DNA from: Terriglobia bacterium
GTDB lineage: Bacteria; Acidobacteriota; Terriglobia; Bryobacterales; UBA6623
DNA: 64,000 bases
Direction of reading: 5' to 3'
Assembly: GCA_009838515.1 (NCBI GenBank)
Contig: VXRL01000094.1
Location: forward strand, 1-64,000
Part shown: one piece after another, positions 1 through 64,000 of the stretch
How positions within the stretch are numbered: the first letter of the stretch is position 1
Layout of the letters: the number at the start of each line of letters is the position of its first letter
Position numbers and translations under genes: made by a program
Notes under the pieces: generated by a model
Told to the model about the DNA's origin: nothing
Database searches by the model: none
The model's input: only the letters and a program-made list of their open reading frames with translations

Positions 1-90
1 CGGTTCGCTCCGCACGGGCTCGTCCCGCCTCCCCCGCGACCGCCCCTGCCGGACGACCCCACCGTCTCGGCAGCACGCCCCAGCCACTAG
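1..90 (+). other. Window edge; possible C-terminal tail of a truncated gene
   Basis: All three forward frames are open for most of the first 90 bases, so the sequence does not settle which one is coding. Frame 1 would give a proline-rich tail ending at a TAG near base 90. No homology can be recognised in so short a piece, and it may simply be GC-rich non-coding DNA upstream of the DUF481 gene. Confidence 0.2.
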
Positions 91-198
91 CCATCCGCTG
101 CAGCAGGCGCTGCCGTTCGCGCTGCGTCCGGGGCCTTAGAGTGAGAGAAGAGGTTCGCTGTCCGCCTCCAGGACTGCGGATACTTCACCCCCTCCGCC

Positions 199-1221
199 AT
201 GCATTTCCCTCGCACTTTACTCGGCCTTCTCCCTGTGCTCGCGATCCCAGGGATCTTATCGGCGGACATCGTGACGTTGACCAACGGGGATCGACTGACC
301 GGTGTTGTGCGCCGGGTCTCCGATGGCAAGTTAACGCTGCACTCGAACCTCGCCGGCACGGTGCAGATCGCGTGGAGCGACGTTCGGGAGATCGAGGCCG
401 AAGCGGACTTTTCGGTATTGACCGCGCATGGACAGCGTCTTGACGGCCGGCTGACCCTCGAAGGCGCCCGTGTTGTGATTGCGCAGCAGTCCCGCGAGCC
501 GGTAACCATCCCGTCGGCGGAGGTCACTCGGGTCGTGCGCGGGGAGCGGCAGCGCGGCGCCCGGAGAGTGCTCTCGGCCTTGGAGGGTTCGGCGGACATC
601 GGCTACAGCGTTGCCAGAGGCAACCAGAACCAGATGCAGTCCTCGACCGGAATCAGGGCGGGCTATACCTCCGCGCAATACCAGTTCTCTGGTCGGATCA
701 GCTCGCTGTTCGCCAGGCAGGACGGGGCGCGTTCCCAAAGCCGGCACGCTCTCAATGCGCGCCTGGACCGCTTCCTTAACGACCGGAGCTTCGCCTATGC
801 GCTGACCGGCCTGGAACGCAACGAGCGCCGCTTGCTGGACCTGCGCAGTCGGCTCGGCGGCGGCATGGGCTGGCGGGTGCGGAGCACTGGCAATACGAAG
901 CTGGCGCTGCTCGGCGGCACGGCGTACGTTCACGAGCGGTTGCGCGATCAAGACAACCAATCGACCTTCGAGTACTTCGGCGGGCTGGAGTGGTCGACAT
1001 TGCTGCTGGGTGTCGTCAGCGTCGACACGCAGCTGACGATCCATCCGAACCTGCTCGATGGATCCGATGTCCGCGTCGAGTACGACGGGACCTTCCGCGT
1101 GCCGATCGCTGGCCGCTTCACGTATTCGCTGCGTCTGTTCGACCGCTATGACACGCGGCCTGCCGCGATGGTCCAGCGCAACGACTACGGCGTCGTCACC
1201 GGTCTGGGAATTGTCTTCTAG
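199..1221 (+). CDS. DUF481-family envelope protein
   Basis: The 340-residue product begins with a clear signal peptide (hydrophobic residues 6-20, cleavage near LSA-DI). It then has two similar beta-rich segments of about 45 residues, DIVTLTNGDRLTGVV and a looser second copy. From about residue 120 the chain alternates aromatic and polar residues (GYSVARGNQNQ, YQFSGRISSLFARQDG) and ends in a phenylalanine, as DUF481/YdiY-like outer-membrane barrel proteins do. Members of this family are predicted outer-membrane barrels of uncertain function. I infer a C-terminal barrel preceded by SH3-like repeats. The gene stands alone on the plus strand and converges on the CNNM transporter gene, with only about 10 bases between the stops. 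The start was chosen because the signal peptide begins there. Confidence 0.8.
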   Translation: MHFPRTLLGLLPVLAIPGILSADIVTLTNGDRLTGVVRRVSDGKLTLHSNLAGTVQIAWSDVREIEAEADFSVLTAHGQRLDGRLTLEGARVVIAQQSREPVTIPSAEVTRVVRGERQRGARRVLSALEGSADIGYSVARGNQNQMQSSTGIRAGYTSAQYQFSGRISSLFARQDGARSQSRHALNARLDRFLNDRSFAYALTGLERNERRLLDLRSRLGGGMGWRVRSTGNTKLALLGGTAYVHERLRDQDNQSTFEYFGGLEWSTLLLGVVSVDTQLTIHPNLLDGSDVRVEYDGTFRVPIAGRFTYSLRLFDRYDTRPAAMVQRNDYGVVTGLGIVF

Positions 1222-1231
1222 CCCGCGGACC

Positions 1232-2476
1232 CTACGAATCTGCGCTCTCGTCGCCAGACTGGACCCGCAGCCTGACCCGAACGGCGTGCCCGCCCTGTTC
1301 CTCCACGACCTCGGCGGCGGCGCCTTCCAGCTCCACCGTGTCGCCAGCTTCCAGCAGGCGTCCGATGCGGCTGACCAGAAGGCCCGAGAGCGTGTCCACG
1401 TCAGTCGACTCGAGGCTGAGCCCCACCTCGCGGTTGAGGCGTTCCAAGGGCACCGAGCCGTTCACTAGGTACACGCCCGGACTCTCTTGCTCCACTTCCG
1501 GCGCTTCCGAATCGAATTCGTCCTGCACCGCCCCGACAATCTGTTCGACCACGTTTTCCATGGTGACGATGCCGACGATGGAGCCGTACTCGTCGTCGAC
1601 GAGCGCCATGTGCTGGTGGGTGTTTTGCATTTCGTGCATCAGCTGGCTGATCGGCATGGTCTCTGGGACATGGCAGAGCTCCCGAGAGACCGACCTGAGG
1701 TCCAGGTCCTCGTCGGCCGCCAAGCCGAGCAGGTCCTTGATGTGCACCAGTCCGACGACTTCGTCTAGGGATCCCTCGCACAGGGGAAAGCGAGTGTGGC
1801 GAGACTCGCGAGCAAGCTCGAAGCACTCCGAAGCCGGCTTGCGAACATCCAAGAACACCACGTCGCGACGGGGCACCATGACCTGCCGGGTGAGCATGTC
1901 GTCGAAGCGGAACACGGCGCTGAGGAGTTCGAGCTCGGAGGGCGTCAGCTCTCCAGACTGCCCGCCTAGCTCGATGCTCGCTTGAATCTCGTCTTCGGTG
2001 ATGGCCGGAGTGCCGCGTGCTCCTGTGAAAAGGTCTGCAAATTTCTGGGTGACCTTAACGGCAGGGGAGAGGGCCTTTTGCAGCACGACCAGCGGCCAGA
2101 CCATCCTGTGCCAGATCGAGCGCCAGTGCGTCGCGCCATAGGTCTTTGGCAGGATCTCGCCGATGAACAAGATGGCCAGGACAAGCCCGATTGAGAATGC
2201 AGGAACCCACTGCGCCCCCAGCAGCCGAGCGGCTAGCATGCCGCAGATCGCTGCGCCGGCGGTGTTGGCGATGGTGTTCAACACCAAGATGGCCGATGTG
2301 GGCTTGGCGATGTCCTCTTTCATCGCGATGAACCGCTCGGCCTTGTCGGCTCGCTCGCCGTCAGCCCTTTCCGCTTCCAGAGCGCTCATGCGCGTGGAAT
2401 AGAGCGTGGCTTCGAGCAGCGAGCAGATCGCAGAGATCAAGACCGTCAGGCCGCCGAAGATGAGTAGGTAGGTCAT
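1232..2476 (-). CDS. CNNM/CorC-type membrane protein with CBS domains
   Basis: This 414-residue protein has an N-terminal DUF21 (CNNM) membrane domain with about three or four hydrophobic segments in residues 1-140, including the family-typical segment IGEILPKTYG. A CBS pair follows (about 190-310, with MVPRRDVVFLDV and the segment DDEYGSIVGIVTMENVVEQIVG). A C-terminal CorC/HlyC domain occupies about 325-410. The architecture matches the HlyC/CorC family, whose members take part in magnesium or cobalt efflux and related ion transport. The older hemolysin label is historical. The length is usual for the family. There is no obvious operon partner, since the next gene on the strand starts about 190 bases upstream. 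The substrate is not known from sequence. Confidence 0.9.
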   Translation of the reverse strand: MTYLLIFGGLTVLISAICSLLEATLYSTRMSALEAERADGERADKAERFIAMKEDIAKPTSAILVLNTIANTAGAAICGMLAARLLGAQWVPAFSIGLVLAILFIGEILPKTYGATHWRSIWHRMVWPLVVLQKALSPAVKVTQKFADLFTGARGTPAITEDEIQASIELGGQSGELTPSELELLSAVFRFDDMLTRQVMVPRRDVVFLDVRKPASECFELARESRHTRFPLCEGSLDEVVGLVHIKDLLGLAADEDLDLRSVSRELCHVPETMPISQLMHEMQNTHQHMALVDDEYGSIVGIVTMENVVEQIVGAVQDEFDSEAPEVEQESPGVYLVNGSVPLERLNREVGLSLESTDVDTLSGLLVSRIGRLLEAGDTVELEGAAAEVVEEQGGHAVRVRLRVQSGDESADS

Positions 2477-2667
2477 CGCGGCCTAGCTCGCGCGGCTTCC
2501 GCCGGATCCCGAGCACTGCTGGCGGACATTTGCTATCGAACTGGTTTGGGGACTGCAGTCCGGCGACCGGCCGCTGTGTCGGCCGGGCCCGGGACGAATG
2601 GGCTTGCTTCGTGGAGGTTGATGATCGGGGTCCGATTCGGGCTGCATGTGTTGCGCGGATGTCTCCG

Positions 2668-4002
2668 CTAGGCTCCTTTGGGGGTGCTCCAGTGCGTGCG
2701 GTAGGCACGCTTCACGTAAAGGTTTGCGTGGGGATCGCCCACGATCGTCTCGGTCTCTTGGTCGAAAGCCAGGGTGCGGCCTGTGCGGGACACGATGTTC
2801 GCTAGATGGCAGTGGATCGCGGAGAGGTGCCCTGTTGCAATGTCGGCCGCAGGCAGCTCGCGAGTGCGGACGCACTCAATGAAGTTGCGCATGTGATCGT
2901 CCGACTCGTCATCCGCGTCGCTGTGCTCAACCAGCTTGCCCTCATTGTCGTACAGCTTGTAGCCCCAGCGCCGATTCCATCTGCCGATCTGGATCGACGC
3001 GTCCGTGCCGTAGACGGCTACGCCGTTGTCTTGCCCCTCCATGCCGTAGGCGTTCCAGATGCGCATTTCCCAGATCATGGCCTTGCCGCCGTACTGGAAC
3101 GTGACGTTCATCGTGTCGGGAGTCTGCTGGTCGTCGTCGAAGAAGATCTTCCCGCCCATGCCGCTGGCGCTCTCCGGGAAGTCCACGCCCAGCGCCCAGC
3201 GCGCGATATCGAGTTGGTGCGCGCCGTCGTTGCCGGCGTCACCCGTGCCGAAGTGCCAATGCCAGTGCCAGTTGTAGTGGAAGCGGTTCTCGTTGAAGGG
3301 GATCCAAGGAGCGGGCCCCAGCCACGTCTCGTAGTCGACGCCCTTGGGCACGGGTGAGTTCGGCTTGTGGCCGATGTTCTTGCGGAGTTGGACGTTCCAC
3401 GCCTTCGCCATCAGAACGTCGCCCAGCGCTCCAGAGTGCGCGATCTCGATTCCCTTGCGAGTGGACGGACGGCTGCGCGACTGCGTGCCAACTTGCACGA
3501 TGCGTGCGTTGCGTCGGGCCGCGTCGAGCATTAGCCGGCCTTCGCGAATGTTGTGCGAGGGGGGCTTCTCGACGTAGACATCCTTGCCCGCATCACATGC
3601 CAGGATCGTGGCCGGAGCGTGCCAATGGTCCGGCGTCGCCACGACGACGGCATCGACCTCCGGGTCATCGAATAGATGACGCATGTCGTAGGTAGTTTGC
3701 GGTTGCGGCTTTCCCTCGTCAGCTAGGGTCTGGCGAGCGCGTTCCAAGGATGCTTGATCTGCATCACATATGTAGGAGACGTTTACGTCGGGCAACGAAA
3801 CAAACCCGCGCAGCAGGCTCCGGCCCCGTCCGCCGACTCCGATCATTCCGAGGTTCACCCGGTCGCTTGGCGCGGCGGCGCTGGCTGAGCCTGCAGCCAC
3901 AGCGGTGGCTGCGCCGGTTCCCATGAAGGAGCGCCGGCTAATGGGATTGCGTGCCTCTTCGGCCATCCGGGCGAGACCCCGTTCGCTCCCTTGGGAGGTC
4001 AT
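2668..4002 (-). CDS. Tat-exported Gfo/Idh/MocA-family oxidoreductase
   Basis: The product of up to 444 residues starts with a Tat-type leader (ISRRSFMGTGAATAVAAGSASA). A Rossmann nucleotide-binding segment follows (NLGMIGVGGRGRSLL), then the family motif EKPPSHN, equivalent to the EKP lysine motif of Gfo/Idh/MocA enzymes. The C-terminal half contains the characteristic run WHWHWHFGTGDAGNDGAHQLD, seen in the secreted sub-family common in Acidobacteriota, Planctomycetota and Verrucomicrobiota. Such proteins are presumed NAD(P)-dependent sugar or cyclitol oxidoreductases that act after export in folded form. The substrate is not predictable. An internal ATG at about 3966 is an alternative start. 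A second, divergent member of the family lies at 41.7-42.9 kb. Confidence 0.88.
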   Translation of the reverse strand: MTSQGSERGLARMAEEARNPISRRSFMGTGAATAVAAGSASAAAPSDRVNLGMIGVGGRGRSLLRGFVSLPDVNVSYICDADQASLERARQTLADEGKPQPQTTYDMRHLFDDPEVDAVVVATPDHWHAPATILACDAGKDVYVEKPPSHNIREGRLMLDAARRNARIVQVGTQSRSRPSTRKGIEIAHSGALGDVLMAKAWNVQLRKNIGHKPNSPVPKGVDYETWLGPAPWIPFNENRFHYNWHWHWHFGTGDAGNDGAHQLDIARWALGVDFPESASGMGGKIFFDDDQQTPDTMNVTFQYGGKAMIWEMRIWNAYGMEGQDNGVAVYGTDASIQIGRWNRRWGYKLYDNEGKLVEHSDADDESDDHMRNFIECVRTRELPAADIATGHLSAIHCHLANIVSRTGRTLAFDQETETIVGDPHANLYVKRAYRTHWSTPKGA

Positions 4003-4064
4003 TCACTGCCCAACGTAACGGTATCACACGGTCTGAGACCGCTCGTACGGCCAAGGCGGGCTGG

Positions 4065-4070
4065 TATGAT
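4065..4070 (+). promoter_or_regulatory. Extended -10 promoter for tRNA-Ala
   Basis: TGG-TATGAT sits 12 bases before the tRNA 5' end and reads as an extended -10 element. No convincing -35 box lies 17 bases upstream. The position suits transcription starting just before the tRNA. The call is inferred from sequence only. Confidence 0.4.
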
Positions 4071-4082
4071 GAATCTAGGCTT

Positions 4083-4158
<76 letters not shown>

Positions 4159-4253
4159 TTCTTCTTGGGTCCGGCCCGGACACATAGGTCCGATAGACTT
4201 CGATAGGGAGTGGATATCTCGCGAGAGGTTCCTCCGCCGTTTCGGTGACCCGG

Positions 4254-5486
4254 TCAGGCTCGGGCCCTGTACTCCTCGATCGCGTCCTGGTCAATATCAA
4301 GGCCCAGTCCGGGTCGGTCCGGGAGCTTCACATAGCCGTTCTCGATTTCGAAGACATAAGGCGTGCGCAGAATCCGCAGCGCCGGCGACCATTGTTCTTC
4401 CGGCAGGTTCGGCTGACCGATCATCTCTTGGTAGTCGCAGTTCGGCATCGCGCATCCAGCTTGGATGTAGCCGGCCAGCGCGAGGCCGTTCGTGCCGTGC
4501 TGGATGCACGGGACATGGAATGCCTCGGCCAGGATGCTGATCTTGCGGGCGTTCAGAATGCCGCCGCAGATGCGCGTGTCCGGCTGCAGCACGTCGTACG
4601 TCTTATGCGTCAAGAACGCTAGGAACTGGTGAATGCTCTTGCCGAGTTCTCCACCAGTAATCGGGATGTCGACCTCGGCGGCCAACCGTGCGGGCCCCTC
4701 AAGGTCGTGGCCGTCGAACGGCTCTTCCAACCAGCGCGCGTTGTAGCGCTCCATGCCGCGAGCCACCTGCAGGGCTGTGTCGTAGTCCCATACCCATCCC
4801 GGGCGCACCGCCGTCCGGTCGAACATGATCTCGAAGTCCTCGCCGACAGCCTGGCGCACAACAGCCAGCATTTCCACGTCGTCCATCGGCCGGGGCCGCC
4901 AGGCGCGCACCTTCATGGCTCCGTATCTGGCTTGCTTGAGCCGGACGGCGTATTCGGCCTGAGTTTCGTATGCTACGTCGGACTGGTCCGGTTTGCCCGG
5001 GAACACGCAGGTCCGGTATACCTTCAGTCGGTCGCGGGACCCACCCAGCAGCTGCGCTACGGGCAGTCCAGCCGCCCGCCCAATGGCGTCCCACATGGCA
5101 TGCTCGACGCCTGACCAGCCTTGCACGCCGGATTCGCCGCGCTGCATCTGGAGCCGCTGGAGGTGGCGGTCGACTGCGAAGAGATCCTCGCCCTCGAGGG
5201 TGGGCTTTGCCCAGCGCTCGATGAGCTCGGTGTCGCCCCGAACGAACGAGGTGCCGACGATCCCGGAATCGGTGTGGACCCGGTTGACTTGGTACGCGTA
5301 GATGCGGAACGGGTCGGTCGGCTGGCCGTCCTCCGGTGGAATGCGGATCCCGAAGGACTCGATCTTGGTGATCCGGACCCGAGACTGCCGATTCTGCCGT
5401 TGCGCCGTCAGGAATGCCGGCAGGCAGGATCCAAGCGCTGCCGCCGACGCTCCGTGGAGGAGGTGCCGACGAGTGATCTCCCTCAT
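4254..5486 (-). CDS. Enolase-superfamily (mandelate racemase/muconate lactonizing-like) enzyme, Tat-exported
   Basis: The start at 5486 gives 410 residues beginning MREITRRHLLHGASAAALGS, a Tat-like leader. The longer track ORF adds only shadow sequence from the gene upstream. The mature part has an N-terminal capping domain and a (beta/alpha)7-beta barrel with recognisable superfamily sites: the K-x-R of GAMKVRAW, metal-ligand Asp in IMFDRT, Glu in WLEEPF, Glu in TGGELG, and a C-terminal IQHGTNG histidine. These enzymes abstract a proton alpha to a carboxylate and most are acid-sugar dehydratases. Its ATG lies 5 bases after the stop of the next dehydratase gene upstream, so it is the last gene of a three-gene operon and probably translationally coupled. 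The substrate is unassigned. It is more distant from the other two than they are from each other. Confidence 0.87.
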   Translation of the reverse strand: MREITRRHLLHGASAAALGSCLPAFLTAQRQNRQSRVRITKIESFGIRIPPEDGQPTDPFRIYAYQVNRVHTDSGIVGTSFVRGDTELIERWAKPTLEGEDLFAVDRHLQRLQMQRGESGVQGWSGVEHAMWDAIGRAAGLPVAQLLGGSRDRLKVYRTCVFPGKPDQSDVAYETQAEYAVRLKQARYGAMKVRAWRPRPMDDVEMLAVVRQAVGEDFEIMFDRTAVRPGWVWDYDTALQVARGMERYNARWLEEPFDGHDLEGPARLAAEVDIPITGGELGKSIHQFLAFLTHKTYDVLQPDTRICGGILNARKISILAEAFHVPCIQHGTNGLALAGYIQAGCAMPNCDYQEMIGQPNLPEEQWSPALRILRTPYVFEIENGYVKLPDRPGLGLDIDQDAIEEYRARA

Positions 5487-5491
5487 GGCGA

Positions 5492-6736
5492 TCAACCCGC
5501 GGGTTCGAGATCCCAGCCGAAGCCCGGACCGTCGGAGGGACGCGTATAAATGCCCTCGGGCCCCCGTGTGAGGTTGTTGTCCTCTTCGTAGCGCTCGTAG
5601 ACCACATCGGGCCCGCCGGGCGCTGGCATGAACATCTCGGCCCAAGGCGAGTTCGGCGTGGCGTAGATGAAGTGGACCGAGTCGCGCGAGCCCCCGCCGT
5701 GCGGGATCACCGGTATATCGTGCGCAGCCGCCATGTGCGCGATCTTGATCAGCTCGCTCATGCCGCCGCACCAGTGGATGTCCGGCTGCCAGATCTCCGC
5801 CCCGTTGACGCGAAGCAACTGCCGGAATCCGTAGCGCGTGTAGACATGCTCGCCGGTGACGATCCGGGTTGAGGTGATTTGCTCGCGCAGCCGGCCGAAG
5901 CCCTCGAAGTCGTCCGGCGGCAGCGCCTCTTCGATCCAGTAGACGTTGTACGGCTCGAAGGCCTCGGCCAGTTCTAGGGTATACCGCTCCGTAAGCGCCA
6001 TCCAGCAGTCCATCATCACGTCGCCGTCCCGGCCTACTGCCTCGCGGGCGCGCTTGACCAACTCGACGTTCTTGCGGATTCCCGCCCTGCCATCAGCGGG
6101 CCCGTACGGAAGTGCCAGTTTCAGCCGCTTGTAGCCGAACTCCACGTGCTGCTCGATGTCGTTGCCCGTGCAATAGCAGGGGATCCGCGGGTGGATTCGG
6201 CCCCCCAGTATTCGCCAAACCGGCGCGTTCAGTACCTTGCCTGCGATATCCCACAGAGCGACATCGACGCCGGAGATCGCGTTCACCGTGACGCCCTTGC
6301 GCCCATACGACATCGTCGAACGCCACATGATGTCCCACAGCCGCTGAATGTCGAGCGGGTTCTCACCCATCAGGAGCCGAGTCAGGTGGTCTTCGACGAT
6401 CACACCCCCGCCGGGTCCCCCCGGGCCGTAGCCCTTGACGCCCTTGTTGGTATCGATCTCCACCCAGAAGCTGCGAGCTCGCGGCCCGTCAGCGCCGAAT
6501 AGGCTGCGCATCGGCTTGTACTTCGGATAAATCGAGACCGGGTTTGCGACTTCCACGCCGCCAGTCGACCACGATCCTGGCGCCGGATCGTATCTGGGCA
6601 CGGGGCGCCTGGGCCGCATGGTCACTAGGCGCACTCCGGTGATTCTCAGGTCGTCCTCCACCACGGGCGCTGCGCGGAGCATTTGCGGCGCTGCTGCCGC
6701 TAGTGGTGCGAGCTTAAGAAAGCTGCGACGATGCAT
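5492..6736 (-). CDS. L-rhamnonate dehydratase-like enolase-superfamily enzyme, Tat-exported
   Basis: This 414-residue protein begins MHRRSFLKLAPLAAAAPQML, a Tat leader, preceded by a strong ribosome site (GGGAGGAATTCGC before the ATG). The barrel resembles L-rhamnonate dehydratase (RhmD) in segments such as KLALPYGPADG, MMDCWMAL, WIEEALPPDDF, TGEHVYTRYGFRQLL and QPDIHWCGGMSELIKI. These contain the expected Asp, Glu and Glu metal ligands, and IPHGGG contains the catalytic His. RhmD removes water from L-rhamnonate and related acid sugars. Export by Tat is unusual for a characterised RhmD, but it is repeated in all three dehydratases here, so periplasmic processing of sugar acids is a reasonable inference. 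It is the middle gene of the operon. Confidence 0.88.
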   Translation of the reverse strand: MHRRSFLKLAPLAAAAPQMLRAAPVVEDDLRITGVRLVTMRPRRPVPRYDPAPGSWSTGGVEVANPVSIYPKYKPMRSLFGADGPRARSFWVEIDTNKGVKGYGPGGPGGGVIVEDHLTRLLMGENPLDIQRLWDIMWRSTMSYGRKGVTVNAISGVDVALWDIAGKVLNAPVWRILGGRIHPRIPCYCTGNDIEQHVEFGYKRLKLALPYGPADGRAGIRKNVELVKRAREAVGRDGDVMMDCWMALTERYTLELAEAFEPYNVYWIEEALPPDDFEGFGRLREQITSTRIVTGEHVYTRYGFRQLLRVNGAEIWQPDIHWCGGMSELIKIAHMAAAHDIPVIPHGGGSRDSVHFIYATPNSPWAEMFMPAPGGPDVVYERYEEDNNLTRGPEGIYTRPSDGPGFGWDLEPAG

Positions 6737-6781
6737 TGCGAATTCCTCCCTTGAACGGCTGAGGACCGTGCCGGCCCCGCT

Positions 6782-8077
6782 TCAGCCTGCCACCTCGAAG
6801 TTCCAGCCGAATCCAGGCTCCTCGGACGGCTGGATGTACACGCCCTCCGGCCCGCGGCTCATGAGTCGCTGCTCGGCGAACATCTCGTAGACCTCTTGTG
6901 GGCCGCCCGGAGCGGGAATCGTAGTCTCGGCCCACGTCATCTGCGGCAGGGTGGCGAGGTAGTGAATGCAATCGGTAGCGCCGCCGGCGTGCGGAATCAC
7001 CTGGATCCCTTGTTCCAGAGCCATTGCACCGATCTTCCTCATCTCGCTCATCCCGCCGCACCAGTTGATGTCCGGCTGCCAGATGTCGACGGCCCCATAG
7101 TGGGCCAGCCGCCCGAATCCGTAGCGTGTGTACTCGTGTTCGCCGGTCGCTAGGAACGTGGAGGTGATCTGGGAGTTGAGCCGCCCGAACCCTGCGTACT
7201 CGTCCGGCATCAACACCTCTTCCAGCCAGTAAACCCGGTACGGTTCCAGTTCCTGCGCCAACTGGATCGTGTACGCCTCCGAGAGCGCCATCCAGCAGTC
7301 GATCATGATTTCTCCGTCCGGACCCACCAGCTCGCGCGTACGCTTGACGTGCTCGACGTTCTTTTTCAGGCCCTCGCGACCGTCCGGAGGGCCGTGCTGG
7401 AGGGCCAGCTTGACCTTCGTGTAACCGAATTCCAAGCTTTGCTCGACGTCGTTTCCGGTGGCGTAGCAAGGAATGCGCTCCCAAGTCCTGCCCCCGGCGA
7501 GCTTGTATACCGGGACTCCGAATGTCTTGCCCACCAGATCCCATAGAGCAAGGTCCGCGCCGCTGATCGCATGCACCACCGCCCCGGCGCGGCCGTAAAA
7601 CAGCGTCGCGCGCCACATCACGTCCCAGAGGCGCTCCACGTCCAGCGGGTTCTTGCCCAGCAGTAGCTTCTTCAGGGCAGGATCGACGAAGGGACCCGCC
7701 GCCGAGCCGGCGCGGCCGTAGCCCTTCAGTCCCTTGTTCGTGCTGACCTCGATGGTGACGCCGCCTAGGGACCGATCGGGCATCCACTTGGATCCCGGGC
7801 CCCGCTTGCCGGTGTACTCGGGGTGGATCTCGATCGGCCGGGCTGCCTCGCGAGTGCTCCAGTACGAGCCAGGAGTCGGCTCGTAGGACGGCAGTGGGTT
7901 CTTTGCGCGGGTTCTCACGACGCGGACATCCGTGATCTCGAGGCCGGATTCTAGCGGCCATGGCTGTTGCCCCGAAGCCGCCTTCCCGGAGCCAGCGAGA
8001 ATCGCCGCGAAGCCGAGAAGATCGCGTCGGCTCATCGGTCTCGAAGCCGTCTCGCCGGTTCGTGCACGTTGTCTCAT
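6782..8077 (-). CDS. L-rhamnonate dehydratase-like enolase-superfamily enzyme, first gene of operon
   Basis: I chose the ATG at 8077 (431 residues, MRQRARTGETASRP then SRRDLLGFAAILAGSGKA, a Tat leader), preceded by AAGGGAACTGTGAC. The longer 450-residue start lacks a ribosome site. The body is a paralogue of the neighbouring gene, with matching motifs MIDCWMALSEAYT, YWLEEVLMPDEY, TGEHEYTRYGFGRL, QPDINWCGGMSEMRKI and IPHAGGATD. Metal-ligand acids and the C-terminal histidine are present. The pair probably arose by tandem duplication. Differences around the barrel loops (LALQHGPPDG against LALPYGPADG) suggest related but not identical substrates. Confidence 0.88.
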   Translation of the reverse strand: MRQRARTGETASRPMSRRDLLGFAAILAGSGKAASGQQPWPLESGLEITDVRVVRTRAKNPLPSYEPTPGSYWSTREAARPIEIHPEYTGKRGPGSKWMPDRSLGGVTIEVSTNKGLKGYGRAGSAAGPFVDPALKKLLLGKNPLDVERLWDVMWRATLFYGRAGAVVHAISGADLALWDLVGKTFGVPVYKLAGGRTWERIPCYATGNDVEQSLEFGYTKVKLALQHGPPDGREGLKKNVEHVKRTRELVGPDGEIMIDCWMALSEAYTIQLAQELEPYRVYWLEEVLMPDEYAGFGRLNSQITSTFLATGEHEYTRYGFGRLAHYGAVDIWQPDINWCGGMSEMRKIGAMALEQGIQVIPHAGGATDCIHYLATLPQMTWAETTIPAPGGPQEVYEMFAEQRLMSRGPEGVYIQPSEEPGFGWNFEVAG

Positions 8078-8402
8078 GTCACAGTTCCCTTCAACCATTG
8101 GCTGGTAGATCAAGCCGTGTTCTTCGGTCCCCAACTCGAATGCTCCCGCTGCTCCACACTATCCGGCATCCGCTCCGGCTGCCGCCGCGCCGAGTGCGAT
8201 TCTCCAGCGCGCTCAGCCCTAGCTGCGGGAATCGCTCCGATCCGGCGCGACGCCCGATGTCGCTTGGCCCTGTCAAGATTGCGGCCTGACGCTGTCTACC
8301 TCAGCGGGCGCAGTCCAATATACGCCCAAGAGTTGGTTCGCTGCCAGTGCCGAAATGCCCTTTGCGCACCCGGTCCCGTGATTTCCTAGACTCAAGGTCG
8401 CT
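8078..8402. other. Divergent intergenic region
   Basis: These roughly 325 bases separate the minus-strand dehydratase operon from the plus-strand Tm-1-like pair and must hold both promoters. I see no convincing sigma-70 pair or palindrome. ORFs reported here are short and not gene-like. Confidence 0.4.
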
Positions 8403-9632
8403 GTGCTGACAGTCGCCGTCATTGGAACTCTTGACACCAAGGGTGCGGAAGTCGCGTTCCTCGCCGAGCAGATCCGTGCTCGCGGATGCGACACCCTGAT
8501 GATCGATACGGGGATATTCGAGCCGCAGGCGATCGAACCGGATATTGCGCGCGAGACTGTGGCTCGCGCAGCTGGCGAGCGAACCGAGGCGCTAGCTGGA
8601 TCAGGAGATCGTGGCCGGGCAGTGGCGGCAATGACCCGAGGAGTCGAGAAGATCGTTCCGGATCTCTACGAGGAAGATCGCATACACGCCGTGATCGGCA
8701 TCGGCGGTAGCGCGGGAACGACGATCGCGACAGCCGCGATGAGGGCCCTGCCCATGGGCGTGCCCAAGGTGATGATCTCCACGCTCGCTGGAGGAGACGT
8801 CGCGGCATTCGTAGGCTCGAAGGACATCACCATGATCCCGTCCATCGTGGACATCAGCGGCTTGAACCGGATCAGTCGGCAAGTGATCGCCCAAGCGGCC
8901 GCGGCAGTGGTCGCCATGGCCCAAGCGGACGTCCCGGCGAGCGAGGACAGGCCGCTGATCGCGGCTTCGATGTTTGGCAACACCACGCAGTGTGTCGAAG
9001 CGGCCAGAGCAGTCCTGCAGTCGTCCGGGTTTGAAGTCCTGGTCTTCCACGCAACCGGCACCGGAGGCCGGACGATGGAGAGCCTGGTCTCGTCCGGCTT
9101 TTTCACGGCGGTGCTGGATGTGACGACGACGGAACTGGCTGATGACCTCGCCGGGGGAGTGCTGAGCGCCGGCCCAACGCGTCTGCAAGCCGCTGCCCGA
9201 GCCGGGCTTCCCGCGGTGGTCGCGCCAGGCTGCCTGGACATGGTGAATTTCTGGGCTCCCGAGTCAATCCCCGAGCGATATCGCAAGCGCCGGTTCTACC
9301 GTCACAATCCCAATGTGACCCTGATGCGAACAACACCCGAGGAGAACCGGGAACTCGGACGCCGGCTGGCGGAAAAGCTGAATGCCTCGGAGGGGCCAGT
9401 GGCGGTCTATCTGCCACTACGGGGCATCTCAGTCATCTCCGCGCCGGGACAGCCCTTCCATTGGCCCGAGGCGGACCAAGCGCTGTTCCAAGCGATTAAG
9501 GCGGATCTCCGCCCGGAGATCCCGGTATTCGAGCTGGATGCCAACATCAACGACCAGCAGTTTGCCGACGCGGTGGCCACGGGCCTCCTTCGGCTCCTCG
9601 GGCAGCCGGTTGGCACGGAAATCGCACGATAG
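8403..9632 (+). CDS. Tm-1-like ATP-binding domain protein (UPF0261)
   Basis: The 409-residue protein from a GTG start (AAGG just upstream) begins LTVAVIGTLDTKGAEVAFLAEQI. It contains the UPF0261 glycine-rich stretch VIGIGGSAGTTIATAAMRALP, followed by STLAGGDVAAFVGSKDI and SMFGNTTQCVEAA. This corresponds to the N-terminal domain of the tomato Tm-1 protein, which binds ATP and, in the plant, a viral replicase. The bacterial role is unknown. Six bases downstream begins the gene for the TIM-barrel half of Tm-1-like proteins, so the two genes together represent a split version of the plant protein. The proximity of dehydratases and a racemase suggests a role in small-acid metabolism, but this is inference. 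Confidence 0.9.
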   Translation: MLTVAVIGTLDTKGAEVAFLAEQIRARGCDTLMIDTGIFEPQAIEPDIARETVARAAGERTEALAGSGDRGRAVAAMTRGVEKIVPDLYEEDRIHAVIGIGGSAGTTIATAAMRALPMGVPKVMISTLAGGDVAAFVGSKDITMIPSIVDISGLNRISRQVIAQAAAAVVAMAQADVPASEDRPLIAASMFGNTTQCVEAARAVLQSSGFEVLVFHATGTGGRTMESLVSSGFFTAVLDVTTTELADDLAGGVLSAGPTRLQAAARAGLPAVVAPGCLDMVNFWAPESIPERYRKRRFYRHNPNVTLMRTTPEENRELGRRLAEKLNASEGPVAVYLPLRGISVISAPGQPFHWPEADQALFQAIKADLRPEIPVFELDANINDQQFADAVATGLLRLLGQPVGTEIAR

Positions 9633-9638
9633 GATTCA

Positions 9639-10514
9639 ATGGCCATCGAGGGTAAGAACATGAGTCACAGCTCGCCGCCGACTGGAATTCCGAGGGATGT
9701 CATTCTCTCGCGACTCAGGGATCAGGTGGCTCGCGGAGTCCCGATCATCGGCGCAGGGGCCGGGACCGGGATTTCGGCCAAGTGTGCCCAGTCGGGCGGT
9801 GCGGATCTGATCGTGATCTACAACTCTGGCCGCTTCCGCATGGCCGGGCACGGATCCTTGTCCGGACTCATGCCGTATGGCGACGCCAACCGGATTGTCG
9901 TCGAGATGGCCTGTGAAGTCCTTCCGGTTGCCCGGGATGTGCCGGTCCTTGCCGGCGTCTGCGGCACCGATCCATTCCGCTTGATGCATGTGTTCCTGCG
10001 GGAAATCAAGGCGATTGGATTCAGCGGGGTGCAAAACTTTCCAACCGTGGGGCTGATCGACGGGCTATTCCGGCAAAACTTGGAGGAGACGGGGATGAGC
10101 TTCTCGAAGGAAGTGGACATGATCGGCATCGCTCGCGAACTGGACCTGCTCACCACCCCTTACGTTTTCAGCCCGGAGGAAGCTGTCGAGATGGCGGCGG
10201 CGGGTGCCGACGTCTTGGTTGCGCACATGGGACTTACCACGAAGGGATCCATTGGTGCGCGAACGGCGAAGACGCTCGACGAAGCCGTTGCGGAGGTCCA
10301 GGCTATCCATGATGCGGCCAAGATGGAACGCGACGACATCTTGGTGATTTGTCACGGCGGGCCGCTCAGCGAGCCAGGCGACGTGCGTCACGTCTTAGGG
10401 CATACGGAGGGGATTGTGGGATTTTTCGGCGCCAGCAGCGTCGAGCGCCTCCCTACCGAGCGGGCAATCACCGCGCAGGTGACGGCTTTCAAAGAGATCG
10501 AATTACGGCAGTGA
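9639..10514 (+). CDS. PEP-hydrolase-like TIM-barrel protein
   Basis: This 291-residue protein begins 6 bases after the UPF0261 stop, with AGGA upstream of the ATG at 9639. A second ATG at 9660 also has a good site (GAGGG). Recognisable segments are [65 protein letters not shown] and [16 protein letters not shown]. They match the PEP_hydrolase/TIM-barrel family, homologous to the C-terminal domain of plant Tm-1 and related to the PEP-mutase/isocitrate-lyase barrel group. The enzymatic reaction has not been settled for this family. The tight spacing indicates co-transcription and probable physical interaction with the preceding protein. Confidence 0.9.
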
Positions 10515-10552
10515 CCTGGGGCTGGACGTTCCCGCACGCCGCGCGGAATGGC

Positions 10553-10951
10553 CTAACGAATGGATATCCAGGGCTCCTCCTCTGCTACGTCCACAAGCTC
10601 GTATCCGTCCTGCCCTATCGAGGGACCTAGGATGGCCAAGATCTTGGCAGCCCGGTTGCTCTCATTGAACGAGGCATGTACTTCGTTCTTGCTGATGAAT
10701 GCTGAGTCGCCTGCTCCCAGAGTGCGCTTCTCCGTACCAACCCACTGCTCGATTTCTCCTTCCACCACATAGATGACTTCCTCTTGATTGGGGTGCTTGT
10801 GGAAGTTGTGTCCGCTGTCTGGATCGAATCTCACTTCAACTACCACTAGGTTTTCTGTGCCGGTAGAGTCCGGATTGCTGAACCAAGCTAGCGTGCCCCA
10901 CGGCACCTGCTCGTATCGAGCTTCGCTGGAATCCGTGAATGTCCTCATCAT
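10553..10951 (-). CDS. Cupin-domain protein
   Basis: The real start is the ATG at 10951, preceded by CGAGGAGTG, giving 132 residues. The longer track ORF is shadow sequence upstream. The fold is a single cupin: metal motif 1 is HNFHKHPNQEEVIYVVEGEIE and motif 2 is GDSAFISKNEVHASFNES. The histidines and glutamate that usually hold the metal are visible, though motif 2 keeps a single His. Small cupins of this type are often sugar isomerases, sensors or lyase helpers, and the substrate cannot be inferred. It converges with the Tm-1-like pair and lies 110 bases downstream of the larA-like gene on the same strand, so it may share its transcript. Confidence 0.85.
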   Translation of the reverse strand: MMRTFTDSSEARYEQVPWGTLAWFSNPDSTGTENLVVVEVRFDPDSGHNFHKHPNQEEVIYVVEGEIEQWVGTEKRTLGAGDSAFISKNEVHASFNESNRAAKILAILGPSIGQDGYELVDVAEEEPWISIR

Positions 10952-11061
10952 CACTCCTCGCCCAGATGGGCCTTGTCGGCGGTTCGGCGGCCTACGCTTC
11001 GTGGACTCGGCCCTGCGTCGCGATTTCGGCTGTGCTGCAGCCGTTGCGCCAGAGGCTCTCG

Positions 11062-12333
11062 CTAGTGCTGCAGCTGCGAAAACACGTACGGGCCTTCGGG
11101 GATCACTACGACTCGCGCTCCGTCTTGCAGCCGCCCCGTGAGGCCGTCCACTGCCGCCTGCGCATCCGTGTGGCTGGGACCCCACAGTTTGGACCGGTCC
11201 GCCTCGGAGAGTCCCGGCACACAGAAAGAGAGCTGCGCCCGCTGCGCGACCATGGCGAGCTTTTCCGCTTGCCATTGGTCGACGCGCACGGCCCGCTCGG
11301 ACAGCACGTCAAGCAATTCCGAGAAGTCATCGGATTCGCGCACCAGCTGGCTGAACTCAGGCCCGCCCAAGCCCTCGTTGCAGGCGGCCGCCAGAAGGAT
11401 CTCGCCGCCCTCTCGCACGATGTGTGCCGCAGCGGTCAGGCCCTTGACGGCTTGGTAAAACGTGAGGTCAAGCGGATATCCTCCCGATGTTGTGATTACG
11501 GCATCGGCCGGCCGGTCAAGCGTTGCCAGCGTTGACTGCCGCACGAACTCTACGCCCTGCGCGTGAGCAGAAACCGGATCGCCCGCAAATACGGCCGCGA
11601 TCGCCCGAGTGTCGGTCAACGCCACATCGACCATGAAGTCGTGACCGGCCATGGCTGCGATCTCAAGCAGCTCGCGGTGAAGCGGATTGTCGGGAAATGA
11701 CCCCTCCGTTGCCTTCGGATCTCGCATGTAGAGCGGGCTGTGCAGGCGCTTGATCGTCCTCTCGCCCGCCAGTCCTATGCCGATCAACTTGCGCCCGCCC
11801 GAGAATCCGGCCATCAAGTGGGGCTCGATGAACCCGAGCGTGATGTGCAAGTCTGCTTCGACGAAACGCTCGTCGACGAATGCCTGCGTCCCGCCAGCAG
11901 TCTCTCCCAGAAACACCTGCTCTTCGATTTCGCGCGCTCGGTGAGAGTGCACGGGATGGTGTTTCAGGATGGTTTCCCCGACGATCTCCTCCAGTTCCTC
12001 GGCAGTTGCCTCGCGATGCAGGCCGGTTGCGATCATGATCGTGATCGCGCTTGGCGAGATGCCGCCGGCCTGCAGTGCACCGATCACGTGCGGCAGCACG
12101 GTCTTGTTGGGTGCCGGCCGGGTGATGTCGCAAACCGCGATCGCAGCACTCTTCTTTCCGCGCGCGAGATCTTCGAGACTCGGGCAGCCAATCGGGCTCG
12201 CGATGGCCGCCGCCAGTGCCGCGTCCTCGTCTGCCAGACCGGTTGCGAAGCGCGGTCGAAGCACTTGAGTGTCAAGCTCGTCGGGAATATCGACGGTAGT
12301 TCCTTCGCGGTCGAACGCCAGTGTTACCTGCAT
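11062..12333 (-). CDS. larA: LarA-type nickel-pincer racemase family protein
   Basis: The 423-residue protein carries the LarA signature DITRPAPNK (about residues 69-77), followed by TGLHREATAEE with the first catalytic histidine, HPVHSHRA, and SGGRKLI with the lysine that in lactate racemase binds the nickel-pincer cofactor. LarA enzymes interconvert stereoisomers of 2-hydroxy acids such as lactate, malate or sugar acids. The symbol denotes the family, not a proven lactate substrate. Cofactor-making genes larB, larC and larE are not in this window. The position beside acid-sugar dehydratases and a symporter suggests that the real substrate may be a hydroxy acid produced there. It is divergent from the symporter gene. 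Confidence 0.85.
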   Translation of the reverse strand: MQVTLAFDREGTTVDIPDELDTQVLRPRFATGLADEDAALAAAIASPIGCPSLEDLARGKKSAAIAVCDITRPAPNKTVLPHVIGALQAGGISPSAITIMIATGLHREATAEELEEIVGETILKHHPVHSHRAREIEEQVFLGETAGGTQAFVDERFVEADLHITLGFIEPHLMAGFSGGRKLIGIGLAGERTIKRLHSPLYMRDPKATEGSFPDNPLHRELLEIAAMAGHDFMVDVALTDTRAIAAVFAGDPVSAHAQGVEFVRQSTLATLDRPADAVITTSGGYPLDLTFYQAVKGLTAAAHIVREGGEILLAAACNEGLGGPEFSQLVRESDDFSELLDVLSERAVRVDQWQAEKLAMVAQRAQLSFCVPGLSEADRSKLWGPSHTDAQAAVDGLTGRLQDGARVVVIPEGPYVFSQLQH

Positions 12334-12395
12334 TGCGTGTGCTCCAGTGGATTGCCGAGCGAAGCGCGTCTGGCGATGGTCCTTTACAATTCTCC

Positions 12396-12401
12396 TATAA
12401 T
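12396..12401 (+). promoter_or_regulatory. Candidate -10 box for symporter gene
   Basis: A perfect TATAAT lies 18 bases before the ATG chosen for the symporter. No good -35 sits at the expected distance, and the leader would be only about 12 bases with no ribosome site. This would imply a near-leaderless transcript. Confidence 0.3.
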
Positions 12402-12419
12402 TGGTCGAGCGGCCAATTT

Positions 12420-13760
12420 ATGGACTGGCTTCTAGATCTCAATAGTAGCGTGAATTCCATCGTCTGGGGGCCACCCATGATGATCGCCCTGATCGGGACG
12501 GGCATCATCTTCACATTCGCCACCAGAGGGGTTCAGTTTCGGCGGTTCGGTTTCGCTGCCAAGCAAGTGCTCGGCCGCCATGGGGAGGCTGCGGGAGAGG
12601 GCACCGTGCGGCCCTTTCAGGCCTTGGCGACATCGCTGTCGGCGACCGTGGGAGTTGGCAATATCGCGGGCGTCTCGATCGCCATCGCCAGCGGCGGCCC
12701 GGGCGCTGTCTTCTGGATGTTCTTCACCGGGCTGGTTGGCATGGCGACCAAGTTTGCCGAGATCGCCATCGCGCTCGAGTACCGGGAAAAGGACTCTGCG
12801 GGAATCATGCGCGGCGGCGCCATGTACGTGCTGAAGAAGCGCTTCAACCTAGCGTGGCTTGGAGTGCTCTTTGCGGCCTTCTGCGCAATGGCCTCGTTCG
12901 GCATCGGCAACATGACCCAGGCCAACACGATCGCCACAGCCATGCGAGCGACCTATGGCATCCCGGACTGGATCACTGGATTGGTATTGGCGGCATTGAC
13001 CGGGCTGGTGGTCTTGGGCGGAATCCGGCGCATTGCCGAAGTCGCCTCCGTGCTCGTGCCGGTGATGTGCGTTCTCTATGTGACGGCTGCCTCGTTTGTC
13101 CTGCTGTCGAATTGGAGTGCGCTGCCAGGAGTGTTCGAACTCATTGTCAGCTCTGCCTTTACGGGGCAGGCCGCCTTGGGAGGGTTTGCCGGGGCAACCG
13201 TCCGCAGCGCCATGCAGTCGGGGATCGCGAGGGGCCTGTTTTCCAACGAGGCCGGCTTGGGGAGCGCTCCCATGGTGCATGCAACTGCCGTCACCGACCA
13301 TCCGGTCAGGCAGGCAACCTACGGGATTTTCGGCGTGTTCGTCGACACGCTGCTGGTCTGCACGCTGACGGCGGCGACGGTGTTGTCCACCGGCGTGTGG
13401 TCGTCGGGGCTCACGGGCGTGGAAATGACCAGCCAGGCGTTCAGCCTCGGGCTGCCAGGGGACTGGGGCGGCCAGTTCATCACGCTCGCGCTCGCTCCGT
13501 TCGGCTTCTCAACAACCATCGGCTGGGCCTTTTACGGAGAGACGGGCTTCGCTTTCTTGTTCGGCGAGCGAACGAAGCTGCCGTACCGCTGGGCCTGGGT
13601 AGCGGCGGTCTATGTCGGAGCGGTCGGAGGACTTGAGGTGATCTGGAAGATCTCCGACACGCTCAACGCCCTGATGGCTGTGCCCAACCTGATCGCTGTG
13701 CTGGGGTCGGTAGGACTTCTGCGACAGAGGATGCGCGAGTTCTTCGCAGCGCACGGATAG
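12420..13760 (+). CDS. AGCS-family sodium:amino-acid symporter
   Basis: The ATG at 12420 gives 446 residues. The longer ORF from 12321 would overlap the larA-like start and adds a non-conserved leader. The protein is a polytopic inner-membrane transporter with about ten hydrophobic helices. It carries family segments ATSLSATVGVGNIAGVSIAI, GPGAVFWMFFTGLVGMATKF, GIARGLFSNEAGLGSAPMVHA and PFGFSTTIGWAFYGE. These place it in the alanine/glycine:cation symporter family, which takes up small amino acids with sodium. The length is normal for the family. In context it could feed the adjacent racemase or dehydratase block, but no direct link is visible. Confidence 0.93.
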   Translation: MDWLLDLNSSVNSIVWGPPMMIALIGTGIIFTFATRGVQFRRFGFAAKQVLGRHGEAAGEGTVRPFQALATSLSATVGVGNIAGVSIAIASGGPGAVFWMFFTGLVGMATKFAEIAIALEYREKDSAGIMRGGAMYVLKKRFNLAWLGVLFAAFCAMASFGIGNMTQANTIATAMRATYGIPDWITGLVLAALTGLVVLGGIRRIAEVASVLVPVMCVLYVTAASFVLLSNWSALPGVFELIVSSAFTGQAALGGFAGATVRSAMQSGIARGLFSNEAGLGSAPMVHATAVTDHPVRQATYGIFGVFVDTLLVCTLTAATVLSTGVWSSGLTGVEMTSQAFSLGLPGDWGGQFITLALAPFGFSTTIGWAFYGETGFAFLFGERTKLPYRWAWVAAVYVGAVGGLEVIWKISDTLNALMAVPNLIAVLGSVGLLRQRMREFFAAHG

Positions 13761-14087
13761 CTCTGCCTGAAAGCCGCCGGCGGCATGGCAGCTCGCGACA
13801 ACGGCGGCATGCGGGCTCGAACGATGAGGCCTTGTGGTAGCCGGACTCGATTGGACCGCCAAATCCACCGATTCAGGGACCAACCCAGATTCCGAGAGAA
13901 CTGCGGAACTGGTGAAAACTTGGCCTGTGGAACTGATTTTCTACACAATTCCTAAATTTCATAGAAAAAATTCCAACTCTCATACTTCAAACGTGGTACG
14001 GTTCGCCGGGGCGCGCAGTTCCCGCGGCAACTCGTTATCGGGAAGATGGCGCGTCTTGGGAATCAAGTCTAAATACCGGAGGACGAA
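13761..14087. other. Intergenic region with AT-rich promoter-like patch
   Basis: These 327 bases hold no gene. The stretch around 13935-14000 is strikingly AT-rich for this genome (TTTCTACACAATTCC and following bases) and is the likely promoter zone for the small membrane protein. No clear -35/-10 pair at canonical spacing could be fixed. Confidence 0.4.
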
Positions 14088-14414
14088 ATGCTAAACAGAA
14101 TTCTCATCGGTCTCGGCGCGGTCATTGCGCTGGTGGTGGGCTTCGCGCCCGACGTGATCCCGGCGAACATCGCTATGCTCATACTGGTTCTCGGAGGCAT
14201 CGTTTACGCTGCGATTGCGGTCGATGCCGAGGACTCGAACGCATACTTGATCGTCACTATTGCGGTCGGAGCTGCAGCGGGTGCGGATGCGCTCAGCAGC
14301 ATTCCCGCAATCGGCGCGCAGCTGGATGGTGCCATGGGTGCCATCGGCACGTCGCTGAACGGTGGCGTCGCGACGGTCCTTGCTGTGAGGATCGTCAACC
14401 GCCTCAAAGGCTGA
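14088..14414 (+). CDS. Small conserved-looking membrane protein
   Basis: This 108-residue protein is preceded by a strong ribosome site (CCGGAGGACGAA then ATG). It is nearly all hydrophobic, with helices at about 5-23, 27-45, 52-68 and perhaps 84-103, separated by short polar turns such as AVDAEDSNAY. The start MLNRILIGLGAVIALVVGF lacks a cleavage site, so it should stay in the inner membrane. I do not recognise a named family. The codon use and strong ribosome site argue for a real, well-translated gene. It is isolated, with 327 bases upstream and over 600 downstream free of genes. Confidence 0.75.
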   Translation: MLNRILIGLGAVIALVVGFAPDVIPANIAMLILVLGGIVYAAIAVDAEDSNAYLIVTIAVGAAAGADALSSIPAIGAQLDGAMGAIGTSLNGGVATVLAVRIVNRLKG

Positions 14415-15066
14415 CACGAATCTGGTCGACATCACGGGTTTTCGCGCCCGGCTCCCGTGAAGTGCTGGGGCGCCTCTGCGCTCCAAGGCTGACTCGGTAG
14501 TCGGCTTCGGACGCGAGCGTAGCGCCTCCGTTCGGGAAGCGTGGCGTACCGTGCGCTTCGTGCGGTACCGTCGCGACCTGCAATCCCTCGACTCTAGCGG
14601 CAGCAGTCTGCCGCCTTCAGGGGCAACGGAGTGTCGCAAGCTGCAGCGCGAACCTGGATCGACCAGTGACACAGCAGCTGGTGGCAACGAGCCAGTAGCG
14701 GGCCAGCGCCTAGGGCAGAATCCCCTAGGCCAGCAGATTGGCTGGCCCGCTCAAGCCAGGTACAGGCAAGGACTGTAGTTCGCGTGGTCCTGCAGTGCCT
14801 TGAGAGCACTGCGGGGCACCGCCGCAGCGCATGAATTTGCGTCGGTTCCACCGCCGCACGGCCGGTTGTCGGGAGGCGTTCCGACTTGAGCCGAACGGCG
14901 GGCACCGGCACAGCCGAGGAAACCGAGGGATCGAGGTGCCGCGGCGGACTCGAGGGCACGGTGGTGAGCGGCCTAGTTCTACCCCCGCCCCACGTGCGTC
15001 GCGACATGAACGCTAGGTGTGGCCCGTCGCTAGCCGCGCACCCATTCCAACTACAATCAAGAGCTT
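14415..15066. other. 650-base intergenic region
   Basis: No convincing gene is present, and the reported ORFs are short and differ in frame. It contains an inverted repeat just after the preceding stop (CACGGG at 14434 with CCCGTG at 14455), which may end transcription, and the nested hairpin described next. The function of the rest is unknown. It could host a small RNA. Confidence 0.4.
14697..14751. repeat. Nested inverted repeat (long hairpin)
   Basis: An exact 11-base outer arm AGCGGGCCAGC pairs with GCTGGCCCGCT. Inside it, GCCTAGGG pairs with CCCTAGGC. A second GGCCAGC at 14728-14734 can compete for the same GCTGGCC arm, so two exclusive folds are possible. No U-tract follows, so this is not a standard intrinsic terminator. 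Confidence 0.7.
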
Positions 15067-15795
15067 GTGCGAGGCGTAGTCTTGGCCGGTGGCTTGGGAA
15101 GCCGCCTCGACCCGATCACTCGGATCATCAACAAACACCTGCTGCCTGTCTATGACAAGCCGATGATTTACTACCCGATCCAGGCGCTTGTCAACGCGGG
15201 AATCGAAGACATCATGATCGTCACCGGCGGCCGCAACGCCGGGGACTTCTTGCGCCTGCTCGGCAACGGGCGCGAGTTCGGGCTCAAGCACCTCGACTAC
15301 ACCTATCAGGAGGGCGAGGGAGGGATCGCCGAGGCGTTGGATCTCGCTCGCCACTTTTCAGAAGGCGAGCATCTCTGCGTGATGCTCGGCGACAACATCA
15401 TCGAGCGCAATGTGGTCGCTGCCGTCAACGCCTTCCGTGAGCAGCAACGGGGCGCGCGGATTCTGCTCAAGGAGGTTCCTGACGCTGGCCGCTACGGCGT
15501 GCCGCGCTTCGAGTCCGGCCGCATCGTCGCAATCGAGGAGAAGCCCGAACGGCCCCCGTCGAGCTATGCCGTGACGGGCATTTACCTGTTTGACGGGACG
15601 GTCTTCGACCGGATCGCCAAGCTCGAGCGATCAGCTCGTGGCGAGCTCGAGATCACTGACGTCAACAACAGCTACATCGCCGACGGCTCGATGCAGTGGG
15701 AGGAGCTTGAAGGCTGGTGGACCGATGCCGGCACCGTGGATGGGCTGCTACGCGCTTCGCAGCTCGTCGCGAAGACGGGTGCCAACCACCTGTAG
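15067..15795 (+). CDS. RmlA-like sugar-1-phosphate nucleotidyltransferase
   Basis: The 242-residue product from a GTG start has the nucleotidyltransferase signature VLAGGLGSRLDPITRIINKHLLPVYDKPMIYYP, then MLGDNIIE (metal-binding Asp), the sugar-binding segment GRYGVPRFE, IEEKPERPPSSYAVTGIYLF and GWWTDAGT. These match the short (about 240 residue) sub-type of glucose-1-phosphate thymidylyltransferases, which lacks the C-terminal extension of RmlA proper. The enzyme makes an NDP-sugar, probably for surface polysaccharide. No other dTDP-rhamnose or polysaccharide genes are next to it, so the exact nucleotide and sugar are unknown. Tandem direct calling as rmlA/rfbA would be premature. Confidence 0.88.
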   Translation: MRGVVLAGGLGSRLDPITRIINKHLLPVYDKPMIYYPIQALVNAGIEDIMIVTGGRNAGDFLRLLGNGREFGLKHLDYTYQEGEGGIAEALDLARHFSEGEHLCVMLGDNIIERNVVAAVNAFREQQRGARILLKEVPDAGRYGVPRFESGRIVAIEEKPERPPSSYAVTGIYLFDGTVFDRIAKLERSARGELEITDVNNSYIADGSMQWEELEGWWTDAGTVDGLLRASQLVAKTGANHL

Positions 15796-15816
15796 CGCGT
15801 TTTCCGCTCGATCGGG

Positions 15817-15937
15817 TCAGAAGTTAATCTGAACCATCTCCTCGCTCGCGGCCTTGAGGTTGCGCATCGCCACTTGAGCCGCGAGTTGCTGTGCCGCGTT
15901 CACAAGCGCGCGCAGCCCGCGCGCGGATCGGCTAGCA
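15817..15937 (-). pseudogene. Partial duplicate of the 3' end of mrp/apbC
   Basis: From about 15818 the sequence repeats the last coding part of the mrp gene at 17355 onward. About 83 of the first 86 bases are identical, covering the C-terminal codons for AAQVAMRNLKAASEEMVQINF and the stop. Identity then drops, with a looser match up to a shared GGCTAGCAC. No reading frame continues into an N-terminal part. It is therefore a fragment, not a gene. It sits immediately beyond the stop of the TlpA-TonB gene, so that gene is bracketed by a direct repeat of the mrp end. Confidence 0.85.
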
Positions 15938-16942
15938 CTACTCCTCGGGATTGTGTGGTCTTACAACCCTATTCACGTCTAAGCGAATGCTTAATCGCAT
16001 TTGCATCGAGATGGGTTTTCCGGCTCTCTTGGCGGGCTCGAACCTCGTGCGCTCGACCGCTTCAACTACACGCTGGTCCGTTTCCATATCCACCCCGCGG
16101 ACGACCTTGACGTCATGCACTGAACCGTCTGCCTCGACACGGGCTTCCACTTCCACAGATACTTCCCCATCGGCATCCATCAACTCCTTCGTCAATCGGG
16201 GAGCGATAAAGTCCAACATCTTCGGAGGGGAGAATTCATCAGCCGCATCCGTTCTCTTCTCAGACTTGATCCCCAGCACGGATTCGATGTGCCTCACAAT
16301 CTGGGACCTAGAGAGCCCTCCGACATGCTTCGTATCGATTGTTCCGTCACGACGCACGAAGTACGTGGTTGGGAACGAGGTGATTCGTCCAAATCCGCGC
16401 TCGACACTCTCGTTGGCTACGAATACCGGGTACGAGAACTGCCGTTCCGCGATGTAGGGCCGCACGACGTCCCAACCTTCTTGATCCAACGATACTGCCA
16501 AGACTGTGAAATCCTTGGACCCGTATTTCTCTTGCATCTCGTCGAAGATCGGCATTTCGTGTCGGCATGGAGCGCACCAAGTGGTCCAGAAGTTGAGCAA
16601 CACTGCCTTGCCGTCCAAGTCGCCGTTGGTCCACACCCTGCCGTTTGCATCGCGGAGGTTGATCGACGGGAGCGGGTCGTTTTCTGAGGGTCCGACAGAA
16701 TCCGCCTCGGCATCGGCAGTTACCGACTCGGACTCTCTAGGTTCATGATCGTATTCGGCGGGCGGCGAAAAAGTCGCGGCGGAATACGCGATCGTTCCGA
16801 TACTGACCGAGAGGCTTGCGACGGCGAAGACCAGCACCAGGATCTTGATCTGCCGGAGTTGCTCGGCCATTTGTGTCGCCGCAGTTACAAGCTTGGCAAT
16901 CTCTCCACTCGGGATTTCAGGTCCATTGCCTTCGAGATTCAT
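15938..16942 (-). CDS. Membrane-anchored TlpA-like thioredoxin fused to a TonB C-terminal domain
   Basis: The ATG at 16942, preceded by GGAGGAAGCCA, gives 334 residues. Residues 32-54 form one membrane helix (KILVLVFAVASLSVSIGTIAY). A linker rich in Glu, Ser and Asp follows, then a TlpA/ResA-type thioredoxin domain (about 92-230) with active site WCAPC at 122-126 and cis-proline segment SFPTTYFVRRDG. The last 85 residues match a TonB-family C-terminal domain (VEVEARVEADGSVHDVKVVRG, VVEAVERTRFEPAKRAGKP). The thioredoxin part should reduce periplasmic disulfides. TonB-type ends normally contact outer-membrane receptors. The combination is unusual and its client is unknown. The gene lies inside the mrp-end direct repeat and may have arrived with it. 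Confidence 0.85.
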   Translation of the reverse strand: MNLEGNGPEIPSGEIAKLVTAATQMAEQLRQIKILVLVFAVASLSVSIGTIAYSAATFSPPAEYDHEPRESESVTADAEADSVGPSENDPLPSINLRDANGRVWTNGDLDGKAVLLNFWTTWCAPCRHEMPIFDEMQEKYGSKDFTVLAVSLDQEGWDVVRPYIAERQFSYPVFVANESVERGFGRITSFPTTYFVRRDGTIDTKHVGGLSRSQIVRHIESVLGIKSEKRTDAADEFSPPKMLDFIAPRLTKELMDADGEVSVEVEARVEADGSVHDVKVVRGVDMETDQRVVEAVERTRFEPAKRAGKPISMQMRLSIRLDVNRVVRPHNPEE

Positions 16943-17354
16943 TGGCTTCCTCCAGCTCAGATTACACATTGGTGGGCATTGTGCCCCTTGTCAAGCCTCG
17001 GGGCAGATGCTGCATTCGTGATGCTTGGCGCATGCATGGGGAGCCAAGCAAGGGCTTCATCCCAACACGCCCAGGAGTTGCTAGTGGTGGGCCGAGATCG
17101 CGACGCGACGCAACGACCGCATGCGCCCGCTAGGAGGGCGCACCATCGCAACCGAACCGACCACATGCGACTGAGCGTCAGGTAGTTCGGATTGGGCGAT
17201 TTGAGTTCGCCGTTGCCGGCGAATCTTGGTGGCTGGCGTCGGGACCGCCCTTTGCCCCGGCGTGATTGATGGCGAACGACTGCTTGACGCGCTTGCAGTC
17301 GCAACTTCCCTCATTGCCGACATGCTAGCCATACGCTCTCGCTTGTACAGCGGT
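16943..17354. other. Intergenic region upstream of TlpA-TonB gene
   Basis: These 412 bases lie between the TlpA-TonB start and the intact mrp stop. No gene-like ORF is convincing. It probably contains the TlpA-TonB promoter and belongs to the segment enclosed by the mrp-end repeats. Confidence 0.35.
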
Positions 17355-18434
17355 TCAGAAGTTGATCTGAACCATCTCCTCGCTCGCGGCCTTCAGGTTG
17401 CGCATCGCCACTTGAGCCGCGAGTTGCTGTGCCACGTTCACGAAGGCTTGTGCTGCGGGCGCGTCCGGGTCGGCTAGCACGATCGGCTTGCCGTGATCCG
17501 AGGTTTCCCGCACGGTCGTGGCTAACGGTACCTTGCCCAGAACCGGGATGCTCCAGCGATCGGCGATCTTCTCGGCCCCGCCCGAACCGAAGATGTACTC
17601 CCGCTCGCCCGTGGAGCGCGACTCGTAGTAGCTCATGTTCTCGACTACGCCAAGCAGAGGCGTCTTGAGCTGTTCGAACATGATGATCGCCTTTTCCGCG
17701 ACGTTGACCGCCATCGGCTGCGGAGTTGTGACGATTAGCGCACCGGTCAGCGCCAGCCGCTGGCAGAGGCTGAGTTGCACGTCGCCTGTGCCTGGCGGCA
17801 GGTCAATCACCAAGTAGTCCAACTCGCCCCACTCCACTTGGTTCGTGAGCTGCTCCACCATCTTGGCAAGCATCGGGCCGCGCCATACGACGGCCTGGTC
17901 CTTGCGGATGAAAAAGCCCGTGGAGATGATCGGGATGCCTTGCGCTTCCACCGGGATGATGCCCCGGCCGCCCTGCTGCGGTCCGCTCGTCGCGCCCATG
18001 ATCAGCGGGATGCTGGGGCCGTAGACGTCTGCGTCCATCAGGCCGACCTTGGCCCCGGTCGCCGCCAGTGCGAGCGCGATGTTTGCCGAGACCGTCGACT
18101 TTCCAACGCCTCCCTTGCCCGACGCGACTGGGATGACGTTTCGGACACCCGGAATGGACCCCTTCCCGTCGCTGGCCGCGGGGTTCGCCCTGGCTCGATT
18201 CGTGACCGAGGCGTTCACTTGCACCTGCGGGTCCACCGCCTGCACGGCAGCGATCGCCGATTGAAGCAGTGCGTGCGCCCGCTCGCCATCGGCCAGGGTG
18301 TTCTGCAGCTTGAAGGCCACCGAACCGTTGGCCGCCGCGAAGTCCGTGATCAGGCCGAGTTCGACGATGTTCTTGCCGTAGTCCGGGTGTACGACGCCGC
18401 TCAGTGCGTCCTCGAATTGTTTCTGGTCAGCCAT
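17355..18434 (-). CDS. mrp: Mrp/ApbC-type Fe-S cluster carrier ATPase
   Basis: This 359-residue P-loop protein has an N-terminal MIP18/DUF59-like domain (about 1-90) and a Mrp ATPase domain starting at about 100 with the deviant Walker A GKGGVGKST. MDADVYGPSIPLIMG and DYLVIDLPPGTGDVQLSL follow. Mrp/ApbC proteins bind and hand over Fe-S clusters. Unlike E. coli Mrp, the usual C-terminal CxxC is missing: the segment reads ENMSYYESRSTGEREYIFG with no cysteine. Its start overlaps the rrf2 stop by 8 bases, so it is the last gene of the suf operon. A copy of its 3' end is found 1.5 kb downstream. Confidence 0.92.
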   Translation of the reverse strand: MADQKQFEDALSGVVHPDYGKNIVELGLITDFAAANGSVAFKLQNTLADGERAHALLQSAIAAVQAVDPQVQVNASVTNRARANPAASDGKGSIPGVRNVIPVASGKGGVGKSTVSANIALALAATGAKVGLMDADVYGPSIPLIMGATSGPQQGGRGIIPVEAQGIPIISTGFFIRKDQAVVWRGPMLAKMVEQLTNQVEWGELDYLVIDLPPGTGDVQLSLCQRLALTGALIVTTPQPMAVNVAEKAIIMFEQLKTPLLGVVENMSYYESRSTGEREYIFGSGGAEKIADRWSIPVLGKVPLATTVRETSDHGKPIVLADPDAPAAQAFVNVAQQLAAQVAMRNLKAASEEMVQINF

Positions 18435-18924
18435 GGTTCGCCCTTGCCGTTACCGGGGCAGTGCCGCCGGTTAGCACGACTAGGTCTCCTACGAATCGGT
18501 CCATTTCCTGCTCCGCGCACATTAGGTCGCGAATGCTCGTGCGGGTCAGCAGCTGGTCGACCACCGATTGCACCGCCCTCCACAGAGACCGGATCGAGCA
18601 GTCGATCGAATTCGTGCAATGGTCCTCGTGCCCGGAGAACCGCCCGCAGAACTCCCCGCCGTACAACTCCCCGCCCAGCACATGGATGGCTTGTTTCGCG
18701 GTGATTTCTTCCGGAGGCCGCGCCAGCTGGTAGCCGCCGGCTTGGCCGCGCTCGCTCGCTACCAGGCCTCCCTCGCGCAGGACGCGCATCAGTTTCGCCG
18801 CGTGCGGCATCGAGATCCCTTCTGCGCGCGAGATCTCGTGGATGCTCATCATGGCGTCCGGCCCGGCTTGGGCCAGTCGCAGCAGGCAGCGCAGGCCAAA
18901 TTCTTCTTGGGCGCTCAGTTGCAT
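18427..18924 (-). CDS. Rrf2-family transcriptional regulator (IscR/SufR-like)
   Basis: The 165-residue protein has the Rrf2 winged-helix domain (MQLSAQEEFGLRCLLRLA at the start, HAAKLMRVLREGGLVASERG for the recognition helix and wing). It has three cysteines at 93, 103 and 109 (EFCGRFSGHEDHCTNSIDC) in the place where IscR-type regulators bind a [2Fe-2S] cluster. The spacing differs from E. coli IscR, with nine rather than five residues between the first two. It is embedded in the suf operon between the sufT-like and mrp genes, so it most likely senses cluster status and controls this operon. The candidate operator lies upstream of sufB. Confidence 0.9.
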   Translation of the reverse strand: MQLSAQEEFGLRCLLRLAQAGPDAMMSIHEISRAEGISMPHAAKLMRVLREGGLVASERGQAGGYQLARPPEEITAKQAIHVLGGELYGGEFCGRFSGHEDHCTNSIDCSIRSLWRAVQSVVDQLLTRTSIRDLMCAEQEMDRFVGDLVVLTGGTAPVTARANHG

Positions 18925-18933
18925 GATTGGACC

Positions 18934-19458
18934 TCAGACAAGGTTCAGGACGAGCTTGGCTTCCTCGCTCATCTTCTCGGGCGTCCACGGCGGATCGAAG
19001 GTGATTTCGATCTCTGCGTCCGCGACGTCGGGTAACCGCTCGATCTTGTACTTGGCCTCCGCCGGAAGCGTCTGAGCGGCTGGACAGTTGGGGGCGGTGA
19101 GGGTCATCAAGACCTTCACTTTGTCCGGCTGATCGGCAGACCGCGGCGCGATCACCTTGTAGATCAGCCCGAGCTGGTAAATGTCGATCGGGATCTCCGG
19201 GTCGTAGCAGGTCTTCAGCACTGCGACGACCTTCTCCTCCAAGGACGCGTCCGGCGCATACTCCGGCTCCTTGGGGGGCAGGGGCGAAGTCAGCGGCATG
19301 TTCGAGTGCATGCTCGGGATGAAGTCGCCGTACTTCGGAGCCGCCGCTAGCGCTCCGGTGTTGAGGCCGCCGCTTGCGGGCTGGTCGTCTGGCCCGGTCC
19401 GCCGCTCTTCCGCCGTGTCGGACGACGGCTGGTTCAGGCCTAGCTTCAGCATGGACAT
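18934..19458 (-). CDS. SufT-like MIP18/DUF59 Fe-S assembly protein
   Basis: The 174-residue protein has a variable, Pro/Ala/Ser-rich N-terminal part (1-70) and then a DUF59 domain. The domain includes VLKTCYDPEIPIDIYQLGLIYKV, MTLTAPNCPAAQTLPAE (with the conserved cysteine) and ITFDPPWTPEKMSEEAKLVLNL. Proteins of this type (SufT, PaaD and CIA2 relatives) help maturation of Fe-S proteins and often sit in suf operons. The start codon overlaps the sufS stop by one base (TGATG), which indicates translational coupling. The N-terminal extension is longer than in typical single-domain members. Confidence 0.88.
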   Translation of the reverse strand: MSMLKLGLNQPSSDTAEERRTGPDDQPASGGLNTGALAAAPKYGDFIPSMHSNMPLTSPLPPKEPEYAPDASLEEKVVAVLKTCYDPEIPIDIYQLGLIYKVIAPRSADQPDKVKVLMTLTAPNCPAAQTLPAEAKYKIERLPDVADAEIEITFDPPWTPEKMSEEAKLVLNLV

Positions 19459-20702
19459 CAGGCGAATATCTCCTTGGCGGTTTCGATGGCATCCGCCAGC
19501 GCGTCGAAATCCCCGCGGTCGTTATAGAACGCGATTGACGCGCGCGTCGTCGCGCTCACGCCGTAGAACCGCATGACCGGTTCGGCGCAGTGGTGACCCA
19601 CGCGCAGCGCGATTCCTTGACGGTCAAGGATCGTGCCCAAGTCGGCGGGATGGATGCCTTCCACCTCGAAGGACAGCACGCCAGCCTTGTCTTTCGCCGT
19701 TCCGATCGGGCGCAGGCCTTGGATCGCGCCGAGCTTGTCGGCGCCGTAGGCCAGCAAATCGGCTTCGTAGGCGGCGATCTGATCCATGCCGATGCGATTC
19801 AAGTAGTCCACGGCCGCGCCCATTCCGATCGCCCCCGAGATCATGGGCGTGCCCGCTTCGAAGCGGTAGGGCAGATCGTTGTACACGGTCTTTTCGAAAC
19901 TCACCGACGAGATCATGTCCCCGCCGCTTTGGTAAGGCGGCATCTCCTCCAGCAGGGCGCGGCGAGCGTAAAGCGCCCCGATGCCGGTAGGCCCGCACAT
20001 CTTGTGCCCCGACAGTGCGAAGAAGTCGCAACCCAGCGCCTGGACGTCTACCGGCATGTGCGGCGCCGCTTGGGCGCCGTCGACTAGGCAGACTGCGCCG
20101 GCGGAGTGCGCCTTGGCGGCGATCTCTTGCACCGGGTTGACTGTCCCGAGCGCGTTCGACACTTGGGTCACCGCCACGATCTTGGTGCGCGGCGAAAGCA
20201 GGCTGTCGTATTCGCACATCAGCAGCTCGCCGGCGACGTTCATCGGGATGACGCGCAGGTTGGCGCCCTTCTCCTGGCACAGGATCTGCCACGGCACGAT
20301 GTTGGAGTGGTGCTCCATGGCCGAGATAATCACGTCATCGCCGGCTCCCACGTGGGTCCTTCCCCAGCTTGAGGCGACGAGGTTGATGCTCTCAGTGGCG
20401 CCGCGCGTCCAGACAACCTCTTCCAGCTCGGCCGCATTGAGAAACTGCTGCACGCGCAGGCGCGCCGATTCGTACTTGTCAGTGGCCCGCTGGCTGAGCT
20501 CATGCACGCCGCGATGGACGTTCGAGCGATCCTTCTCGTAGTACTCGAGCAGCGCCTCGATCACCGGACGCGGCGTTTGCGACGAGGCGGCGTTGTCGAG
20601 GTAGACCAGCGGCCGGCCGTGCACGAGCTGCTGCAGGGCGGGGAATTCCGCCCGCAGCGCCTTGGTGTCAAGGCGAATCGGTGCCGCCGTTGCGGTCGTC
20701 AC
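19458..20702 (-). CDS. sufS: SufS-type cysteine desulfurase
   Basis: I use the GTG at 20702, preceded by AAGGGAGCGCGATC, giving 414 residues. The 520-residue track ORF reads through sufD in another frame. The PLP enzyme shows YLDNAASSQTPRPVIEAL, ATESINLVASSWG, the internal-aldimine lysine in LSGHKMCGPTGIG, and the type II desulfurase active-site cysteine in LRVGHHCAEPVMR. SufS removes sulfur from cysteine for cluster assembly, normally together with SufE or SufU. Neither of these is in this window. It lies 25 bases downstream of sufD in the same operon. Confidence 0.95.
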   Translation of the reverse strand: MTTATAAPIRLDTKALRAEFPALQQLVHGRPLVYLDNAASSQTPRPVIEALLEYYEKDRSNVHRGVHELSQRATDKYESARLRVQQFLNAAELEEVVWTRGATESINLVASSWGRTHVGAGDDVIISAMEHHSNIVPWQILCQEKGANLRVIPMNVAGELLMCEYDSLLSPRTKIVAVTQVSNALGTVNPVQEIAAKAHSAGAVCLVDGAQAAPHMPVDVQALGCDFFALSGHKMCGPTGIGALYARRALLEEMPPYQSGGDMISSVSFEKTVYNDLPYRFEAGTPMISGAIGMGAAVDYLNRIGMDQIAAYEADLLAYGADKLGAIQGLRPIGTAKDKAGVLSFEVEGIHPADLGTILDRQGIALRVGHHCAEPVMRFYGVSATTRASIAFYNDRGDFDALADAIETAKEIFA

Positions 20703-20727
20703 GATCGCGCTCCCTTCGGCCGTCCCA

Positions 20728-22008
20728 TTACGGCTCCTGCGAGGCAAAGCGATCCAGCAGCAGGGATTCGAAGTGCTCCTTGAGCCAAGCGACCCTGATG
20801 CGTTCCAAGGCGTCGGCGGCGAATGCGTACGTGAGCAAGTTGCGCGCCCGATCCGCTCCGATGCCCCGCGACTGTAGGTAGAAAGCAGCCTCTGAATCCA
20901 GTTGGCCGATCGTCGCTCCATGCGTGCAGCGCACGTCGTTGGCATCGATTTCAAGTTGCGGCTTGGTATTGACCTCGGACTGGTCAGAGAGCAGCAGGTT
21001 CTTGTTGCTCTGCACCGCATCCGTCTTCTGTGCGTCAGTCCGCACGAAGATCTTGCCGTTGAACACGCCCTTGGCCCTGTCGTCGAGCACGCCCTTGTAG
21101 AGCTGGTGCGAGTTGCAGTGGGGCATGGCGTGGTCGATGCTGGTGTGGTGGTCGACCAATTGGTCGCCGCGCACGGCGTAGAGCCCGTCCAGCGAGCACT
21201 CGCACCCCGACCCGTTCAGCCGGGTGCCGATATCGTTCCTCGCAACGGCGGCCCCGAAGCTTATGGAGAACGAGCTGACGAAGCTGTCGCGCTGTTGGGA
21301 CGCCTGCAGCCTGCCCGTGTGGTAGGCGTCTAGCGATTCAACCTGAGCCCGGTAGTGGTCGACGCGGGCGTTCTCCTCGGCATAGATCTCTGTGACCGCA
21401 TTGCGCCAGTAGGCGCCAGATCCGGCGTATGTTTCCACCACTTGGACCGAGGAGTTTCGTCCCGCCACGATCAGCACGCGCGGCAAGCTGTCCCGCGGTC
21501 CGTCCCCGAACACCAGCTGAATAGGCTCTTCCAGCACCGCGCCGCGCTCCGCCTGGATAACGACCGCGTCGGCGAAGAATGCTGTGTTGACGGCGCAGAG
21601 CGCGTGATCCTCGTAGTCGGCGATCGCGGCTAGGTGCCGCTGCACCAAGTCAGGCTCGGCGCGCAGCGCCCCTGCCAGCGATTGCACGCGGGCACCCTGC
21701 GGGACGCGGCCTAGCACCTGCGGGCCGGCGGCGGTCGCCCGGTCGGACGCGCTGCCTGCCGCGTAGCTGGGGAGAGCGGCTTCGGCGCCAGCTGGGCGCG
21801 TTGCGAACAGCAGCTGGCCATCGGCCAGCCCGGACAGGTCGGTGTACTTGTATTCCTCGTGCTTGAGAGAGGGCACGCCTAGTTGCAAGAAGCGCTCCAT
21901 GGCACGCTTGCGGCGCTCCAGCAGCCAAGTCGGCTCGTCCGCAGAGCGGGCGAGCGCGTCGTTGAAGCGCTCTAGGTAGATGTCGGCTCTGTCAGCAATC
22001 GCCGGCAC
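20728..22008 (-). CDS. sufD: SufD, Fe-S scaffold component
   Basis: A GTG at 22008 starts 1 base after the sufC stop, with GGGAG inside the sufC end, giving 426 residues. Earlier codons in the track ORF overlap sufC. The product has an N-terminal helical region (LERRKRAMERFLQLGVPSLKHEEYKYTDLS) and the beta-helix core shared with SufB. Conserved segments include YRAQVESLDAYHTGRLQASQ, CECSLDGLYAVRGDQLVDHHT, and the C-terminal DVRCTHGATIGQLDSEAAFYLQSRG with the Cys/His used at the SufB-SufD interface. It forms the SufBC2D scaffold with its neighbours. Confidence 0.94.
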   Translation of the reverse strand: MPAIADRADIYLERFNDALARSADEPTWLLERRKRAMERFLQLGVPSLKHEEYKYTDLSGLADGQLLFATRPAGAEAALPSYAAGSASDRATAAGPQVLGRVPQGARVQSLAGALRAEPDLVQRHLAAIADYEDHALCAVNTAFFADAVVIQAERGAVLEEPIQLVFGDGPRDSLPRVLIVAGRNSSVQVVETYAGSGAYWRNAVTEIYAEENARVDHYRAQVESLDAYHTGRLQASQQRDSFVSSFSISFGAAVARNDIGTRLNGSGCECSLDGLYAVRGDQLVDHHTSIDHAMPHCNSHQLYKGVLDDRAKGVFNGKIFVRTDAQKTDAVQSNKNLLLSDQSEVNTKPQLEIDANDVRCTHGATIGQLDSEAAFYLQSRGIGADRARNLLTYAFAADALERIRVAWLKEHFESLLLDRFASQEP

Positions 22009-22009
22009 G

Positions 22010-22780
<771 letters not shown>

Positions 22781-22812
22781 TTGCTCGCTCGTTCTCCCCC
22801 CGCCGGCCGCCT

Positions 22813-24261
22813 CTAGCCGACGCTCCCCTCCAAGCTCACGCCCAGCAGCTTCTGCGCCTCAACCGCGAACTCCATCGGCAGCTCGCGGAAGACCTCCTTG
22901 CAGAATCCGTTGACGATCATCGACACCGCGTCCTCTGTCTCGATGCCGCGCTGGTTGAGGTAGAAGATCTGGTCCTCGCCAATCTTGGATGTCGTTGCCT
23001 CGTGCTCGACCTGGGCAGTCTTGTTGCGCACCTCCAGATATGGAAAGGTGTGCGCGCCGCAGCGGTCGCCCATCAGCATCGAGTCGCATTGCGAGAAGTT
23101 TCTGGCGCCCTCCGCCTTGGGCATGATCTTGACCAGGCCCCGGTAGGAGTTGTTCGACACTCCAGCGGAGATGCCCTTGGACACGATGGTCGAGGTCGTG
23201 TCCTTGCCGATGTGGATCATCTTGGTGCCGGTGTCGGCTTGCTGGTGGTTGTTGGTGACCGCGACCGAGTAGAATTCGCCCACCGAGCCGTCGCCGATCA
23301 GAATGCAGCTCGGATACTTCCAAGTGATGGCGGAGCCGGTCTCCACTTGGGTCCAAGAGATCTTCGAGCGCTTGCCCCGGCACGCCCCGCGCTTGGTCAC
23401 GAAGTTGTAGATCCCGCCGTTGCCGTCCTTGTCGCCCGGGTACCAGTTCTGGACCGTCGAATACTTGATGCGCGCATTCTCCAGCGCGACCAGCTCGACT
23501 ACCGCGGCGTGCAGCTGGTTCTGGTCCCGCATCGGCGCGGTGCAGCCCTCCAAGTAGCTGACGTAGCTGTCGTCCTCGGCCACGATCAGGGTGCGCTCGA
23601 ACTGTCCCGTGTTCATGGCATTGATGCGGAAGTAGGTCGACAGTTCCATGGGACAGGTCACGCCCTTGGGGATGAATACGAACGACCCGTCGGAGAACAC
23701 GGCGGAGTTGAGCGCCGCAAAGAAGTTGTCCGATGGCGGCACGACCGATCCGAGGTACTTGCGCACGAGCTCGGGGTGCTCGCGCACCGCTTCCGAGATC
23801 GACATGAAGATGACCCCGGCGTCCGCAAGCTTCTCGCGGAAGGTCGTGGCCACGGACACGCTGTCAAAGACAGCATCTACCGCCACGCCCGCCAACACCG
23901 CGCGCTCCTCGAGCGGGATGCCGAGCTTTTCGTAGGTGGCGAGCAGCTCGGGATCCACCTCGTCCAGGCTCTTGGGCTTGTCATCGGCGCTCTTGGGGGC
24001 GGCGTAGTAAGAAATGGACTGATAGTCGATCTTGGGATAGCTGACATTGGGCCACGTGGGCTCTGTCATGCCCTGCCACTGGCGGAACGCCTTCAAGCGC
24101 CAGTCAAGAAGCCATTCGGGCTCTTCCTTCTTGGCGGAAATGAAGCGCACGGTGTCCTCGGTCAGGCCCGGCGGCAGGGTCTCTTGATCGATGTCGGTGA
24201 CAAACCCGTACTTGTACTCTTGGGCGGTCAGCCCCTCAAGTTGTTCGACTGCGCTGCTCAT
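22813..24261 (-). CDS. sufB: SufB, Fe-S scaffold protein
   Basis: The ATG at 24261 gives 482 residues ([20 protein letters not shown]). A GTG 24 bases further upstream is an alternative. Neither has an obvious ribosome site. SufB motifs include [87 protein letters not shown] with the functional cysteine, and [22 protein letters not shown]. This is the first gene of the suf operon and the main cluster-assembly scaffold. The length is as expected for the family. Confidence 0.96.
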
Positions 24262-24304
24262 GGGTCGGCTCGCGACTAGCACCACTGAGGAGTGGCATCT
24301 AATC

Positions 24305-24320
24305 TATACATATCAGTATA
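24305..24320 (-). promoter_or_regulatory. Candidate Rrf2-type operator / suf promoter
   Basis: TATACATATCAGTATA is an imperfect palindrome with 5-base arms TATAC/GTATA, 12 of 16 positions symmetric. It lies in an AT-rich patch 44 bases upstream of the sufB ATG. Reading toward sufB it also supplies -10-like hexamers (TATACT, TATAGA). The Rrf2 regulator encoded in the operon is the natural candidate binder. This is inferred, not shown. Confidence 0.5.
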
Positions 24321-24426
24321 CATTGGATTGGGTCGGAGCTGCATTCCGTCTGCCTCCGGGGATCGGCGGGCGCGCCGATCGTCGTTGCAGCTAGCGGCTA
24401 CGCATTCGCAGCCGTAGAACTGCCGA

Positions 24427-26634
24427 TCACCAGCCGTAGTACCCGGGTCGCGTCCGGACGTGGACATCGTGCCCGTTGACATGGACCCGGATGCGCCGCC
24501 ACGCTCCGTCGAATTCTTGGTTGGCCGGGTAGTAGCCCAGCGTGTAGATGCTGCGCAACTCCTCCGCGACTTGCTCGTAGACCTCATCTAGGTCGCGGAT
24601 CGACTTCGCACGGAAGAGCCTCCCCCCGGTTCGCTCGGCCAGCTGCTGCATGCGATTCCGGGCTCGGTCCGTCGACTGGCGCTGGCGCTCGCGCCAGCTT
24701 CGCTCGACCCTCACGCCGAACTCTTCGGGCTCGAGGAAGATCGGATAGATCGCGCTGTTGATCTCGGCTGCCACCCGCAGCAGATCCTCGAAGGCGACTA
24801 CCGATGGAACGGAGCGGCGGTTCCTCGGCAGCATTTCATTGTCGATGCCGTCGCTGATGACCACCAGCGCGTTGCGCTCCCACCGTCGCCGGGCAAGCTC
24901 TTGCGCGTACGAGAGGGTGATCGCGTCGTAGAGGGGCGTGCCGCCCGACAGCCGAGGGATCTGCTCGATCATCCGCAAGAGGGCGTCCCGATCGGCCGTG
25001 AGCGGGCTGACTACCTGTAGGAATGCGTCCGACAGCAGGTAGATCCCGACTTGGTCGGTTGGCCGGGCGGCCAGCACGAACTGCTTGGCCGACTCGAGCA
25101 CGGCCTTGCGGTCCACCAGGGTGCTGGTGCTGCAGTCCAGCAGCAGGATCAGGTTGAACTCGGAATCGATGTCCTGCACGATCCCGATTTCCTGCGCGAC
25201 TCCGTCCTCGATCACCGCGAAGTCTTCCCGCCCCAATCCCGGAACTGGCCTGTTCTGTTCATCCACCACGGAGGCCGAAAGCTGCACCAGCCGGACGTCG
25301 GAGTTGAATCGGACCATCTCGTCAAGCGCTTCGGCAGGCGCGTCGCCAGTCAGCGGCTCGGCGCCGTCGCGACGGCTCATACGCATGCGAAACGGTCGCT
25401 GCAACATGGTGCTGAGTGTCTCGCTGGCCTGCCAGTGCATCCTGATCGGAGAGTCCTCGGGGATCGCGGTGTCCCGCAGGACGAGCGCGTCGGGCCTCAC
25501 TCCTTCGAGGCGGATCATTCCATACAGACTCCGGCGCTGGTCGCGGAGGTCATCAACCTGCCAAGCGGTTTCTACAGGAGGCTCTCCCGGCGAGCGCATC
25601 GAGCCGCGCAGGTGCTCTGGGATGTCGACGTGCGCCGGCTTGCGGCTCAGGGACGCGGCAAACCGAACCGACTTCCACGGGACGGCCAGCTCGACCCGTC
25701 CGAAGCTGGTCTTGAGGTCCGCTCGCCGGACCAATCCGGTGACCGAAATCGGGCCATCCGCGGTCTCGACTTCCAAGCGGTGTCCGTAGGGCAGGTCGAC
25801 CTCCAAATCGACCAGTGCGCCGTCGGTGGGACTGGTACGGATCCTCGTCTTGCGTCCCAGGCGCGTCGTGGTCGTGTCTCCCGCCTGGACTGGCCGCGAG
25901 CGGCTGGTTCTCCGCAGTCGCACGCGCTCGGTGTTGACCACCTTCACGCGAACCGCGCCAGCCGGGTTCTCGACCCGCAGAACCGGTTCCTCGAGGGACT
26001 GGGAATCGCGCCACCATGGATCGTTCTCGAAGTCGATCGGTTTCAGCTCCTCCGTGTCCGTGCCGGTAACGACGATGTTGTTTGTCACCGAGCGCACGCC
26101 CAGCACGGCATAGGCCTGCTCTTCGGCCACCCACCGTTCGCGCTGTTGCTCCAATTCGCCCTCGAGCGTTAAGTGGCCGTCTTCGACCACGATGTGGATC
26201 GGTTGGAGCAACACCCGTTGGATGTCCGTGGGCGAGCGTCGGAGGCGCTGCCGGAACTCTGACTGAGACGATGCCAACCGCCGGATCTCGGGATGCCCGT
26301 AGATGCGCCAGTACGCATTGATCCGGATTCCGATGTCGTCGCCGGACGATGAGAACAGCTCCAGCTCGTTCACTACCGAATCGACCGCTTCAAGCTTGCG
26401 TATGGATCGTGCGATCCCGCGCTTGAGCGTTCGAGTTGTCACCGTCCCTGTCAGAGTGACCTGGCGGTCTTCGATTATGAAATTGACCCAGTCGTAGATT
26501 CTGATTCCGCGCTGGGAGGAGATGAGCTGCGTGATCTGGTCGACCAGGCGTGCGTCCTGATCTTGCGAAGGGGTCGCTAGAGGCCCGGCCAAGAGCAAAA
26601 GCGCAAGGCTCGTAGCGACGGCCCGGGCGGACAC
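24427..26634 (-). CDS. Secreted protein with two BON-like domains and a C-terminal VWFA domain
   Basis: This 735-residue protein has a signal peptide (VATSLALLLLAGPLATPS), then two BON-like modules (about 28-92, with VNFIIEDRQVTLTGTVTTRTLKRGIARSIRKLEAVDSV summarised by its VTLTGTV core, and about 115-190 with HLTLEGELEQQRERWVAEE). A beta-rich middle segment (220-430) follows. The C-terminal part (about 450-735) is the acidobacterial VWFA-related domain, with a complete metal site: DCSTS, the Thr of SGGTPLYDAI, and ISDGIDNEM. BON domains bind lipid or envelope surfaces, and VWFA mediates protein contacts, so an envelope-organising role is likely. It faces the suf operon tail to tail with sufB's promoter region between and precedes dnaJ on the same strand order. 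Confidence 0.8.
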   Translation of the reverse strand: MSARAVATSLALLLLAGPLATPSQDQDARLVDQITQLISSQRGIRIYDWVNFIIEDRQVTLTGTVTTRTLKRGIARSIRKLEAVDSVVNELELFSSSGDDIGIRINAYWRIYGHPEIRRLASSQSEFRQRLRRSPTDIQRVLLQPIHIVVEDGHLTLEGELEQQRERWVAEEQAYAVLGVRSVTNNIVVTGTDTEELKPIDFENDPWWRDSQSLEEPVLRVENPAGAVRVKVVNTERVRLRRTSRSRPVQAGDTTTTRLGRKTRIRTSPTDGALVDLEVDLPYGHRLEVETADGPISVTGLVRRADLKTSFGRVELAVPWKSVRFAASLSRKPAHVDIPEHLRGSMRSPGEPPVETAWQVDDLRDQRRSLYGMIRLEGVRPDALVLRDTAIPEDSPIRMHWQASETLSTMLQRPFRMRMSRRDGAEPLTGDAPAEALDEMVRFNSDVRLVQLSASVVDEQNRPVPGLGREDFAVIEDGVAQEIGIVQDIDSEFNLILLLDCSTSTLVDRKAVLESAKQFVLAARPTDQVGIYLLSDAFLQVVSPLTADRDALLRMIEQIPRLSGGTPLYDAITLSYAQELARRRWERNALVVISDGIDNEMLPRNRRSVPSVVAFEDLLRVAAEINSAIYPIFLEPEEFGVRVERSWRERQRQSTDRARNRMQQLAERTGGRLFRAKSIRDLDEVYEQVAEELRSIYTLGYYPANQEFDGAWRRIRVHVNGHDVHVRTRPGYYGW

Positions 26635-26670
26635 GGATTGATCTTAGCCCATCGCGAGCGACGCTGGGTC

Positions 26671-27774
26671 TCAGCGGAAGCCGTCGCGCAGCTTGTCGAA
26701 GAAGCTCTCTTCTTCCGGGTCCCGGCCAGCTACGAGTGCGGCTCCGAGCTGCTCGAACAGCTCTCGCTGCTCGCTGCTGAGCTTCTTCGGGATCTGGACG
26801 TCCACGTGTGCGTAGAGGTCGCCGCGCCGACTGCTGCGCACGCGCTGGATGCCCTTGCCGCGCAATACCAGCCTGGCTCCCGATTGAGTGCCGGGCCTGA
26901 TGGTGTGGACTTCTTCTCCCTCGAGCGTCGGTATCGAGACCCTTGCGCCCAGTGCGGCTTGGGCGACATTGATCTGGACATGGCAGTGAATGTCAGCGTC
27001 CTCACGCTCGAAGACGTCGTGCTCGCGCACGTGAATCAAGACGTAGAGGTCACCGCGCGGGCCACCGTGGCTGCCGACCCCGCCCTCGCCCGACAGGCGC
27101 AGGCGCATTCCGTCGTCGACCCCTGCGGGAATATCCACCTTGCGCTTGCGCTGGACCTGTTGCACGCCGCGACCCCTGCAGGTCGAGCACGGATGCTGGA
27201 CGACCTGCCCGGTCCCGCGGCAGGACGAGCATGTGCGGCTCATCACGAAGAAGCCCTGCTGGGTACGCACCTGACCCCGGCCGTCGCAGCGGTTGCAACG
27301 TACCGGACGGGTTCCCGGCTCGGCACCAGTACCGTCGCAGCGCTCGCACGATTCGTTGCGCGGAATCTGGATTTCCTTGGAGCAGCCGAAGGCCGCATCC
27401 TCGAAATCAATCTCGAGTTCGTACAGCAAGTCTTCGCCGCTCTGGCCGCGCGAGCGGCCCCGGCGCGTGCCGGTGCCGAAGAATTCTCCGAAGAGGTCAC
27501 CGAAAATGTCGGGAAAGTCGTTGGCGTTGAAGCCGCCCATGCCGGCGCCCGCAAGCCCCTCATGGCCGTACTGGTCGTACAGTTGCCGCTTTTCCGGGTC
27601 ACTCAGGACGCTGTAGGCTTCGGAAGCCTCCTTGAATTTCTCCTCGGCTTCGCTGGAGCCCGGGTTGCGATCCGGGTGGTGCTTCATGGCGAGCTTGCGA
27701 TAGGCCCGCTTGCACTGGGCCTCGTCCGCCCCGCGCGGGACGCCGAGCACCTCGTAGTAGTCGCGCTTCTGCAC
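26671..27774 (-). CDS. dnaJ: DnaJ chaperone (Hsp40)
   Basis: The 367-residue protein has a J domain (residues 4-68, with HPD in [10 protein letters not shown]). A G/F-rich linker ([18 protein letters not shown]) follows, then four zinc-binding CxxCxGxG repeats ([32 protein letters not shown]) and the C-terminal substrate-binding barrel. DnaJ delivers unfolded proteins to DnaK and stimulates its ATPase. The gene starts with GTG, 33 bases after grpE, so grpE-dnaJ form an operon. dnaK and hrcA are not adjacent. Confidence 0.95.
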
Positions 27775-27807
27775 CTTGCCGGCCCCTGGCCCCGGACCTT
27801 CCGGACG

Positions 27808-28398
27808 CTATTCCTTGACCGCGACCTTCACCATCGAGGCCCGCATGAGGCGGTCCTTGAAGCGGTAGCCCTTCTGGTAGACCTCGAGAATCTGTTGGTC
27901 CGACTGGTCTTCGGTGGCCGGCGCCCGGTCGACGGCGAAATGCAGGTTGGGGTCAAAGGTCTCGTGCTGGTCCACTTCCGCCAGGCCGGCCCGGGAGAAG
28001 ACCTCGAAAATGCGCCGGTGAATCAGCTCCAAGCCCTTCTTGATCTCGGCAGGGACGCCGTCGGCGTTGATGGCGCGCTCGAAATCATCGACGATCGGCA
28101 GCAGCGACTGAATGGTGTCCGAGGCGGCGTAGCGCACGACGCCCTCTTTCTCCTTTTGCAGCCGCTTGCGGATATTCTCGAAGTCCGCCTGCGAGCGCTG
28201 GAGCTTGGCCAGCATCTCGTCGCGCTCCTGACGCGCCGCCGAGAGTTGCTCCTGCAACTGCTCGACGTCGGGCTCGGGCTCGGCTTGTTCCGCAGGGGCG
28301 CTGCCGTCGCCATTCATGCTCTCCGGCACATCCGCCTGGTGGGCAGCCTCACCTGCAGTGCCCTCAGTCTCTTGGTCGATTCCCTCTTGCTCCGGCAT
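27808..28398 (-). CDS. grpE: GrpE nucleotide exchange factor
   Basis: The 196-residue protein has an acidic, disordered N-terminal part, a long coiled coil (about 45-105, VEQLQEQLSAARQERDEMLAKLQRSQADFENIRKR summarised by its heptads) and a C-terminal beta domain. The beta domain contains FEVFSRAGLAEVDQHETFDPNLH and the terminal VYQKGYRFKDRLMRASMVKVA, the GrpE signature. GrpE dimers release ADP from DnaK. It is the first gene of the grpE-dnaJ pair. No CIRCE element or clear heat-shock promoter could be seen in the 236-base upstream gap. Confidence 0.93.
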   Translation of the reverse strand: MPEQEGIDQETEGTAGEAAHQADVPESMNGDGSAPAEQAEPEPDVEQLQEQLSAARQERDEMLAKLQRSQADFENIRKRLQKEKEGVVRYAASDTIQSLLPIVDDFERAINADGVPAEIKKGLELIHRRIFEVFSRAGLAEVDQHETFDPNLHFAVDRAPATEDQSDQQILEVYQKGYRFKDRLMRASMVKVAVKE

Positions 28399-28634
28399 GC
28401 TTCAACAGGTTGCTAGTCGCCAAATTTCATCGTAGTACAGCACGTGGCGTCTCCTTGCGAGAGTGGCGGGAGTGTTGTCGCGTCGGCGCGAGTGCGCTGC
28501 CTGCACGGCGTCAGCCACTTTGCCCCGAAAGACTGCGCTGACAAGCGTAGCCTGCGCACTTCCGAACTGGACGCAGTCGTCAACCCTACGGCGAGTCAAG
28601 GAATCTAGTTCCTCGATGACGGCTCTGGCGCGGG

Positions 28635-30134
28635 CTATGGTTCGCCTTCGTCCTCGTCTTCGATGCCCGTGAATGGTTCTGCCAGGCCTTGTTCGCCAAA
28701 CTTCCGGATGATGGGCGAGGTGTCGCCGGTATCCAAGGCACTTTGGTAGTGGCTCACGGCGAGGTCGCGATTGCCGAAGATGTCGTGGATTCGCCCCATG
28801 TAAATGTGGGACATCGCGCGAATGCGCGTGTCGCTGTCGCCCTCGGCAGCAACGGCGAAGTGTTCCAGGGCCAGGTCCGGGTCCGCCTCGTCCAAGGCAA
28901 TGCGACCGAGTCCGTAGTTGGCCTGGCCGCGGCCCTTACCGTCTCCCTGCAGCACCCGTTCGTAGAGCTTGCGCGCCTCGTCCAGCTCGTTGAGTTGCAA
29001 CAACCCCTCGGCCTGGGAGAGTAGCTGGTCCTCTTCGGAGACCGCAGGACGGGCCACTCGTCGCGGCGCGGGCGCCTTACGCGTAGGGCGTTCGGCGAAT
29101 TTGACCTGCTGGATGCGCTCTGCCTCCTGGCGCACCCGGATGTCGTCGACTAAGGTCTCGTAGTAGCGACGGAAGGATTGGGGCTGCTTTTCGTACTCCG
29201 CCAGTTTCTCGTAGAAGTAGGGTGCCAGTATGAAGCCGTTGCGGGTGTGTTCCATGATGCGCTCGAGCTTCTTCTGTTCCGGCTCGTAGCGCATGCGCGT
29301 CTGGACAGCATGGGCTAGCGACTTGGTCAGCAGCAGCTGGAAGTTGGACTTGTAGGCATCGTCCAGGGCTGGTGCGTACAGCGCCATGCGAGAGAGCGAC
29401 TCCTTCTTGGCGACCACTTCCGCGTACCGAATGGACAGCCGGTCGAGCAGGTGTAGCAGATAGGCAGCGCGGATTTCCTCTGTGCGCACTTCCGACGAGG
29501 AGTGCACGACTATCTTCACATCGCCGCCGTAGGCACGCATGTTGATGCTGCCTGGCGCGGCTAGCAGGTCGAAGTAGACCTTGAAGCCACGCGCCTCCCG
29601 GCTTGCCGGGGGCACGCGCAGGTATCCGTTGATTTCGAAGACCGACTCGATCAGCGGGTCCTGATAGCGCAACATCGCCTCTTCATAGGCAGGCAGGTAC
29701 CGCTGCCAGAGGCCTTCGATGTCGGCGACTTCGTAGAATTCGCGCAGCAGAGCGGACAGGCCGCGAATCGCCCGCACATCGAGCGGCAGGTCCGTGGGGA
29801 CCTCGGCCCTGAGGTCGAAGAAGGGAGGCTCGCCGCACATGAGGGCGAACGAAATGTACTGTGACAGGTCGAGCTCCGAGTCTTGCAGCTTGTGCTGTTC
29901 GTAGTAGGTGCGCAGGCGGTTGCGCATGCCCGAATCGACGGATTCGAGTTCTTGACGGAGGGCCTTGCGGGCCGGGTGATCCGCTTCTGCCGAGAGGCCG
30001 TCGTCATAGCCGGCCGCGTTGATCGCTGCCATGACAGTGAACATGCGAATGTCGGCGATCAGTTGCTCTTCCGCCTGGGCGGATAGCGGCGCCGCCAGGA
30101 TCACGGCGGCCACGACGATGGAAAACGCCCTCAC
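28635..30134 (-). CDS. Secreted TPR-repeat protein of unknown function
   Basis: The GTG at 30134, with GAAGG 7 bases upstream, gives 499 residues and a signal peptide MRAFSIVVAAVILAAPLSAQA. The 806-residue track ORF extends through the antisense of accA and is not real there. The central region (30-340) is helical and unrecognised (AAGYDDGLSAEADHPARKAL, YEVADIEGLWQRYLPAYEEA). The last 120 residues contain about three TPR-like units (EGLLQLNELDEARKLYERVL, ALEHFAVAAEGDSD, IFGNRDLAVSHYQSALDTGD) and an acidic tail. It is probably a periplasmic scaffold. It is divergent from accA, with the two starts about 118 bases apart. Confidence 0.75.
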   Translation of the reverse strand: MRAFSIVVAAVILAAPLSAQAEEQLIADIRMFTVMAAINAAGYDDGLSAEADHPARKALRQELESVDSGMRNRLRTYYEQHKLQDSELDLSQYISFALMCGEPPFFDLRAEVPTDLPLDVRAIRGLSALLREFYEVADIEGLWQRYLPAYEEAMLRYQDPLIESVFEINGYLRVPPASREARGFKVYFDLLAAPGSINMRAYGGDVKIVVHSSSEVRTEEIRAAYLLHLLDRLSIRYAEVVAKKESLSRMALYAPALDDAYKSNFQLLLTKSLAHAVQTRMRYEPEQKKLERIMEHTRNGFILAPYFYEKLAEYEKQPQSFRRYYETLVDDIRVRQEAERIQQVKFAERPTRKAPAPRRVARPAVSEEDQLLSQAEGLLQLNELDEARKLYERVLQGDGKGRGQANYGLGRIALDEADPDLALEHFAVAAEGDSDTRIRAMSHIYMGRIHDIFGNRDLAVSHYQSALDTGDTSPIIRKFGEQGLAEPFTGIEDEDEGEP

Positions 30135-30251
30135 CAGCACGCCTTCAGTGTAGGCAACGAGGCTGGAGAAGGCTGCCGAACGGCGCTCGCGGCGCCTCTG
30201 GAGGAGCGCACCCGCCATACAATGGAAGGCGTGCCAGGAGCAGGCCGCCGA

Positions 30252-31130
30252 ATGGCGAAGCGTGTCCAAGAGCCCAGTGAGAATCCAGTGCCCGCCGCCG
30301 AGGGCGATCCCTCCACGGCTGCGGGGCGCTCCGCATGGGAGCACGTGCTGTTGGCCAGGCATCCGCAGCGGCCACACTCGCTGGACTACATCGCACGCCT
30401 GATCGACGGCTTTTCCGAGATTCACGGGGACCGCGCTTTCGGGGACGATCCCGCGATCGTGTGCGGGTTCGGATCCCTGCGCGGCAAGCAGGTCATGGCC
30501 ATCGGCCAGCAGAAGGGGCGCAAGACGGAAGAGCGCGTTCACCGCAACTTCGGCATGCCGCGCCCGGAGGGATACCGCAAGGCATTGCGCTCGATGAAGC
30601 TTGCGGAGAAATTCGGCCGGCCGATCATTACCCTGCTGGACACGCCGGGGGCTTATCCGGGCAAGGATGCCGAAGAGCGTGGCCAGGCCGAGGCGATCGC
30701 TCGAAACCTCTACGAGATGGCCAGCTTGAAGGTGCCCCTGGTCACGGCGTGCATTGGCGAGGGTGGCAGTGGCGGCGCCCTGGCGTTGGGTATGGGCAAT
30801 CGGGTCTTGATGATGGAGAACGCCGTTTACAGCGTGATCTCGCCCGAGAGCTGCGCGGCCATCGTATGGCGGGACTCCGGCAAGGCTGAGCTGGCGGCGA
30901 ACGCGTTGAAGCTGACGGCCGTGGATCTCAGGGATCTGGGCTTGGTGGACGAGATCATTCGCGAGCCGCAGGATGGCGCTCATGAGGACGTGGACCAAGC
31001 TGCGATTCTGCTCGGCGATGCCTTGGAGCGCAGCCTTGAAGCGCTCGCGGCCCAATCAGCGGACGAGCTAGTCGAGGGTCGCTACGAGAAATTCCGCAGG
31101 ATGGGCTCGTTCTTCGAAAATGTCCAGTGA
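30252..31130 (+). CDS. accA: Acetyl-CoA carboxylase carboxyltransferase subunit alpha
   Basis: I chose the ATG at 30252 because AGGAG lies 11 bases upstream, giving 292 residues. The ATG at 30222 (302 residues) has no site. The crotonase-fold domain carries LARHPQRPHSLDYIARLIDGF, QKGRKTEERVHRNFGMPRPEGYRKA, LLDTPGAYPGKDAEERGQ and GEGGSGGALALGMGN, all AccA hallmarks. It forms the carboxyltransferase with AccD and makes malonyl-CoA for fatty acid synthesis. The first 40 or so residues of the E. coli protein, an N-terminal helical part, are largely absent. No other acc gene is nearby. Confidence 0.94.
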   Translation: MAKRVQEPSENPVPAAEGDPSTAAGRSAWEHVLLARHPQRPHSLDYIARLIDGFSEIHGDRAFGDDPAIVCGFGSLRGKQVMAIGQQKGRKTEERVHRNFGMPRPEGYRKALRSMKLAEKFGRPIITLLDTPGAYPGKDAEERGQAEAIARNLYEMASLKVPLVTACIGEGGSGGALALGMGNRVLMMENAVYSVISPESCAAIVWRDSGKAELAANALKLTAVDLRDLGLVDEIIREPQDGAHEDVDQAAILLGDALERSLEALAAQSADELVEGRYEKFRRMGSFFENVQ

Positions 31131-31205
31131 CAGCGCAGGGGGCGATGTTGGCGTCGTGGCGACGCTGGGGGCTGGAGTCATGGCGCATTTAGTGGAGGAG
31201 AATCC

Positions 31206-32228
31206 ATGCCGGTAACTGCTCCTACGAAGTTTCTAGCCGCTTGCATGTCGATGCTTGTCTTGGCGGCTGGCCTTTCAGCCCAGGGCGGCACTGAAGCCTT
31301 GCCGAATCCCTATCGCATGGTGGAGGGTTGGGGCGAACTGCCCGAAGGAGCGCTGTGGGGCTCGTCCATCGGGATCATTCCAGACGGTGAGGGAGGGCTG
31401 TGGCTGCACCATCGCTCGGACCCGCCGATTATCAAGCTGGATTCGTCCGGCAAGGCCGTCAAGGCTTTCGGCGAGGGAATGTTCGTGCAGGCCCATGGCT
31501 TCTGCATGGACCAAGATGGCAACCTCTGGGCGGGCGACAGCGGCCCATTCTGGGACGACCCGTCCAAGGCGGGGCGGGGCTATCAGTTCTTCAAGTTCAG
31601 CCAAGACGGCGAGTTGCTCCTGACACTGGGCAAGGCTGGCGTGTCGAGGGCGGGCAAGGACACGTTCATTGCGCCGACCGCCTGTGCGGTGGCGCCGAAC
31701 GGCGACATCATCATTGCCGACGGCCATTTCCCGCGTCCCTCAACCAGCCAGCAGGACGGCGACCGGCTAATGCGCTTCACCAGCGATGGCGAGTATGTCA
31801 ACGAGTGGGGCAAGAAGGGCACTGGACCCAGCGAATTCGATGGTCCGCACGCGCTGGCGTTTGATTCGCGGGGCCGGCTGTTCGTGGCCGACCGCTCCAA
31901 CGACCGCGTCCAGATCTTCGATCAGGACATGAACTTCGTGGATGATTGGCGGCAGTTCGGGCGCCCCAGCGGGATCGCGATCATAGCCGGCGACTTCCTG
32001 TTCGTTTCCGATTCCGAGTCCGGCAAGACCATTGCCGGCGCCGTGCGCAATCCTGGCGGCGAGAACGGAATCCGAATCGGCAGAGCTGGGGACGGGGAGG
32101 TGCTGGTTTTCATCAGCGGGACCGATCCAGAGGGATTGGGGGCGGATGATCTCGGAAACGTCTTTGCCGGACTCACTAGACAGCCCCGCGCGAGCCCGCC
32201 GCTTCTGCAGAGATGGGTGAAGCGGTGA
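31206..32228 (+). CDS. Secreted NHL-repeat beta-propeller protein
   Basis: The 340-residue protein has a signal peptide (FLAACMSMLVLAAGLSAQG) and a run of about six NHL-type propeller blades. Examples are GSSIGIIPDGEGGLWLHHRS, AHGFCMDQDGNLWAGDSG, PTACAVAPNGDIIIADGHF and PHALAFDSRGRLFVADRSNDRVQIFD. The pattern resembles the peptidyl-alpha-hydroxyglycine lyase/NHL family common in secreted proteins of this phylum. Ligand or enzymatic activity cannot be read from sequence. The ribosome site GGAGGAGAATCC precedes the ATG. It is followed 13 bases later by the metal-binding secreted protein, so the two may be an operon. Confidence 0.83.
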   Translation: MPVTAPTKFLAACMSMLVLAAGLSAQGGTEALPNPYRMVEGWGELPEGALWGSSIGIIPDGEGGLWLHHRSDPPIIKLDSSGKAVKAFGEGMFVQAHGFCMDQDGNLWAGDSGPFWDDPSKAGRGYQFFKFSQDGELLLTLGKAGVSRAGKDTFIAPTACAVAPNGDIIIADGHFPRPSTSQQDGDRLMRFTSDGEYVNEWGKKGTGPSEFDGPHALAFDSRGRLFVADRSNDRVQIFDQDMNFVDDWRQFGRPSGIAIIAGDFLFVSDSESGKTIAGAVRNPGGENGIRIGRAGDGEVLVFISGTDPEGLGADDLGNVFAGLTRQPRASPPLLQRWVKR

Positions 32229-32241
32229 GCGGGGTCGGTTG

Positions 32242-33204
32242 ATGTCGCTGACATCGTTGCTGCCCCGCATCGCTTCGGAGTCTCGTCGGGCACGGCAGCG
32301 AGCCATGCGGTCGCTATTGGCTCTGGCCTTGCTGGCCTGGACTCCCCTGTTCGGACAGAGCGTTGTCGAGGGCTTGGAGTTGGACCTCGCGCCCCTCGAA
32401 GCGCTTCCGTTCGTCTGCCCGATGGACCCCGATATCAGGTCCGGGAGCGCAGGAGTCTGCTCCCGTTGCGGGATGCAACTCGTCTTCGGCCTGCCCGTGC
32501 CAGCCGAGTACCCGGTCCGATTGACGACTACTCCAGCAGCGGTTCGAGCGGGTGAGCCCGTGGAGTTGGGTTTCGAGGTCTTGCAGCCTGATAACGGGGA
32601 GCGCCAGACCGAATTCGAGCTTGTTCACGAGAAGCTCTTTCACCTGTTTTGGGTGAACCACGACCTTGAGGTGTTCCGGCACGAGCATCCCACGCTTGGC
32701 GACGACGGCATCTTTCGGATCGAAACGACGTTCGACCGACCCGGCGTGTATCGGCTAATGGGCGACTTCTACCCGACCGGCGGGACTCCCCAGATGATTC
32801 CGATGACGTTGACCACGGCGGGATTCGAGGAGCCGTTGGAGATGCTGGCTCCTCGCCTGGCCGCCGATAGAGAGCCCAAGCGCGGCCGCAACGTCAAGGT
32901 CTCTCTGCGCACCGATCCGCCTGAGCCGTTAGCGGGTCTTCTGACGCTGCTGTTTTTTGAGCTCAACACCGCCCGGGGGCTGCAGAAGTACTTGGGCGCA
33001 TGGGCGCACATGCTCGCGGTCAAGGACGATCTGATCACGATGATGCACGGTCACCCCAGCATTGCCGATGGCGGCAAGCTGATCCAGATGAATGTGATCT
33101 TCCCGGAACCGGGCATGTACCGAGTGTGGGTGCAGGTACGGCGCAAGGGGAAGGTCAGCACGCTCCCGTTCACGGTAGAGGTGAGCGGGCTGCCATCGCT
33201 CTGA
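32242..33204 (+). CDS. Secreted protein with heavy-metal-binding (CPMDP...CxxCGM) motif
   Basis: From the ATG at 32242 the product is 320 residues. An ATG at 32305 (299 residues, MRSLLALALLAWTPLFGQ) fits the signal peptide better but has no ribosome site. Just after the leader lies FVCPMDPDIRSGSAGVCSRCGMQLV, the short heavy-metal-binding domain found in copper and silver efflux proteins. The remainder (about 90-320) is beta-rich with HLFWVNHDLEVFRHEHP and AHMLAVKDDLITMMHGHP, histidine patches that could also bind metal. A periplasmic copper-related role is plausible. No efflux pump is adjacent. Confidence 0.78.
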   Translation: MSLTSLLPRIASESRRARQRAMRSLLALALLAWTPLFGQSVVEGLELDLAPLEALPFVCPMDPDIRSGSAGVCSRCGMQLVFGLPVPAEYPVRLTTTPAAVRAGEPVELGFEVLQPDNGERQTEFELVHEKLFHLFWVNHDLEVFRHEHPTLGDDGIFRIETTFDRPGVYRLMGDFYPTGGTPQMIPMTLTTAGFEEPLEMLAPRLAADREPKRGRNVKVSLRTDPPEPLAGLLTLLFFELNTARGLQKYLGAWAHMLAVKDDLITMMHGHPSIADGGKLIQMNVIFPEPGMYRVWVQVRRKGKVSTLPFTVEVSGLPSL

Positions 33205-33313
33205 TCTGCAGCCCTACTCCGCGCGGCCGGCCCAAGCGAACCTAGGCTGGGGGCCTGATACCCGATAGGTGACCCGCAAGGGGAGGGAGGGACCGGACCA
33301 TCGTCGGACGGCC

Positions 33314-33376
33314 TTGACAGATCCTGATAAATCGGAGTGTATTCCGAGTTAGTTGACCTAATTCGGAATACACTCC
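33314..33376 (+). promoter_or_regulatory. Promoter with overlapping perfect inverted repeat
   Basis: TTGACA at 33314-33319 is followed after 18 bases by TGTATT. The region overlaps a perfect 14-base inverted repeat, GGAGTGTATTCCGA (33334-33347) with TCGGAATACACTCC (33363-33376). An operator on top of a -10 is typical of an autoregulated gene. The gene directly downstream is the broken AAA ATPase. Confidence 0.6.
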
Positions 33377-33381
33377 TGCTT

Positions 33382-33613
33382 GTGAGCTACGAGAGAATCC
33401 TCAGCCTGGAACTTCCTCAGGGACAGTCGGCCTTCCTCTGGGGGCCGCGCAAGACAGGAAAGTCCACGCTGCTTCGCTAGCGATTCCGCGAGACACGAGA
33501 GAAGGGATCGACGAAACTGAGGCGCTTCTGGATCCGGACCTTGCTCAGCGGGGAGTCACGCTGGAACAGCGCGAGAGCTTGGTTCTGTTAGCGTTGGTCC
33601 TTGGATCGACAAC
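33382..33613 (+). pseudogene. Truncated AAA-family ATPase (DUF4143-type) fragment
   Basis: A GTG at 33382 opens a frame reading SYERILSLELPQGQSAFLWG then GPRKTGKSTLLR, the N-terminus and Walker A of the DUF4143-linked AAA ATPases. An in-frame TAG at 33478-33480 interrupts it after 32 codons, followed by RFRETREK, so a GAG-to-TAG change is likely. The remaining 130 bases no longer resemble the family, and the ATPase body, arginine finger and DUF4143 domain are absent. It is therefore a deletion remnant. Its promoter and operator remain intact upstream. Confidence 0.75.
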
Positions 33614-33853
33614 ATGATCAGGACGCAGATTTCCCTAGACCATGAACTGTACAGTCGAGCCAAGTCGATGGCGAGACGACAGGAGATTTCGCTGGCCGAA
33701 TTGTGTCGGAGGAGCTTGCGCGAAACGGTTTCCCAGGAACCGGTAGACAGGCCATGGATGGCATTCGCCGGAATACTTGACGGAGAGCGGGACGACAGTG
33801 AATCCGTCGATGACGTGGTTTACCGTCACGACATGCCACGAAATCTGGAATAG
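33614..33853 (+). CDS. Ribbon-helix-helix antitoxin
   Basis: The 79-residue protein begins MIRTQISLDHELYSRAKSMARRQEISLAELCRRSLRE, a ribbon-helix-helix DNA-binding domain in which the first strand and two helices are clear. The acidic C-terminal tail (DDSESVDDVVYRHDMP) is typical of the toxin-binding part of RHH antitoxins. The gene ends in TAGTG, and the overlapping GTG opens a 23-codon stub of a PIN toxin. The antitoxin is complete, whereas its partner is not. It would be expected to repress its own promoter. Confidence 0.75.
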   Translation: MIRTQISLDHELYSRAKSMARRQEISLAELCRRSLRETVSQEPVDRPWMAFAGILDGERDDSESVDDVVYRHDMPRNLE

Positions 33854-33924
33854 TGTGCCTCGAGACGGGAATCTACATCGCGCTGCTGGACTGGGACGCT
33901 GCGTTTGGTAGCGGGCTGGCGTAG
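33853..33924 (+). pseudogene. Stub of a PIN-domain toxin
   Basis: A GTG overlapping the antitoxin stop opens CLETGIYIALLDWDAA and then ends at TAG after 23 codons. PIN toxins start with a strand and D-T-G/N motif followed by ALLD, so LETGIYIALLD fits. The catalytic Asp is replaced by Glu and the remaining 100 or so residues are missing. Confidence 0.5.
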
Positions 33925-33963
33925 GGTGGACGCGGAACCGATCTCTTTACTAACAGGTCCATC

Positions 33964-34221
33964 ATGGCACTCAACATCAAGAACGACGAGACGTGCCTGC
34001 TCGCCCGCGAATTGGCTCGACTGACCGGCGAGACCATGACGGGTGCGATCACCGTTGCGCTGCGCGAACGCTTAGAGCGTGAGCGGCATCGCCGCCGTGC
34101 AGACGCTTTAGCCGGCGAGCTTCATGCGATCGGACAGCGCTGCGCCAGCATATTGAAGCCAGGGCCTTCAGCCGTGGAACATGGCGAGTTGCTCTATGAC
34201 GAGAGAGGATTGCCTAAGTGA
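33964..34221 (+). CDS. VapB-type (PSK family) antitoxin
   Basis: This 85-residue protein starts MALNIKNDETCLLARELARLTGETMTGAITVALRERLERER, the signature of VapB antitoxins of the PSK/Rv0623 family. An N-terminal DNA-binding strand-helix-helix is followed by a basic helix. The C-terminal part (SILKPGPSAVEHGELLYDERGLPK) contains the toxin-binding LLYDERGLP motif. Its AAGTGA end overlaps the GTG start of a VapC fragment, as expected for a vapBC operon. The antitoxin is intact but the toxin is truncated. Confidence 0.88.
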   Translation: MALNIKNDETCLLARELARLTGETMTGAITVALRERLERERHRRRADALAGELHAIGQRCASILKPGPSAVEHGELLYDERGLPK

Positions 34222-34343
34222 TCTTCGATTCGTCCGCTATCCTCGCCGTCGTCGTCCTACCCAGATCTTGCACGTCTATCACCTTTGCTCCTTGGGCCAA
34301 GCTAGTCTGGCCGGGGGGTGAGTTCATTAGTAGATCGATGTAG
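34218..34343 (+). pseudogene. Truncated VapC-type PIN toxin
   Basis: The frame opens with GTG overlapping the VapB stop and reads VIFDSSAILAVVV, the canonical N-terminus of VapC with the catalytic Asp in DSSA. It then diverges and stops at TAG after 41 codons. The rest of the PIN domain with the other acidic residues is missing. The junction after the 13th codon suggests a deletion. Confidence 0.75.
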
Positions 34344-34423
34344 CTGTGTTCATCCACGGTGCCTCTCGCCATGGAACTGAACATCCGCGAATCGCGCAAG
34401 CCGGCACGCGCAGCTGATCTGAA

Positions 34424-34452
34424 TTGCTTTTTTATCGCGGATACGCTATAAA
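34424..34452 (+). promoter_or_regulatory. Sigma-70 promoter of higBA-type pair
   Basis: TTGCTT is followed by exactly 17 bases and TATAAA. The latter ends 8 bases before the TTG chosen as the toxin start, so the transcript would have almost no leader. Confidence 0.6.
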
Positions 34453-34459
34453 CCAATGG

Positions 34460-34777
34460 TTGGAATGGTCGGTTGAAACTGTCGTCGCATCCGATGCCGA
34501 AATCGCAGCGTTACCAACCAAGCTTCGGGCTCGGTTGGTCCGCCTGCTGGAAATGGTTGAGAATGTCGGCCTCGAACAGCTTCGCGAGCCTCATGTCAGG
34601 CATCTGGAGGGAAAGCTCTGGGAGTTGCGGGCGAAGTCGCGAGATGGGATCGCCAGAGGGATCTACGTGACCGTCACGGGACGGCGCGTCATAGTTCTCC
34701 ATGTATTCGTCAAGACATCGCGGCGCACGCCGCGGCAAGCGTTAGCGACGGCCAAGGAGCGAATGAAGCAGGTGTAA
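34460..34777 (+). CDS. RelE/HigB-type (Gp49-like) toxin
   Basis: From a TTG at 34460 the product is 105 residues (LEWSVETVVASDAEIAAL). The track ORF from 34424 begins inside the promoter and is less likely, though the start is not settled. The body KLRARLVRLLEMVENVGLEQL, HVRHLEGKLWELRAKSRDGIARGIYV and VIVLHVFVKTSRRTPRQALATAKERM matches phage Gp49/HigB-type RelE-fold toxins, which cleave mRNA on ribosomes. It retains the basic C-terminal residues used for catalysis. The downstream antitoxin gene begins 1 base after the stop. Unlike the PIN systems around it, this pair looks complete. Confidence 0.85.
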   Translation: MEWSVETVVASDAEIAALPTKLRARLVRLLEMVENVGLEQLREPHVRHLEGKLWELRAKSRDGIARGIYVTVTGRRVIVLHVFVKTSRRTPRQALATAKERMKQV

Positions 34778-34778
34778 C

Positions 34779-35063
34779 ATGGCGAAATTGAAGGATCTGA
34801 AAGAGCGTTTCATGAAAGACCCGGCGTTCCGTGAGGAATACGCGCGGGCAGACGAAGAGTATGCGTTGGTGGAGGCAATGGTCCATGCCCGCACGGCCGC
34901 GAAGTTGACACAAGCCGAACTGGCAGCGCGTATCGGCACTACACAGTCGGCGATTGCAAGGCTGGAGGGAGGCAGGCTTTCGCCGTCGGTCCGGACCCTG
35001 CGCCGGTATGCCGAAGCAACAGGTATGCGGCTGACGTTCGGATTTGAGCGCGCCGACGGTTGA
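34779..35063 (+). CDS. HigA-type XRE-family antitoxin
   Basis: The 94-residue protein has a helical N-terminal segment (LKERFMKDPAFREEYARADEEYALVEAMVHAR). A Cro/C1-type helix-turn-helix follows (KLTQAELAARIGTTQSAIARLEGGRLSPSVRTLRRYAEA). The length and layout are those of HigA antitoxins encoded just after HigB/RelE toxins. It should neutralise the toxin and repress the promoter upstream. The gene starts immediately after the toxin stop. Confidence 0.9.
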   Translation: MAKLKDLKERFMKDPAFREEYARADEEYALVEAMVHARTAAKLTQAELAARIGTTQSAIARLEGGRLSPSVRTLRRYAEATGMRLTFGFERADG

Positions 35064-35193
35064 GCGCTCGCACGTACGCGTGCCCCCGTCGGAAGCCTGC
35101 TATCGAGCAACGGATTCGACCTTAGCGGCTATCGGTATCAGGATTCGCCGGCTAGGTTGCTAGCCGACGTATTGATCGCGCCTGCAGAGACAG

Positions 35194-36921
35194 TTACTCG
35201 ACGTATTTCTCTCCCAACCATTCCGGCACGCGCTGGTCGTATCGCAGTTTGGTGCGCTGTGCGAACGCTCCTTCAAAACACGAGTCGAGATCCGGGTCCA
35301 ATGGTAGGACGCCTGGCAAGCTGGACGCAGCCTCAAGCTCGAACCGCTTTCGAATTAGAGGACTTGACGACCCGTACGCCGCCTCCCACCAAGACATGAT
35401 GCGGTCGCGTGCGGCCAGCATAAGCGTCGCGCTTGGCAACTTCGCTCGCTTCTCGTTCTGGTTCACCGACCGATTGGCGGGCATGAGATTCCAGAGGTCG
35501 GAGCACGGCCAAGCCGACCAAGGAAAGCAGTGGTCGAGGTCTAGCGACCTTGTTGAGAGTCTCTTGCCGCTCCAGACGCAATAGAGCTTGCTGGACTCCA
35601 GCAGATCTCGCGCCTGCCGCTTGGCGACCCCAACGTCTCGCGTGGGGTCGGACCATATCATCGCTGCGGCCGCGCGATCCCTTGGCAACTCTCGGCCCTG
35701 TGTTTCTGCGTACCGCTGCATGAGTCGGATCCACTCCTCGACTAGCGCTGGCTCGATCCAGACTGCAAACCGTTGCACGGCCTGCCAGATTCTCCATGGA
35801 ACGAGCATCTCGCCGAAACTGCGCAGGTACGGTTCGTCGATGACATTGGGCGTTAGCCCCCGAGGGAGCCTTGGGGTGTGGTTCACCGGGAGGATCGGAG
35901 TCCCATCCGGAAACGTCATGTAGTGGGCGGGCATGGTCCGGATCGTTCCGGCCGCATCGCGGAGAGCCCCGTGGAGAGCCGCTGAGTCGGCTGGGCCAAG
36001 GCGAATTCCCACTCTCATATCTAGGTGAGAGAATGCCATGAGGCTGCAAAAATCTTCGCGTGCGAATCCGATGTGAACTCCTCCGCGGACATTCTTCGGA
36101 TTCTGTGGGAAGTCAGCTGCGAGCAGTGGCTTGTAGAGCCTCAGCCACGTCAGCGCGACCAGCCCGAGCGGAATCGAGACTTTGTCGTCGTCGGTGAGCC
36201 GCACGAGCCCGGCGGAGCCATCAGCGATGCGGCAAATCGACCGCAGCAGGCCGAGCTTGTAGGTCGAGCTTTTGTCGTCGTTCAGAATCACGTGCCGGAG
36301 CAGGGGCAGCGCGCCTGTTCCGTCGTCCGGAAACCGCAGAACGTAGTTCTTCCACCGGACCCCGTCGCGGCCCAACAGATCCTCGCGCTCCACTGCACGA
36401 TGGACAATCGTCCCGTGCTTCTTCGCTAGCGACTCGATTTCTGAACTGTCCACGCCGTACATCCCGCGCTCGGGTTCTTCGGGACCGATCCGCAGAGAGA
36501 GGGCAATGATGCCACCTGGCCGAAGAAGGTTGACAAGCTTGCGAAAGGCTCTGGGACGCTGCCCCGGAGGGACGTGCATCCATACTCCGCTGAGCAGGAT
36601 GACGTCGAACGAAAGCCCCGATCGCACCGCGTAGTCCAGCTTGGGAAGCGAGTCGTGGACCCAGCGCACCGAGGGGGAGGGATGTAGCTCCGTAGCCAGT
36701 AGCCGCATCGATTTGGAGGGTTCGACGGCGAACACCTCGTAGCCCTTTGCGGCGAGCCAGGCGGCGTCGCGCCCGGATCCGGCGCCGACATCTAGGACGA
36801 GCGCCGGCGGTTCGGGCAGCAGGTCGGTCACCCAGTCGTACAGGGATTCTGGGTCCACGGATTCGTATCGTGATGCGACCGTGCTTGCGTGTTTGTCGTA
36901 CCAAGCGACAGGATCTTTCAT
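35194..36921 (-). CDS. Class I SAM methyltransferase fused to an HNH endonuclease domain
   Basis: The ATG at 36921 (MKDPVAWYDKHASTVASRYE) gives 575 residues. The 39 extra codons in the track ORF look non-conserved. Residues 1-190 are a Rossmann methyltransferase with motif I LVLDVGAGSGRDAAWLAAKG (41-60), the SAM-binding acidic EPS, and FDVILLSGVWMHVPPGQRPR. Residues 220-430 are unassigned, although the part near 390-420 (WRIWQAVQRFAVWIEPALVEEW) resembles regions preceding HNH domains in other proteins. Residues 446-497 form an HNH nuclease: LYCVWSGKRL, LDLDHCFPWSAW and DLWNLMPANRSVNQNEKRAKL. The fold pairing of modification and cutting in one chain recalls self-guarding restriction enzymes, but no target-recognition domain is recognised. 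It sits in the toxin-antitoxin island. Confidence 0.8.
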   Translation of the reverse strand: MKDPVAWYDKHASTVASRYESVDPESLYDWVTDLLPEPPALVLDVGAGSGRDAAWLAAKGYEVFAVEPSKSMRLLATELHPSPSVRWVHDSLPKLDYAVRSGLSFDVILLSGVWMHVPPGQRPRAFRKLVNLLRPGGIIALSLRIGPEEPERGMYGVDSSEIESLAKKHGTIVHRAVEREDLLGRDGVRWKNYVLRFPDDGTGALPLLRHVILNDDKSSTYKLGLLRSICRIADGSAGLVRLTDDDKVSIPLGLVALTWLRLYKPLLAADFPQNPKNVRGGVHIGFAREDFCSLMAFSHLDMRVGIRLGPADSAALHGALRDAAGTIRTMPAHYMTFPDGTPILPVNHTPRLPRGLTPNVIDEPYLRSFGEMLVPWRIWQAVQRFAVWIEPALVEEWIRLMQRYAETQGRELPRDRAAAAMIWSDPTRDVGVAKRQARDLLESSKLYCVWSGKRLSTRSLDLDHCFPWSAWPCSDLWNLMPANRSVNQNEKRAKLPSATLMLAARDRIMSWWEAAYGSSSPLIRKRFELEAASSLPGVLPLDPDLDSCFEGAFAQRTKLRYDQRVPEWLGEKYVE

Positions 36922-37236
36922 GGCGCTGCGCCCGAAACTGCGGTATTGGCTGAATACGGCTTCCGTGCTAGGCGCGCTGGTGGTCGCTCCAGAAGCCAGC
37001 CGCCTCGCAAGCGATTTTCGCGCAAACGGAGCCCCCACTGCATCGCACCACTAGAAACACGATGGTTGCAACGGAAACCGGGGCGGACTGTGAACAGCCA
37101 ATCGGCTGCCATTCCCGGGTCCGGTCGGTTCAGTGACCGGGATTCTCGAAGGAATTGCAGCACGTAGTGGCTGGCCAAGGCCAATTCATCCCGCTCGCCG
37201 CCTTCCTGCCGTGCCGCTTGGACTATCTCAGGAACC
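36922..37236. other. Intergenic region upstream of methyltransferase-HNH gene
   Basis: I see no gene here. It holds the probable promoter of the methyltransferase-HNH gene. Short ORFs on both strands overlap the PIN pseudogene or are shadows. Confidence 0.35.
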
Positions 37237-37736
37237 CTATAGCTGGCTATGCTCAGCTAGAACCAAGTGTCCAAGCGTTCTGTCGTGCCATCTCCTTGTG
37301 TATGCCTCTCGTAGCGATGGGTTTGGGCGATGGCCGACATCGTCGAGCAATCGTTCCAATGAGACCAGTCTGGTGCGGAATCCGAGTCGAATTCCGAAGC
37401 GTAGACTCGCCTTGTCTGGACCGCACAGTATCCAGGAATCGTCACGATGAGCTGCGTGCGCCCAAAGCGAAGCCTCGCCCTTATCGAGGGCGATATCGGG
37501 TACTCGCACGGCCAACTCGGCTCGCGCGCGGTCTGTGACGCGATGTACCGCTGCCAATGACTTACGCAACTCGGCCCCATCGATCCGCCGTTCCGGCCGC
37601 CGCCGTTGCTTGCCAGCTTGTGTTTCCGCTACGCAATCTTCGACAGTCTGAACCCGGTACCCGCCCGCGAGTGCGCGTCAAGAGCCTGTGCGGTGAGATT
37701 CCAAGATGACATTCGTATCGATGAGTAGTGGGCCAT
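37237..37736 (-). pseudogene. PIN-domain toxin, broken by a frameshift and a stop codon
   Basis: Reading the minus strand from the ATG at 37736 gives MAHY. After a one-base frame change it continues LIDTNVILESHRTGS, then TGA, then RALAGGYRVQTVEDCVAETQAG and so on in frame to the end (EASLWAHAAHRDDSWILCGPDKASLRFG, LVSLERLLDDVGHR). This is a PIN-like nuclease with an N-terminal DTN motif and a late acidic cluster (DDSW, GPDKA). The stop codon sits where Trp is expected (GSW). Two independent lesions make it non-functional unless recoded. The gene lies 19 bases downstream of the XRE-ImmA gene, as a toxin partner would. Confidence 0.75.
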
Positions 37737-37755
37737 GATGTCGCGCCATCGCAAG

Positions 37756-38862
37756 TCACAGGTCGACCGGCCGCGCGACTCCATTCGCCACGAACAGATC
37801 GGCCATATCTTCAATGGCGAGGCCGAGCAAGGCGGCTAGTCGGCGGACGGAGACATAACCCGCTTCGATAGCCAAAGCGAGGATCTCGACAAATCGTCTT
37901 GAGAACAGCGCAGGTGTTGCGCCACCGACCACCTGGTGCCCGTTGTTGAGCAGCGCATCCTCGGGCAGCGAGCGGGCCACGGCAAGCTTCAGTTCCCCGA
38001 GCGAGACGAGCCGCCACCGCAGGGCGGAGGAGGTCACTCGAAGTTCGTCTGCCACAGCGTTCAGCTGTGCTATCAGATCCTTCCCGGGCAGGCTAGCCCA
38101 ACCGGCCGTTTGTTCAAGCGTCGAAGCCGGCATTAGAACTGCCGCTGCGAAATTGTTAGCGAGTTGTTCAACTCGGTTGCCGCCGGTTTCCCGGATCTCC
38201 TCGGAACGTTCCGGCGGCATGGCGTCCCACGTCAGGATGTGGAATAACTCGTGCGCAAGACCGAAATTGCGCCGGCCTTCGACCTCTCGACGTTGGATTA
38301 TGACTGTGTCCAATTCCGGCAACCGGCAAGCCGCGCCAGAGATGCCTTGCTGGGCATCAACCATCAGAACCAAGATGCCCAGTTCACGCTCCATGACTTC
38401 GATCAACCCCGTTGCAGGTACCTCCCCAAGGTTGAACTCCGTGACGAATCGCTCCCCAGCCGCCATGGCATCCTCGAAACGCGAGTTGCGGGTAAGCCCT
38501 AGCGCCCGGCGCATGAGCGGCAAGTCGCGCCCGACTTGCGGCGCCAGTGCACGGTACGCCGCGATCCACCGACCGGCGTCGCGTTCGTAGTCTTCGAGTT
38601 GGTCTACTTGGACACCTGTATGCCGCCATGAGAAGCGGCCTTCGCCGACGAGTTGAAACGGATCGGTGAAGTATTCAAGCGGTGCGCCCAGCCTTTCGAC
38701 TGCTAGCATCAATTCCGTCGCTGTCATGCGGCGTGTGCCGGTCTCGATCGCCGAAACGGTTTGGCGGTCCTTGAATCCGAACAGCTGAGCAAGATCATCT
38801 TGGGAGAGCCCCTGCTCTACGCGCATCGCCTTGAGGCGCACTCCTATCAGGTGCGTATCCAT
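37756..38862 (-). CDS. XRE-family regulator with ImmA/IrrE metallopeptidase domain
   Basis: The ATG at 38862 gives 368 residues. The N-terminal helix-turn-helix is clear (RLKAMRVEQGLSQDDLAQLFGFKDRQTVSAIETGTRRM). A central domain follows and an ImmA/IrrE peptidase core carries the zinc motif HELFH in NFGLAHELFHILTWD and a downstream NFAAAVLMP segment. Such proteins either cleave a repressor (ImmA) or act as regulators or antitoxins. The gene is followed on the same strand by the dead PIN gene, which suggests it once formed a two-gene module. It is intact, with a well-placed promoter region. Confidence 0.85.
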   Translation of the reverse strand: MDTHLIGVRLKAMRVEQGLSQDDLAQLFGFKDRQTVSAIETGTRRMTATELMLAVERLGAPLEYFTDPFQLVGEGRFSWRHTGVQVDQLEDYERDAGRWIAAYRALAPQVGRDLPLMRRALGLTRNSRFEDAMAAGERFVTEFNLGEVPATGLIEVMERELGILVLMVDAQQGISGAACRLPELDTVIIQRREVEGRRNFGLAHELFHILTWDAMPPERSEEIRETGGNRVEQLANNFAAAVLMPASTLEQTAGWASLPGKDLIAQLNAVADELRVTSSALRWRLVSLGELKLAVARSLPEDALLNNGHQVVGGATPALFSRRFVEILALAIEAGYVSVRRLAALLGLAIEDMADLFVANGVARPVDL

Positions 38863-38881
38863 CACTACCTGTCCTAGTGTA

Positions 38882-38908
38882 ATTATCATTGCACATTTCT
38901 ATTTGCAA
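38882..38908 (-). promoter_or_regulatory. Promoter and inverted repeat before XRE-ImmA gene
   Basis: On the minus strand GATAAT lies about 20 bases before the ATG, and TTGCAA lies 15 bases upstream of it. TTGCA (38889) and TGCAA (38904) form an inverted repeat with a 10-base spacer, and another TGCAA occurs at 38917. These repeats could be the operator for autoregulation by the XRE domain. Confidence 0.4.
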
Positions 38909-39153
38909 GAATTCCGTGCAAACTGTCTTTCGCGGAGAATCTCCATCCTTGTCTCTTGATTGCAAGATCGGACGAGGCTAGAACGGCGTTTGATTCCGAT
39001 CAGCGCACCGATGATCGGAAGCACGGGAGGTGCTTGGAACTGCTTGGCGGGGCCTTGGGCGAGTCAGGCTACAGCGGTCGGCCGGAGGCTAGGAGATGCC
39101 CGAGGTGAATCTGCTGCATCTGGGACTCGTGACGAGTTCCCGGGAATCTAAGA

Positions 39154-40398
39154 TCAGGCCCAAAGGGGTCGAAGTGAAGCGACGCCCCGCGCGGCCCTCT
39201 CGATGTGCTCACGAGTGTTGTATACGTGCGGACACAAGCGAAAGCCGCCGGATGTCGATCCGGCGATGCCGAACTTGTCGTACATGGCATCGAAGACTGC
39301 TTGTCGCTTTTCCGGTGCGACCTGCACGATGCATACCCCAGCGCTGAGCTTGTCGTCGAGTGGTGTGACAAGCTTGGCTCCTGCCTCAGCTAGGGACTGC
39401 TTTAGGAGAGAGGAGAGTTCACGGACTCGCTGTTCCACACGATCTGTCCCGATGGAGGAGTGAAATCCCGCAGCCTCGCTCATCGCGCTGATCGCAGCGT
39501 CATCGCGTTGTCCCATTGATTCGAACTTCCGGGCACCCTCGAGTTCGGTCTCCGCCTCGTTACCCCATCCGGGAGCCACGGTACTGGGCCAGATCTCTGG
39601 GATCCTTTCACGGCGGACATAGAGGAGCCCGACTTCCTTCGGTCCGCAGTACCACTTGTGCGCGCTTGCTGCGAATGAATCGCAGCCAAGCTCGTGGAGA
39701 TCCAATTCAAGCGCGCCCCAGGTCTGGGCTCCGTCCACATGGACGTAGACTCCAGAGCGCCGGGCGAATTCGCAGAGCTCCCGCACCGGCAGCAGCAGCC
39801 CGCTCACGTTGGACGCATGGGTGAGGGCCAGCACGCGCGTCCTCGGAGACAGTGCCTCCCTAAACGGACGGATCAACTCATCAGGGTTGGTAGGGTTCGG
39901 CGGAACCTCAACCTCTCGCAGCGAGAATCCTCTCCGTTGCGCCCGCACCTTCCAAGCGACGTTGTTGGTCGGATGGTTCTGGCGCCAGATCACAACCTCG
40001 TCGCCGGCTTTGAGGTCGAGCCCGTTGTTGATGATGTTGTTGGCCTCGCTGGTATTGCGAACTAGAGCCACTTCGTCCGCTTCCGCTCCGATCTGGTCTG
40101 CAACGCTGGCCCGCGCTGTCTCCCGGTCCGAAGCGTAGCGCTCCCGGTTTTGAAAGGAGCAGTCCTCATCGATCGACCTAGTCAGCTCTGTCACGGTCGC
40201 GGCGACACTCGTCGGAGAAGGGCACAGGTTCGCGGCGTTCATGGGCACGCGGTCTTCCCCAAACGGAAACTTCTTCCGGACCTCTTCCCAATACGCCTCG
40301 CCTTCTTCGGCCCTTGCTACGCCGCGGGGGCGCATGGCCAAGGCCGAGGCCGTTGCGATGCCAGTCAGAAACCGCCGTCTCGTTTCTTCTGTAGTCAT
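39154..40398 (-). CDS. Tat-exported class V aminotransferase-fold PLP enzyme
   Basis: The 414-residue protein opens with a Tat leader (TRRRFLTGIATASALAM). It has the isopenicillin-N-epimerase/class V aminotransferase fold: NTSEANNIINNGLDL, HPTNNVAWKVRAQRRGF, THASNVSGLLLPV, HVDGAQTWGALELDLHELGCDSFAASAHKW with the PLP lysine, and the C-terminal GFRLCPHVYNTREHIER. Exported PLP enzymes of this class are frequent in this phylum. The reaction (desulfuration, epimerisation or aminotransfer) cannot be told. It stands alone, divergent from the YdjM-type gene. Confidence 0.87.
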   Translation of the reverse strand: MTTEETRRRFLTGIATASALAMRPRGVARAEEGEAYWEEVRKKFPFGEDRVPMNAANLCPSPTSVAATVTELTRSIDEDCSFQNRERYASDRETARASVADQIGAEADEVALVRNTSEANNIINNGLDLKAGDEVVIWRQNHPTNNVAWKVRAQRRGFSLREVEVPPNPTNPDELIRPFREALSPRTRVLALTHASNVSGLLLPVRELCEFARRSGVYVHVDGAQTWGALELDLHELGCDSFAASAHKWYCGPKEVGLLYVRRERIPEIWPSTVAPGWGNEAETELEGARKFESMGQRDDAAISAMSEAAGFHSSIGTDRVEQRVRELSSLLKQSLAEAGAKLVTPLDDKLSAGVCIVQVAPEKRQAVFDAMYDKFGIAGSTSGGFRLCPHVYNTREHIERAARGVASLRPLWA

Positions 40399-40536
40399 GT
40401 TGTGATGAGCCTACCAGAGAGACTGGCTGGTCGCCTTTGATCGGAGCGGCGGATACACGGCGAGTCTCAAGTATTCTGGAGAGTCCCGGTCGGCCTCGGC
40501 TCTGGAGCCCCCGCAGGTGCCGGCTGTCCCTGTCCC

Positions 40537-41637
40537 GTGGACCCCCTCGCCCACACACTTGCCGGCGCCACGCTGGCGGAGACGCGGCTCAAGGACTTGA
40601 CCCCATTTTCTGCTCCGGCGTTGATTCTGGGTTCCAACGCTCCTGACATTGACGCGATCACGATGTTCATGGATCGCGACCTGTCCCTTTGGTTCCGGCG
40701 CGGGTGGACGCACGGCCTGCTTGCGATGGTCGTCCTGCCCATCGCGCTGACGCTGCTACTGTTGCTTGTCGATCGAGTGATCGCGCGCTTGCGGCGGCGC
40801 CAGCCAGTGGCACGGGCGGGTCCGTTGCTTGGACTTAGCACCTTGGCTGTGGTCTTGCACCCGTTGCTTGACTGGCTCAATATCTATGGTGTCCGCCTCC
40901 TGATGCCATTCGACGGCAGGTGGTTCTACGGAGATGCGCTGTTCATCGTCGACCCGTGGCTCTGGCTGCTGCTCGGCACTTCTGTAGTGGTTGCGCATAG
41001 CGCTTCTAGAGTCGGCGCCTCGGCGTGGGTGGCGCTCGGTGCCGCGACAACGTTGCTCATTACCAGCTTCGATGGCGCGGCCCTGTTCGTCCGACTGTTG
41101 TGGTGCGTCGGTTTGGTTGCGATCATCTGGCTGCGTCTGGACGGGCGATTGCAGGGGCGCATTCCAAGACTTGCCAATATCGCCTTGATCGCCACCGCGT
41201 TGTACATCCTGACCATGGTGACCACGTCGCGGCTCGCTTCGCGGCAGGTTGCTGCGTGGATGGCCGAGCGCAACAGCGTCCCGATGCAAATCATGGCGGG
41301 GCCCGCACCCGGCAATCCTTTTCGCCGAGATATTGTCGTCGCTGACGCGGAGCGCTATCACTTCTTGGAAGTCAATTGGTTAGCGGCTGAATCGATCCGA
41401 TTTGCCCACCCGTCCATCGACCGCGGTCCCGAAGGGCCAGTCACCCAGGCTGCGCTTGCCGCGCCTCAGGTCAGGGGGCTGAACAGCTGGAAGCGGCTAC
41501 CGGCCTATCGAGTTCAGCCAACGGCAGATGGCTATCGGGTGTCGATCTCCGACGTCCGCTTCGCGAGACGAGTCGGTAGTGGACTGGGAGCCGCGGTCGT
41601 GGAACTCGATCGGGACTTGCACGTTGTTTCCCGCTGA
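40537..41637 (+). CDS. YdjM-type membrane-bound metal-dependent hydrolase
   Basis: From a GTG start the 366-residue protein begins MDPLAHTLAGATLAET, the typical DPLTH-like start of the YdjM/DUF457 family. It contains the metal-binding NAPDIDAI and WTHGLLA segments, followed by several membrane helices between about residues 62 and 235 (LAMVVLPIALTLLLLL, LFIVDPWLWLLLGTSVVV). The C-terminal 110 residues are soluble and end in a beta-rich part with YRVSISDVRFARR. Family members are LexA-regulated in E. coli, but no LexA box is apparent here. Exact activity is unknown. Confidence 0.85.
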   Translation: MDPLAHTLAGATLAETRLKDLTPFSAPALILGSNAPDIDAITMFMDRDLSLWFRRGWTHGLLAMVVLPIALTLLLLLVDRVIARLRRRQPVARAGPLLGLSTLAVVLHPLLDWLNIYGVRLLMPFDGRWFYGDALFIVDPWLWLLLGTSVVVAHSASRVGASAWVALGAATTLLITSFDGAALFVRLLWCVGLVAIIWLRLDGRLQGRIPRLANIALIATALYILTMVTTSRLASRQVAAWMAERNSVPMQIMAGPAPGNPFRRDIVVADAERYHFLEVNWLAAESIRFAHPSIDRGPEGPVTQAALAAPQVRGLNSWKRLPAYRVQPTADGYRVSISDVRFARRVGSGLGAAVVELDRDLHVVSR

Positions 41638-41688
41638 ATCAATTGGGGAAGGGGCATAGAGCGGTGCTTGGATCGGTCTAGGCTGCGA

Positions 41689-42852
41689 TCAGACCGTGAC
41701 GCCCATTTCGTCCCAGGTGATCATCCGGCGCTGATAGATCGCTTCCCTGCCCATGATGCTGGTGAGGGCCGCAGTGGCGGCGACTTCAATGTCGGCGATC
41801 GGCCTGCGGTTCTCGCGGATCGCGCGAACGAAGTCGTTGTGGGCTTCTTCAGTGAGGTCAAGGCCCTCGATACCCTTGTGCTCGACGGGGTCGGAGTTCC
41901 CGTAAATGTCGTAGAAGGTCCACGAGCTGTTGTCCAGTTCGATCGTGCCCTTGTCTCCGTAGATGACGTACCACTGGCCGTTCGGGAGCTTCTTGAGCGC
42001 CCGCGGATGCAAGTAGAGTTGGCTGTAGTCGAGGTGCATGTCGTTGTTGTAGATGTACTCGACGCTGAAGCCGTCCATCATGACCGTGCCCGCAGGCATC
42101 GGTTCAGGAAGGTATCGCTTGCCGTGCCCGTAGGCACTGACGGGACGGCTGCCGGCCAGCCAGTTGCAAACGTCGAGGTTGTGGATGGCGTTTTCGACTA
42201 TGAGGTCCCCTGATAGCTTCACGTCGTTGTACCAGCCGGGGAAGCGCCGTTGCTGGCCACTGCCGTCCTCGCGCCGCGTGCCCGGTCGCGAGGGGGTGCT
42301 GTGGCGTTGAGCTTTGATGACGAGCGGAGTGCCGATGAGTCCTGTTTCGTGGATCTCGCGCACCACTCCCTGCATGTGCGGGGAACTGCGCAACTGCTGC
42401 CCGATCTGAAACACGGCCTTGGACTCGCGGGCGGCGTCCAGCACCAGCTTGACCTGATCCGCCGAGATCGCTAGCGGCTTCTCGCAGAAAACATGCTTGC
42501 CAGCCTCGAGTGCCGCGGCCGACATCTCCGCGTGGAGGTAGCAAGGCGTCGCAATGAGGACAGCGTCGATTTCCTCCTGTCGGAGCAGCTCCCTATAGTC
42601 GGCGTAGGAACGAGGATTATCGGTTCGGGCGGCGCTTTGCGCGGCGTCACGGGCAGAGGGATCAATGTCGCAGATGGCTCCGACTGTGATGTCTGACCGT
42701 GCCGCCAAGCGCGTCAAGTGGGCGTTACCGCGCTTGCCGACGCCGATCATTCCGAAGCGCAACGGTTCTTCTTGCGCGCGCACCGCGGTCGTGGCCGCTG
42801 CGACGGCTGCTCCCTGCAGGAAACGGCGGCGGAAGAATGTACTGGCACTCAT
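41689..42852 (-). CDS. Tat-exported Gfo/Idh/MocA-family oxidoreductase
   Basis: The ATG at 42852, preceded by GAGGGAGTCCTGC, gives 387 residues with the Tat leader FFRRRFLQGAAVAAATTAVRA. The Rossmann part is FGMIGVGKRGNAHLTRLAA. The family motif FCEKPLAISADQVKLVLDAA and the mid-domain segments GDLIVENAIHNLDVCNWL and VIYGDKGTIELDNSSW identify it. Like the homologue near the left end, it is a presumed periplasmic NAD(P)-linked sugar oxidoreductase of unknown substrate. It is divergent from the DUF1080 gene. Such proteins and DUF1080 hydrolases are both known parts of 3-keto-sugar metabolism, which supports a joint role. Confidence 0.88.
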   Translation of the reverse strand: MSASTFFRRRFLQGAAVAAATTAVRAQEEPLRFGMIGVGKRGNAHLTRLAARSDITVGAICDIDPSARDAAQSAARTDNPRSYADYRELLRQEEIDAVLIATPCYLHAEMSAAALEAGKHVFCEKPLAISADQVKLVLDAARESKAVFQIGQQLRSSPHMQGVVREIHETGLIGTPLVIKAQRHSTPSRPGTRREDGSGQQRRFPGWYNDVKLSGDLIVENAIHNLDVCNWLAGSRPVSAYGHGKRYLPEPMPAGTVMMDGFSVEYIYNNDMHLDYSQLYLHPRALKKLPNGQWYVIYGDKGTIELDNSSWTFYDIYGNSDPVEHKGIEGLDLTEEAHNDFVRAIRENRRPIADIEVAATAALTSIMGREAIYQRRMITWDEMGVTV

Positions 42853-42999
42853 GCAGGACTCCCTCGCATCGACGTAGAGTCTTGTTTTCGGGCGGTGCTC
42901 AGCGTACCATGTCGCCGGGATCAGCCAATCGCTCTCGGTGCCTCGCCTAGATGCGGGGGGGCGCTGTATGGCTGCATGATCCAAGGCCGGAAGCGATTC

Positions 43000-43635
43000 A
43001 TGTACGCAAGGGGAGTCATACGGTTGGCGTGGGTGCCCGTGGCGCTGGCCGCGGCTGCGGCAGCGGTGCTGGGGCAGTCTGACGGGTTTGTGTCACTGTC
43101 GCCCGTAGTTGACTTAAGCGAGCACTGGACGGTGGAGGGGTCCGCTCCCGACACTTGGTCGGTCAAGGACGGCGTGATCGTTTGCACTGGCAAGCCGAAC
43201 GGATTCCTGCGGAGCAAGAAGACGTACCGCAACTTCATCTTTCGGGCCGAGTGGCGGTTCCAGAAAGAAGGTTGGACCCAGAAGCCTCCGAAGTATCCGA
43301 ATGCCGGTTATTTCATTCATGCGGGAGCGGTCGAGGACGACTGGCCGAAATCCCTGGAAGTGCAAGGCCATTACGGTGAAGCGGGCAGTCTGTTCGGTGT
43401 TCGCGGGGGCAGCGTGAGCGGCGCGCACCGCGGGCCGGTATTCGAGAACCGCAGGCCGCTCGGCGAGTGGGAGAGCATCGAGGTCCAGTCGCTCGACGGA
43501 ATCGTCACGGTGAAGCTCAACGAGAAGAAGATGAACGAGGGCCACGACATCGAACCCGCCCAGGGCAGCATTTGCCTCCAGTCAGAGGGCTGGCCTGTCT
43601 TCTACCGCAACCTACGAATCAAGGACCTCGACTAA
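43000..43635 (+). CDS. Secreted DUF1080 (3-keto-disaccharide hydrolase-like) protein
   Basis: The ATG at 43000, with GGAAG 6 bases upstream, gives 211 residues and a signal peptide MYARGVIRLAWVPVALAAAAAAVLGQ. The track ORF from 42718 runs antisense to the oxidoreductase gene. The mature domain is a concanavalin-like sandwich with WTVEGSAPDTWSVKDGVIVCTGKPNGFLRSKKTYRNFIFRAEWRF summarised by its core, NAGYFIHAG, ESIEVQSLDGIVTVKLN and GSICLQSEGWPVFYRNLRIKDL. These are the family hallmarks. DUF1080 enzymes cut 3-keto-glycosides. The adjacent Gfo/Idh/MocA gene may make the keto sugar. Confidence 0.88.
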   Translation: MYARGVIRLAWVPVALAAAAAAVLGQSDGFVSLSPVVDLSEHWTVEGSAPDTWSVKDGVIVCTGKPNGFLRSKKTYRNFIFRAEWRFQKEGWTQKPPKYPNAGYFIHAGAVEDDWPKSLEVQGHYGEAGSLFGVRGGSVSGAHRGPVFENRRPLGEWESIEVQSLDGIVTVKLNEKKMNEGHDIEPAQGSICLQSEGWPVFYRNLRIKDLD

Positions 43636-43752
43636 GCCAAGCGCCTGTCCGGTCGCTGTTCTAGCGGCGCTGGTCGCTTGCCACCCGCCGGTGACAGAGT
43701 ATCGGCAGCTACAATAACCGACACATCGCGGTCTACCTAGGCAGACCTTCGC

Positions 43753-45006
43753 ATGGACAAGCCGCGCATCGGATACGCCCAGCGGAAGCGCACGCGGCGG
43801 ATTGCCGCCGGGTCCATCGCGGCTGTCACGTTTTTGGCACTGGCTTGGGCCGTGTCCCGCATCGAGCCAGCCGCACCGGGCGTGGATGCTGCGGTTGTCT
43901 TCACGGACACGGTCAAACGCGGCGAGATGTTGCGGCAGGTTCGCGGTATCGGCACCTTGGTGCCCGAGACCGTGGTCGTGATCGCGGCGAGTGACGCGGG
44001 CCGTATCGAGCGACGCTTCGTCCAGCCCGGCCAGCCCGTCAAGCCGGGCACAATCCTGCTGGAGCTCAGCAGCCCGCAAGTCGAGCAGGAGTACCTAGAC
44101 GCTGCGGCCCAGCTGAGAGAGGGTCAGGCCGAGTTGGCGAATCTCCAGGCCCAGCTCGAGGACCAGCGACTTACCCAGGAGTCCTTAACCGCTGACTTCG
44201 AGGGACAGTACCTGCAAGCCAAGGCGCAGCACGATGCCGATCTTGAACTGTCCAAGTCCGGGCTCACAGACCAAGTCACCCTCATGAAGTCACGCGTTGC
44301 CATGGAACAGCTGCACAAGCGGTATGAGCTGGAACGGGCTCGCGGGGACGCCCGCAAGCCGTCCGTGGAAGCGCAGCTGGAGGCGCAGCGGGCTCGCATC
44401 GAACAAATGGAAGCACTCCTCGCGCTGCGCCAGGACAAGGTCGACCGACTCAGGGTTCGGGCCGGGATGCAAGGAGTCCTCCAGCTCATGGATGTCGAGG
44501 TCGGGCAGCTCGTTGCCCCGGGTGACGAGTTGGCCCGGGTTTCCGATCCTTCGCACCTGAAGGCGGAGCTCAAGATCCCGGAGACGTTGGTCAACGATGT
44601 TGCGGTCGGGCAGCGCGCAGAGGTCGACACCCGGAACGGCCTTATCGAGGGCGAGGTTTCGCGCATCGATCCGGCCGCGATCGAGGGGACCGTGCTCGTC
44701 GACATCCGGCTGCTCGGAGAAATGCCCCGCGGCGCGCGGCCCGACCTCAGCGTCGACGGGACGATCGAACTTGAGCGGCTGGAAAACGTGCTGCACGTGG
44801 GTCGCCCCATCCATGCCAGGGAAGAGAGCCTGATGGGACTCTTCAGACTGGAGGGTGACCAAACGCACGCCTCGCGCGTCCAAGCGCAGGTAGGCAAAGT
44901 TTCAGTCAGCACTATCGAAATCCGTTCCGGCCTGAGCGAGGGCGACAAGGTAGTCTTGTCCGACATGTCGGCGTGGGACGCCTATGACAGGATCCGGCTC
45001 GAATAG
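43753..45006 (+). CDS. Periplasmic adaptor (MacA/HlyD-type)
   Basis: The 417-residue protein has an N-terminal membrane anchor (IAAGSIAAVTFLALAWAVS). Next come a beta-barrel/lipoyl half (MLRQVRGIGTLVPETVVVIAASDAGRIERRFVQPGQPVKPG), a long coiled-coil hairpin (about 110-235) and a second lipoyl half (LRVRAGMQGVLQLMDVEVGQLVAPGDELARVS). This is the membrane-fusion architecture used with MacB-type ABC exporters. The ATPase gene follows 40 bases downstream, but no permease does. The cognate permease must be elsewhere, and ADOP-type permeases lie 5-20 kb away. Confidence 0.88.
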   Translation: MDKPRIGYAQRKRTRRIAAGSIAAVTFLALAWAVSRIEPAAPGVDAAVVFTDTVKRGEMLRQVRGIGTLVPETVVVIAASDAGRIERRFVQPGQPVKPGTILLELSSPQVEQEYLDAAAQLREGQAELANLQAQLEDQRLTQESLTADFEGQYLQAKAQHDADLELSKSGLTDQVTLMKSRVAMEQLHKRYELERARGDARKPSVEAQLEAQRARIEQMEALLALRQDKVDRLRVRAGMQGVLQLMDVEVGQLVAPGDELARVSDPSHLKAELKIPETLVNDVAVGQRAEVDTRNGLIEGEVSRIDPAAIEGTVLVDIRLLGEMPRGARPDLSVDGTIELERLENVLHVGRPIHAREESLMGLFRLEGDQTHASRVQAQVGKVSVSTIEIRSGLSEGDKVVLSDMSAWDAYDRIRLE

Positions 45007-45046
45007 GCGGTCAGTTCTGCGGCACAAGGAGGCAGCAAGCTAGGCA

Positions 45047-45775
45047 ATGGCAGAATCAACGAACGGCAGTGCGCCGCTCATCCGCTTGGAAGCGGTGTCG
45101 AAGGTGTTCTTCACTGATGAGGTCGAGACGCACGCGCTTTCGGGTGTCGATCTTGAGATCCGCGATGGCGAGTACGTGGCGATCTCGGGCCCGTCTGGCT
45201 GCGGCAAGTCGACTCTGCTGTCGATACTCGGGTTGCTCGACACCCCGACCGACGGGGTGTACCGGCTCAACGGCGAGTCCGTCGAGAACCTGAAGGCGAG
45301 GCAGCGGGCCCGCATCCGGAATCGGCAGATCGGCTTCATCTTCCAGGCGTTTAACCTGATCGGCGATCTCACGGTCTTCGAGAACGTCGACCTGCCGCTG
45401 ACGTATCGAGGGATGCCGGCCACTGAACGCAAGAAACGGGTCGAGGAAGCCTTGGAACGGGTCGGGATGGCACACCGGATGAAGCACTATCCGTCGCAGC
45501 TGTCGGGCGGTCAGCAGCAGAGGGTGGCAGTGGCCAGGGCGCTCGGTGGCGAGCCCTCGGTGCTGCTCGCCGACGAGCCGACCGGGAATCTCGACTCGAA
45601 GAACGGCGAGGCCGTGATGGAGTTGCTGCGAGATGTCCATGACGGTGGTGCGACCATCTGCATGGTGACGCACGACCCGCGATTCGAGGCCTACGCGGAG
45701 CGAGTGGTGCGACTATTCGACGGACGGATTGTCGATCACGCCGTTGACGAGCTGGAGCCTGCTGGTGCCGCTTGA
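45047..45775 (+). CDS. ABC transporter ATPase (MacB/LolD-type)
   Basis: The 242-residue nucleotide-binding protein has Walker A GPSGCGKSTLLS, Q-loop FIFQAFNLIGDLTVFENVDLPL, signature LSGGQQQRVAVARAL, Walker B VLLADEPTGNLDS and H-loop MVTHDPRFEAYA. The closest sub-family is that serving MacB/FtsX-like permeases (LolD, MacB ATPase, YknY). It works with the adaptor upstream. A typical operon would continue with the permease, but after the stop comes a 350-base region and an SDR gene. A trans partnership with the orphan permeases downstream is possible but unproven. Confidence 0.93.
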   Translation: MAESTNGSAPLIRLEAVSKVFFTDEVETHALSGVDLEIRDGEYVAISGPSGCGKSTLLSILGLLDTPTDGVYRLNGESVENLKARQRARIRNRQIGFIFQAFNLIGDLTVFENVDLPLTYRGMPATERKKRVEEALERVGMAHRMKHYPSQLSGGQQQRVAVARALGGEPSVLLADEPTGNLDSKNGEAVMELLRDVHDGGATICMVTHDPRFEAYAERVVRLFDGRIVDHAVDELEPAGAA

Positions 45776-46127
45776 CGACGAGCAACGGCAATGATGGATG
45801 CTTGGGGATCGGCAACCTGACGGTCTGCGCAGCGACTACTGCTACACCGCAAAGCCCATAATTCATCCATGGAGCGGTTATCGGCAGATAGTTCGTGATC
45901 CCCCAAGGACAATTCGATTGCCCTGCTTGTACGGATATCTGTAGGCATCTATTCGCTTCCGCGCTATTGCGATCTCCCTTCGGATGACCAGTGGGAGGGC
46001 TTTGACAAGGCGCAAGATCCGTTCCACAAGTAAGGAGTCGCTTACTTGGCGGGTGCTGGTCCGGCACTCCCGGTCGTCCGAGGTCCAGCGCCGCATTCGA
46101 CAGACCGGGCACATGGAGAATAAAGAG
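45776..46127. other. Intergenic region after ABC ATPase
   Basis: The region where a permease would be expected holds no recognisable gene or permease fragment. Both strands show only short ORFs. It is slightly less GC-rich than its surroundings. The track ORF from 45984 runs into the SDR but its upstream part looks non-coding. Confidence 0.4.
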
Positions 46128-46880
46128 ATGCGGTCAGGCCAAGTGCTATTGGTCACAGGTGCAAGTCGTGGCATTGGTGCGGCGACTGCACTGCAAGCGG
46201 CGGCACGCGGCTACTTCGTTTTTGTCAATTTTCGACAGAGCGTCGAGGCGGCCTCTTCAGTCGTGGACGAGATTCGAGAACGGGGTGGAGACGGTGTTGC
46301 TGTTCAAGCGGACATTGGACAAGAAGAAGACGTTGTAAGGCTCTTCGAAGCGATTGATGCTCAGGAAGGGAACTTGGTGGGAGTCGTCAACAACGCCGGC
46401 GAACTGGCGCCCGCCTCTCGGCTTGAAGACATGGACAGCGCCCGCTGGGAGGCGATCTTCAGGACGAATGTGCTCGGAACTCTGTACTGCACCAAGGCAG
46501 CCGTCAGAAGGATGAGTCTGCGGTCTGGGGGGGCTGGCGGCTCGATAGTCAACGTTTCGTCCGCCGCCTCTCGAACAGGCGCACCCAATGAGTACGTAGA
46601 TTACGCGGCGTCCAAGGGGGCGATCGACAGCCTCACGATTGGTGTTGCCCGTGAGGTGGCTGAATACGGCATTCGTGTCAATTGCGTCAGGCCAGGCTTC
46701 ATCCGCACCGGGATTCATGCAGGGCGGGGAGACCCCCATCGGATCGAGCGGCTTCAGGATGCGCTGCCGATGCGGCGTGGCGGTGAACCGGACGAAGTGG
46801 CTGCAGCGATATTGTGGCTCCTGTCGGAAGAAGCCTCATATGTGACCGGCTCCTTCATCGACATGGCCGGTGGCCTGTAA
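46128..46880 (+). CDS. Short-chain dehydrogenase/reductase
   Basis: The ATG at 46128, preceded by GGAGAATAAAG, gives 250 residues, the usual SDR length. An ATG at 46113 is possible. Motifs are complete: cofactor site TGASRGIG, NNAG, the catalytic Ser in NVSSAASRTG, Tyr/Lys in YAASKG, and NCVRPGFIRTGIH. The end (EEASYVTGSFIDMAGGL) is classical for FabG-like members. It would reduce or oxidise an alcohol or keto group with NAD(P)(H). The substrate is unknown and there is no operon partner. Confidence 0.9.
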   Translation: MRSGQVLLVTGASRGIGAATALQAAARGYFVFVNFRQSVEAASSVVDEIRERGGDGVAVQADIGQEEDVVRLFEAIDAQEGNLVGVVNNAGELAPASRLEDMDSARWEAIFRTNVLGTLYCTKAAVRRMSLRSGGAGGSIVNVSSAASRTGAPNEYVDYAASKGAIDSLTIGVAREVAEYGIRVNCVRPGFIRTGIHAGRGDPHRIERLQDALPMRRGGEPDEVAAAILWLLSEEASYVTGSFIDMAGGL

Positions 46881-47121
46881 GTTGCGACAGCGCTGTCGAT
46901 CTAGTCTCTCTACGGCAAGGTGTCGCAGACCCCGCGGCTGATTCCGTCCAGTCCAAGACCACGAGATCTATTCCGTATGGTCTTGGCTCGCTGCAAACCG
47001 TGATCGGGAGGACGGCCGCTCTCGTGCCCAGATCCTTAGCTGCGGGGTGTACGTCGTGAAACTGCACTCAAAGTTGGACCAATCGTAGGGCGGCGTGCTT
47101 GACATCGTCAGCCACAACTTC

Positions 47122-49818
47122 TCAGGGACGCGACCCATCTGCCGCGTCCTTGGGTTGCAGGAGGAAAATCCGCCCGGTCAGCTCCTGCAGCGTGAAGTAG
47201 ATGCGGTCACGCCCAACGTCGAATCCTAAGTAATCGTACGGGATAGTGGCTATGGAGAAGCGTGTGGTGTCGAACGTCTTGACAGGCTGTGGCTCGCCCC
47301 GGGCTCGGTTATCGGTGCTCAGTCCAACCCGCCAGATGTCAAGGTTTCCCGTGCGATTGGAAAGGAAGTAGAGCGAGCGCCCATCTGCTGACCAGCGAGG
47401 CATCACGTCAAAGTGCTCATTGTTCGTGATATCGATACAGTCCGAGCGGGCTATCGGAGCGGTCGCGTTTGCGGGAACCACCAGAATCTGAGCAAGCACA
47501 TCCTCTTCCTTGCCTCGGGCGAACGCAATCCAACGACCGTCGGGCGAGAACCGGGCGGAATCCACCGCGTGCCCGTCATCAAGACGTATCAGTTCTGACG
47601 TTTCTCCGTCGGGCGCACTAACACGAGAGATTCGGCTACGATCCGCATCGCTGACAAGCAAGGAGCCGCCATCGGGCGACCAATCAGTCGGGATGCCACA
47701 CGATTGGCACAGCAGTCGGCTCTGACCGGATTCGAAGGTATAAACCCGAATCTCCGAGTCGCCGCGCGATCTCGTTTCGTAGGCCACGTCCATGCCATCC
47801 GCAGAAATCACCGCTCCACGCTCGCGGTTCTGGTTGTTCGTGATGTTGATTTCTCTTCCGGATGGCAGGTCTCTAACGTAGACATCCGTTAGGCCTGTCC
47901 TTCCGACGAATGCGATTCGGTCTCCAGCCTTCGAAATCGATAAGGCCGCTGGCTCGGTGGGTGATTGCAAGCTGGCGCCGAGCGTTGCATCGGAAGCCTG
48001 CCCCGTGGGCATCGACCATATGCCGATATCGCTGTTGACAGTAGAGAGGGCGATTGTTCCATCGGCTGCAACCGAGGCGGAATCGAGATTCGAAGGGCCG
48101 AAACTCAAAGCGTGGGGTCGCCCAGTGTAGCGCCAGGGGTCGGTATCAAGTTGAACCTTCCATAGCGTGTGCCGCGAGCCATAGAGGAGCGAACTGCCCG
48201 GCTCGAACCATGTCGGGGACACGGCGATGCTAATGAGGCCGAGACCAAGCGCGGACCGCTTGAATCCAATGAAATTCGTGGGGATCCGTTCTCCCCCGTC
48301 TGCGGGTGTGATCCACCATTCGTACGCGTTCGGAGGTTCAACCGCGGCGAAGAGAATGTGTTGCTGATCTGGCATCCATTGGCTTGTGGCGACGACGCTG
48401 AAACCGGACTGGAGAGTTCTCGGTTCGCTGCCGCTAAGGTCCACAACCATCAGCCGTCCATCGTTGGACGCGAAACTCACGTTGGTTCCGTCAGGCGAAA
48501 AGGCCGGGAACCTTCCGTTGGCCGCGAGGAAGCGAGCGCTTCCACCGAGGGACGGGACTATGTAGAGATCGTTGGCTCGTTGGAAGGCGAGCATCGACGA
48601 GTCTGGCGAGAACACAGGCCACACTTCCTCGTCCACGTCGTCGGTAACTTGGACTCGGCCACCTCCACCAGTCTGTTCCACCCAGATGTCAAGATGTCCG
48701 CCGCCGTCGCGATCTGAGGCGTATGCCACCAGGCTGCCATCGCTCGAGATACTTGGATACAGTGTGAGGCCCGCATCCCATGTGATGCGGGAGACGTCGT
48801 ACTCAGGAATCCCTAGGCCACCCGTTGCGGACGGCCTTGCCACCCACATCCCGGTCCCCGCCACGGCCGCCCCGAGACACAGGGCCAGAGCCACGTGCGT
48901 CATGGTTAATCTGCTCTTCGATGCCCTTTGCGATTCCGTGGCCTCCGGTTCGGCCTGTACTGCTCGTGCGCCAGATTTTTTCGACGCTCCCGCGGACTGG
49001 GCCTTCTGCACTGCGCGAATGTCGACGATCAACTCTGTGCATGTCTGGTAGCGTTCCCCGGGGTCCTTCGACATGCACTTGTCGATCAAGCGCTCAAGCT
49101 CTTTCGGCACTCCAGTCCGCAAAGCAGTCGGCGGTTCCGGCGACTCATTGAGAATCGCGTAGAACTGTGCCAGTTCGTAGTCGGCCGGAAACGGCAGCTG
49201 TCCCGTCACCATCTCGTACATCAACACGCCCAAGGACCAGATGTCGGTTCGCTGGTCGACTTCGGACCCTTCGACCTGCTCCGGCGACATGTAGGCAGCA
49301 GTCCCGAGCTGGCTGCCGGCGCGTGTCAGTTTCGTGCCCTGCGAAAGCCTGGCAAGGCCGAAGTCCATCAACACGCAATGGAGCGTTTGCCCCTTTTGCT
49401 GGACCATGACGTTGCCAGGCTTGACGTCGCGATGGACGATCCCTTTGGAATGCGCCTCTTGCAAGGCCTGCGCCACATGCGTCGAGACATCGAGCAGATC
49501 GGCAATCGGCAGGGGGCCCTTTTCGATTCGTTTCTCGAGAGACTCCCCTTCGAGGAACGGTAGGACCATGAACAACCGGTCCTCGACCTCCTCGATCTCG
49601 TAGACTCCGCAAATGTTCGGGTGGTTAAGCGCTGCCGCAGCCTGAGCTTCGGATAGGAATCGGGCTTTAGAGTCCTTGTCTCTAAACTGGTCCGACGCGA
49701 GGAACTTAAGAGCGACTGTGCGCTTCAGGCGGGTGTCCTCAGCCTTGTAGACCGTCCCCATCCCCCCACTTCCGAGTTCTTCGATAATTCGGTAGTGGGA
49801 AACGACCTCCCCTATCAC
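47122..49818 (-). CDS. Ser/Thr protein kinase fused to a TolB/PD40-type beta-propeller
   Basis: I start at GTG 49818 because IGEVVSHYRIIEELGSGGMG matches the conserved beginning of this kinase family. This gives 898 residues. TTG at 49842 has a better ribosome site and is an alternative. Residues 8-280 form an Hanks-type kinase with glycine loop GSGGMGTVYKA, Lys in VALKFL, HRDVKPGNV, DFG in MDFGLARL, and MSPEQVEG. A membrane helix follows (THVALALCLGAAVAGTGMWVA). The rest is an extracytoplasmic propeller of PD40 repeats (DGSLVAYASDRDGGGHLDIWV, FSPDGTNVSFASNDG, SADGRSLYFLSNRTGNLDIW). Such proteins couple an external signal to phosphorylation. Confidence 0.92.
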   Translation of the reverse strand: MIGEVVSHYRIIEELGSGGMGTVYKAEDTRLKRTVALKFLASDQFRDKDSKARFLSEAQAAAALNHPNICGVYEIEEVEDRLFMVLPFLEGESLEKRIEKGPLPIADLLDVSTHVAQALQEAHSKGIVHRDVKPGNVMVQQKGQTLHCVLMDFGLARLSQGTKLTRAGSQLGTAAYMSPEQVEGSEVDQRTDIWSLGVLMYEMVTGQLPFPADYELAQFYAILNESPEPPTALRTGVPKELERLIDKCMSKDPGERYQTCTELIVDIRAVQKAQSAGASKKSGARAVQAEPEATESQRASKSRLTMTHVALALCLGAAVAGTGMWVARPSATGGLGIPEYDVSRITWDAGLTLYPSISSDGSLVAYASDRDGGGHLDIWVEQTGGGGRVQVTDDVDEEVWPVFSPDSSMLAFQRANDLYIVPSLGGSARFLAANGRFPAFSPDGTNVSFASNDGRLMVVDLSGSEPRTLQSGFSVVATSQWMPDQQHILFAAVEPPNAYEWWITPADGGERIPTNFIGFKRSALGLGLISIAVSPTWFEPGSSLLYGSRHTLWKVQLDTDPWRYTGRPHALSFGPSNLDSASVAADGTIALSTVNSDIGIWSMPTGQASDATLGASLQSPTEPAALSISKAGDRIAFVGRTGLTDVYVRDLPSGREINITNNQNRERGAVISADGMDVAYETRSRGDSEIRVYTFESGQSRLLCQSCGIPTDWSPDGGSLLVSDADRSRISRVSAPDGETSELIRLDDGHAVDSARFSPDGRWIAFARGKEEDVLAQILVVPANATAPIARSDCIDITNNEHFDVMPRWSADGRSLYFLSNRTGNLDIWRVGLSTDNRARGEPQPVKTFDTTRFSIATIPYDYLGFDVGRDRIYFTLQELTGRIFLLQPKDAADGSRP

Positions 49819-50094
49819 GCTGTACGCATTGTATCCGACCAAATCGCAGCCCTTTTGAGCCCCACCAAGACCTCCAATAGACGAACAAGACCGCAGCCCG
49901 GACTGCAACGGTCGTCCGGAATGACCTGCTGTTCTGAGCGCGTCGTTTCTCGTCACCTACGCTCTGAACTATCGCTTGGAACGGGCTCTAGTGCGGATAT
50001 CGCGACGGGCTTCGGGAGAGGGGCGTCTTCTGTGGCCGACGGGAGTATCCGCTCATGAGCAGCCGGCGGGAACGCCTCACGCTAGCGGTCGCGA

Positions 50095-52620
50095 CTATTC
50101 GCTCCGTAGTGCAGCGACTGGATCGATCCGGGCAGCTCGTCGCCCAGAGACAAACCCAGCTGCGACGCAGGCTCCGAGGAGGGTCGCGAAGGCCGCGGCC
50201 CACGTCGCGATGTCGAATGCGCTCACCTCGAAGAGTACCGAGGCCAGAACGCGAGTCGTCCCAATCGCCGCCAACCCGCCGAGCAACATCCCGGCAATCG
50301 CGGGCTGCAACGCCGTCTGCATTGCTGCGGCGACGACTCTAGATGGTCTAGCGCCGAGGGCCGAGCGGATAGCGAGATCGCGCCGGCGCTCCACAACTGC
50401 CTGCGCAATGACGCTGTATACACCTGCCACGACTAATACCAGGGCCACAATTCCGAAGACTGACACGAAGACAGTGCCGGCATGGCGCCGGGCTTGCGAA
50501 TCGGCGACCAGTTGATCCATGGACTGTATGTCTGTCACGAAGGCATGCTGGTCCACGCCGCGTATGCGTTCCCGGACTGACGGCACCACGTTGAGCGGAT
50601 CCGTTCTTGTTCGCGCGATCAGGGTGACTGCCGTTTGCGGGAATAGGCCCAGAGGAATATAGATGTCGACGGTTGGACCCGTCTCCAGTCCCGAATATCG
50701 TACGTCTCCTGCGACGCCGACCACGGTCATCTTCCAGTCCGAATAATCCCCGCCAAAGCTGATGTTCCTGCCTAGAGGATCGAGGCCTCTCCAGTAGCGC
50801 TTCGCGAAGGAGTCACTGACCAAAACGGTGCGACCGCCTCCGATCTGTCCTTCCTCGTCGCGCGCCTCGAAGGGCCGGCCGGCCACTATGGGGATCTGCA
50901 TGGTGGCGAAATAGCCCGGGCTCACAATGCGAATTCCATAGCTCGGTTTCTCGGACTCGTTCGCGGGCACGTACCCTTCGACGATCCCTTCCCCGCTCGA
51001 GAAATAGCTCCCGGATCCCATTGGTATGCCGTGCACCACTGCCGCTTCGCTGACTGACGGAAGCGACCGAACCTCTTCCAGGACGTCGCGCGCGAAGGCC
51101 GCGTTGTGAGCCCATTCGAACTTGTTGGGCGGCAGCGAGATGGTCATCGTCAGCAGGTCGTCTTGGTTGAACCCGGTCTCGACCTTGCCTGCCTGAAGGG
51201 AACTCCGCACCAGCAATCCTGCCCCAACGAGAAGGATGATCGCGAGCGCGACTTCGACCGAGACAAGAACACCGACCAAGCGGGATTGCAATCTCCCCAA
51301 CGTCACACTGCGCCCGTCCAGGCCAGTCGCCAATGTTCCTGCTGCCCGGATGGATCGAAGGGCCGGTGCGAGGCCGGCGATACAAGCAGTGGCGATTACG
51401 GCGGCGAGCGCGAACGCTAGGACAGTCAGGTTGATTTCCATCCCTTGGAGCAGCGGAAGGCTCGGCGGCATCCACGGCTTCGCGAACTCGATGACCCACG
51501 CCGCGAGCACGACGCCCAGCGCTCCGGCGCATGTGGCAAGGACCAAAGCCTCTGTGAGCAACCGTCGCACCAAGACCCATGAGGGAGCACCCAGCGCCAT
51601 GTGAGTCGCGATCTCGCTTCGCCGTGCGACACCGCGAGCGAGAAGCAGCGCCGCCACATTCGAACAGGCGATGACCAGGAGGATGGCTGTGCCAAGCAGC
51701 AGGAGCAAAATCGCGTTGCGAGAACCTCCTGCCATGTGCTCCTGCAACGGCACGACCCGGACGATTCGGTTGCGGTACGACTCCGGGAATCGCTCGGCAT
51801 GGAGGCGGGCGATGACATCCATTTCGGCTTGCGCTTGCGCGAGAGTTACACCCGGTCGCAATCTTGCAACCACGTCGAGCCAATAGTCTTCCGGACCGGG
51901 ATCGGCCAGCTGGGTTGCCGAGACGAATTGCGGCATCCAGAAGTCAATCGTCTCGGCTACCGTGGAACCTCCGAGCTGGAAATCAGCCTCGAGCGGAGGA
52001 AACCGAACCGGTGCCGTTGCGATACCGACAACCGTGTACTTGGTGGGACCGGGGCGAGAGGTGTTGAGGATGTAGAGATCGATAGCGTTGCCTACGAGCG
52101 AACTATCCGAGTCGAATTGTCGACGCCAGACCCTGTTGCCGACCACCAACGCCTGCCCGGTAGCGGTCGATTCGTGCGGGCGCTGCGCTCCTCGGTCCCC
52201 GTCTTGGAAGGACCTTCCAAGAAGCGGAGCGCGGAAGACGTCGAAGAATTCCGGTGTTGTGAGAAGTCCGCCCAGCCGGTCGCTTTGTGCCCCGTCGATC
52301 AGATCGAGGGTTTCCCACCGGTACCCTGCAACCGCCTCGAACGACTTCGCCCTATCCTGCCAGTCGGCGAGGAGTCCAGGAGCGACGCGTGTGACCGGAT
52401 GGTCGCTCACGGTCTCGACGCTTCGCAGTGTGACCAGCCGATCGCTGTCGGGATACGGGGGCGGGCGCAGCAGCAATGCCTCGGCCACGCTGAACACAGC
52501 CGTGGTTGCTCCGATCCCGAGCGCTAGGTTGACGAGGCAGACGGCGAAGAACCCGAGATTGCGGCGGAAGTATCGAAGAGCCGCGCTGATGTCCCGGACA
52601 GTCGCCTGAAACTCAGTCAC
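50095..52620 (-). CDS. ADOP-type MacB/FtsX permease
   Basis: The GTG at 52620 begins the conserved part (VTEFQATVRDISAALRYFRR) and gives 841 residues. The track ORF adds 18 doubtful codons. It shows two FtsX-like units. The first membrane helix is NLGFFAVCLVNLALGIGATTAVFS, followed by a MacB periplasmic domain and a middle cluster of helices (AILLLLLGTAILLVIACSNVAALLLARGVA, SVEVALAIILLVGAGLLV). The C-terminal set is TVFVSVFGIVALVLVVAGVYSVIA and FATLLGACVAAGFVSGRRAARIDPVAALRSE. This length and duplication match the acidobacterial orphan permease class. No ATPase is adjacent. Confidence 0.9.
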   Translation of the reverse strand: MTEFQATVRDISAALRYFRRNLGFFAVCLVNLALGIGATTAVFSVAEALLLRPPPYPDSDRLVTLRSVETVSDHPVTRVAPGLLADWQDRAKSFEAVAGYRWETLDLIDGAQSDRLGGLLTTPEFFDVFRAPLLGRSFQDGDRGAQRPHESTATGQALVVGNRVWRRQFDSDSSLVGNAIDLYILNTSRPGPTKYTVVGIATAPVRFPPLEADFQLGGSTVAETIDFWMPQFVSATQLADPGPEDYWLDVVARLRPGVTLAQAQAEMDVIARLHAERFPESYRNRIVRVVPLQEHMAGGSRNAILLLLLGTAILLVIACSNVAALLLARGVARRSEIATHMALGAPSWVLVRRLLTEALVLATCAGALGVVLAAWVIEFAKPWMPPSLPLLQGMEINLTVLAFALAAVIATACIAGLAPALRSIRAAGTLATGLDGRSVTLGRLQSRLVGVLVSVEVALAIILLVGAGLLVRSSLQAGKVETGFNQDDLLTMTISLPPNKFEWAHNAAFARDVLEEVRSLPSVSEAAVVHGIPMGSGSYFSSGEGIVEGYVPANESEKPSYGIRIVSPGYFATMQIPIVAGRPFEARDEEGQIGGGRTVLVSDSFAKRYWRGLDPLGRNISFGGDYSDWKMTVVGVAGDVRYSGLETGPTVDIYIPLGLFPQTAVTLIARTRTDPLNVVPSVRERIRGVDQHAFVTDIQSMDQLVADSQARRHAGTVFVSVFGIVALVLVVAGVYSVIAQAVVERRRDLAIRSALGARPSRVVAAAMQTALQPAIAGMLLGGLAAIGTTRVLASVLFEVSAFDIATWAAAFATLLGACVAAGFVSGRRAARIDPVAALRSE

Positions 52621-52766
52621 GGTGCCGAACTCGGGTCGGCCACGCAAACGCCTTCGCGTGATGCCACCTTCCATTGTAGGTTTCGGCTGGAGATGGGATC
52701 GACGGTTGATCGGGAGATGTCCGGGTGGCCCGGCTCACGATATCCTGCCCGATACGGGGAGGCAGT

Positions 52767-53486
52767 TTGAGAACCGCTAGGTCGAATACGGACACGCTTC
52801 TGCTTGATTTCGATGGGACGATTTGTGCGACAGCACCCGCTATTCGATTCAGTTTGGAGACAGCGTTTTCCGAACTCGGCGTCGAAGTTCCGAATCCCCG
52901 TCGCATCGAGATCGCGATTGGATCCGGTCTGACTCTGCGAGAGACCATCCAATCCCTTCACCCAGACTCAAATCTCTCCCGCGAGGAGATTCTCCGCTTG
53001 GACCGTCGATATCGGGAGGTGTATTCCGGCGAAGGCTATCAATACGAAGTCCTATTCCCCGGGGCGGAGGCAGCATTGGAAGAATGTGCGAGACACGCAC
53101 GGATCGTAATCCTAAGCAACAAGGGCCTGAAGGCCATCGGAGCGGCTCTAGATCGGTTCGCTTTGGGACAGTACGTGAGTGCGGTGTTGGCCGAAGGCCC
53201 GCCCAAGCCACGGAAGCCAGACGCAAGGCTCTTCGATGAAGTCCAACAGAGGGTTCCCGGTGTTCGGCGCGACCGGTCTCTTGTGGTGGGGGACACGGAA
53301 GCCGATCTTCGGTTCGCACGCAATGCCGGCTTGAGTTCTTGCTGGGCGGTCTACGGGTACGGGCACAACGCCCGGTGCAGGGCGGTCGGCTTCGACTACT
53401 TGCTCGATCAACTGGACAACCTGCCGAGGATCCTACAGGACTGGTCAGGGCAGCGGGGCTCCGAAGCTGCGTATCCGGAAACCTAG
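52767..53486 (+). CDS. HAD-superfamily phosphatase (phosphoglycolate-phosphatase-like)
   Basis: I use TTG 52767, which has GGGGAGG just upstream, giving 239 residues. The track start is a GTG at 52725. The HAD motifs are present: nucleophile LLLDFDGTICATAPAI, motif II Ser/Thr in VILSNKG, Lys in GPPKPRKPDARLF, and the acidic VVGDTEADLRFARNAGL. A helical cap lies at about 20-90. The family hydrolyses small phosphate esters. The substrate is unknown. The stop overlaps the end of a fossil transposase on the other strand, so the 3' end may have been reshaped by an insertion. Confidence 0.88.
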   Translation: MRTARSNTDTLLLDFDGTICATAPAIRFSLETAFSELGVEVPNPRRIEIAIGSGLTLRETIQSLHPDSNLSREEILRLDRRYREVYSGEGYQYEVLFPGAEAALEECARHARIVILSNKGLKAIGAALDRFALGQYVSAVLAEGPPKPRKPDARLFDEVQQRVPGVRRDRSLVVGDTEADLRFARNAGLSSCWAVYGYGHNARCRAVGFDYLLDQLDNLPRILQDWSGQRGSEAAYPET

Positions 53487-53724
53487 TACAGTGCACAGGG
53501 CGTATATAGGTTCTTCAGCTTGATCCGAGCATCGCGAGCGGGGAACTGCCAATCGATCGTCGCGTCCCGATTGTTCCGACCCTCTTCCCACGCCCGCATC
53601 TGCTCGCTCATGGTGGCCAGACGGGCATCCGAGCAGGCCAGTGCTACCTGCGGTTGGTCTTGCTGTCGCGAGTGAGGGCGAGCAGTGCCTCCCGCTCGGC
53701 GCCCTACAACGTGACCCGATATCC
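53483..53724 (-). mobile_element. Internally deleted IS630-type transposase remnant
   Basis: On the minus strand, GYRVTL-stop-GAEREALLALTRDSKT resembles the start of an IS630-family transposase. About 70 bases further, in another frame, RAWEEGRNNRDATIDWQFPARDARIKLKNLY ending at TAG 53483 resembles the C-terminus of the same family. The catalytic DDE core between them is missing. No terminal repeats were identified. It abuts the HAD gene stop. Upstream, to about 53968, lies sequence that looks coding on the minus strand but has no recognisable identity. Confidence 0.6.
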
Positions 53725-53968
53725 CAGTGCTATGGGAACCCCCTCCTGCCTGCAGAATGGCTGTACGGCCAGATACGGCGCACCAGCGGCGCTCCTAGCC
53801 CGTCGCCCGAAAATCTTAAGTGCGGTCTCGAGATCCTGCGACAAGACACCGAGCAACTCGAACGATTCCTCCGAGCAGACCTGGATCGCGTTCCGGCCGC
53901 GCTCCAATACCGTTTTGTTCCAGATGAGAAGATCAGAGCATGGTGGATCCTTGAGGGAGTCCACGACC

Positions 53969-54985
53969 ATGAGTACCTTTGTTTCACGATTGGTGGCATC
54001 ACTTCTGTCGGTAGCTGCGTGTGCGGCCCAACCGACGATACGCGCCATCGATTTCTTCGCGTATGCGGACGTGGACATCGATGGGCTACGTAACAATCTC
54101 ACTATTCGCCCTGGTGACCCGTGGACGAGCGAAACCGATCAACTCCTGAGGTCGGAATTGGAGGAGTTGCTCGGTAGAAGTCCTTCCGAAGTTACCGCTG
54201 TCTGCTGCGACGAAGACGGCAACCGGATTGTCTACATCGGCCTAGCAGGCAGCTCTGGATCGCGCATCCGACTGAATCCGCAGCCGACCGGGTTCCTCGA
54301 ACTGGACGCCGATCTCGTGATCCTCTACGACCGATTCGACGAAGCGGTTCGGCAAGCAGTCTCACGCGGAGACGGGTTGGTCTCGGAAGACCGCTCTCTT
54401 GGCTATCCTCTCTCGCACGACGCGGAAGTCCGGGGCTTGCAGCAGCGCATCAGGGAGTACGCCTTGAGCAACTCGTCGCTACTGTTCGCAGTGTCTCGAA
54501 AATCCTCCAATGCTCTCCATCGAGGGATCGCGATTGATGCGATCGGATACGGCCTCCATTCAGCCGATCAGATCGCAGCCCTGACCCACAGCGCCCTCGA
54601 TCCAGACCCAACGGTCCGCAACAATGCCATCAGGGCGCTGTCGGTGCTGGCGTCCTCTCAAGTCGAGTTGCAAGCCCCGATTCCGTATGCAGTGTTCGTG
54701 GACTTGCTGGCCTATGGCCTGAGGCAGGACCGATCCAAGTCGGTCGCACTCTTGTCGGATCTTACAGAGGGTCGCGATCCCAGTCTTTTGGAGGCGATCT
54801 TCCAGAGAGCGCTAGCGCCCCTAGTCGAATGCGCACGCTGGTCTTGGAGCGGCCACGCATACGACGCTCGAATCATACTTGGCAGGATCGGCGGTCTCGA
54901 CGAGGGGATCGTCTTGGCGGAAGCATGGAACTCGGCGTTTGTGGATGTTGCGCTGGATTCGATCCAGCGTTCGAGGGCTCAGTAA
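53969..54985 (+). CDS. Secreted protein with POTRA-like start and HEAT-like repeats
   Basis: The ATG at 53969, with GGGAG 10 bases upstream, gives 338 residues and a signal peptide (FVSRLVASLLSVAACAAQ). The track ORF from 53654 runs through fossil transposase sequence. After the leader, IRAIDFFAYADVDIDGLRNNLTIRPGDPW resembles the first strand and helix of a POTRA domain. Residues 160-330 are alpha-helical repeats of HEAT type (GIAIDAIGYGLHSADQIAALTHSALDPDPTVRNNAIRALSVLA). Such repeats bind proteins. Both assignments are from pattern only. The product is probably periplasmic. Confidence 0.7.
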   Translation: MSTFVSRLVASLLSVAACAAQPTIRAIDFFAYADVDIDGLRNNLTIRPGDPWTSETDQLLRSELEELLGRSPSEVTAVCCDEDGNRIVYIGLAGSSGSRIRLNPQPTGFLELDADLVILYDRFDEAVRQAVSRGDGLVSEDRSLGYPLSHDAEVRGLQQRIREYALSNSSLLFAVSRKSSNALHRGIAIDAIGYGLHSADQIAALTHSALDPDPTVRNNAIRALSVLASSQVELQAPIPYAVFVDLLAYGLRQDRSKSVALLSDLTEGRDPSLLEAIFQRALAPLVECARWSWSGHAYDARIILGRIGGLDEGIVLAEAWNSAFVDVALDSIQRSRAQ

Positions 54986-55298
54986 CCGAAAATTGATCTG
55001 GGTTCCGGTAGTTCTGGCGGGTGTTTTCCGGGAGTTCAGATGGGTCGGAAATCGGACTATTGGGGTAGGGTTCCGGTTACCACTTAGGCCTCGTTTGTCT
55101 CCAAGGCAGGCGGCCATACTAGCAGCCGCCAGACGAGCGGTGGGGCCGGCCGTCGCTCAGCTTGTGCGCTCGAGACCATGTCGATGAACCGACCGTCCAA
55201 TCCTGAGGCTGAGCGAGTATCTGACGATTGGGCTAGGTCAGATCCCTCCAATAGCCGTCCTGTTGAGTCTGCCGTGTCGCTGGCTTGAGGGAAGCGAG
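54986..55298. other. Intergenic region between converging genes
   Basis: No gene-like ORF is seen in these 313 bases. The flanking genes converge here, so a terminator would be expected, but no strong hairpin with a U-run was found. Confidence 0.35.
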
Positions 55299-56639
55299 CT
55301 AGTTGCTGTCTTCGCCAAGCAGAGTGATAAGCCCGTCAAAGAGGGCTCTGCGCCAGCTGATGTAGCCATGGCCACCGTTAAACTCTTGGTATTCAATCGA
55401 ATAGCCCTTTTCCGCCAGAACGTTGGCAAAGCGGCGATTCGTGGCGAGCTGGGAGTCAGCCTTCTCCATCGCACCGACTGCAACAATGAACCGCACTGGC
55501 TTTCTAGGAGTCGCCTCAAACCGTCGGGTCAACCATTACCGCTCCTCCTCGTGGCCCCACTCCCACCAGTAAGATCCTGACATCGACAATACGTTTCCGA
55601 AGACATCCGGATGCTGGAAACCAGTGAAACTCGCCGCCAGCCCGCCTAGGCTTGATCCCGCGATGACGATGTCGGCCGGATCCTGACTGGCGCCATATTT
55701 CTCCCGTGCCCACGGCACGAGTTCGGTTGCAAGGAAAGCCGCGAACGTTGACGAGGGGAGCTCCCTCGCGCGCTGTGTGTTGCCGACTAGAATCGCAAGC
55801 GTCGGAGGAACCTGATTCGTTGCGATTAGGTGGTCCAGGATTGCAGCCGCAGGAGTACTCGAATGCGTGTACGCCCCGCCATCAAGGAGCACCAGTAGTG
55901 GGTAGCTTCGACGTTTCGGGTCGAACGCAACAGGGGTATATTTCCACAAGGCACGCTCGTTCCCGAGCAGGGCGCTCTGAAAGCTCGTTCGGGCCAACCT
56001 ACCCCGCGCTGTGTCGGGCGCCGGCGCCTGCCATGGCTGGGACGGAGCGTCAGGCAGTTCGACGTACGAGGAGTACTTGCCTGATAGGCCCAAGAACCGG
56101 CGTGTGTTGAGCGGGTCCTCTCGAAAGTCCATCGAAACGCGTGCCGGGTCCAGAAGAGGCAGCATGCTGTCGTTGGGCGAGAAGGCGTAGGTGAACCGAG
56201 CGTCGTCCCGGATCGCGAAACTGAGGTGCCACACGTCGGAGCCTTCGACTCGGAACATTCGATTCTTGGCGGGTTCCGCTCCATTAATCACTTCGCCGAC
56301 AACAGCCACGTTGCGAGTGTCGTCTGCCGCCCTCCAAAGGAATGTCACGAGAGAATGCTGCCGATCGTCAGGAATCCGCTCGATCAACGGAGTGCCCTGT
56401 TGTTCTATCTCCTTCCAAAACCGGGTAGCCGCTGCAGGCTCGCCGGCTTCAATGGATCGTTGAAGCAGCCGGATTCGTGGACTAGCCCGAGGGCTGGCCG
56501 GACGAATAGCAAATGGAGCCTGAAGCGAAGAGGGATTTAGCTCTTGGGTAGGAATCGTCGTGCCAAGCTCGCAGCTTGCAAGCAACATACACATGAGGCT
56601 TGCAGTGACGGTGGGTGCTAGGTCTTCGAATCTAAGCAT
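55299..56639 (-). pseudogene. Lipoprotein Fes/esterase-type hydrolase with an in-frame stop
   Basis: From the ATG at 56639 (GAGGTCA upstream) the product is a lipoprotein (MLRFEDLAPTVTASLMCMLLASC, lipobox LASC). It carries an N-terminal Ig/CBM48-like part (HSLVTFLWRAADDTRNVAVVG) and an Fes-type alpha/beta hydrolase domain (RSYPLLVLLDGGAYT, nucleophile Ser in IAGSSLGGLAAS). After HEEER an in-frame TAA at 55536-55538 ends the frame. The same frame continues WLTRRFEATPRKPVRFIVAVG and reaches GGHGYISWRRAL with the catalytic histidine, ending at 55299. Only one codon interrupts the gene. The N-terminal product lacks the catalytic His, so it should be inactive unless the stop is read through. Confidence 0.82.
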
Positions 56640-56729
56640 TGACCTCGGACCGCCAGAGCCGTTCATACGTACGCGCTCCGCGGTGGCGCCGTTTCTTGAT
56701 GCTAGGTGGCTGCAGAACGCCGGCTGCGC

Positions 56730-57287
56730 TTAGCCCTGAGCCGAGAAGCGCCATCGAGGTGGTTCTATACCGGCAAGTCTGAGATACACAACCACCGAGC
56801 CCCGATGATGCGCGGAGTGCATGTAGGCCCTCATGAAGATGTCCTGTGCGGTGTGAGGCGTGTCGGGTCCGACAGGTCGGAAATTGATGTCTCGTCGGGT
56901 AAAGTCCTCCTCGGTCATAGTCGCAAGCACTTCGGCCACATAGTCGTATGACGCGATGAGGTAGCTGCGCAGGGTCTTAGGGGTTGCCTCGCTCGGTACA
57001 GGCGGTGGCTCGACCAGAAGTTCAAACCTCTTGAAGTAGTTCGTGTTCGCCTGAACATAGTGTCCGATCTGATCCATAAAGCTTCGCTGTTCTGGGGTCG
57101 GCTTAAGATCGAAATGCTCCGATGGCATGGCGTCCAGTACATCGAGCGAGTATTGCTTCTCAACCTTCCAGTGGGCTAGGAAGTCGTCGCGGAGCTGTTC
57201 GGCAAAGCGGTTGTTCCACCCTTTGCTCGGGGCCGCTACTGCCGCAGCCGCGCCGGCCGCCCCGAAGAGCATTGTTCGTCGTTGCAT
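56730..57287 (-). CDS. DinB-family protein with secretion-like leader
   Basis: The ATG at 57287 gives 185 residues (MQRRTMLFGAAGAAAAVAAPSKG, a Tat-like or signal leader). The longer track ORF is antisense shadow. The four-helix-bundle DinB/YfiT fold is indicated by LRDDFLAHWKVEKQYSLDVLDAMPSEHFDLKPTPEQRSF, the first metal His in QIGHYVQANTNYF, and the final AYMHSAHHRGSVVVYLRLAGIEPP with the other histidines. DinB-like proteins often act as metal-dependent thiol transferases. An exported one would be unusual, and the substrate is unknown. Confidence 0.83.
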   Translation of the reverse strand: MQRRTMLFGAAGAAAAVAAPSKGWNNRFAEQLRDDFLAHWKVEKQYSLDVLDAMPSEHFDLKPTPEQRSFMDQIGHYVQANTNYFKRFELLVEPPPVPSEATPKTLRSYLIASYDYVAEVLATMTEEDFTRRDINFRPVGPDTPHTAQDIFMRAYMHSAHHRGSVVVYLRLAGIEPPRWRFSAQG

Positions 57288-57612
57288 TTGGTCTTGGACA
57301 ATAGCATGCCTCTTCAGGTTGCGTTGGCAAGGCTTGGACGCTCGCTGCTGGGGATCCAATGTGGAGCGGTCCATGTTGGAGCCATCGATGAGGAGGAGCT
57401 CGTCGGCAGACTGTCGAAGACAGAGGTTCTGGACGGTCAAGGCATATGGATTGCGGAGGCAATCGGGCGGCTGGAGACTGGCGAAATCACGTTTTGTGAG
57501 GGAGATCAGCGACAAGCGGATCACGCGTCGTTGGCGCAGTCGCTAGGCTCGAGACAACTGCTATGATTCGCACGGATCCGTAACGAACGGAACTGCCAGC
57601 CGTCCCCAAAAC
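57288..57612. other. Divergent intergenic region
   Basis: These 325 bases separate the DinB-like and ADOP genes, which are divergent. No clear gene is present, and the long DinB track ORF on the minus strand has no support here. Promoters must lie here but no clear -35/-10 pair was found. Confidence 0.35.
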
Positions 57613-60105
57613 ATGAGTGTTCTGCAAGACCTTCGGTACGCGCTTCGAATGCTAGCGCGGGCTCCGGTCTACACCGCGGTTGTGGTGGCTACGCTCGCTC
57701 TCGGTATTGGGGCAAACACAGCCATCTATTCGCTTGTCGTCGCCACGGTGCTTCGTTCCGCGCCGTACGGCGAATCCGAACGGCTGGTAGCGGTGTGGAC
57801 CCACTGGATCGGCTCCTCTGCTCTCCGAACGCCCTCTTCATGCCCGGACCTGCTGGATTGGCGCGATCGCTCCGAGGTCTTTGAGGAGTACGGGTACTTC
57901 TTCCCCCGCCGCACTTACAACATGGGCGGCTCCGATCTGGAGCCTCAGCAAGTCCTTGGCGGCAGGATGTCCGCGTCGCTGCTCCCCATGCTGCGCGTCA
58001 GTCCCGTCCTAGGCCGGAATTTCCTACCCGAAGAGGACGTCGAGGGCGCGCGAACTGTCGCGATGCTCACGTACGGGTTTTGGCGCCAGCAATTCGGAGG
58101 CGACCCAGACATCATCGGCAAGAGTGTCCGCCTGGATCAGGTTCCGTTCGAAATCGTCGGCGTGCTGCCGGAAGAATTCCACATCGAAAGTCCGGCACCC
58201 AAGTTGTGGGTGCCGTTCTCGCAAGAGGGTGCTGTCGAGTCATTCGGTAGGCAGGTGTCCTGGCTGAACGTTATCGGCCGCTTGAATCCGGGCATCTCTG
58301 TCGGACAGGCATCGGCGGCTCTCGAAATCATCTCCGCTTCGAATCGAGAGCAGTTCCCCGAGACGAACGAACGCAGAGGCGTCTTCGTCGAGCCGTTGAG
58401 CGACGCGCTCGCGGCAGAAAGCAAGGAGAGCCTGTACCTGATCTGGGTCGCAGCCGGACTCGTCCTCTTAATTGCCTGTGTCAATGTCGCCAACCTGATG
58501 CTGGGTCGGCTGGCGGCCCGCGGCCAAGAGGTTGCTGTGCGTGCCGCAATCGGCGCTGGACGCGGCCGCCTTGCCCGCCAGTTTCTTACGGAATCGCTCG
58601 TGCTCGCCGCCTTGGGCGGCGTGGCCGGGTTCTGCCTCGCGGTGCTTCAACTCGGACCGCTCGTGGCCGTCATTTCGCGCACCCTATGGGACGGGCTCCC
58701 GCCTTACTTACAAGACGTTTCCGTTGATGTATCCGCCTTGGTGTTTGCCTTAGTGATCACTTGCGTCACTGGACTGCTATTTGGCAGCCTGCCTGCGCTT
58801 ATGCAGTCGCAATCCAGAGTCACCGCGCGCATGTCTGCCGGAGATCGCGCCAAGGGCAGCCGATCACTCGTCCGAAACGTGCTTGTAGTGGCGCAAACTG
58901 CGCTCTCGATAACCCTGCTCGTCGGCGTGGGCGTAAGCCTCAGCGCATACCTGCGAGCGGAAGGCAGTGAACTGGGCTTCCCTGCCGATGAGGTTGCGGT
59001 CTTGCAGGTCGAATTGCCCCGCACTCAGTACGCCGTTAGTGGACGAATGGAAGCAGGACGGCGGATCTGGGCGATCCTACCTTCGGTTGAGACCGTCGGC
59101 CTCCGTCTTCGCGAGAGATTGGCGGCAATCCCTGGCGTAAGGGAAGTCGGACTCTCGTCGCAAGCACCACCGTACTGTTGTCGAGGTGCCGAGGTCGAGG
59201 TCTTGGGTGGAGACCAAGACCCTAGAGCTTACCGATACCCGAGATATCAGACCATCTCTCCGACCTACTTCGATGCGCTCGGAATCCCGATCATCCAAGG
59301 AAGGGCCTTTCAGCCGGCGGACGGCCAGAACGTGGCTATCGTCAACCGCTCGTACGCCCTGAGACGGTTCGGGCAGGTGAACCCGGTTGGACAGACCCTG
59401 CTTATCCATGGATGGAATCCCCACTTGAAGAACGCAGCGGTCATCGTGGGCGTTGTTGCGGATTCCCTGATTTCGCCTTGGCAGATCGAAGGTGCGTTGC
59501 CGCAGTTCTACCTGCCGTACGCCGGGCAGGCGGAAGAATCGCCGGGAAATATGCGCACCCAGCGATTGACTCTGTCTTACCTGATACGCACCGCCGGGGA
59601 CCCGGCATCGATCTTCGGGGAGGCAAAGCTGGTGGTTGCTGAGGAGTTGGGGGATTTGCCCGTTGCCAAACTGGCCACTTTGGAGAGCGAGTTCGCCGGC
59701 TTGCTGCGCCCGGCCCAGATGATGGCGAGCCTGCTGGGAGGGCTATCGCTGCTTGCAGTCCTGCTAACTGCCATCGGCCTATACGGCGTAGTCGCCTATT
59801 CGGTCGGCCAGCGGAAGCGAGAGTTCGGCGTAAGGCTTGCCTTGGGCGAGGTGCCGCGGCGCTTAATGCTGTCCGTGCTGCAGTCGAGCTGGCGCCTGAC
59901 AGGGTACGGGATCCTCTGCGGAGGCGTGGCTGTGTTCGCCTTGGTCCCCGTGATGGAAGCGCAGATCTATCTCGTCGATGGAGATCAATTCGGTGCCTTT
60001 CTCGTCATGGCGCTAGTGCTTCTCGGTGTCGCGACGATCGCTGGATTCCTGCCCGCCTGGAGTGCGTCCAATCTCGATCCGATCAACGTACTACGAGACG
60101 AGTAG
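57613..60105 (+). CDS. ADOP-type MacB/FtsX permease
   Basis: The 830-residue protein begins MSVLQDLRYALRMLARAPVYTAVVVATLALGIGANTAIYS, the standard start of acidobacterial orphan permeases. A periplasmic MacB domain follows. A central helix set (LYLIWVAAGLVLLIACVNVANLMLGRLAARGQEVAVRAAIGAGRGRL) is followed by a second periplasmic domain and C-terminal helices (LLGGLSLLAVLLTAIGLYGVVAYSV, FLVMALVLLGVATIAGFLPAWSASNLDPINVLRDE). No ATPase gene is adjacent, as usual for the class. The substrate is unknown. It is the second of three such permeases in the last 14 kb of the window. Confidence 0.92.
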   Translation: MSVLQDLRYALRMLARAPVYTAVVVATLALGIGANTAIYSLVVATVLRSAPYGESERLVAVWTHWIGSSALRTPSSCPDLLDWRDRSEVFEEYGYFFPRRTYNMGGSDLEPQQVLGGRMSASLLPMLRVSPVLGRNFLPEEDVEGARTVAMLTYGFWRQQFGGDPDIIGKSVRLDQVPFEIVGVLPEEFHIESPAPKLWVPFSQEGAVESFGRQVSWLNVIGRLNPGISVGQASAALEIISASNREQFPETNERRGVFVEPLSDALAAESKESLYLIWVAAGLVLLIACVNVANLMLGRLAARGQEVAVRAAIGAGRGRLARQFLTESLVLAALGGVAGFCLAVLQLGPLVAVISRTLWDGLPPYLQDVSVDVSALVFALVITCVTGLLFGSLPALMQSQSRVTARMSAGDRAKGSRSLVRNVLVVAQTALSITLLVGVGVSLSAYLRAEGSELGFPADEVAVLQVELPRTQYAVSGRMEAGRRIWAILPSVETVGLRLRERLAAIPGVREVGLSSQAPPYCCRGAEVEVLGGDQDPRAYRYPRYQTISPTYFDALGIPIIQGRAFQPADGQNVAIVNRSYALRRFGQVNPVGQTLLIHGWNPHLKNAAVIVGVVADSLISPWQIEGALPQFYLPYAGQAEESPGNMRTQRLTLSYLIRTAGDPASIFGEAKLVVAEELGDLPVAKLATLESEFAGLLRPAQMMASLLGGLSLLAVLLTAIGLYGVVAYSVGQRKREFGVRLALGEVPRRLMLSVLQSSWRLTGYGILCGGVAVFALVPVMEAQIYLVDGDQFGAFLVMALVLLGVATIAGFLPAWSASNLDPINVLRDE

Positions 60106-60472
60106 CTTCGCTCAGCCGTATTGGTTCCCGGACGAGGAGATCGGGAGGCAACACAAGCGTGGTTGCGTTCCAATGGTTTAGGAATTCGCTCGTCTCTGGA
60201 TTCTTCATCCCGCGATGCTCTTGCAAATTTCCGACCGACGCGTAGGCTCCTACGAGTTCCTAGGAGAGAGCCGAGACCGGTAGATACACAGCAGCAACAT
60301 ACGTCGCGCTAAGGCAGGGGAACTGGTCGCAGAGTAGGTGCGCGCACTGGCACCTTGGCCCTCTCGCTACGATAATCGATTAGCTGGTGGGCTGGAGACC
60401 CGCATCCTGCCGCGTCGCGATTCCGAACCTACGTAAGCGCGGCTACAGATACGCGAGGATTCCAAGTGAAGC
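60106..60472. other. Intergenic region between converging genes
   Basis: These 367 bases between the ADOP gene and the S41 peptidase hold only short ORFs on both strands, mostly shadows. I see no gene, terminator or repeat of note. Confidence 0.35.
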
Positions 60473-62410
60473 TCAGCGTTGCAGACGATCATGCATTGCA
60501 ACGATGGCCGCCTGCAAGACCGGGTCAATCCCCCGCGCAACGTCCTCGATGGTGCGCTCCACAGGTACATTGGGGCGAACCCCCACGCCAACGAATTCCG
60601 TCCCGTCGGGAAATCGGTCCCATTTGGTGCAAATCGAGACAGCAGCCTGATAGATGGGAACGACAATCGGCTGTCCGGTCGAGCCGCCTGTGGCAGAACC
60701 TACGAGGACCGCTCGTTTCGTTGCCTTCAGAGGAACGAGGAAGTCTTCGGCGGCACTAAAGGTTCTCGGTCCAATCAGCACAGCGACAGGGCCAGTGAAG
60801 GCCGAATCCCCCCTAGGTTCGATCACGCCGGAATCGCCGCCTTCGTGCCATTCACTAGGCCGGCCCCATGCTTCAAACGTCGGTCGGTAGAGCCGAGTTC
60901 GCCAAGTCGAGGTTTCTCCAATCTGATCCTCGATCAGTCGAGCGATTATGGCGAATCCGTTTCCGGTCGAGCCGCCGCCGTTTTCTCGAATGTCGAGGAT
61001 CAGTGCCTTCGACGCTGCGATTCGACCAAAATGCTCGTCGAACTCTTCCACGATGCGATCGCTACCGAACGAATTCAGCGCCACATAGGAGATGCCGTCC
61101 TCAAGCTCCCTGTATTCGAGGCGAGGCCTAGAGAGCCACGGGGCTGCCGACCGATTTTCTTGGAGATTGCGATTCAGCCTGATTGTCCGAGGCTCGCGGT
61201 TCGGCTCTCGCAATATGACTGTAGCGGTGTCCCCAGCCGGTCCCTGCAGTAGGCTGCGATAGGCACGGTCCCGGCGGTCATGCGGCGTAGACGCAGAGAT
61301 GCGGCGCAAGCGCTGCTCGAGCAGATCCTCGAAAGGGACCCCGTCCACTTCAATGATTTCGGCACCGACCGCGATTCCGGCCTGTACCAATTCCGGGGTG
61401 TCACCCACCTCGGTTACTACCGGCCGCCCTTCCACTGATTCGATTCGCAGAACCGGAATGTCATTCTGCCCGATGCTTCCCAAGAGCCTGGTATGGCCGT
61501 CCTCTAGCAGTGCAAGCGCCTCTTCCACCAAGCCCAAGTACTCCGCATGCGATTCAGCCCGAGCAACCCGGGGCAGGTACGAGGGCAGAATACCTTCCCA
61601 GTCAACATTAGGTCGCTGATCCAAGAAAACAAAGTTCTGCTTGACGGCGCTCCACATCTTCGCGAAACCCGCCATGCGCAGGTCCCGAATCTCGGCGTCG
61701 GTCGGACGAGCTTTGGGAATGTAGCCGACAAAATCCGGCGCGACAATCGACCTAGCCAAGGCCTCTGTCGCCGTCAGAACCTCATCAATCGCCGCGCTAG
61801 CTTCTTGAGCCCGTTCAGGGGGATTTTCTTCCTCATAGCTCAAGACAAAGGGGAGGTCCCGCCCGATATTCACCAAGTACTCATCTTTCAGTATTAGGAT
61901 GCTGATGCCGTTTGGCTCCTCCATGCTCGTTGTGAAGAATGCAAAGTGATCCTGCGTGTAGATTCCCGAGTGCCACTGCCGGCTGCGCTGGAAGACGGCG
62001 CGAGCCGAATCGACATCTGAGAACCGGACAATGTCAGCCCATTTCTTCTGTTCGGAGTCCGAGTAGTGGTGACCCCACTCTATCCCGTCCAAGACGAGGT
62101 GCTTGACTCCCACCCGAATCCTTGGCGAAGCACCATCTTGCGGGGCTGAGGTCTCGTCGAGGTACATCGGAATTCCTGCTTGCCGCAGTGATTGGCCGAT
62201 AGATTGGCCAGATGCGTCAAGGTCTTCCCGGAGGCGCATACGCTTGATCGATTCAACAAGGTCGGTGGACTGCCTGCTGATTCCTGAAACCAAGTCGCTG
62301 AAGGACGGACTCTCCGCACTGCTCAAAGGCGATAGGCCGGCACACAGAAAGACAGCCATTGCGCGCTGCGACATGCGATTTGCTGAGGCTGGAAAACACT
62401 TCGGACTCAC
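60473..62410 (-). CDS. S41-family peptidase (C-terminal-processing-type)
   Basis: The GTG at 62410 has a good ribosome site (GGAGGTGCGCAA) and gives 645 residues with a signal peptide (MAVFLCAGLSPLSSAES). After an N-terminal region of unknown fold (40-230), residues 235-340 resemble the S41 N-terminal helical part (DLRMAGFAKMWSAVKQNFVFLDQRPNVDWEGIL). A PDZ-like segment comes next (GIAVGAEIIEVDGVPFEDL). The protease core has LDIRENGGGSTGNGFAI and IGPRTFSAAEDFLVPL with the catalytic serine. It would act in the periplasm on unknown proteins. It is flanked by ADOP permeases on both sides, without clear operon links. Confidence 0.87.
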   Translation of the reverse strand: MSPKCFPASANRMSQRAMAVFLCAGLSPLSSAESPSFSDLVSGISRQSTDLVESIKRMRLREDLDASGQSIGQSLRQAGIPMYLDETSAPQDGASPRIRVGVKHLVLDGIEWGHHYSDSEQKKWADIVRFSDVDSARAVFQRSRQWHSGIYTQDHFAFFTTSMEEPNGISILILKDEYLVNIGRDLPFVLSYEEENPPERAQEASAAIDEVLTATEALARSIVAPDFVGYIPKARPTDAEIRDLRMAGFAKMWSAVKQNFVFLDQRPNVDWEGILPSYLPRVARAESHAEYLGLVEEALALLEDGHTRLLGSIGQNDIPVLRIESVEGRPVVTEVGDTPELVQAGIAVGAEIIEVDGVPFEDLLEQRLRRISASTPHDRRDRAYRSLLQGPAGDTATVILREPNREPRTIRLNRNLQENRSAAPWLSRPRLEYRELEDGISYVALNSFGSDRIVEEFDEHFGRIAASKALILDIRENGGGSTGNGFAIIARLIEDQIGETSTWRTRLYRPTFEAWGRPSEWHEGGDSGVIEPRGDSAFTGPVAVLIGPRTFSAAEDFLVPLKATKRAVLVGSATGGSTGQPIVVPIYQAAVSICTKWDRFPDGTEFVGVGVRPNVPVERTIEDVARGIDPVLQAAIVAMHDRLQR

Positions 62411-62930
62411 TTGCGCACCTCCGCGAAAACCTTAGACGTTACGATCAGCCATCCGGTTAGCAAACGGACGAAACCTTCAGGACGGCTGTCACACGCCCTC
62501 CCGCAATCGGTGCGACGTGGTCGATCCCAAATTGGAAGAAGGGCACACGTCGCTAGCGTGTGGCCAACGTCAAGTCCCCCGCGGTCCGCCAGAGTAGTTG
62601 CCGGCCAACCTCCAGACTGATCCGAGTTCCCGTCGAATCGAGATCTCTATCGGACCCAGTCTTGCTCTGCGACTATGTGCGCGGTCGCATTTCAACGAGA
62701 GACAAGCCTGAAGGGAACCCCCGGGCGACCGCTCATTGGCTGTGAAAGGCCGTTCGAAGGGGTTGAAGCCCCGCCTGCAAGATCGTCGCTCGGATGGCCA
62801 CGAGGCGCTGATAGCCTGAGGCAAACTCAATCTTCTGATTTGTCGTCCTAGTGGTCCTATCGCCCAGCGAGAGGGCCTCGAAGCGAGGCGCTGAGCTCTA
62901 GATCGTGCGACCGCGCCATTGGGGGAGGTG
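62411..62930. other. Intergenic region with a fossil HAD-like fragment
   Basis: No intact gene is present in these 520 bases. At about 62623-62672 a forward frame reads SSRRIEISIGPSLALRL, resembling NPRRIEIAIGSGLTLRE of the HAD phosphatase 10 kb to the left. This suggests a decayed copy. The remainder is unremarkable until the strong ribosome site of the next gene. Confidence 0.45.
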
Positions 62931-64000
62931 ATGACTGCGTCACGGCGGGCATATCAATCCCGGACACCGTCGTCGCGAAGCTGGGCCGAACATTTCGTTT
63001 GCGCCTGGCGGTCCTTGGCGAAGGCACCGGCATTCACGGTCCCGTCGGCACTGACGATCGCGCTCGGGATCGGCGCGACGACCGCCGTCTTCAGCTTGGT
63101 CTATGCGGTGCTGCTGAGACCCTTTCCATACCCGGATGCAGACCGAATGGTGCGCGTGTTCACGGTGGCGGAGAAGGAGCAGGGCGCCGAGCGCAACTGC
63201 TCGCTGCTGGACATCGAGGAGTACAACCGACGCTCGCGCACGGTTGAGAACGTGGGAGGTTACGTGGTCTCCGATTTGCAGATCACCGGCGAGGGCGGAG
63301 CCGAGCCGGTGGTGGTTGCGCGGCTGAACCAAGAGGTGCTCCGCGCCGTCGGCGTGCGGCCGGTGCTGGGACGCTTGTTCACGGCGGAAGAGGACCGCAA
63401 GGGCGGTCCGGTCAACAAGGCGCTGCTGAGCCACGGTCTTTGGCAGGCTCGCTACGGCGGATCGCGGGACGTGCTCGGACGCATGATTCACCTGCCTTCG
63501 GGTGGGCACGAGGTCATCGGCGTCATGCCCGCCGGCTACGGCTATCCCGACCGCGCCACCGTGTGGGCGACGATGGAGAGCTGGTATGCGCTGGGGTTGG
63601 AGCGGTACAGCACCAAGCAGCGCGACCAGCGATGGTATGCGACGGTGGCCCGATTAGCGCCTGATGTGACGCTTGGGCAGGCCCAACAGGAGATGTCGGA
63701 TGTCGCGCGGCAGTTGGCCGACGAGTTCCCCTCGACCAACGCCGGCGTGGACGTGCGCTTGGTGCGTCTGCGGGATGCCGAAGTCGGCGCTGTAGAGCCC
63801 TATCTTTACCTCCTCGCGGGAGGCGTCGGCCTCCTCTTGTTGATCTGTATCTTCAACGTGGCCAACCTGCTGCTGGTGCGCCTGCTGGCTCGCGAAAAGC
63901 AGTACGTCCTCCAGGCGGCCTTGGGCGCCGGACGCATCGAGTTGGCGAAGGGGCTGTTGGCCGAGAGCCTTCTGCTGGCCCTAGCCGGAGGCGCTGGCGG
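62931..64000 (+). CDS. ADOP-type MacB/FtsX permease, truncated by window edge
   Basis: This gene is missing from the ORF track because it runs past base 64000, but the frame is open for the last 1070 bases. The ATG at 62931 follows GGGGGAGGTG, an excellent ribosome site. The first residues are MTASRRAYQSRTPSS, then FVCAWRSLAKAPAFTVPSALTIALGIGATTAVFSLVYAVLLRPFPYP, the ADOP start with first membrane helix. A MacB periplasmic domain (VRPVLGRLFTAEEDRKGG, VIGVMPAGYGYP) and the central helices (YLYLLAGGVGLLLLICIFNVANLLLVRLLAREKQYVLQAALGAGR) follow. At least half of the protein lies beyond the window. It is the third permease of this kind. Confidence 0.9.
   Translation, partial: MTASRRAYQSRTPSSRSWAEHFVCAWRSLAKAPAFTVPSALTIALGIGATTAVFSLVYAVLLRPFPYPDADRMVRVFTVAEKEQGAERNCSLLDIEEYNRRSRTVENVGGYVVSDLQITGEGGAEPVVVARLNQEVLRAVGVRPVLGRLFTAEEDRKGGPVNKALLSHGLWQARYGGSRDVLGRMIHLPSGGHEVIGVMPAGYGYPDRATVWATMESWYALGLERYSTKQRDQRWYATVARLAPDVTLGQAQQEMSDVARQLADEFPSTNAGVDVRLVRLRDAEVGAVEPYLYLLAGGVGLLLLICIFNVANLLLVRLLAREKQYVLQAALGAGRIELAKGLLAESLLLALAGGAG

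Follow-up and report, generated by a model that had tools for sequence, protein, structure and literature searches.

A single gene of a Terriglobia bacterium joins a predicted class I SAM methyltransferase to an HNH nuclease, and what is new here is that relatives of its methyltransferase half are coupled, as separate genes, to at least four types of nuclease, including some within Dnd operons. The gene lies on the minus strand at positions 35194-36921 of the window, the 64,000-nucleotide stretch of DNA that was analysed, and encodes a protein of 575 amino acids in which a middle domain separates the methyltransferase from the HNH domain. The fusion may be a self-contained anti-invader nuclease with a built-in protective methyltransferase, a reading to which we give slightly less than an even chance. 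A search of open-access papers found no description of this coupling of methyltransferase and nuclease.

The gene is one uninterrupted frame that starts with the ATG at 36921, and its homologues begin at the same methionine. Its product contains all three motifs quoted in a first-pass annotation (LVLDVGAGSG, LDLDHCFPW and NRSVNQNEKR), and the intact minus-strand frame with Pfam matches at both ends bears out the proposal made there of a real single-chain methyltransferase and HNH protein. Residues 1-197 (36331..36921, minus strand, as are the other parts) make up the methyltransferase, as delimited by Pfam, conservation and fold matches. They are followed by a basic middle domain of pI 9.5 at residues 199-440 (35602..36327, marked by 'ND.KSSTYKLGLLR...' and placed by hhalign and alignment), the HNH nuclease at residues 441-520 (35362..35601, from the Pfam family HNH_4, the motif and conservation), and a C-terminal helical tail at residues 521-575 (35197..35361) in the structure model. 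All three main parts of the fusion are under purifying selection, with dN/dS between 0.04 and 0.27 in each when the window gene is compared with four relatives at about 90% identity. These values, together with full-length homologues in three bacterial classes, rule out a chance frame. Across 34 fusions, D44, G46, G50, R51, D52, E67, D90, W114 and N478 are invariant, and G48, D463, H464 and N487 are retained in all but one.

Sequence and a predicted model place the N-terminal half among the class I methyltransferases, with TehB, UbiG and CmoM. Pfam places Methyltransf_25 at residues 42-137 (E 9.5e-15), and the Pfam and NCBIfam matches as a whole are to Methyltransf_25/11, UbiG and TehB. Motif I reads D44-x-G46-x-G48-x-G50-R51-D52 and motif II E67-P68, with further marks at D90 and V113-W114-x-H116, so that both motif I and the Rossmann fold expected of class I SAM methyltransferases are present. 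The model of this part has a pLDDT of about 90 and matches the folds of TehB, UbiG and CmoM; sequence and fold matches taken together are to small-molecule, protein and tRNA methyltransferases (UbiG, TehB, CmoM, METTL6 and similar enzymes). Beyond the SAM pocket, W114, R144, R152, D181, R185 and W190 are also retained among the fusions. The family serves outside nuclease systems as well, as indicated by a Streptomyces plasmid (L034, 5956-7086) in which the same kind of methyltransferase is fused to a GNAT acetyltransferase. A stand-alone member is found in Escherichia phage phi458 (L033, 2336-3519), beside a 194-aa ORF near the integrase, where it is possibly a counter-defence or cargo gene.

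By motif and by fold matches, this half is not a DNA methyltransferase. A motif search of all 575 residues gave neither [DNS]PP[YFW] nor PCQ, which upholds the first-pass view that the protein is not a standard type II fusion. The presence of a methyltransferase and a nuclease in one chain is just what an ordinary type IIC/IIG restriction-modification fusion would offer, and the window protein shares that much with such enzymes. Unlike them, it lacks the DNA-methyltransferase motif, and no target-recognition domain was found: residues 200-440 have no Pfam match that could represent one, and the low-confidence C-terminal model has no PDB fold match. With no motif IV and a methyltransferase of only about 197 residues in the TehB/UbiG class, a type IIC/IIG enzyme is already largely refuted and is very improbable. 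The class of the methyltransferase also disfavours ordinary base methylation at a DNA sequence. Its mean pI is 6.9 in the fusions, as against 8.8 for the middle and HNH parts, and lies between 5 and 6 in the separate operonic relatives; a neutral or acidic half of this kind would be poorly suited to binding DNA alone.

The middle of the protein had been described as matching no family. This holds for Pfam, which covers none of residues 200-440 in the window protein, and fails for more sensitive comparison: middle domains alone, with the HNH part excluded, align to those of stand-alone HNH nucleases with an hhalign probability of 98.4% (E 9.2e-15, 208 columns). On this profile alignment the middle domain is part of a family of HNH nucleases with stand-alone members. 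The stand-alone proteins are about 385 aa long and annotated 'HNH endonuclease domain-containing protein', and they occur in Leptolyngbya, Nostoc, Tolypothrix, Deinococcus and on Hymenobacter plasmids. They share with the fusion the middle domain and the HNH site, arranged alike, at about 25% identity, and lack its methyltransferase half. The small gene that precedes these stand-alone nucleases was considered as a conserved partner and rejected, the small proteins being mutually unrelated.

HNH_4 matches residues 448-496 of the window protein at E 1e-4, with 22.6 bits against a cut-off of 22. The H-N-N metal site of that superfamily is present as D463-H464-N478-N487, with the same spacing as D839-H840-N854-N863 in the HNH domain of Cas9; profile matches to Cas9 chains are weak, E 0.001 at best. 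Pfam gives no RuvC domain of the kind found in Cas9 and IscB, only Methyltransf and HNH_4, and there is no Rfam family nearby. The phosphorothioate-dependent SBD-HNH enzymes differ from it through their N-terminal sulfur-binding domain, the model for which (NF045808) has no match in the window protein. The predicted C-terminal part is weakly modelled (mean pLDDT 65), and a fold search with this low-confidence model alone gave no significant PDB match.

The identity of the two domains bears on whether the target might be RNA. In such a scheme the HNH domain would cut RNA, for example tRNA, and the methyltransferase would mark host RNA as immune. The methyltransferase class does suit RNA or small molecules better than DNA, and the tRNA enzymes CmoM and METTL6 are among its fold matches. 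The HNH domain is nevertheless of the DNA-cutting Cas9 kind, and the other partners of the family (PLD-helicases, SBD-like HNH nucleases and Dnd operons) act on DNA, which makes an RNA-directed effector quite improbable.

The fusion occurs as a single gene in Acidobacteriota, Alphaproteobacteria and Gammaproteobacteria, where full-length homologues share roughly 35-92% identity. Ten other genomes from the genus of the window were compared, and seven of them have the fusion; it is also found in Haliea and others, and on plasmids of Roseomonas, Azospirillum, Sphingobium and Pseudoalteromonas. The prospect that the fusion is seen only in this assembly is thus excluded by homologues in three classes and by its frequency within the genus. 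Among 399 sampled Pseudomonadota genomes, 16 carry it, one split copy included. An eighth genome among the ten from the genus, the complete G009, carries the fusion only as broken pieces with stops (G009:C1:2707246-2708080; L019, L089). In the window's closest relatives the fusion adjoins the same aminotransferase-like gene while the TA cargo varies, and its site differs in those genus members that are less closely related. Another genome, G007, holds two different fusions on separate contigs (L017/L086 and L087), which are 68% and 56% identical to that of the window. In L081 (G345, 9066-11277) the fusion reads as two overlapping frames of 339 and 400 aa, which may reflect a frameshift, a sequencing error or a genuine split. 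Short fusions in L069 and L070, at first candidates for broken copies, proved to be full-length with a non-ATG/GTG start. An origin as a phage gene was likewise rejected, the fusion being virtually absent from viral contigs: scans of IMG/VR gave no full-length copy, only a fragment of the HNH part and a stand-alone HNH, and phage records have stand-alone methyltransferases only.

The window neighbours of the fusion comprise TA genes together with genes for an aminotransferase-like and a copper-type protein. The gene had been placed between a toxin-antitoxin pair and an XRE-ImmA/PIN remnant. The pair is there, a HigB-type toxin (Gp49, 34424-34777) with its XRE antitoxin (34779-35063), both on the plus strand and both recognised by Pfam. 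The remnant is one only in part, since the XRE-ImmA gene (HTH_3 and Peptidase_M78, 37756-38889, minus strand) is intact at 377 aa by Pfam, with PADLOC matches of the RmrA type, and the damage is confined to the PIN toxin between it and the fusion (37243-37749, minus strand), where a single in-frame stop falls near residue 24. In L083 (G001), from a relative, the PIN frame between the XRE-ImmA gene and the fusion is unbroken. Farther out on the plus strand, 33614-34221 holds a ribbon-helix-helix-like ORF and then a VapB-type antitoxin (PSK_trans_fac, 1.4e-26; the antitoxin itself, from Pfam, at 33964-34221). A PIN frame that begins just past this antitoxin, at about 34213, is decayed, so that the antitoxin is an orphan without its PIN partner. 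All of these TA genes are context only, and no Rfam family is found at window positions 33000-40000.

Other fusion loci have more to offer. Gene calls in the compared loci are longest-ORF calls and defence labels are profile matches. In Haliea (L009) a single strand reads pglZ, brxL, a small ORF and then the fusion, which thus lies 3' of BREX genes. L131 (G680, 1-7809) has ZacA, a 595-aa ORF, ZacC and the fusion, the last after a gap of 17 bp, and the fusion is placed there like a fourth gene of the ZacABC operon. Four of 23 loci have a SauUSI-like enzyme (PLD-helicase-DUF3427) in the vicinity of the fusion, three of them next to it or nearly so (L008, L075, L076) and one nearby (L074). WYL regulators are near in 3 of the 23, AIPR is next to the fusion in L078, and the locus of Roseomonas haemaphysalidis (L028) has McrBC and VapBC. 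A DUF429 gene is found there too, and others stand 3' of the fusion on the same strand in L077 and L079, at 10 and 58 bp. In L137 (G671, 1287-8036) the fusion is upstream, on the same strand, of a DNA-methyltransferase-like gene, a kinase-like 829-aa gene (PADLOC CARF_STK_AAA, 2.4e-26) and a 357-aa ORF, a set that may be an undescribed operon.

Counts of neighbouring genes point in the same direction. Among the Pfam matches listed for 124 genes no more than three genes from the 23 fusions are ResIII four times, DUF3427, WYL and PLDc_2 three times each, HNH twice, and AIPR and BrxL once each. Among the matches listed for 108 control genes from the same genomes, by contrast, no such family reaches two members, and there is one type II methyltransferase domain. 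The excess over control stretches is suggestive rather than a formal test, and PADLOC neighbour counts at E 1e-10 are noisy, since control stretches also match through housekeeping families. All told, homologues do lie in defence neighbourhoods (BREX, ZacABC, McrBC, SauUSI-like, AIPR), and the first-pass annotation was right to propose a defence candidate; the absence of enrichment that would have spoken against it is not what the neighbour counts show, modest as their statistics are. Two things weigh against a defence role: the window's own neighbours offer TA genes only, and for about half of the fusions no defence gene is recognised up to three genes away.

In a non-defence reading, the protein would serve in housekeeping or repair, or would be an ordinary methyltransferase of the cell that has a nuclease tail by chance. 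Many fusion loci do have ordinary neighbours (L006, L011, L067, L071, L080), and a related clade of stand-alone methyltransferases resides among metabolic genes (L129, L130, L140-L148). That said, the patchy distribution in Pseudomonadota, the differing sites within one genus, the decayed copies (G009), the carriage on plasmids and the defence neighbours are all unlike housekeeping, and a non-defence role is improbable.

The most informative neighbourhoods are those of the methyltransferase family itself. It had been reasoned that halves found as ordinary separate genes would tell against the fusion, and separate genes do occur, but as adjacent co-directional pairs, a finding that strengthens the case for a unit. 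The methyltransferase is the upstream gene in all seven of these pairs, and its spacing to the nuclease gene ranges from -4 to +37 bp. In L119 it is followed after 1 bp by a separate HNH gene with the 'TYK' middle motif, the pair lying downstream of an apparent type I RM operon. In L133 the gap is 17 bp, the nuclease is an HNH of the fusion kind and dndE is next (NCBIfam, 8.7e-33). In L121 and L122 an SBD-like HNH follows after 3 bp, and its N-terminus matches the model for phosphorothioated-DNA-binding restriction enzymes, NF045808 (for L121 at 7.6e-17, which is below the curated cut-off). Overlaps of 1-4 bp join the methyltransferase to a PLD-helicase in L126 and L138, and another helicase lies 37 bp downstream of it in L124. 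A PLD-helicase is also adjoined, on the opposite strand, in L123 and L132. In the first of these (G446, 5715-9845) two distant methyltransferase paralogues flank one PLD-helicase, whose C-terminal end looks like an S24/LexA-type domain. The SauUSI-like enzymes (PLD, SF2 helicase and DUF3427), frequent neighbours of the fusion and operon partners of the methyltransferase family, are unrelated to the window protein in nuclease and architecture.

Dnd operons provide a further setting. The same methyltransferase family is found in those of L125, L128, L133 and L031, and HNH nucleases of the fusion kind in the first three, but the halves are separate genes beside dnd genes, whereas the window protein is a single chain. 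Both halves are in the operon of L125 (dndB and a probable dndC), where the HNH reads as two overlapping frames, and in that of L128 (dndD, dndE); DndB, DndD, DndE and dnd_rel_methyl were identified across these two loci. The Rhizobium member (L031) is a methyltransferase 44% identical to that of the window. The alignment of the Dnd-linked HNH with the C-terminal half of the fusions (hhalign 97.2%, E 4.5e-11) spans the HNH and some 90 residues N-terminal to it. The dndC model TIGR03183 has no match in the window's own genome. Kinship with MADS is of a different order. The window methyltransferase matches PADLOC mad2 at E 1.2e-19 over profile positions 274-421 of 492 only, so that the first 270 or so positions of Mad2 are missing, and a scan of window neighbours with part of the mad profiles turned up no further mad gene. 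Membership was rejected as non-specific, since stand-alone family members match too (1.7e-17); the match is domain kinship and not MADS membership.

On a methyltransferase tree of 67 rows, nuclease coupling as against none needs only three changes, the partner type changes often, and the uncoupled members fall mainly in one clade with metabolic neighbours. These trees come from short searches and have long branches, and coupling labels were assigned by the analyst from the loci. A single fusion event was rejected, the fusions not forming one clade (AU p 2e-5, on a quick tree); either fusion, splitting or partner exchange took place more than once, or the short tree misleads. The locus L120 (G430, 6339-6956) has lost the nuclease half but has an intact methyltransferase ORF, beside the same acyltransferase and beta-CASP genes as at the fusion loci L077 and L079. 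Retention of this half is what would be expected of a protective one.

How the fusion might work can be sketched from these parts. The C-terminal HNH would cut foreign DNA, brought to nucleic acid by the basic middle domain, while the N-terminal methyltransferase would protect the host genome from the HNH through SAM-dependent methylation, whether of self DNA or of the nuclease. In outline this would be restriction-modification, only with a methyltransferase from the wrong class. Self-protection is suggested by a methyltransferase that accompanies the nuclease, is encoded first and has an intact catalytic site; the catalytic residues of both halves are intact, and the same family is repeatedly coupled to several nuclease classes. 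Against protection stand the missing motif IV, the want of a recognisable target-recognition domain and the fold matches to small-molecule, protein and tRNA methyltransferases, as well as the fact that Dnd operons already mark self through phosphorothioation.

The main rival explains the same gene arrangement with the enzyme as a sensor. Here the methyltransferase would hold the HNH inactive as long as SAM or its normal substrate is available, and SAM depletion or a substrate change brought about by a phage would free a suicide nuclease that backs up methylation-dependent systems. Some phages encode SAM-degrading enzymes. A constant domain with interchangeable nucleases is the usual layout of sensor and effector, and the methyltransferase is often beside systems that depend on SAM or on DNA marks (BREX, type I RM, Dnd). 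Among the partners, however, PLD-helicases and SBD-like nucleases resemble complete restriction enzymes rather than bare suicide effectors, and the residues retained beyond the SAM pocket fit real catalysis as well. A SAM-gated guard is unlikely on this balance.

Protection by methylation may extend beyond the fusion. The methyltransferase family, non-canonical and not of the DNA type, could be an interchangeable partner that either guards the cell against or activates at least four unrelated nuclease classes by way of an undescribed mark, with the window protein as its single-chain form. The mark might be on the nuclease, on the DNA backbone or phosphorothioate, or on RNA, and the partner would operate in Dnd, type IV, BREX-linked and stand-alone settings; this broader proposal is a tentative one, somewhat short of an even chance. 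If the proposal is true, several restriction-type nucleases would share a protective methyltransferase that belongs to none of the known DNA-methyltransferase classes. This would account for the small methyltransferase genes in Dnd operons and beside SauUSI-like enzymes, and the 575-aa single gene would offer the simplest version of the methyltransferase for study.
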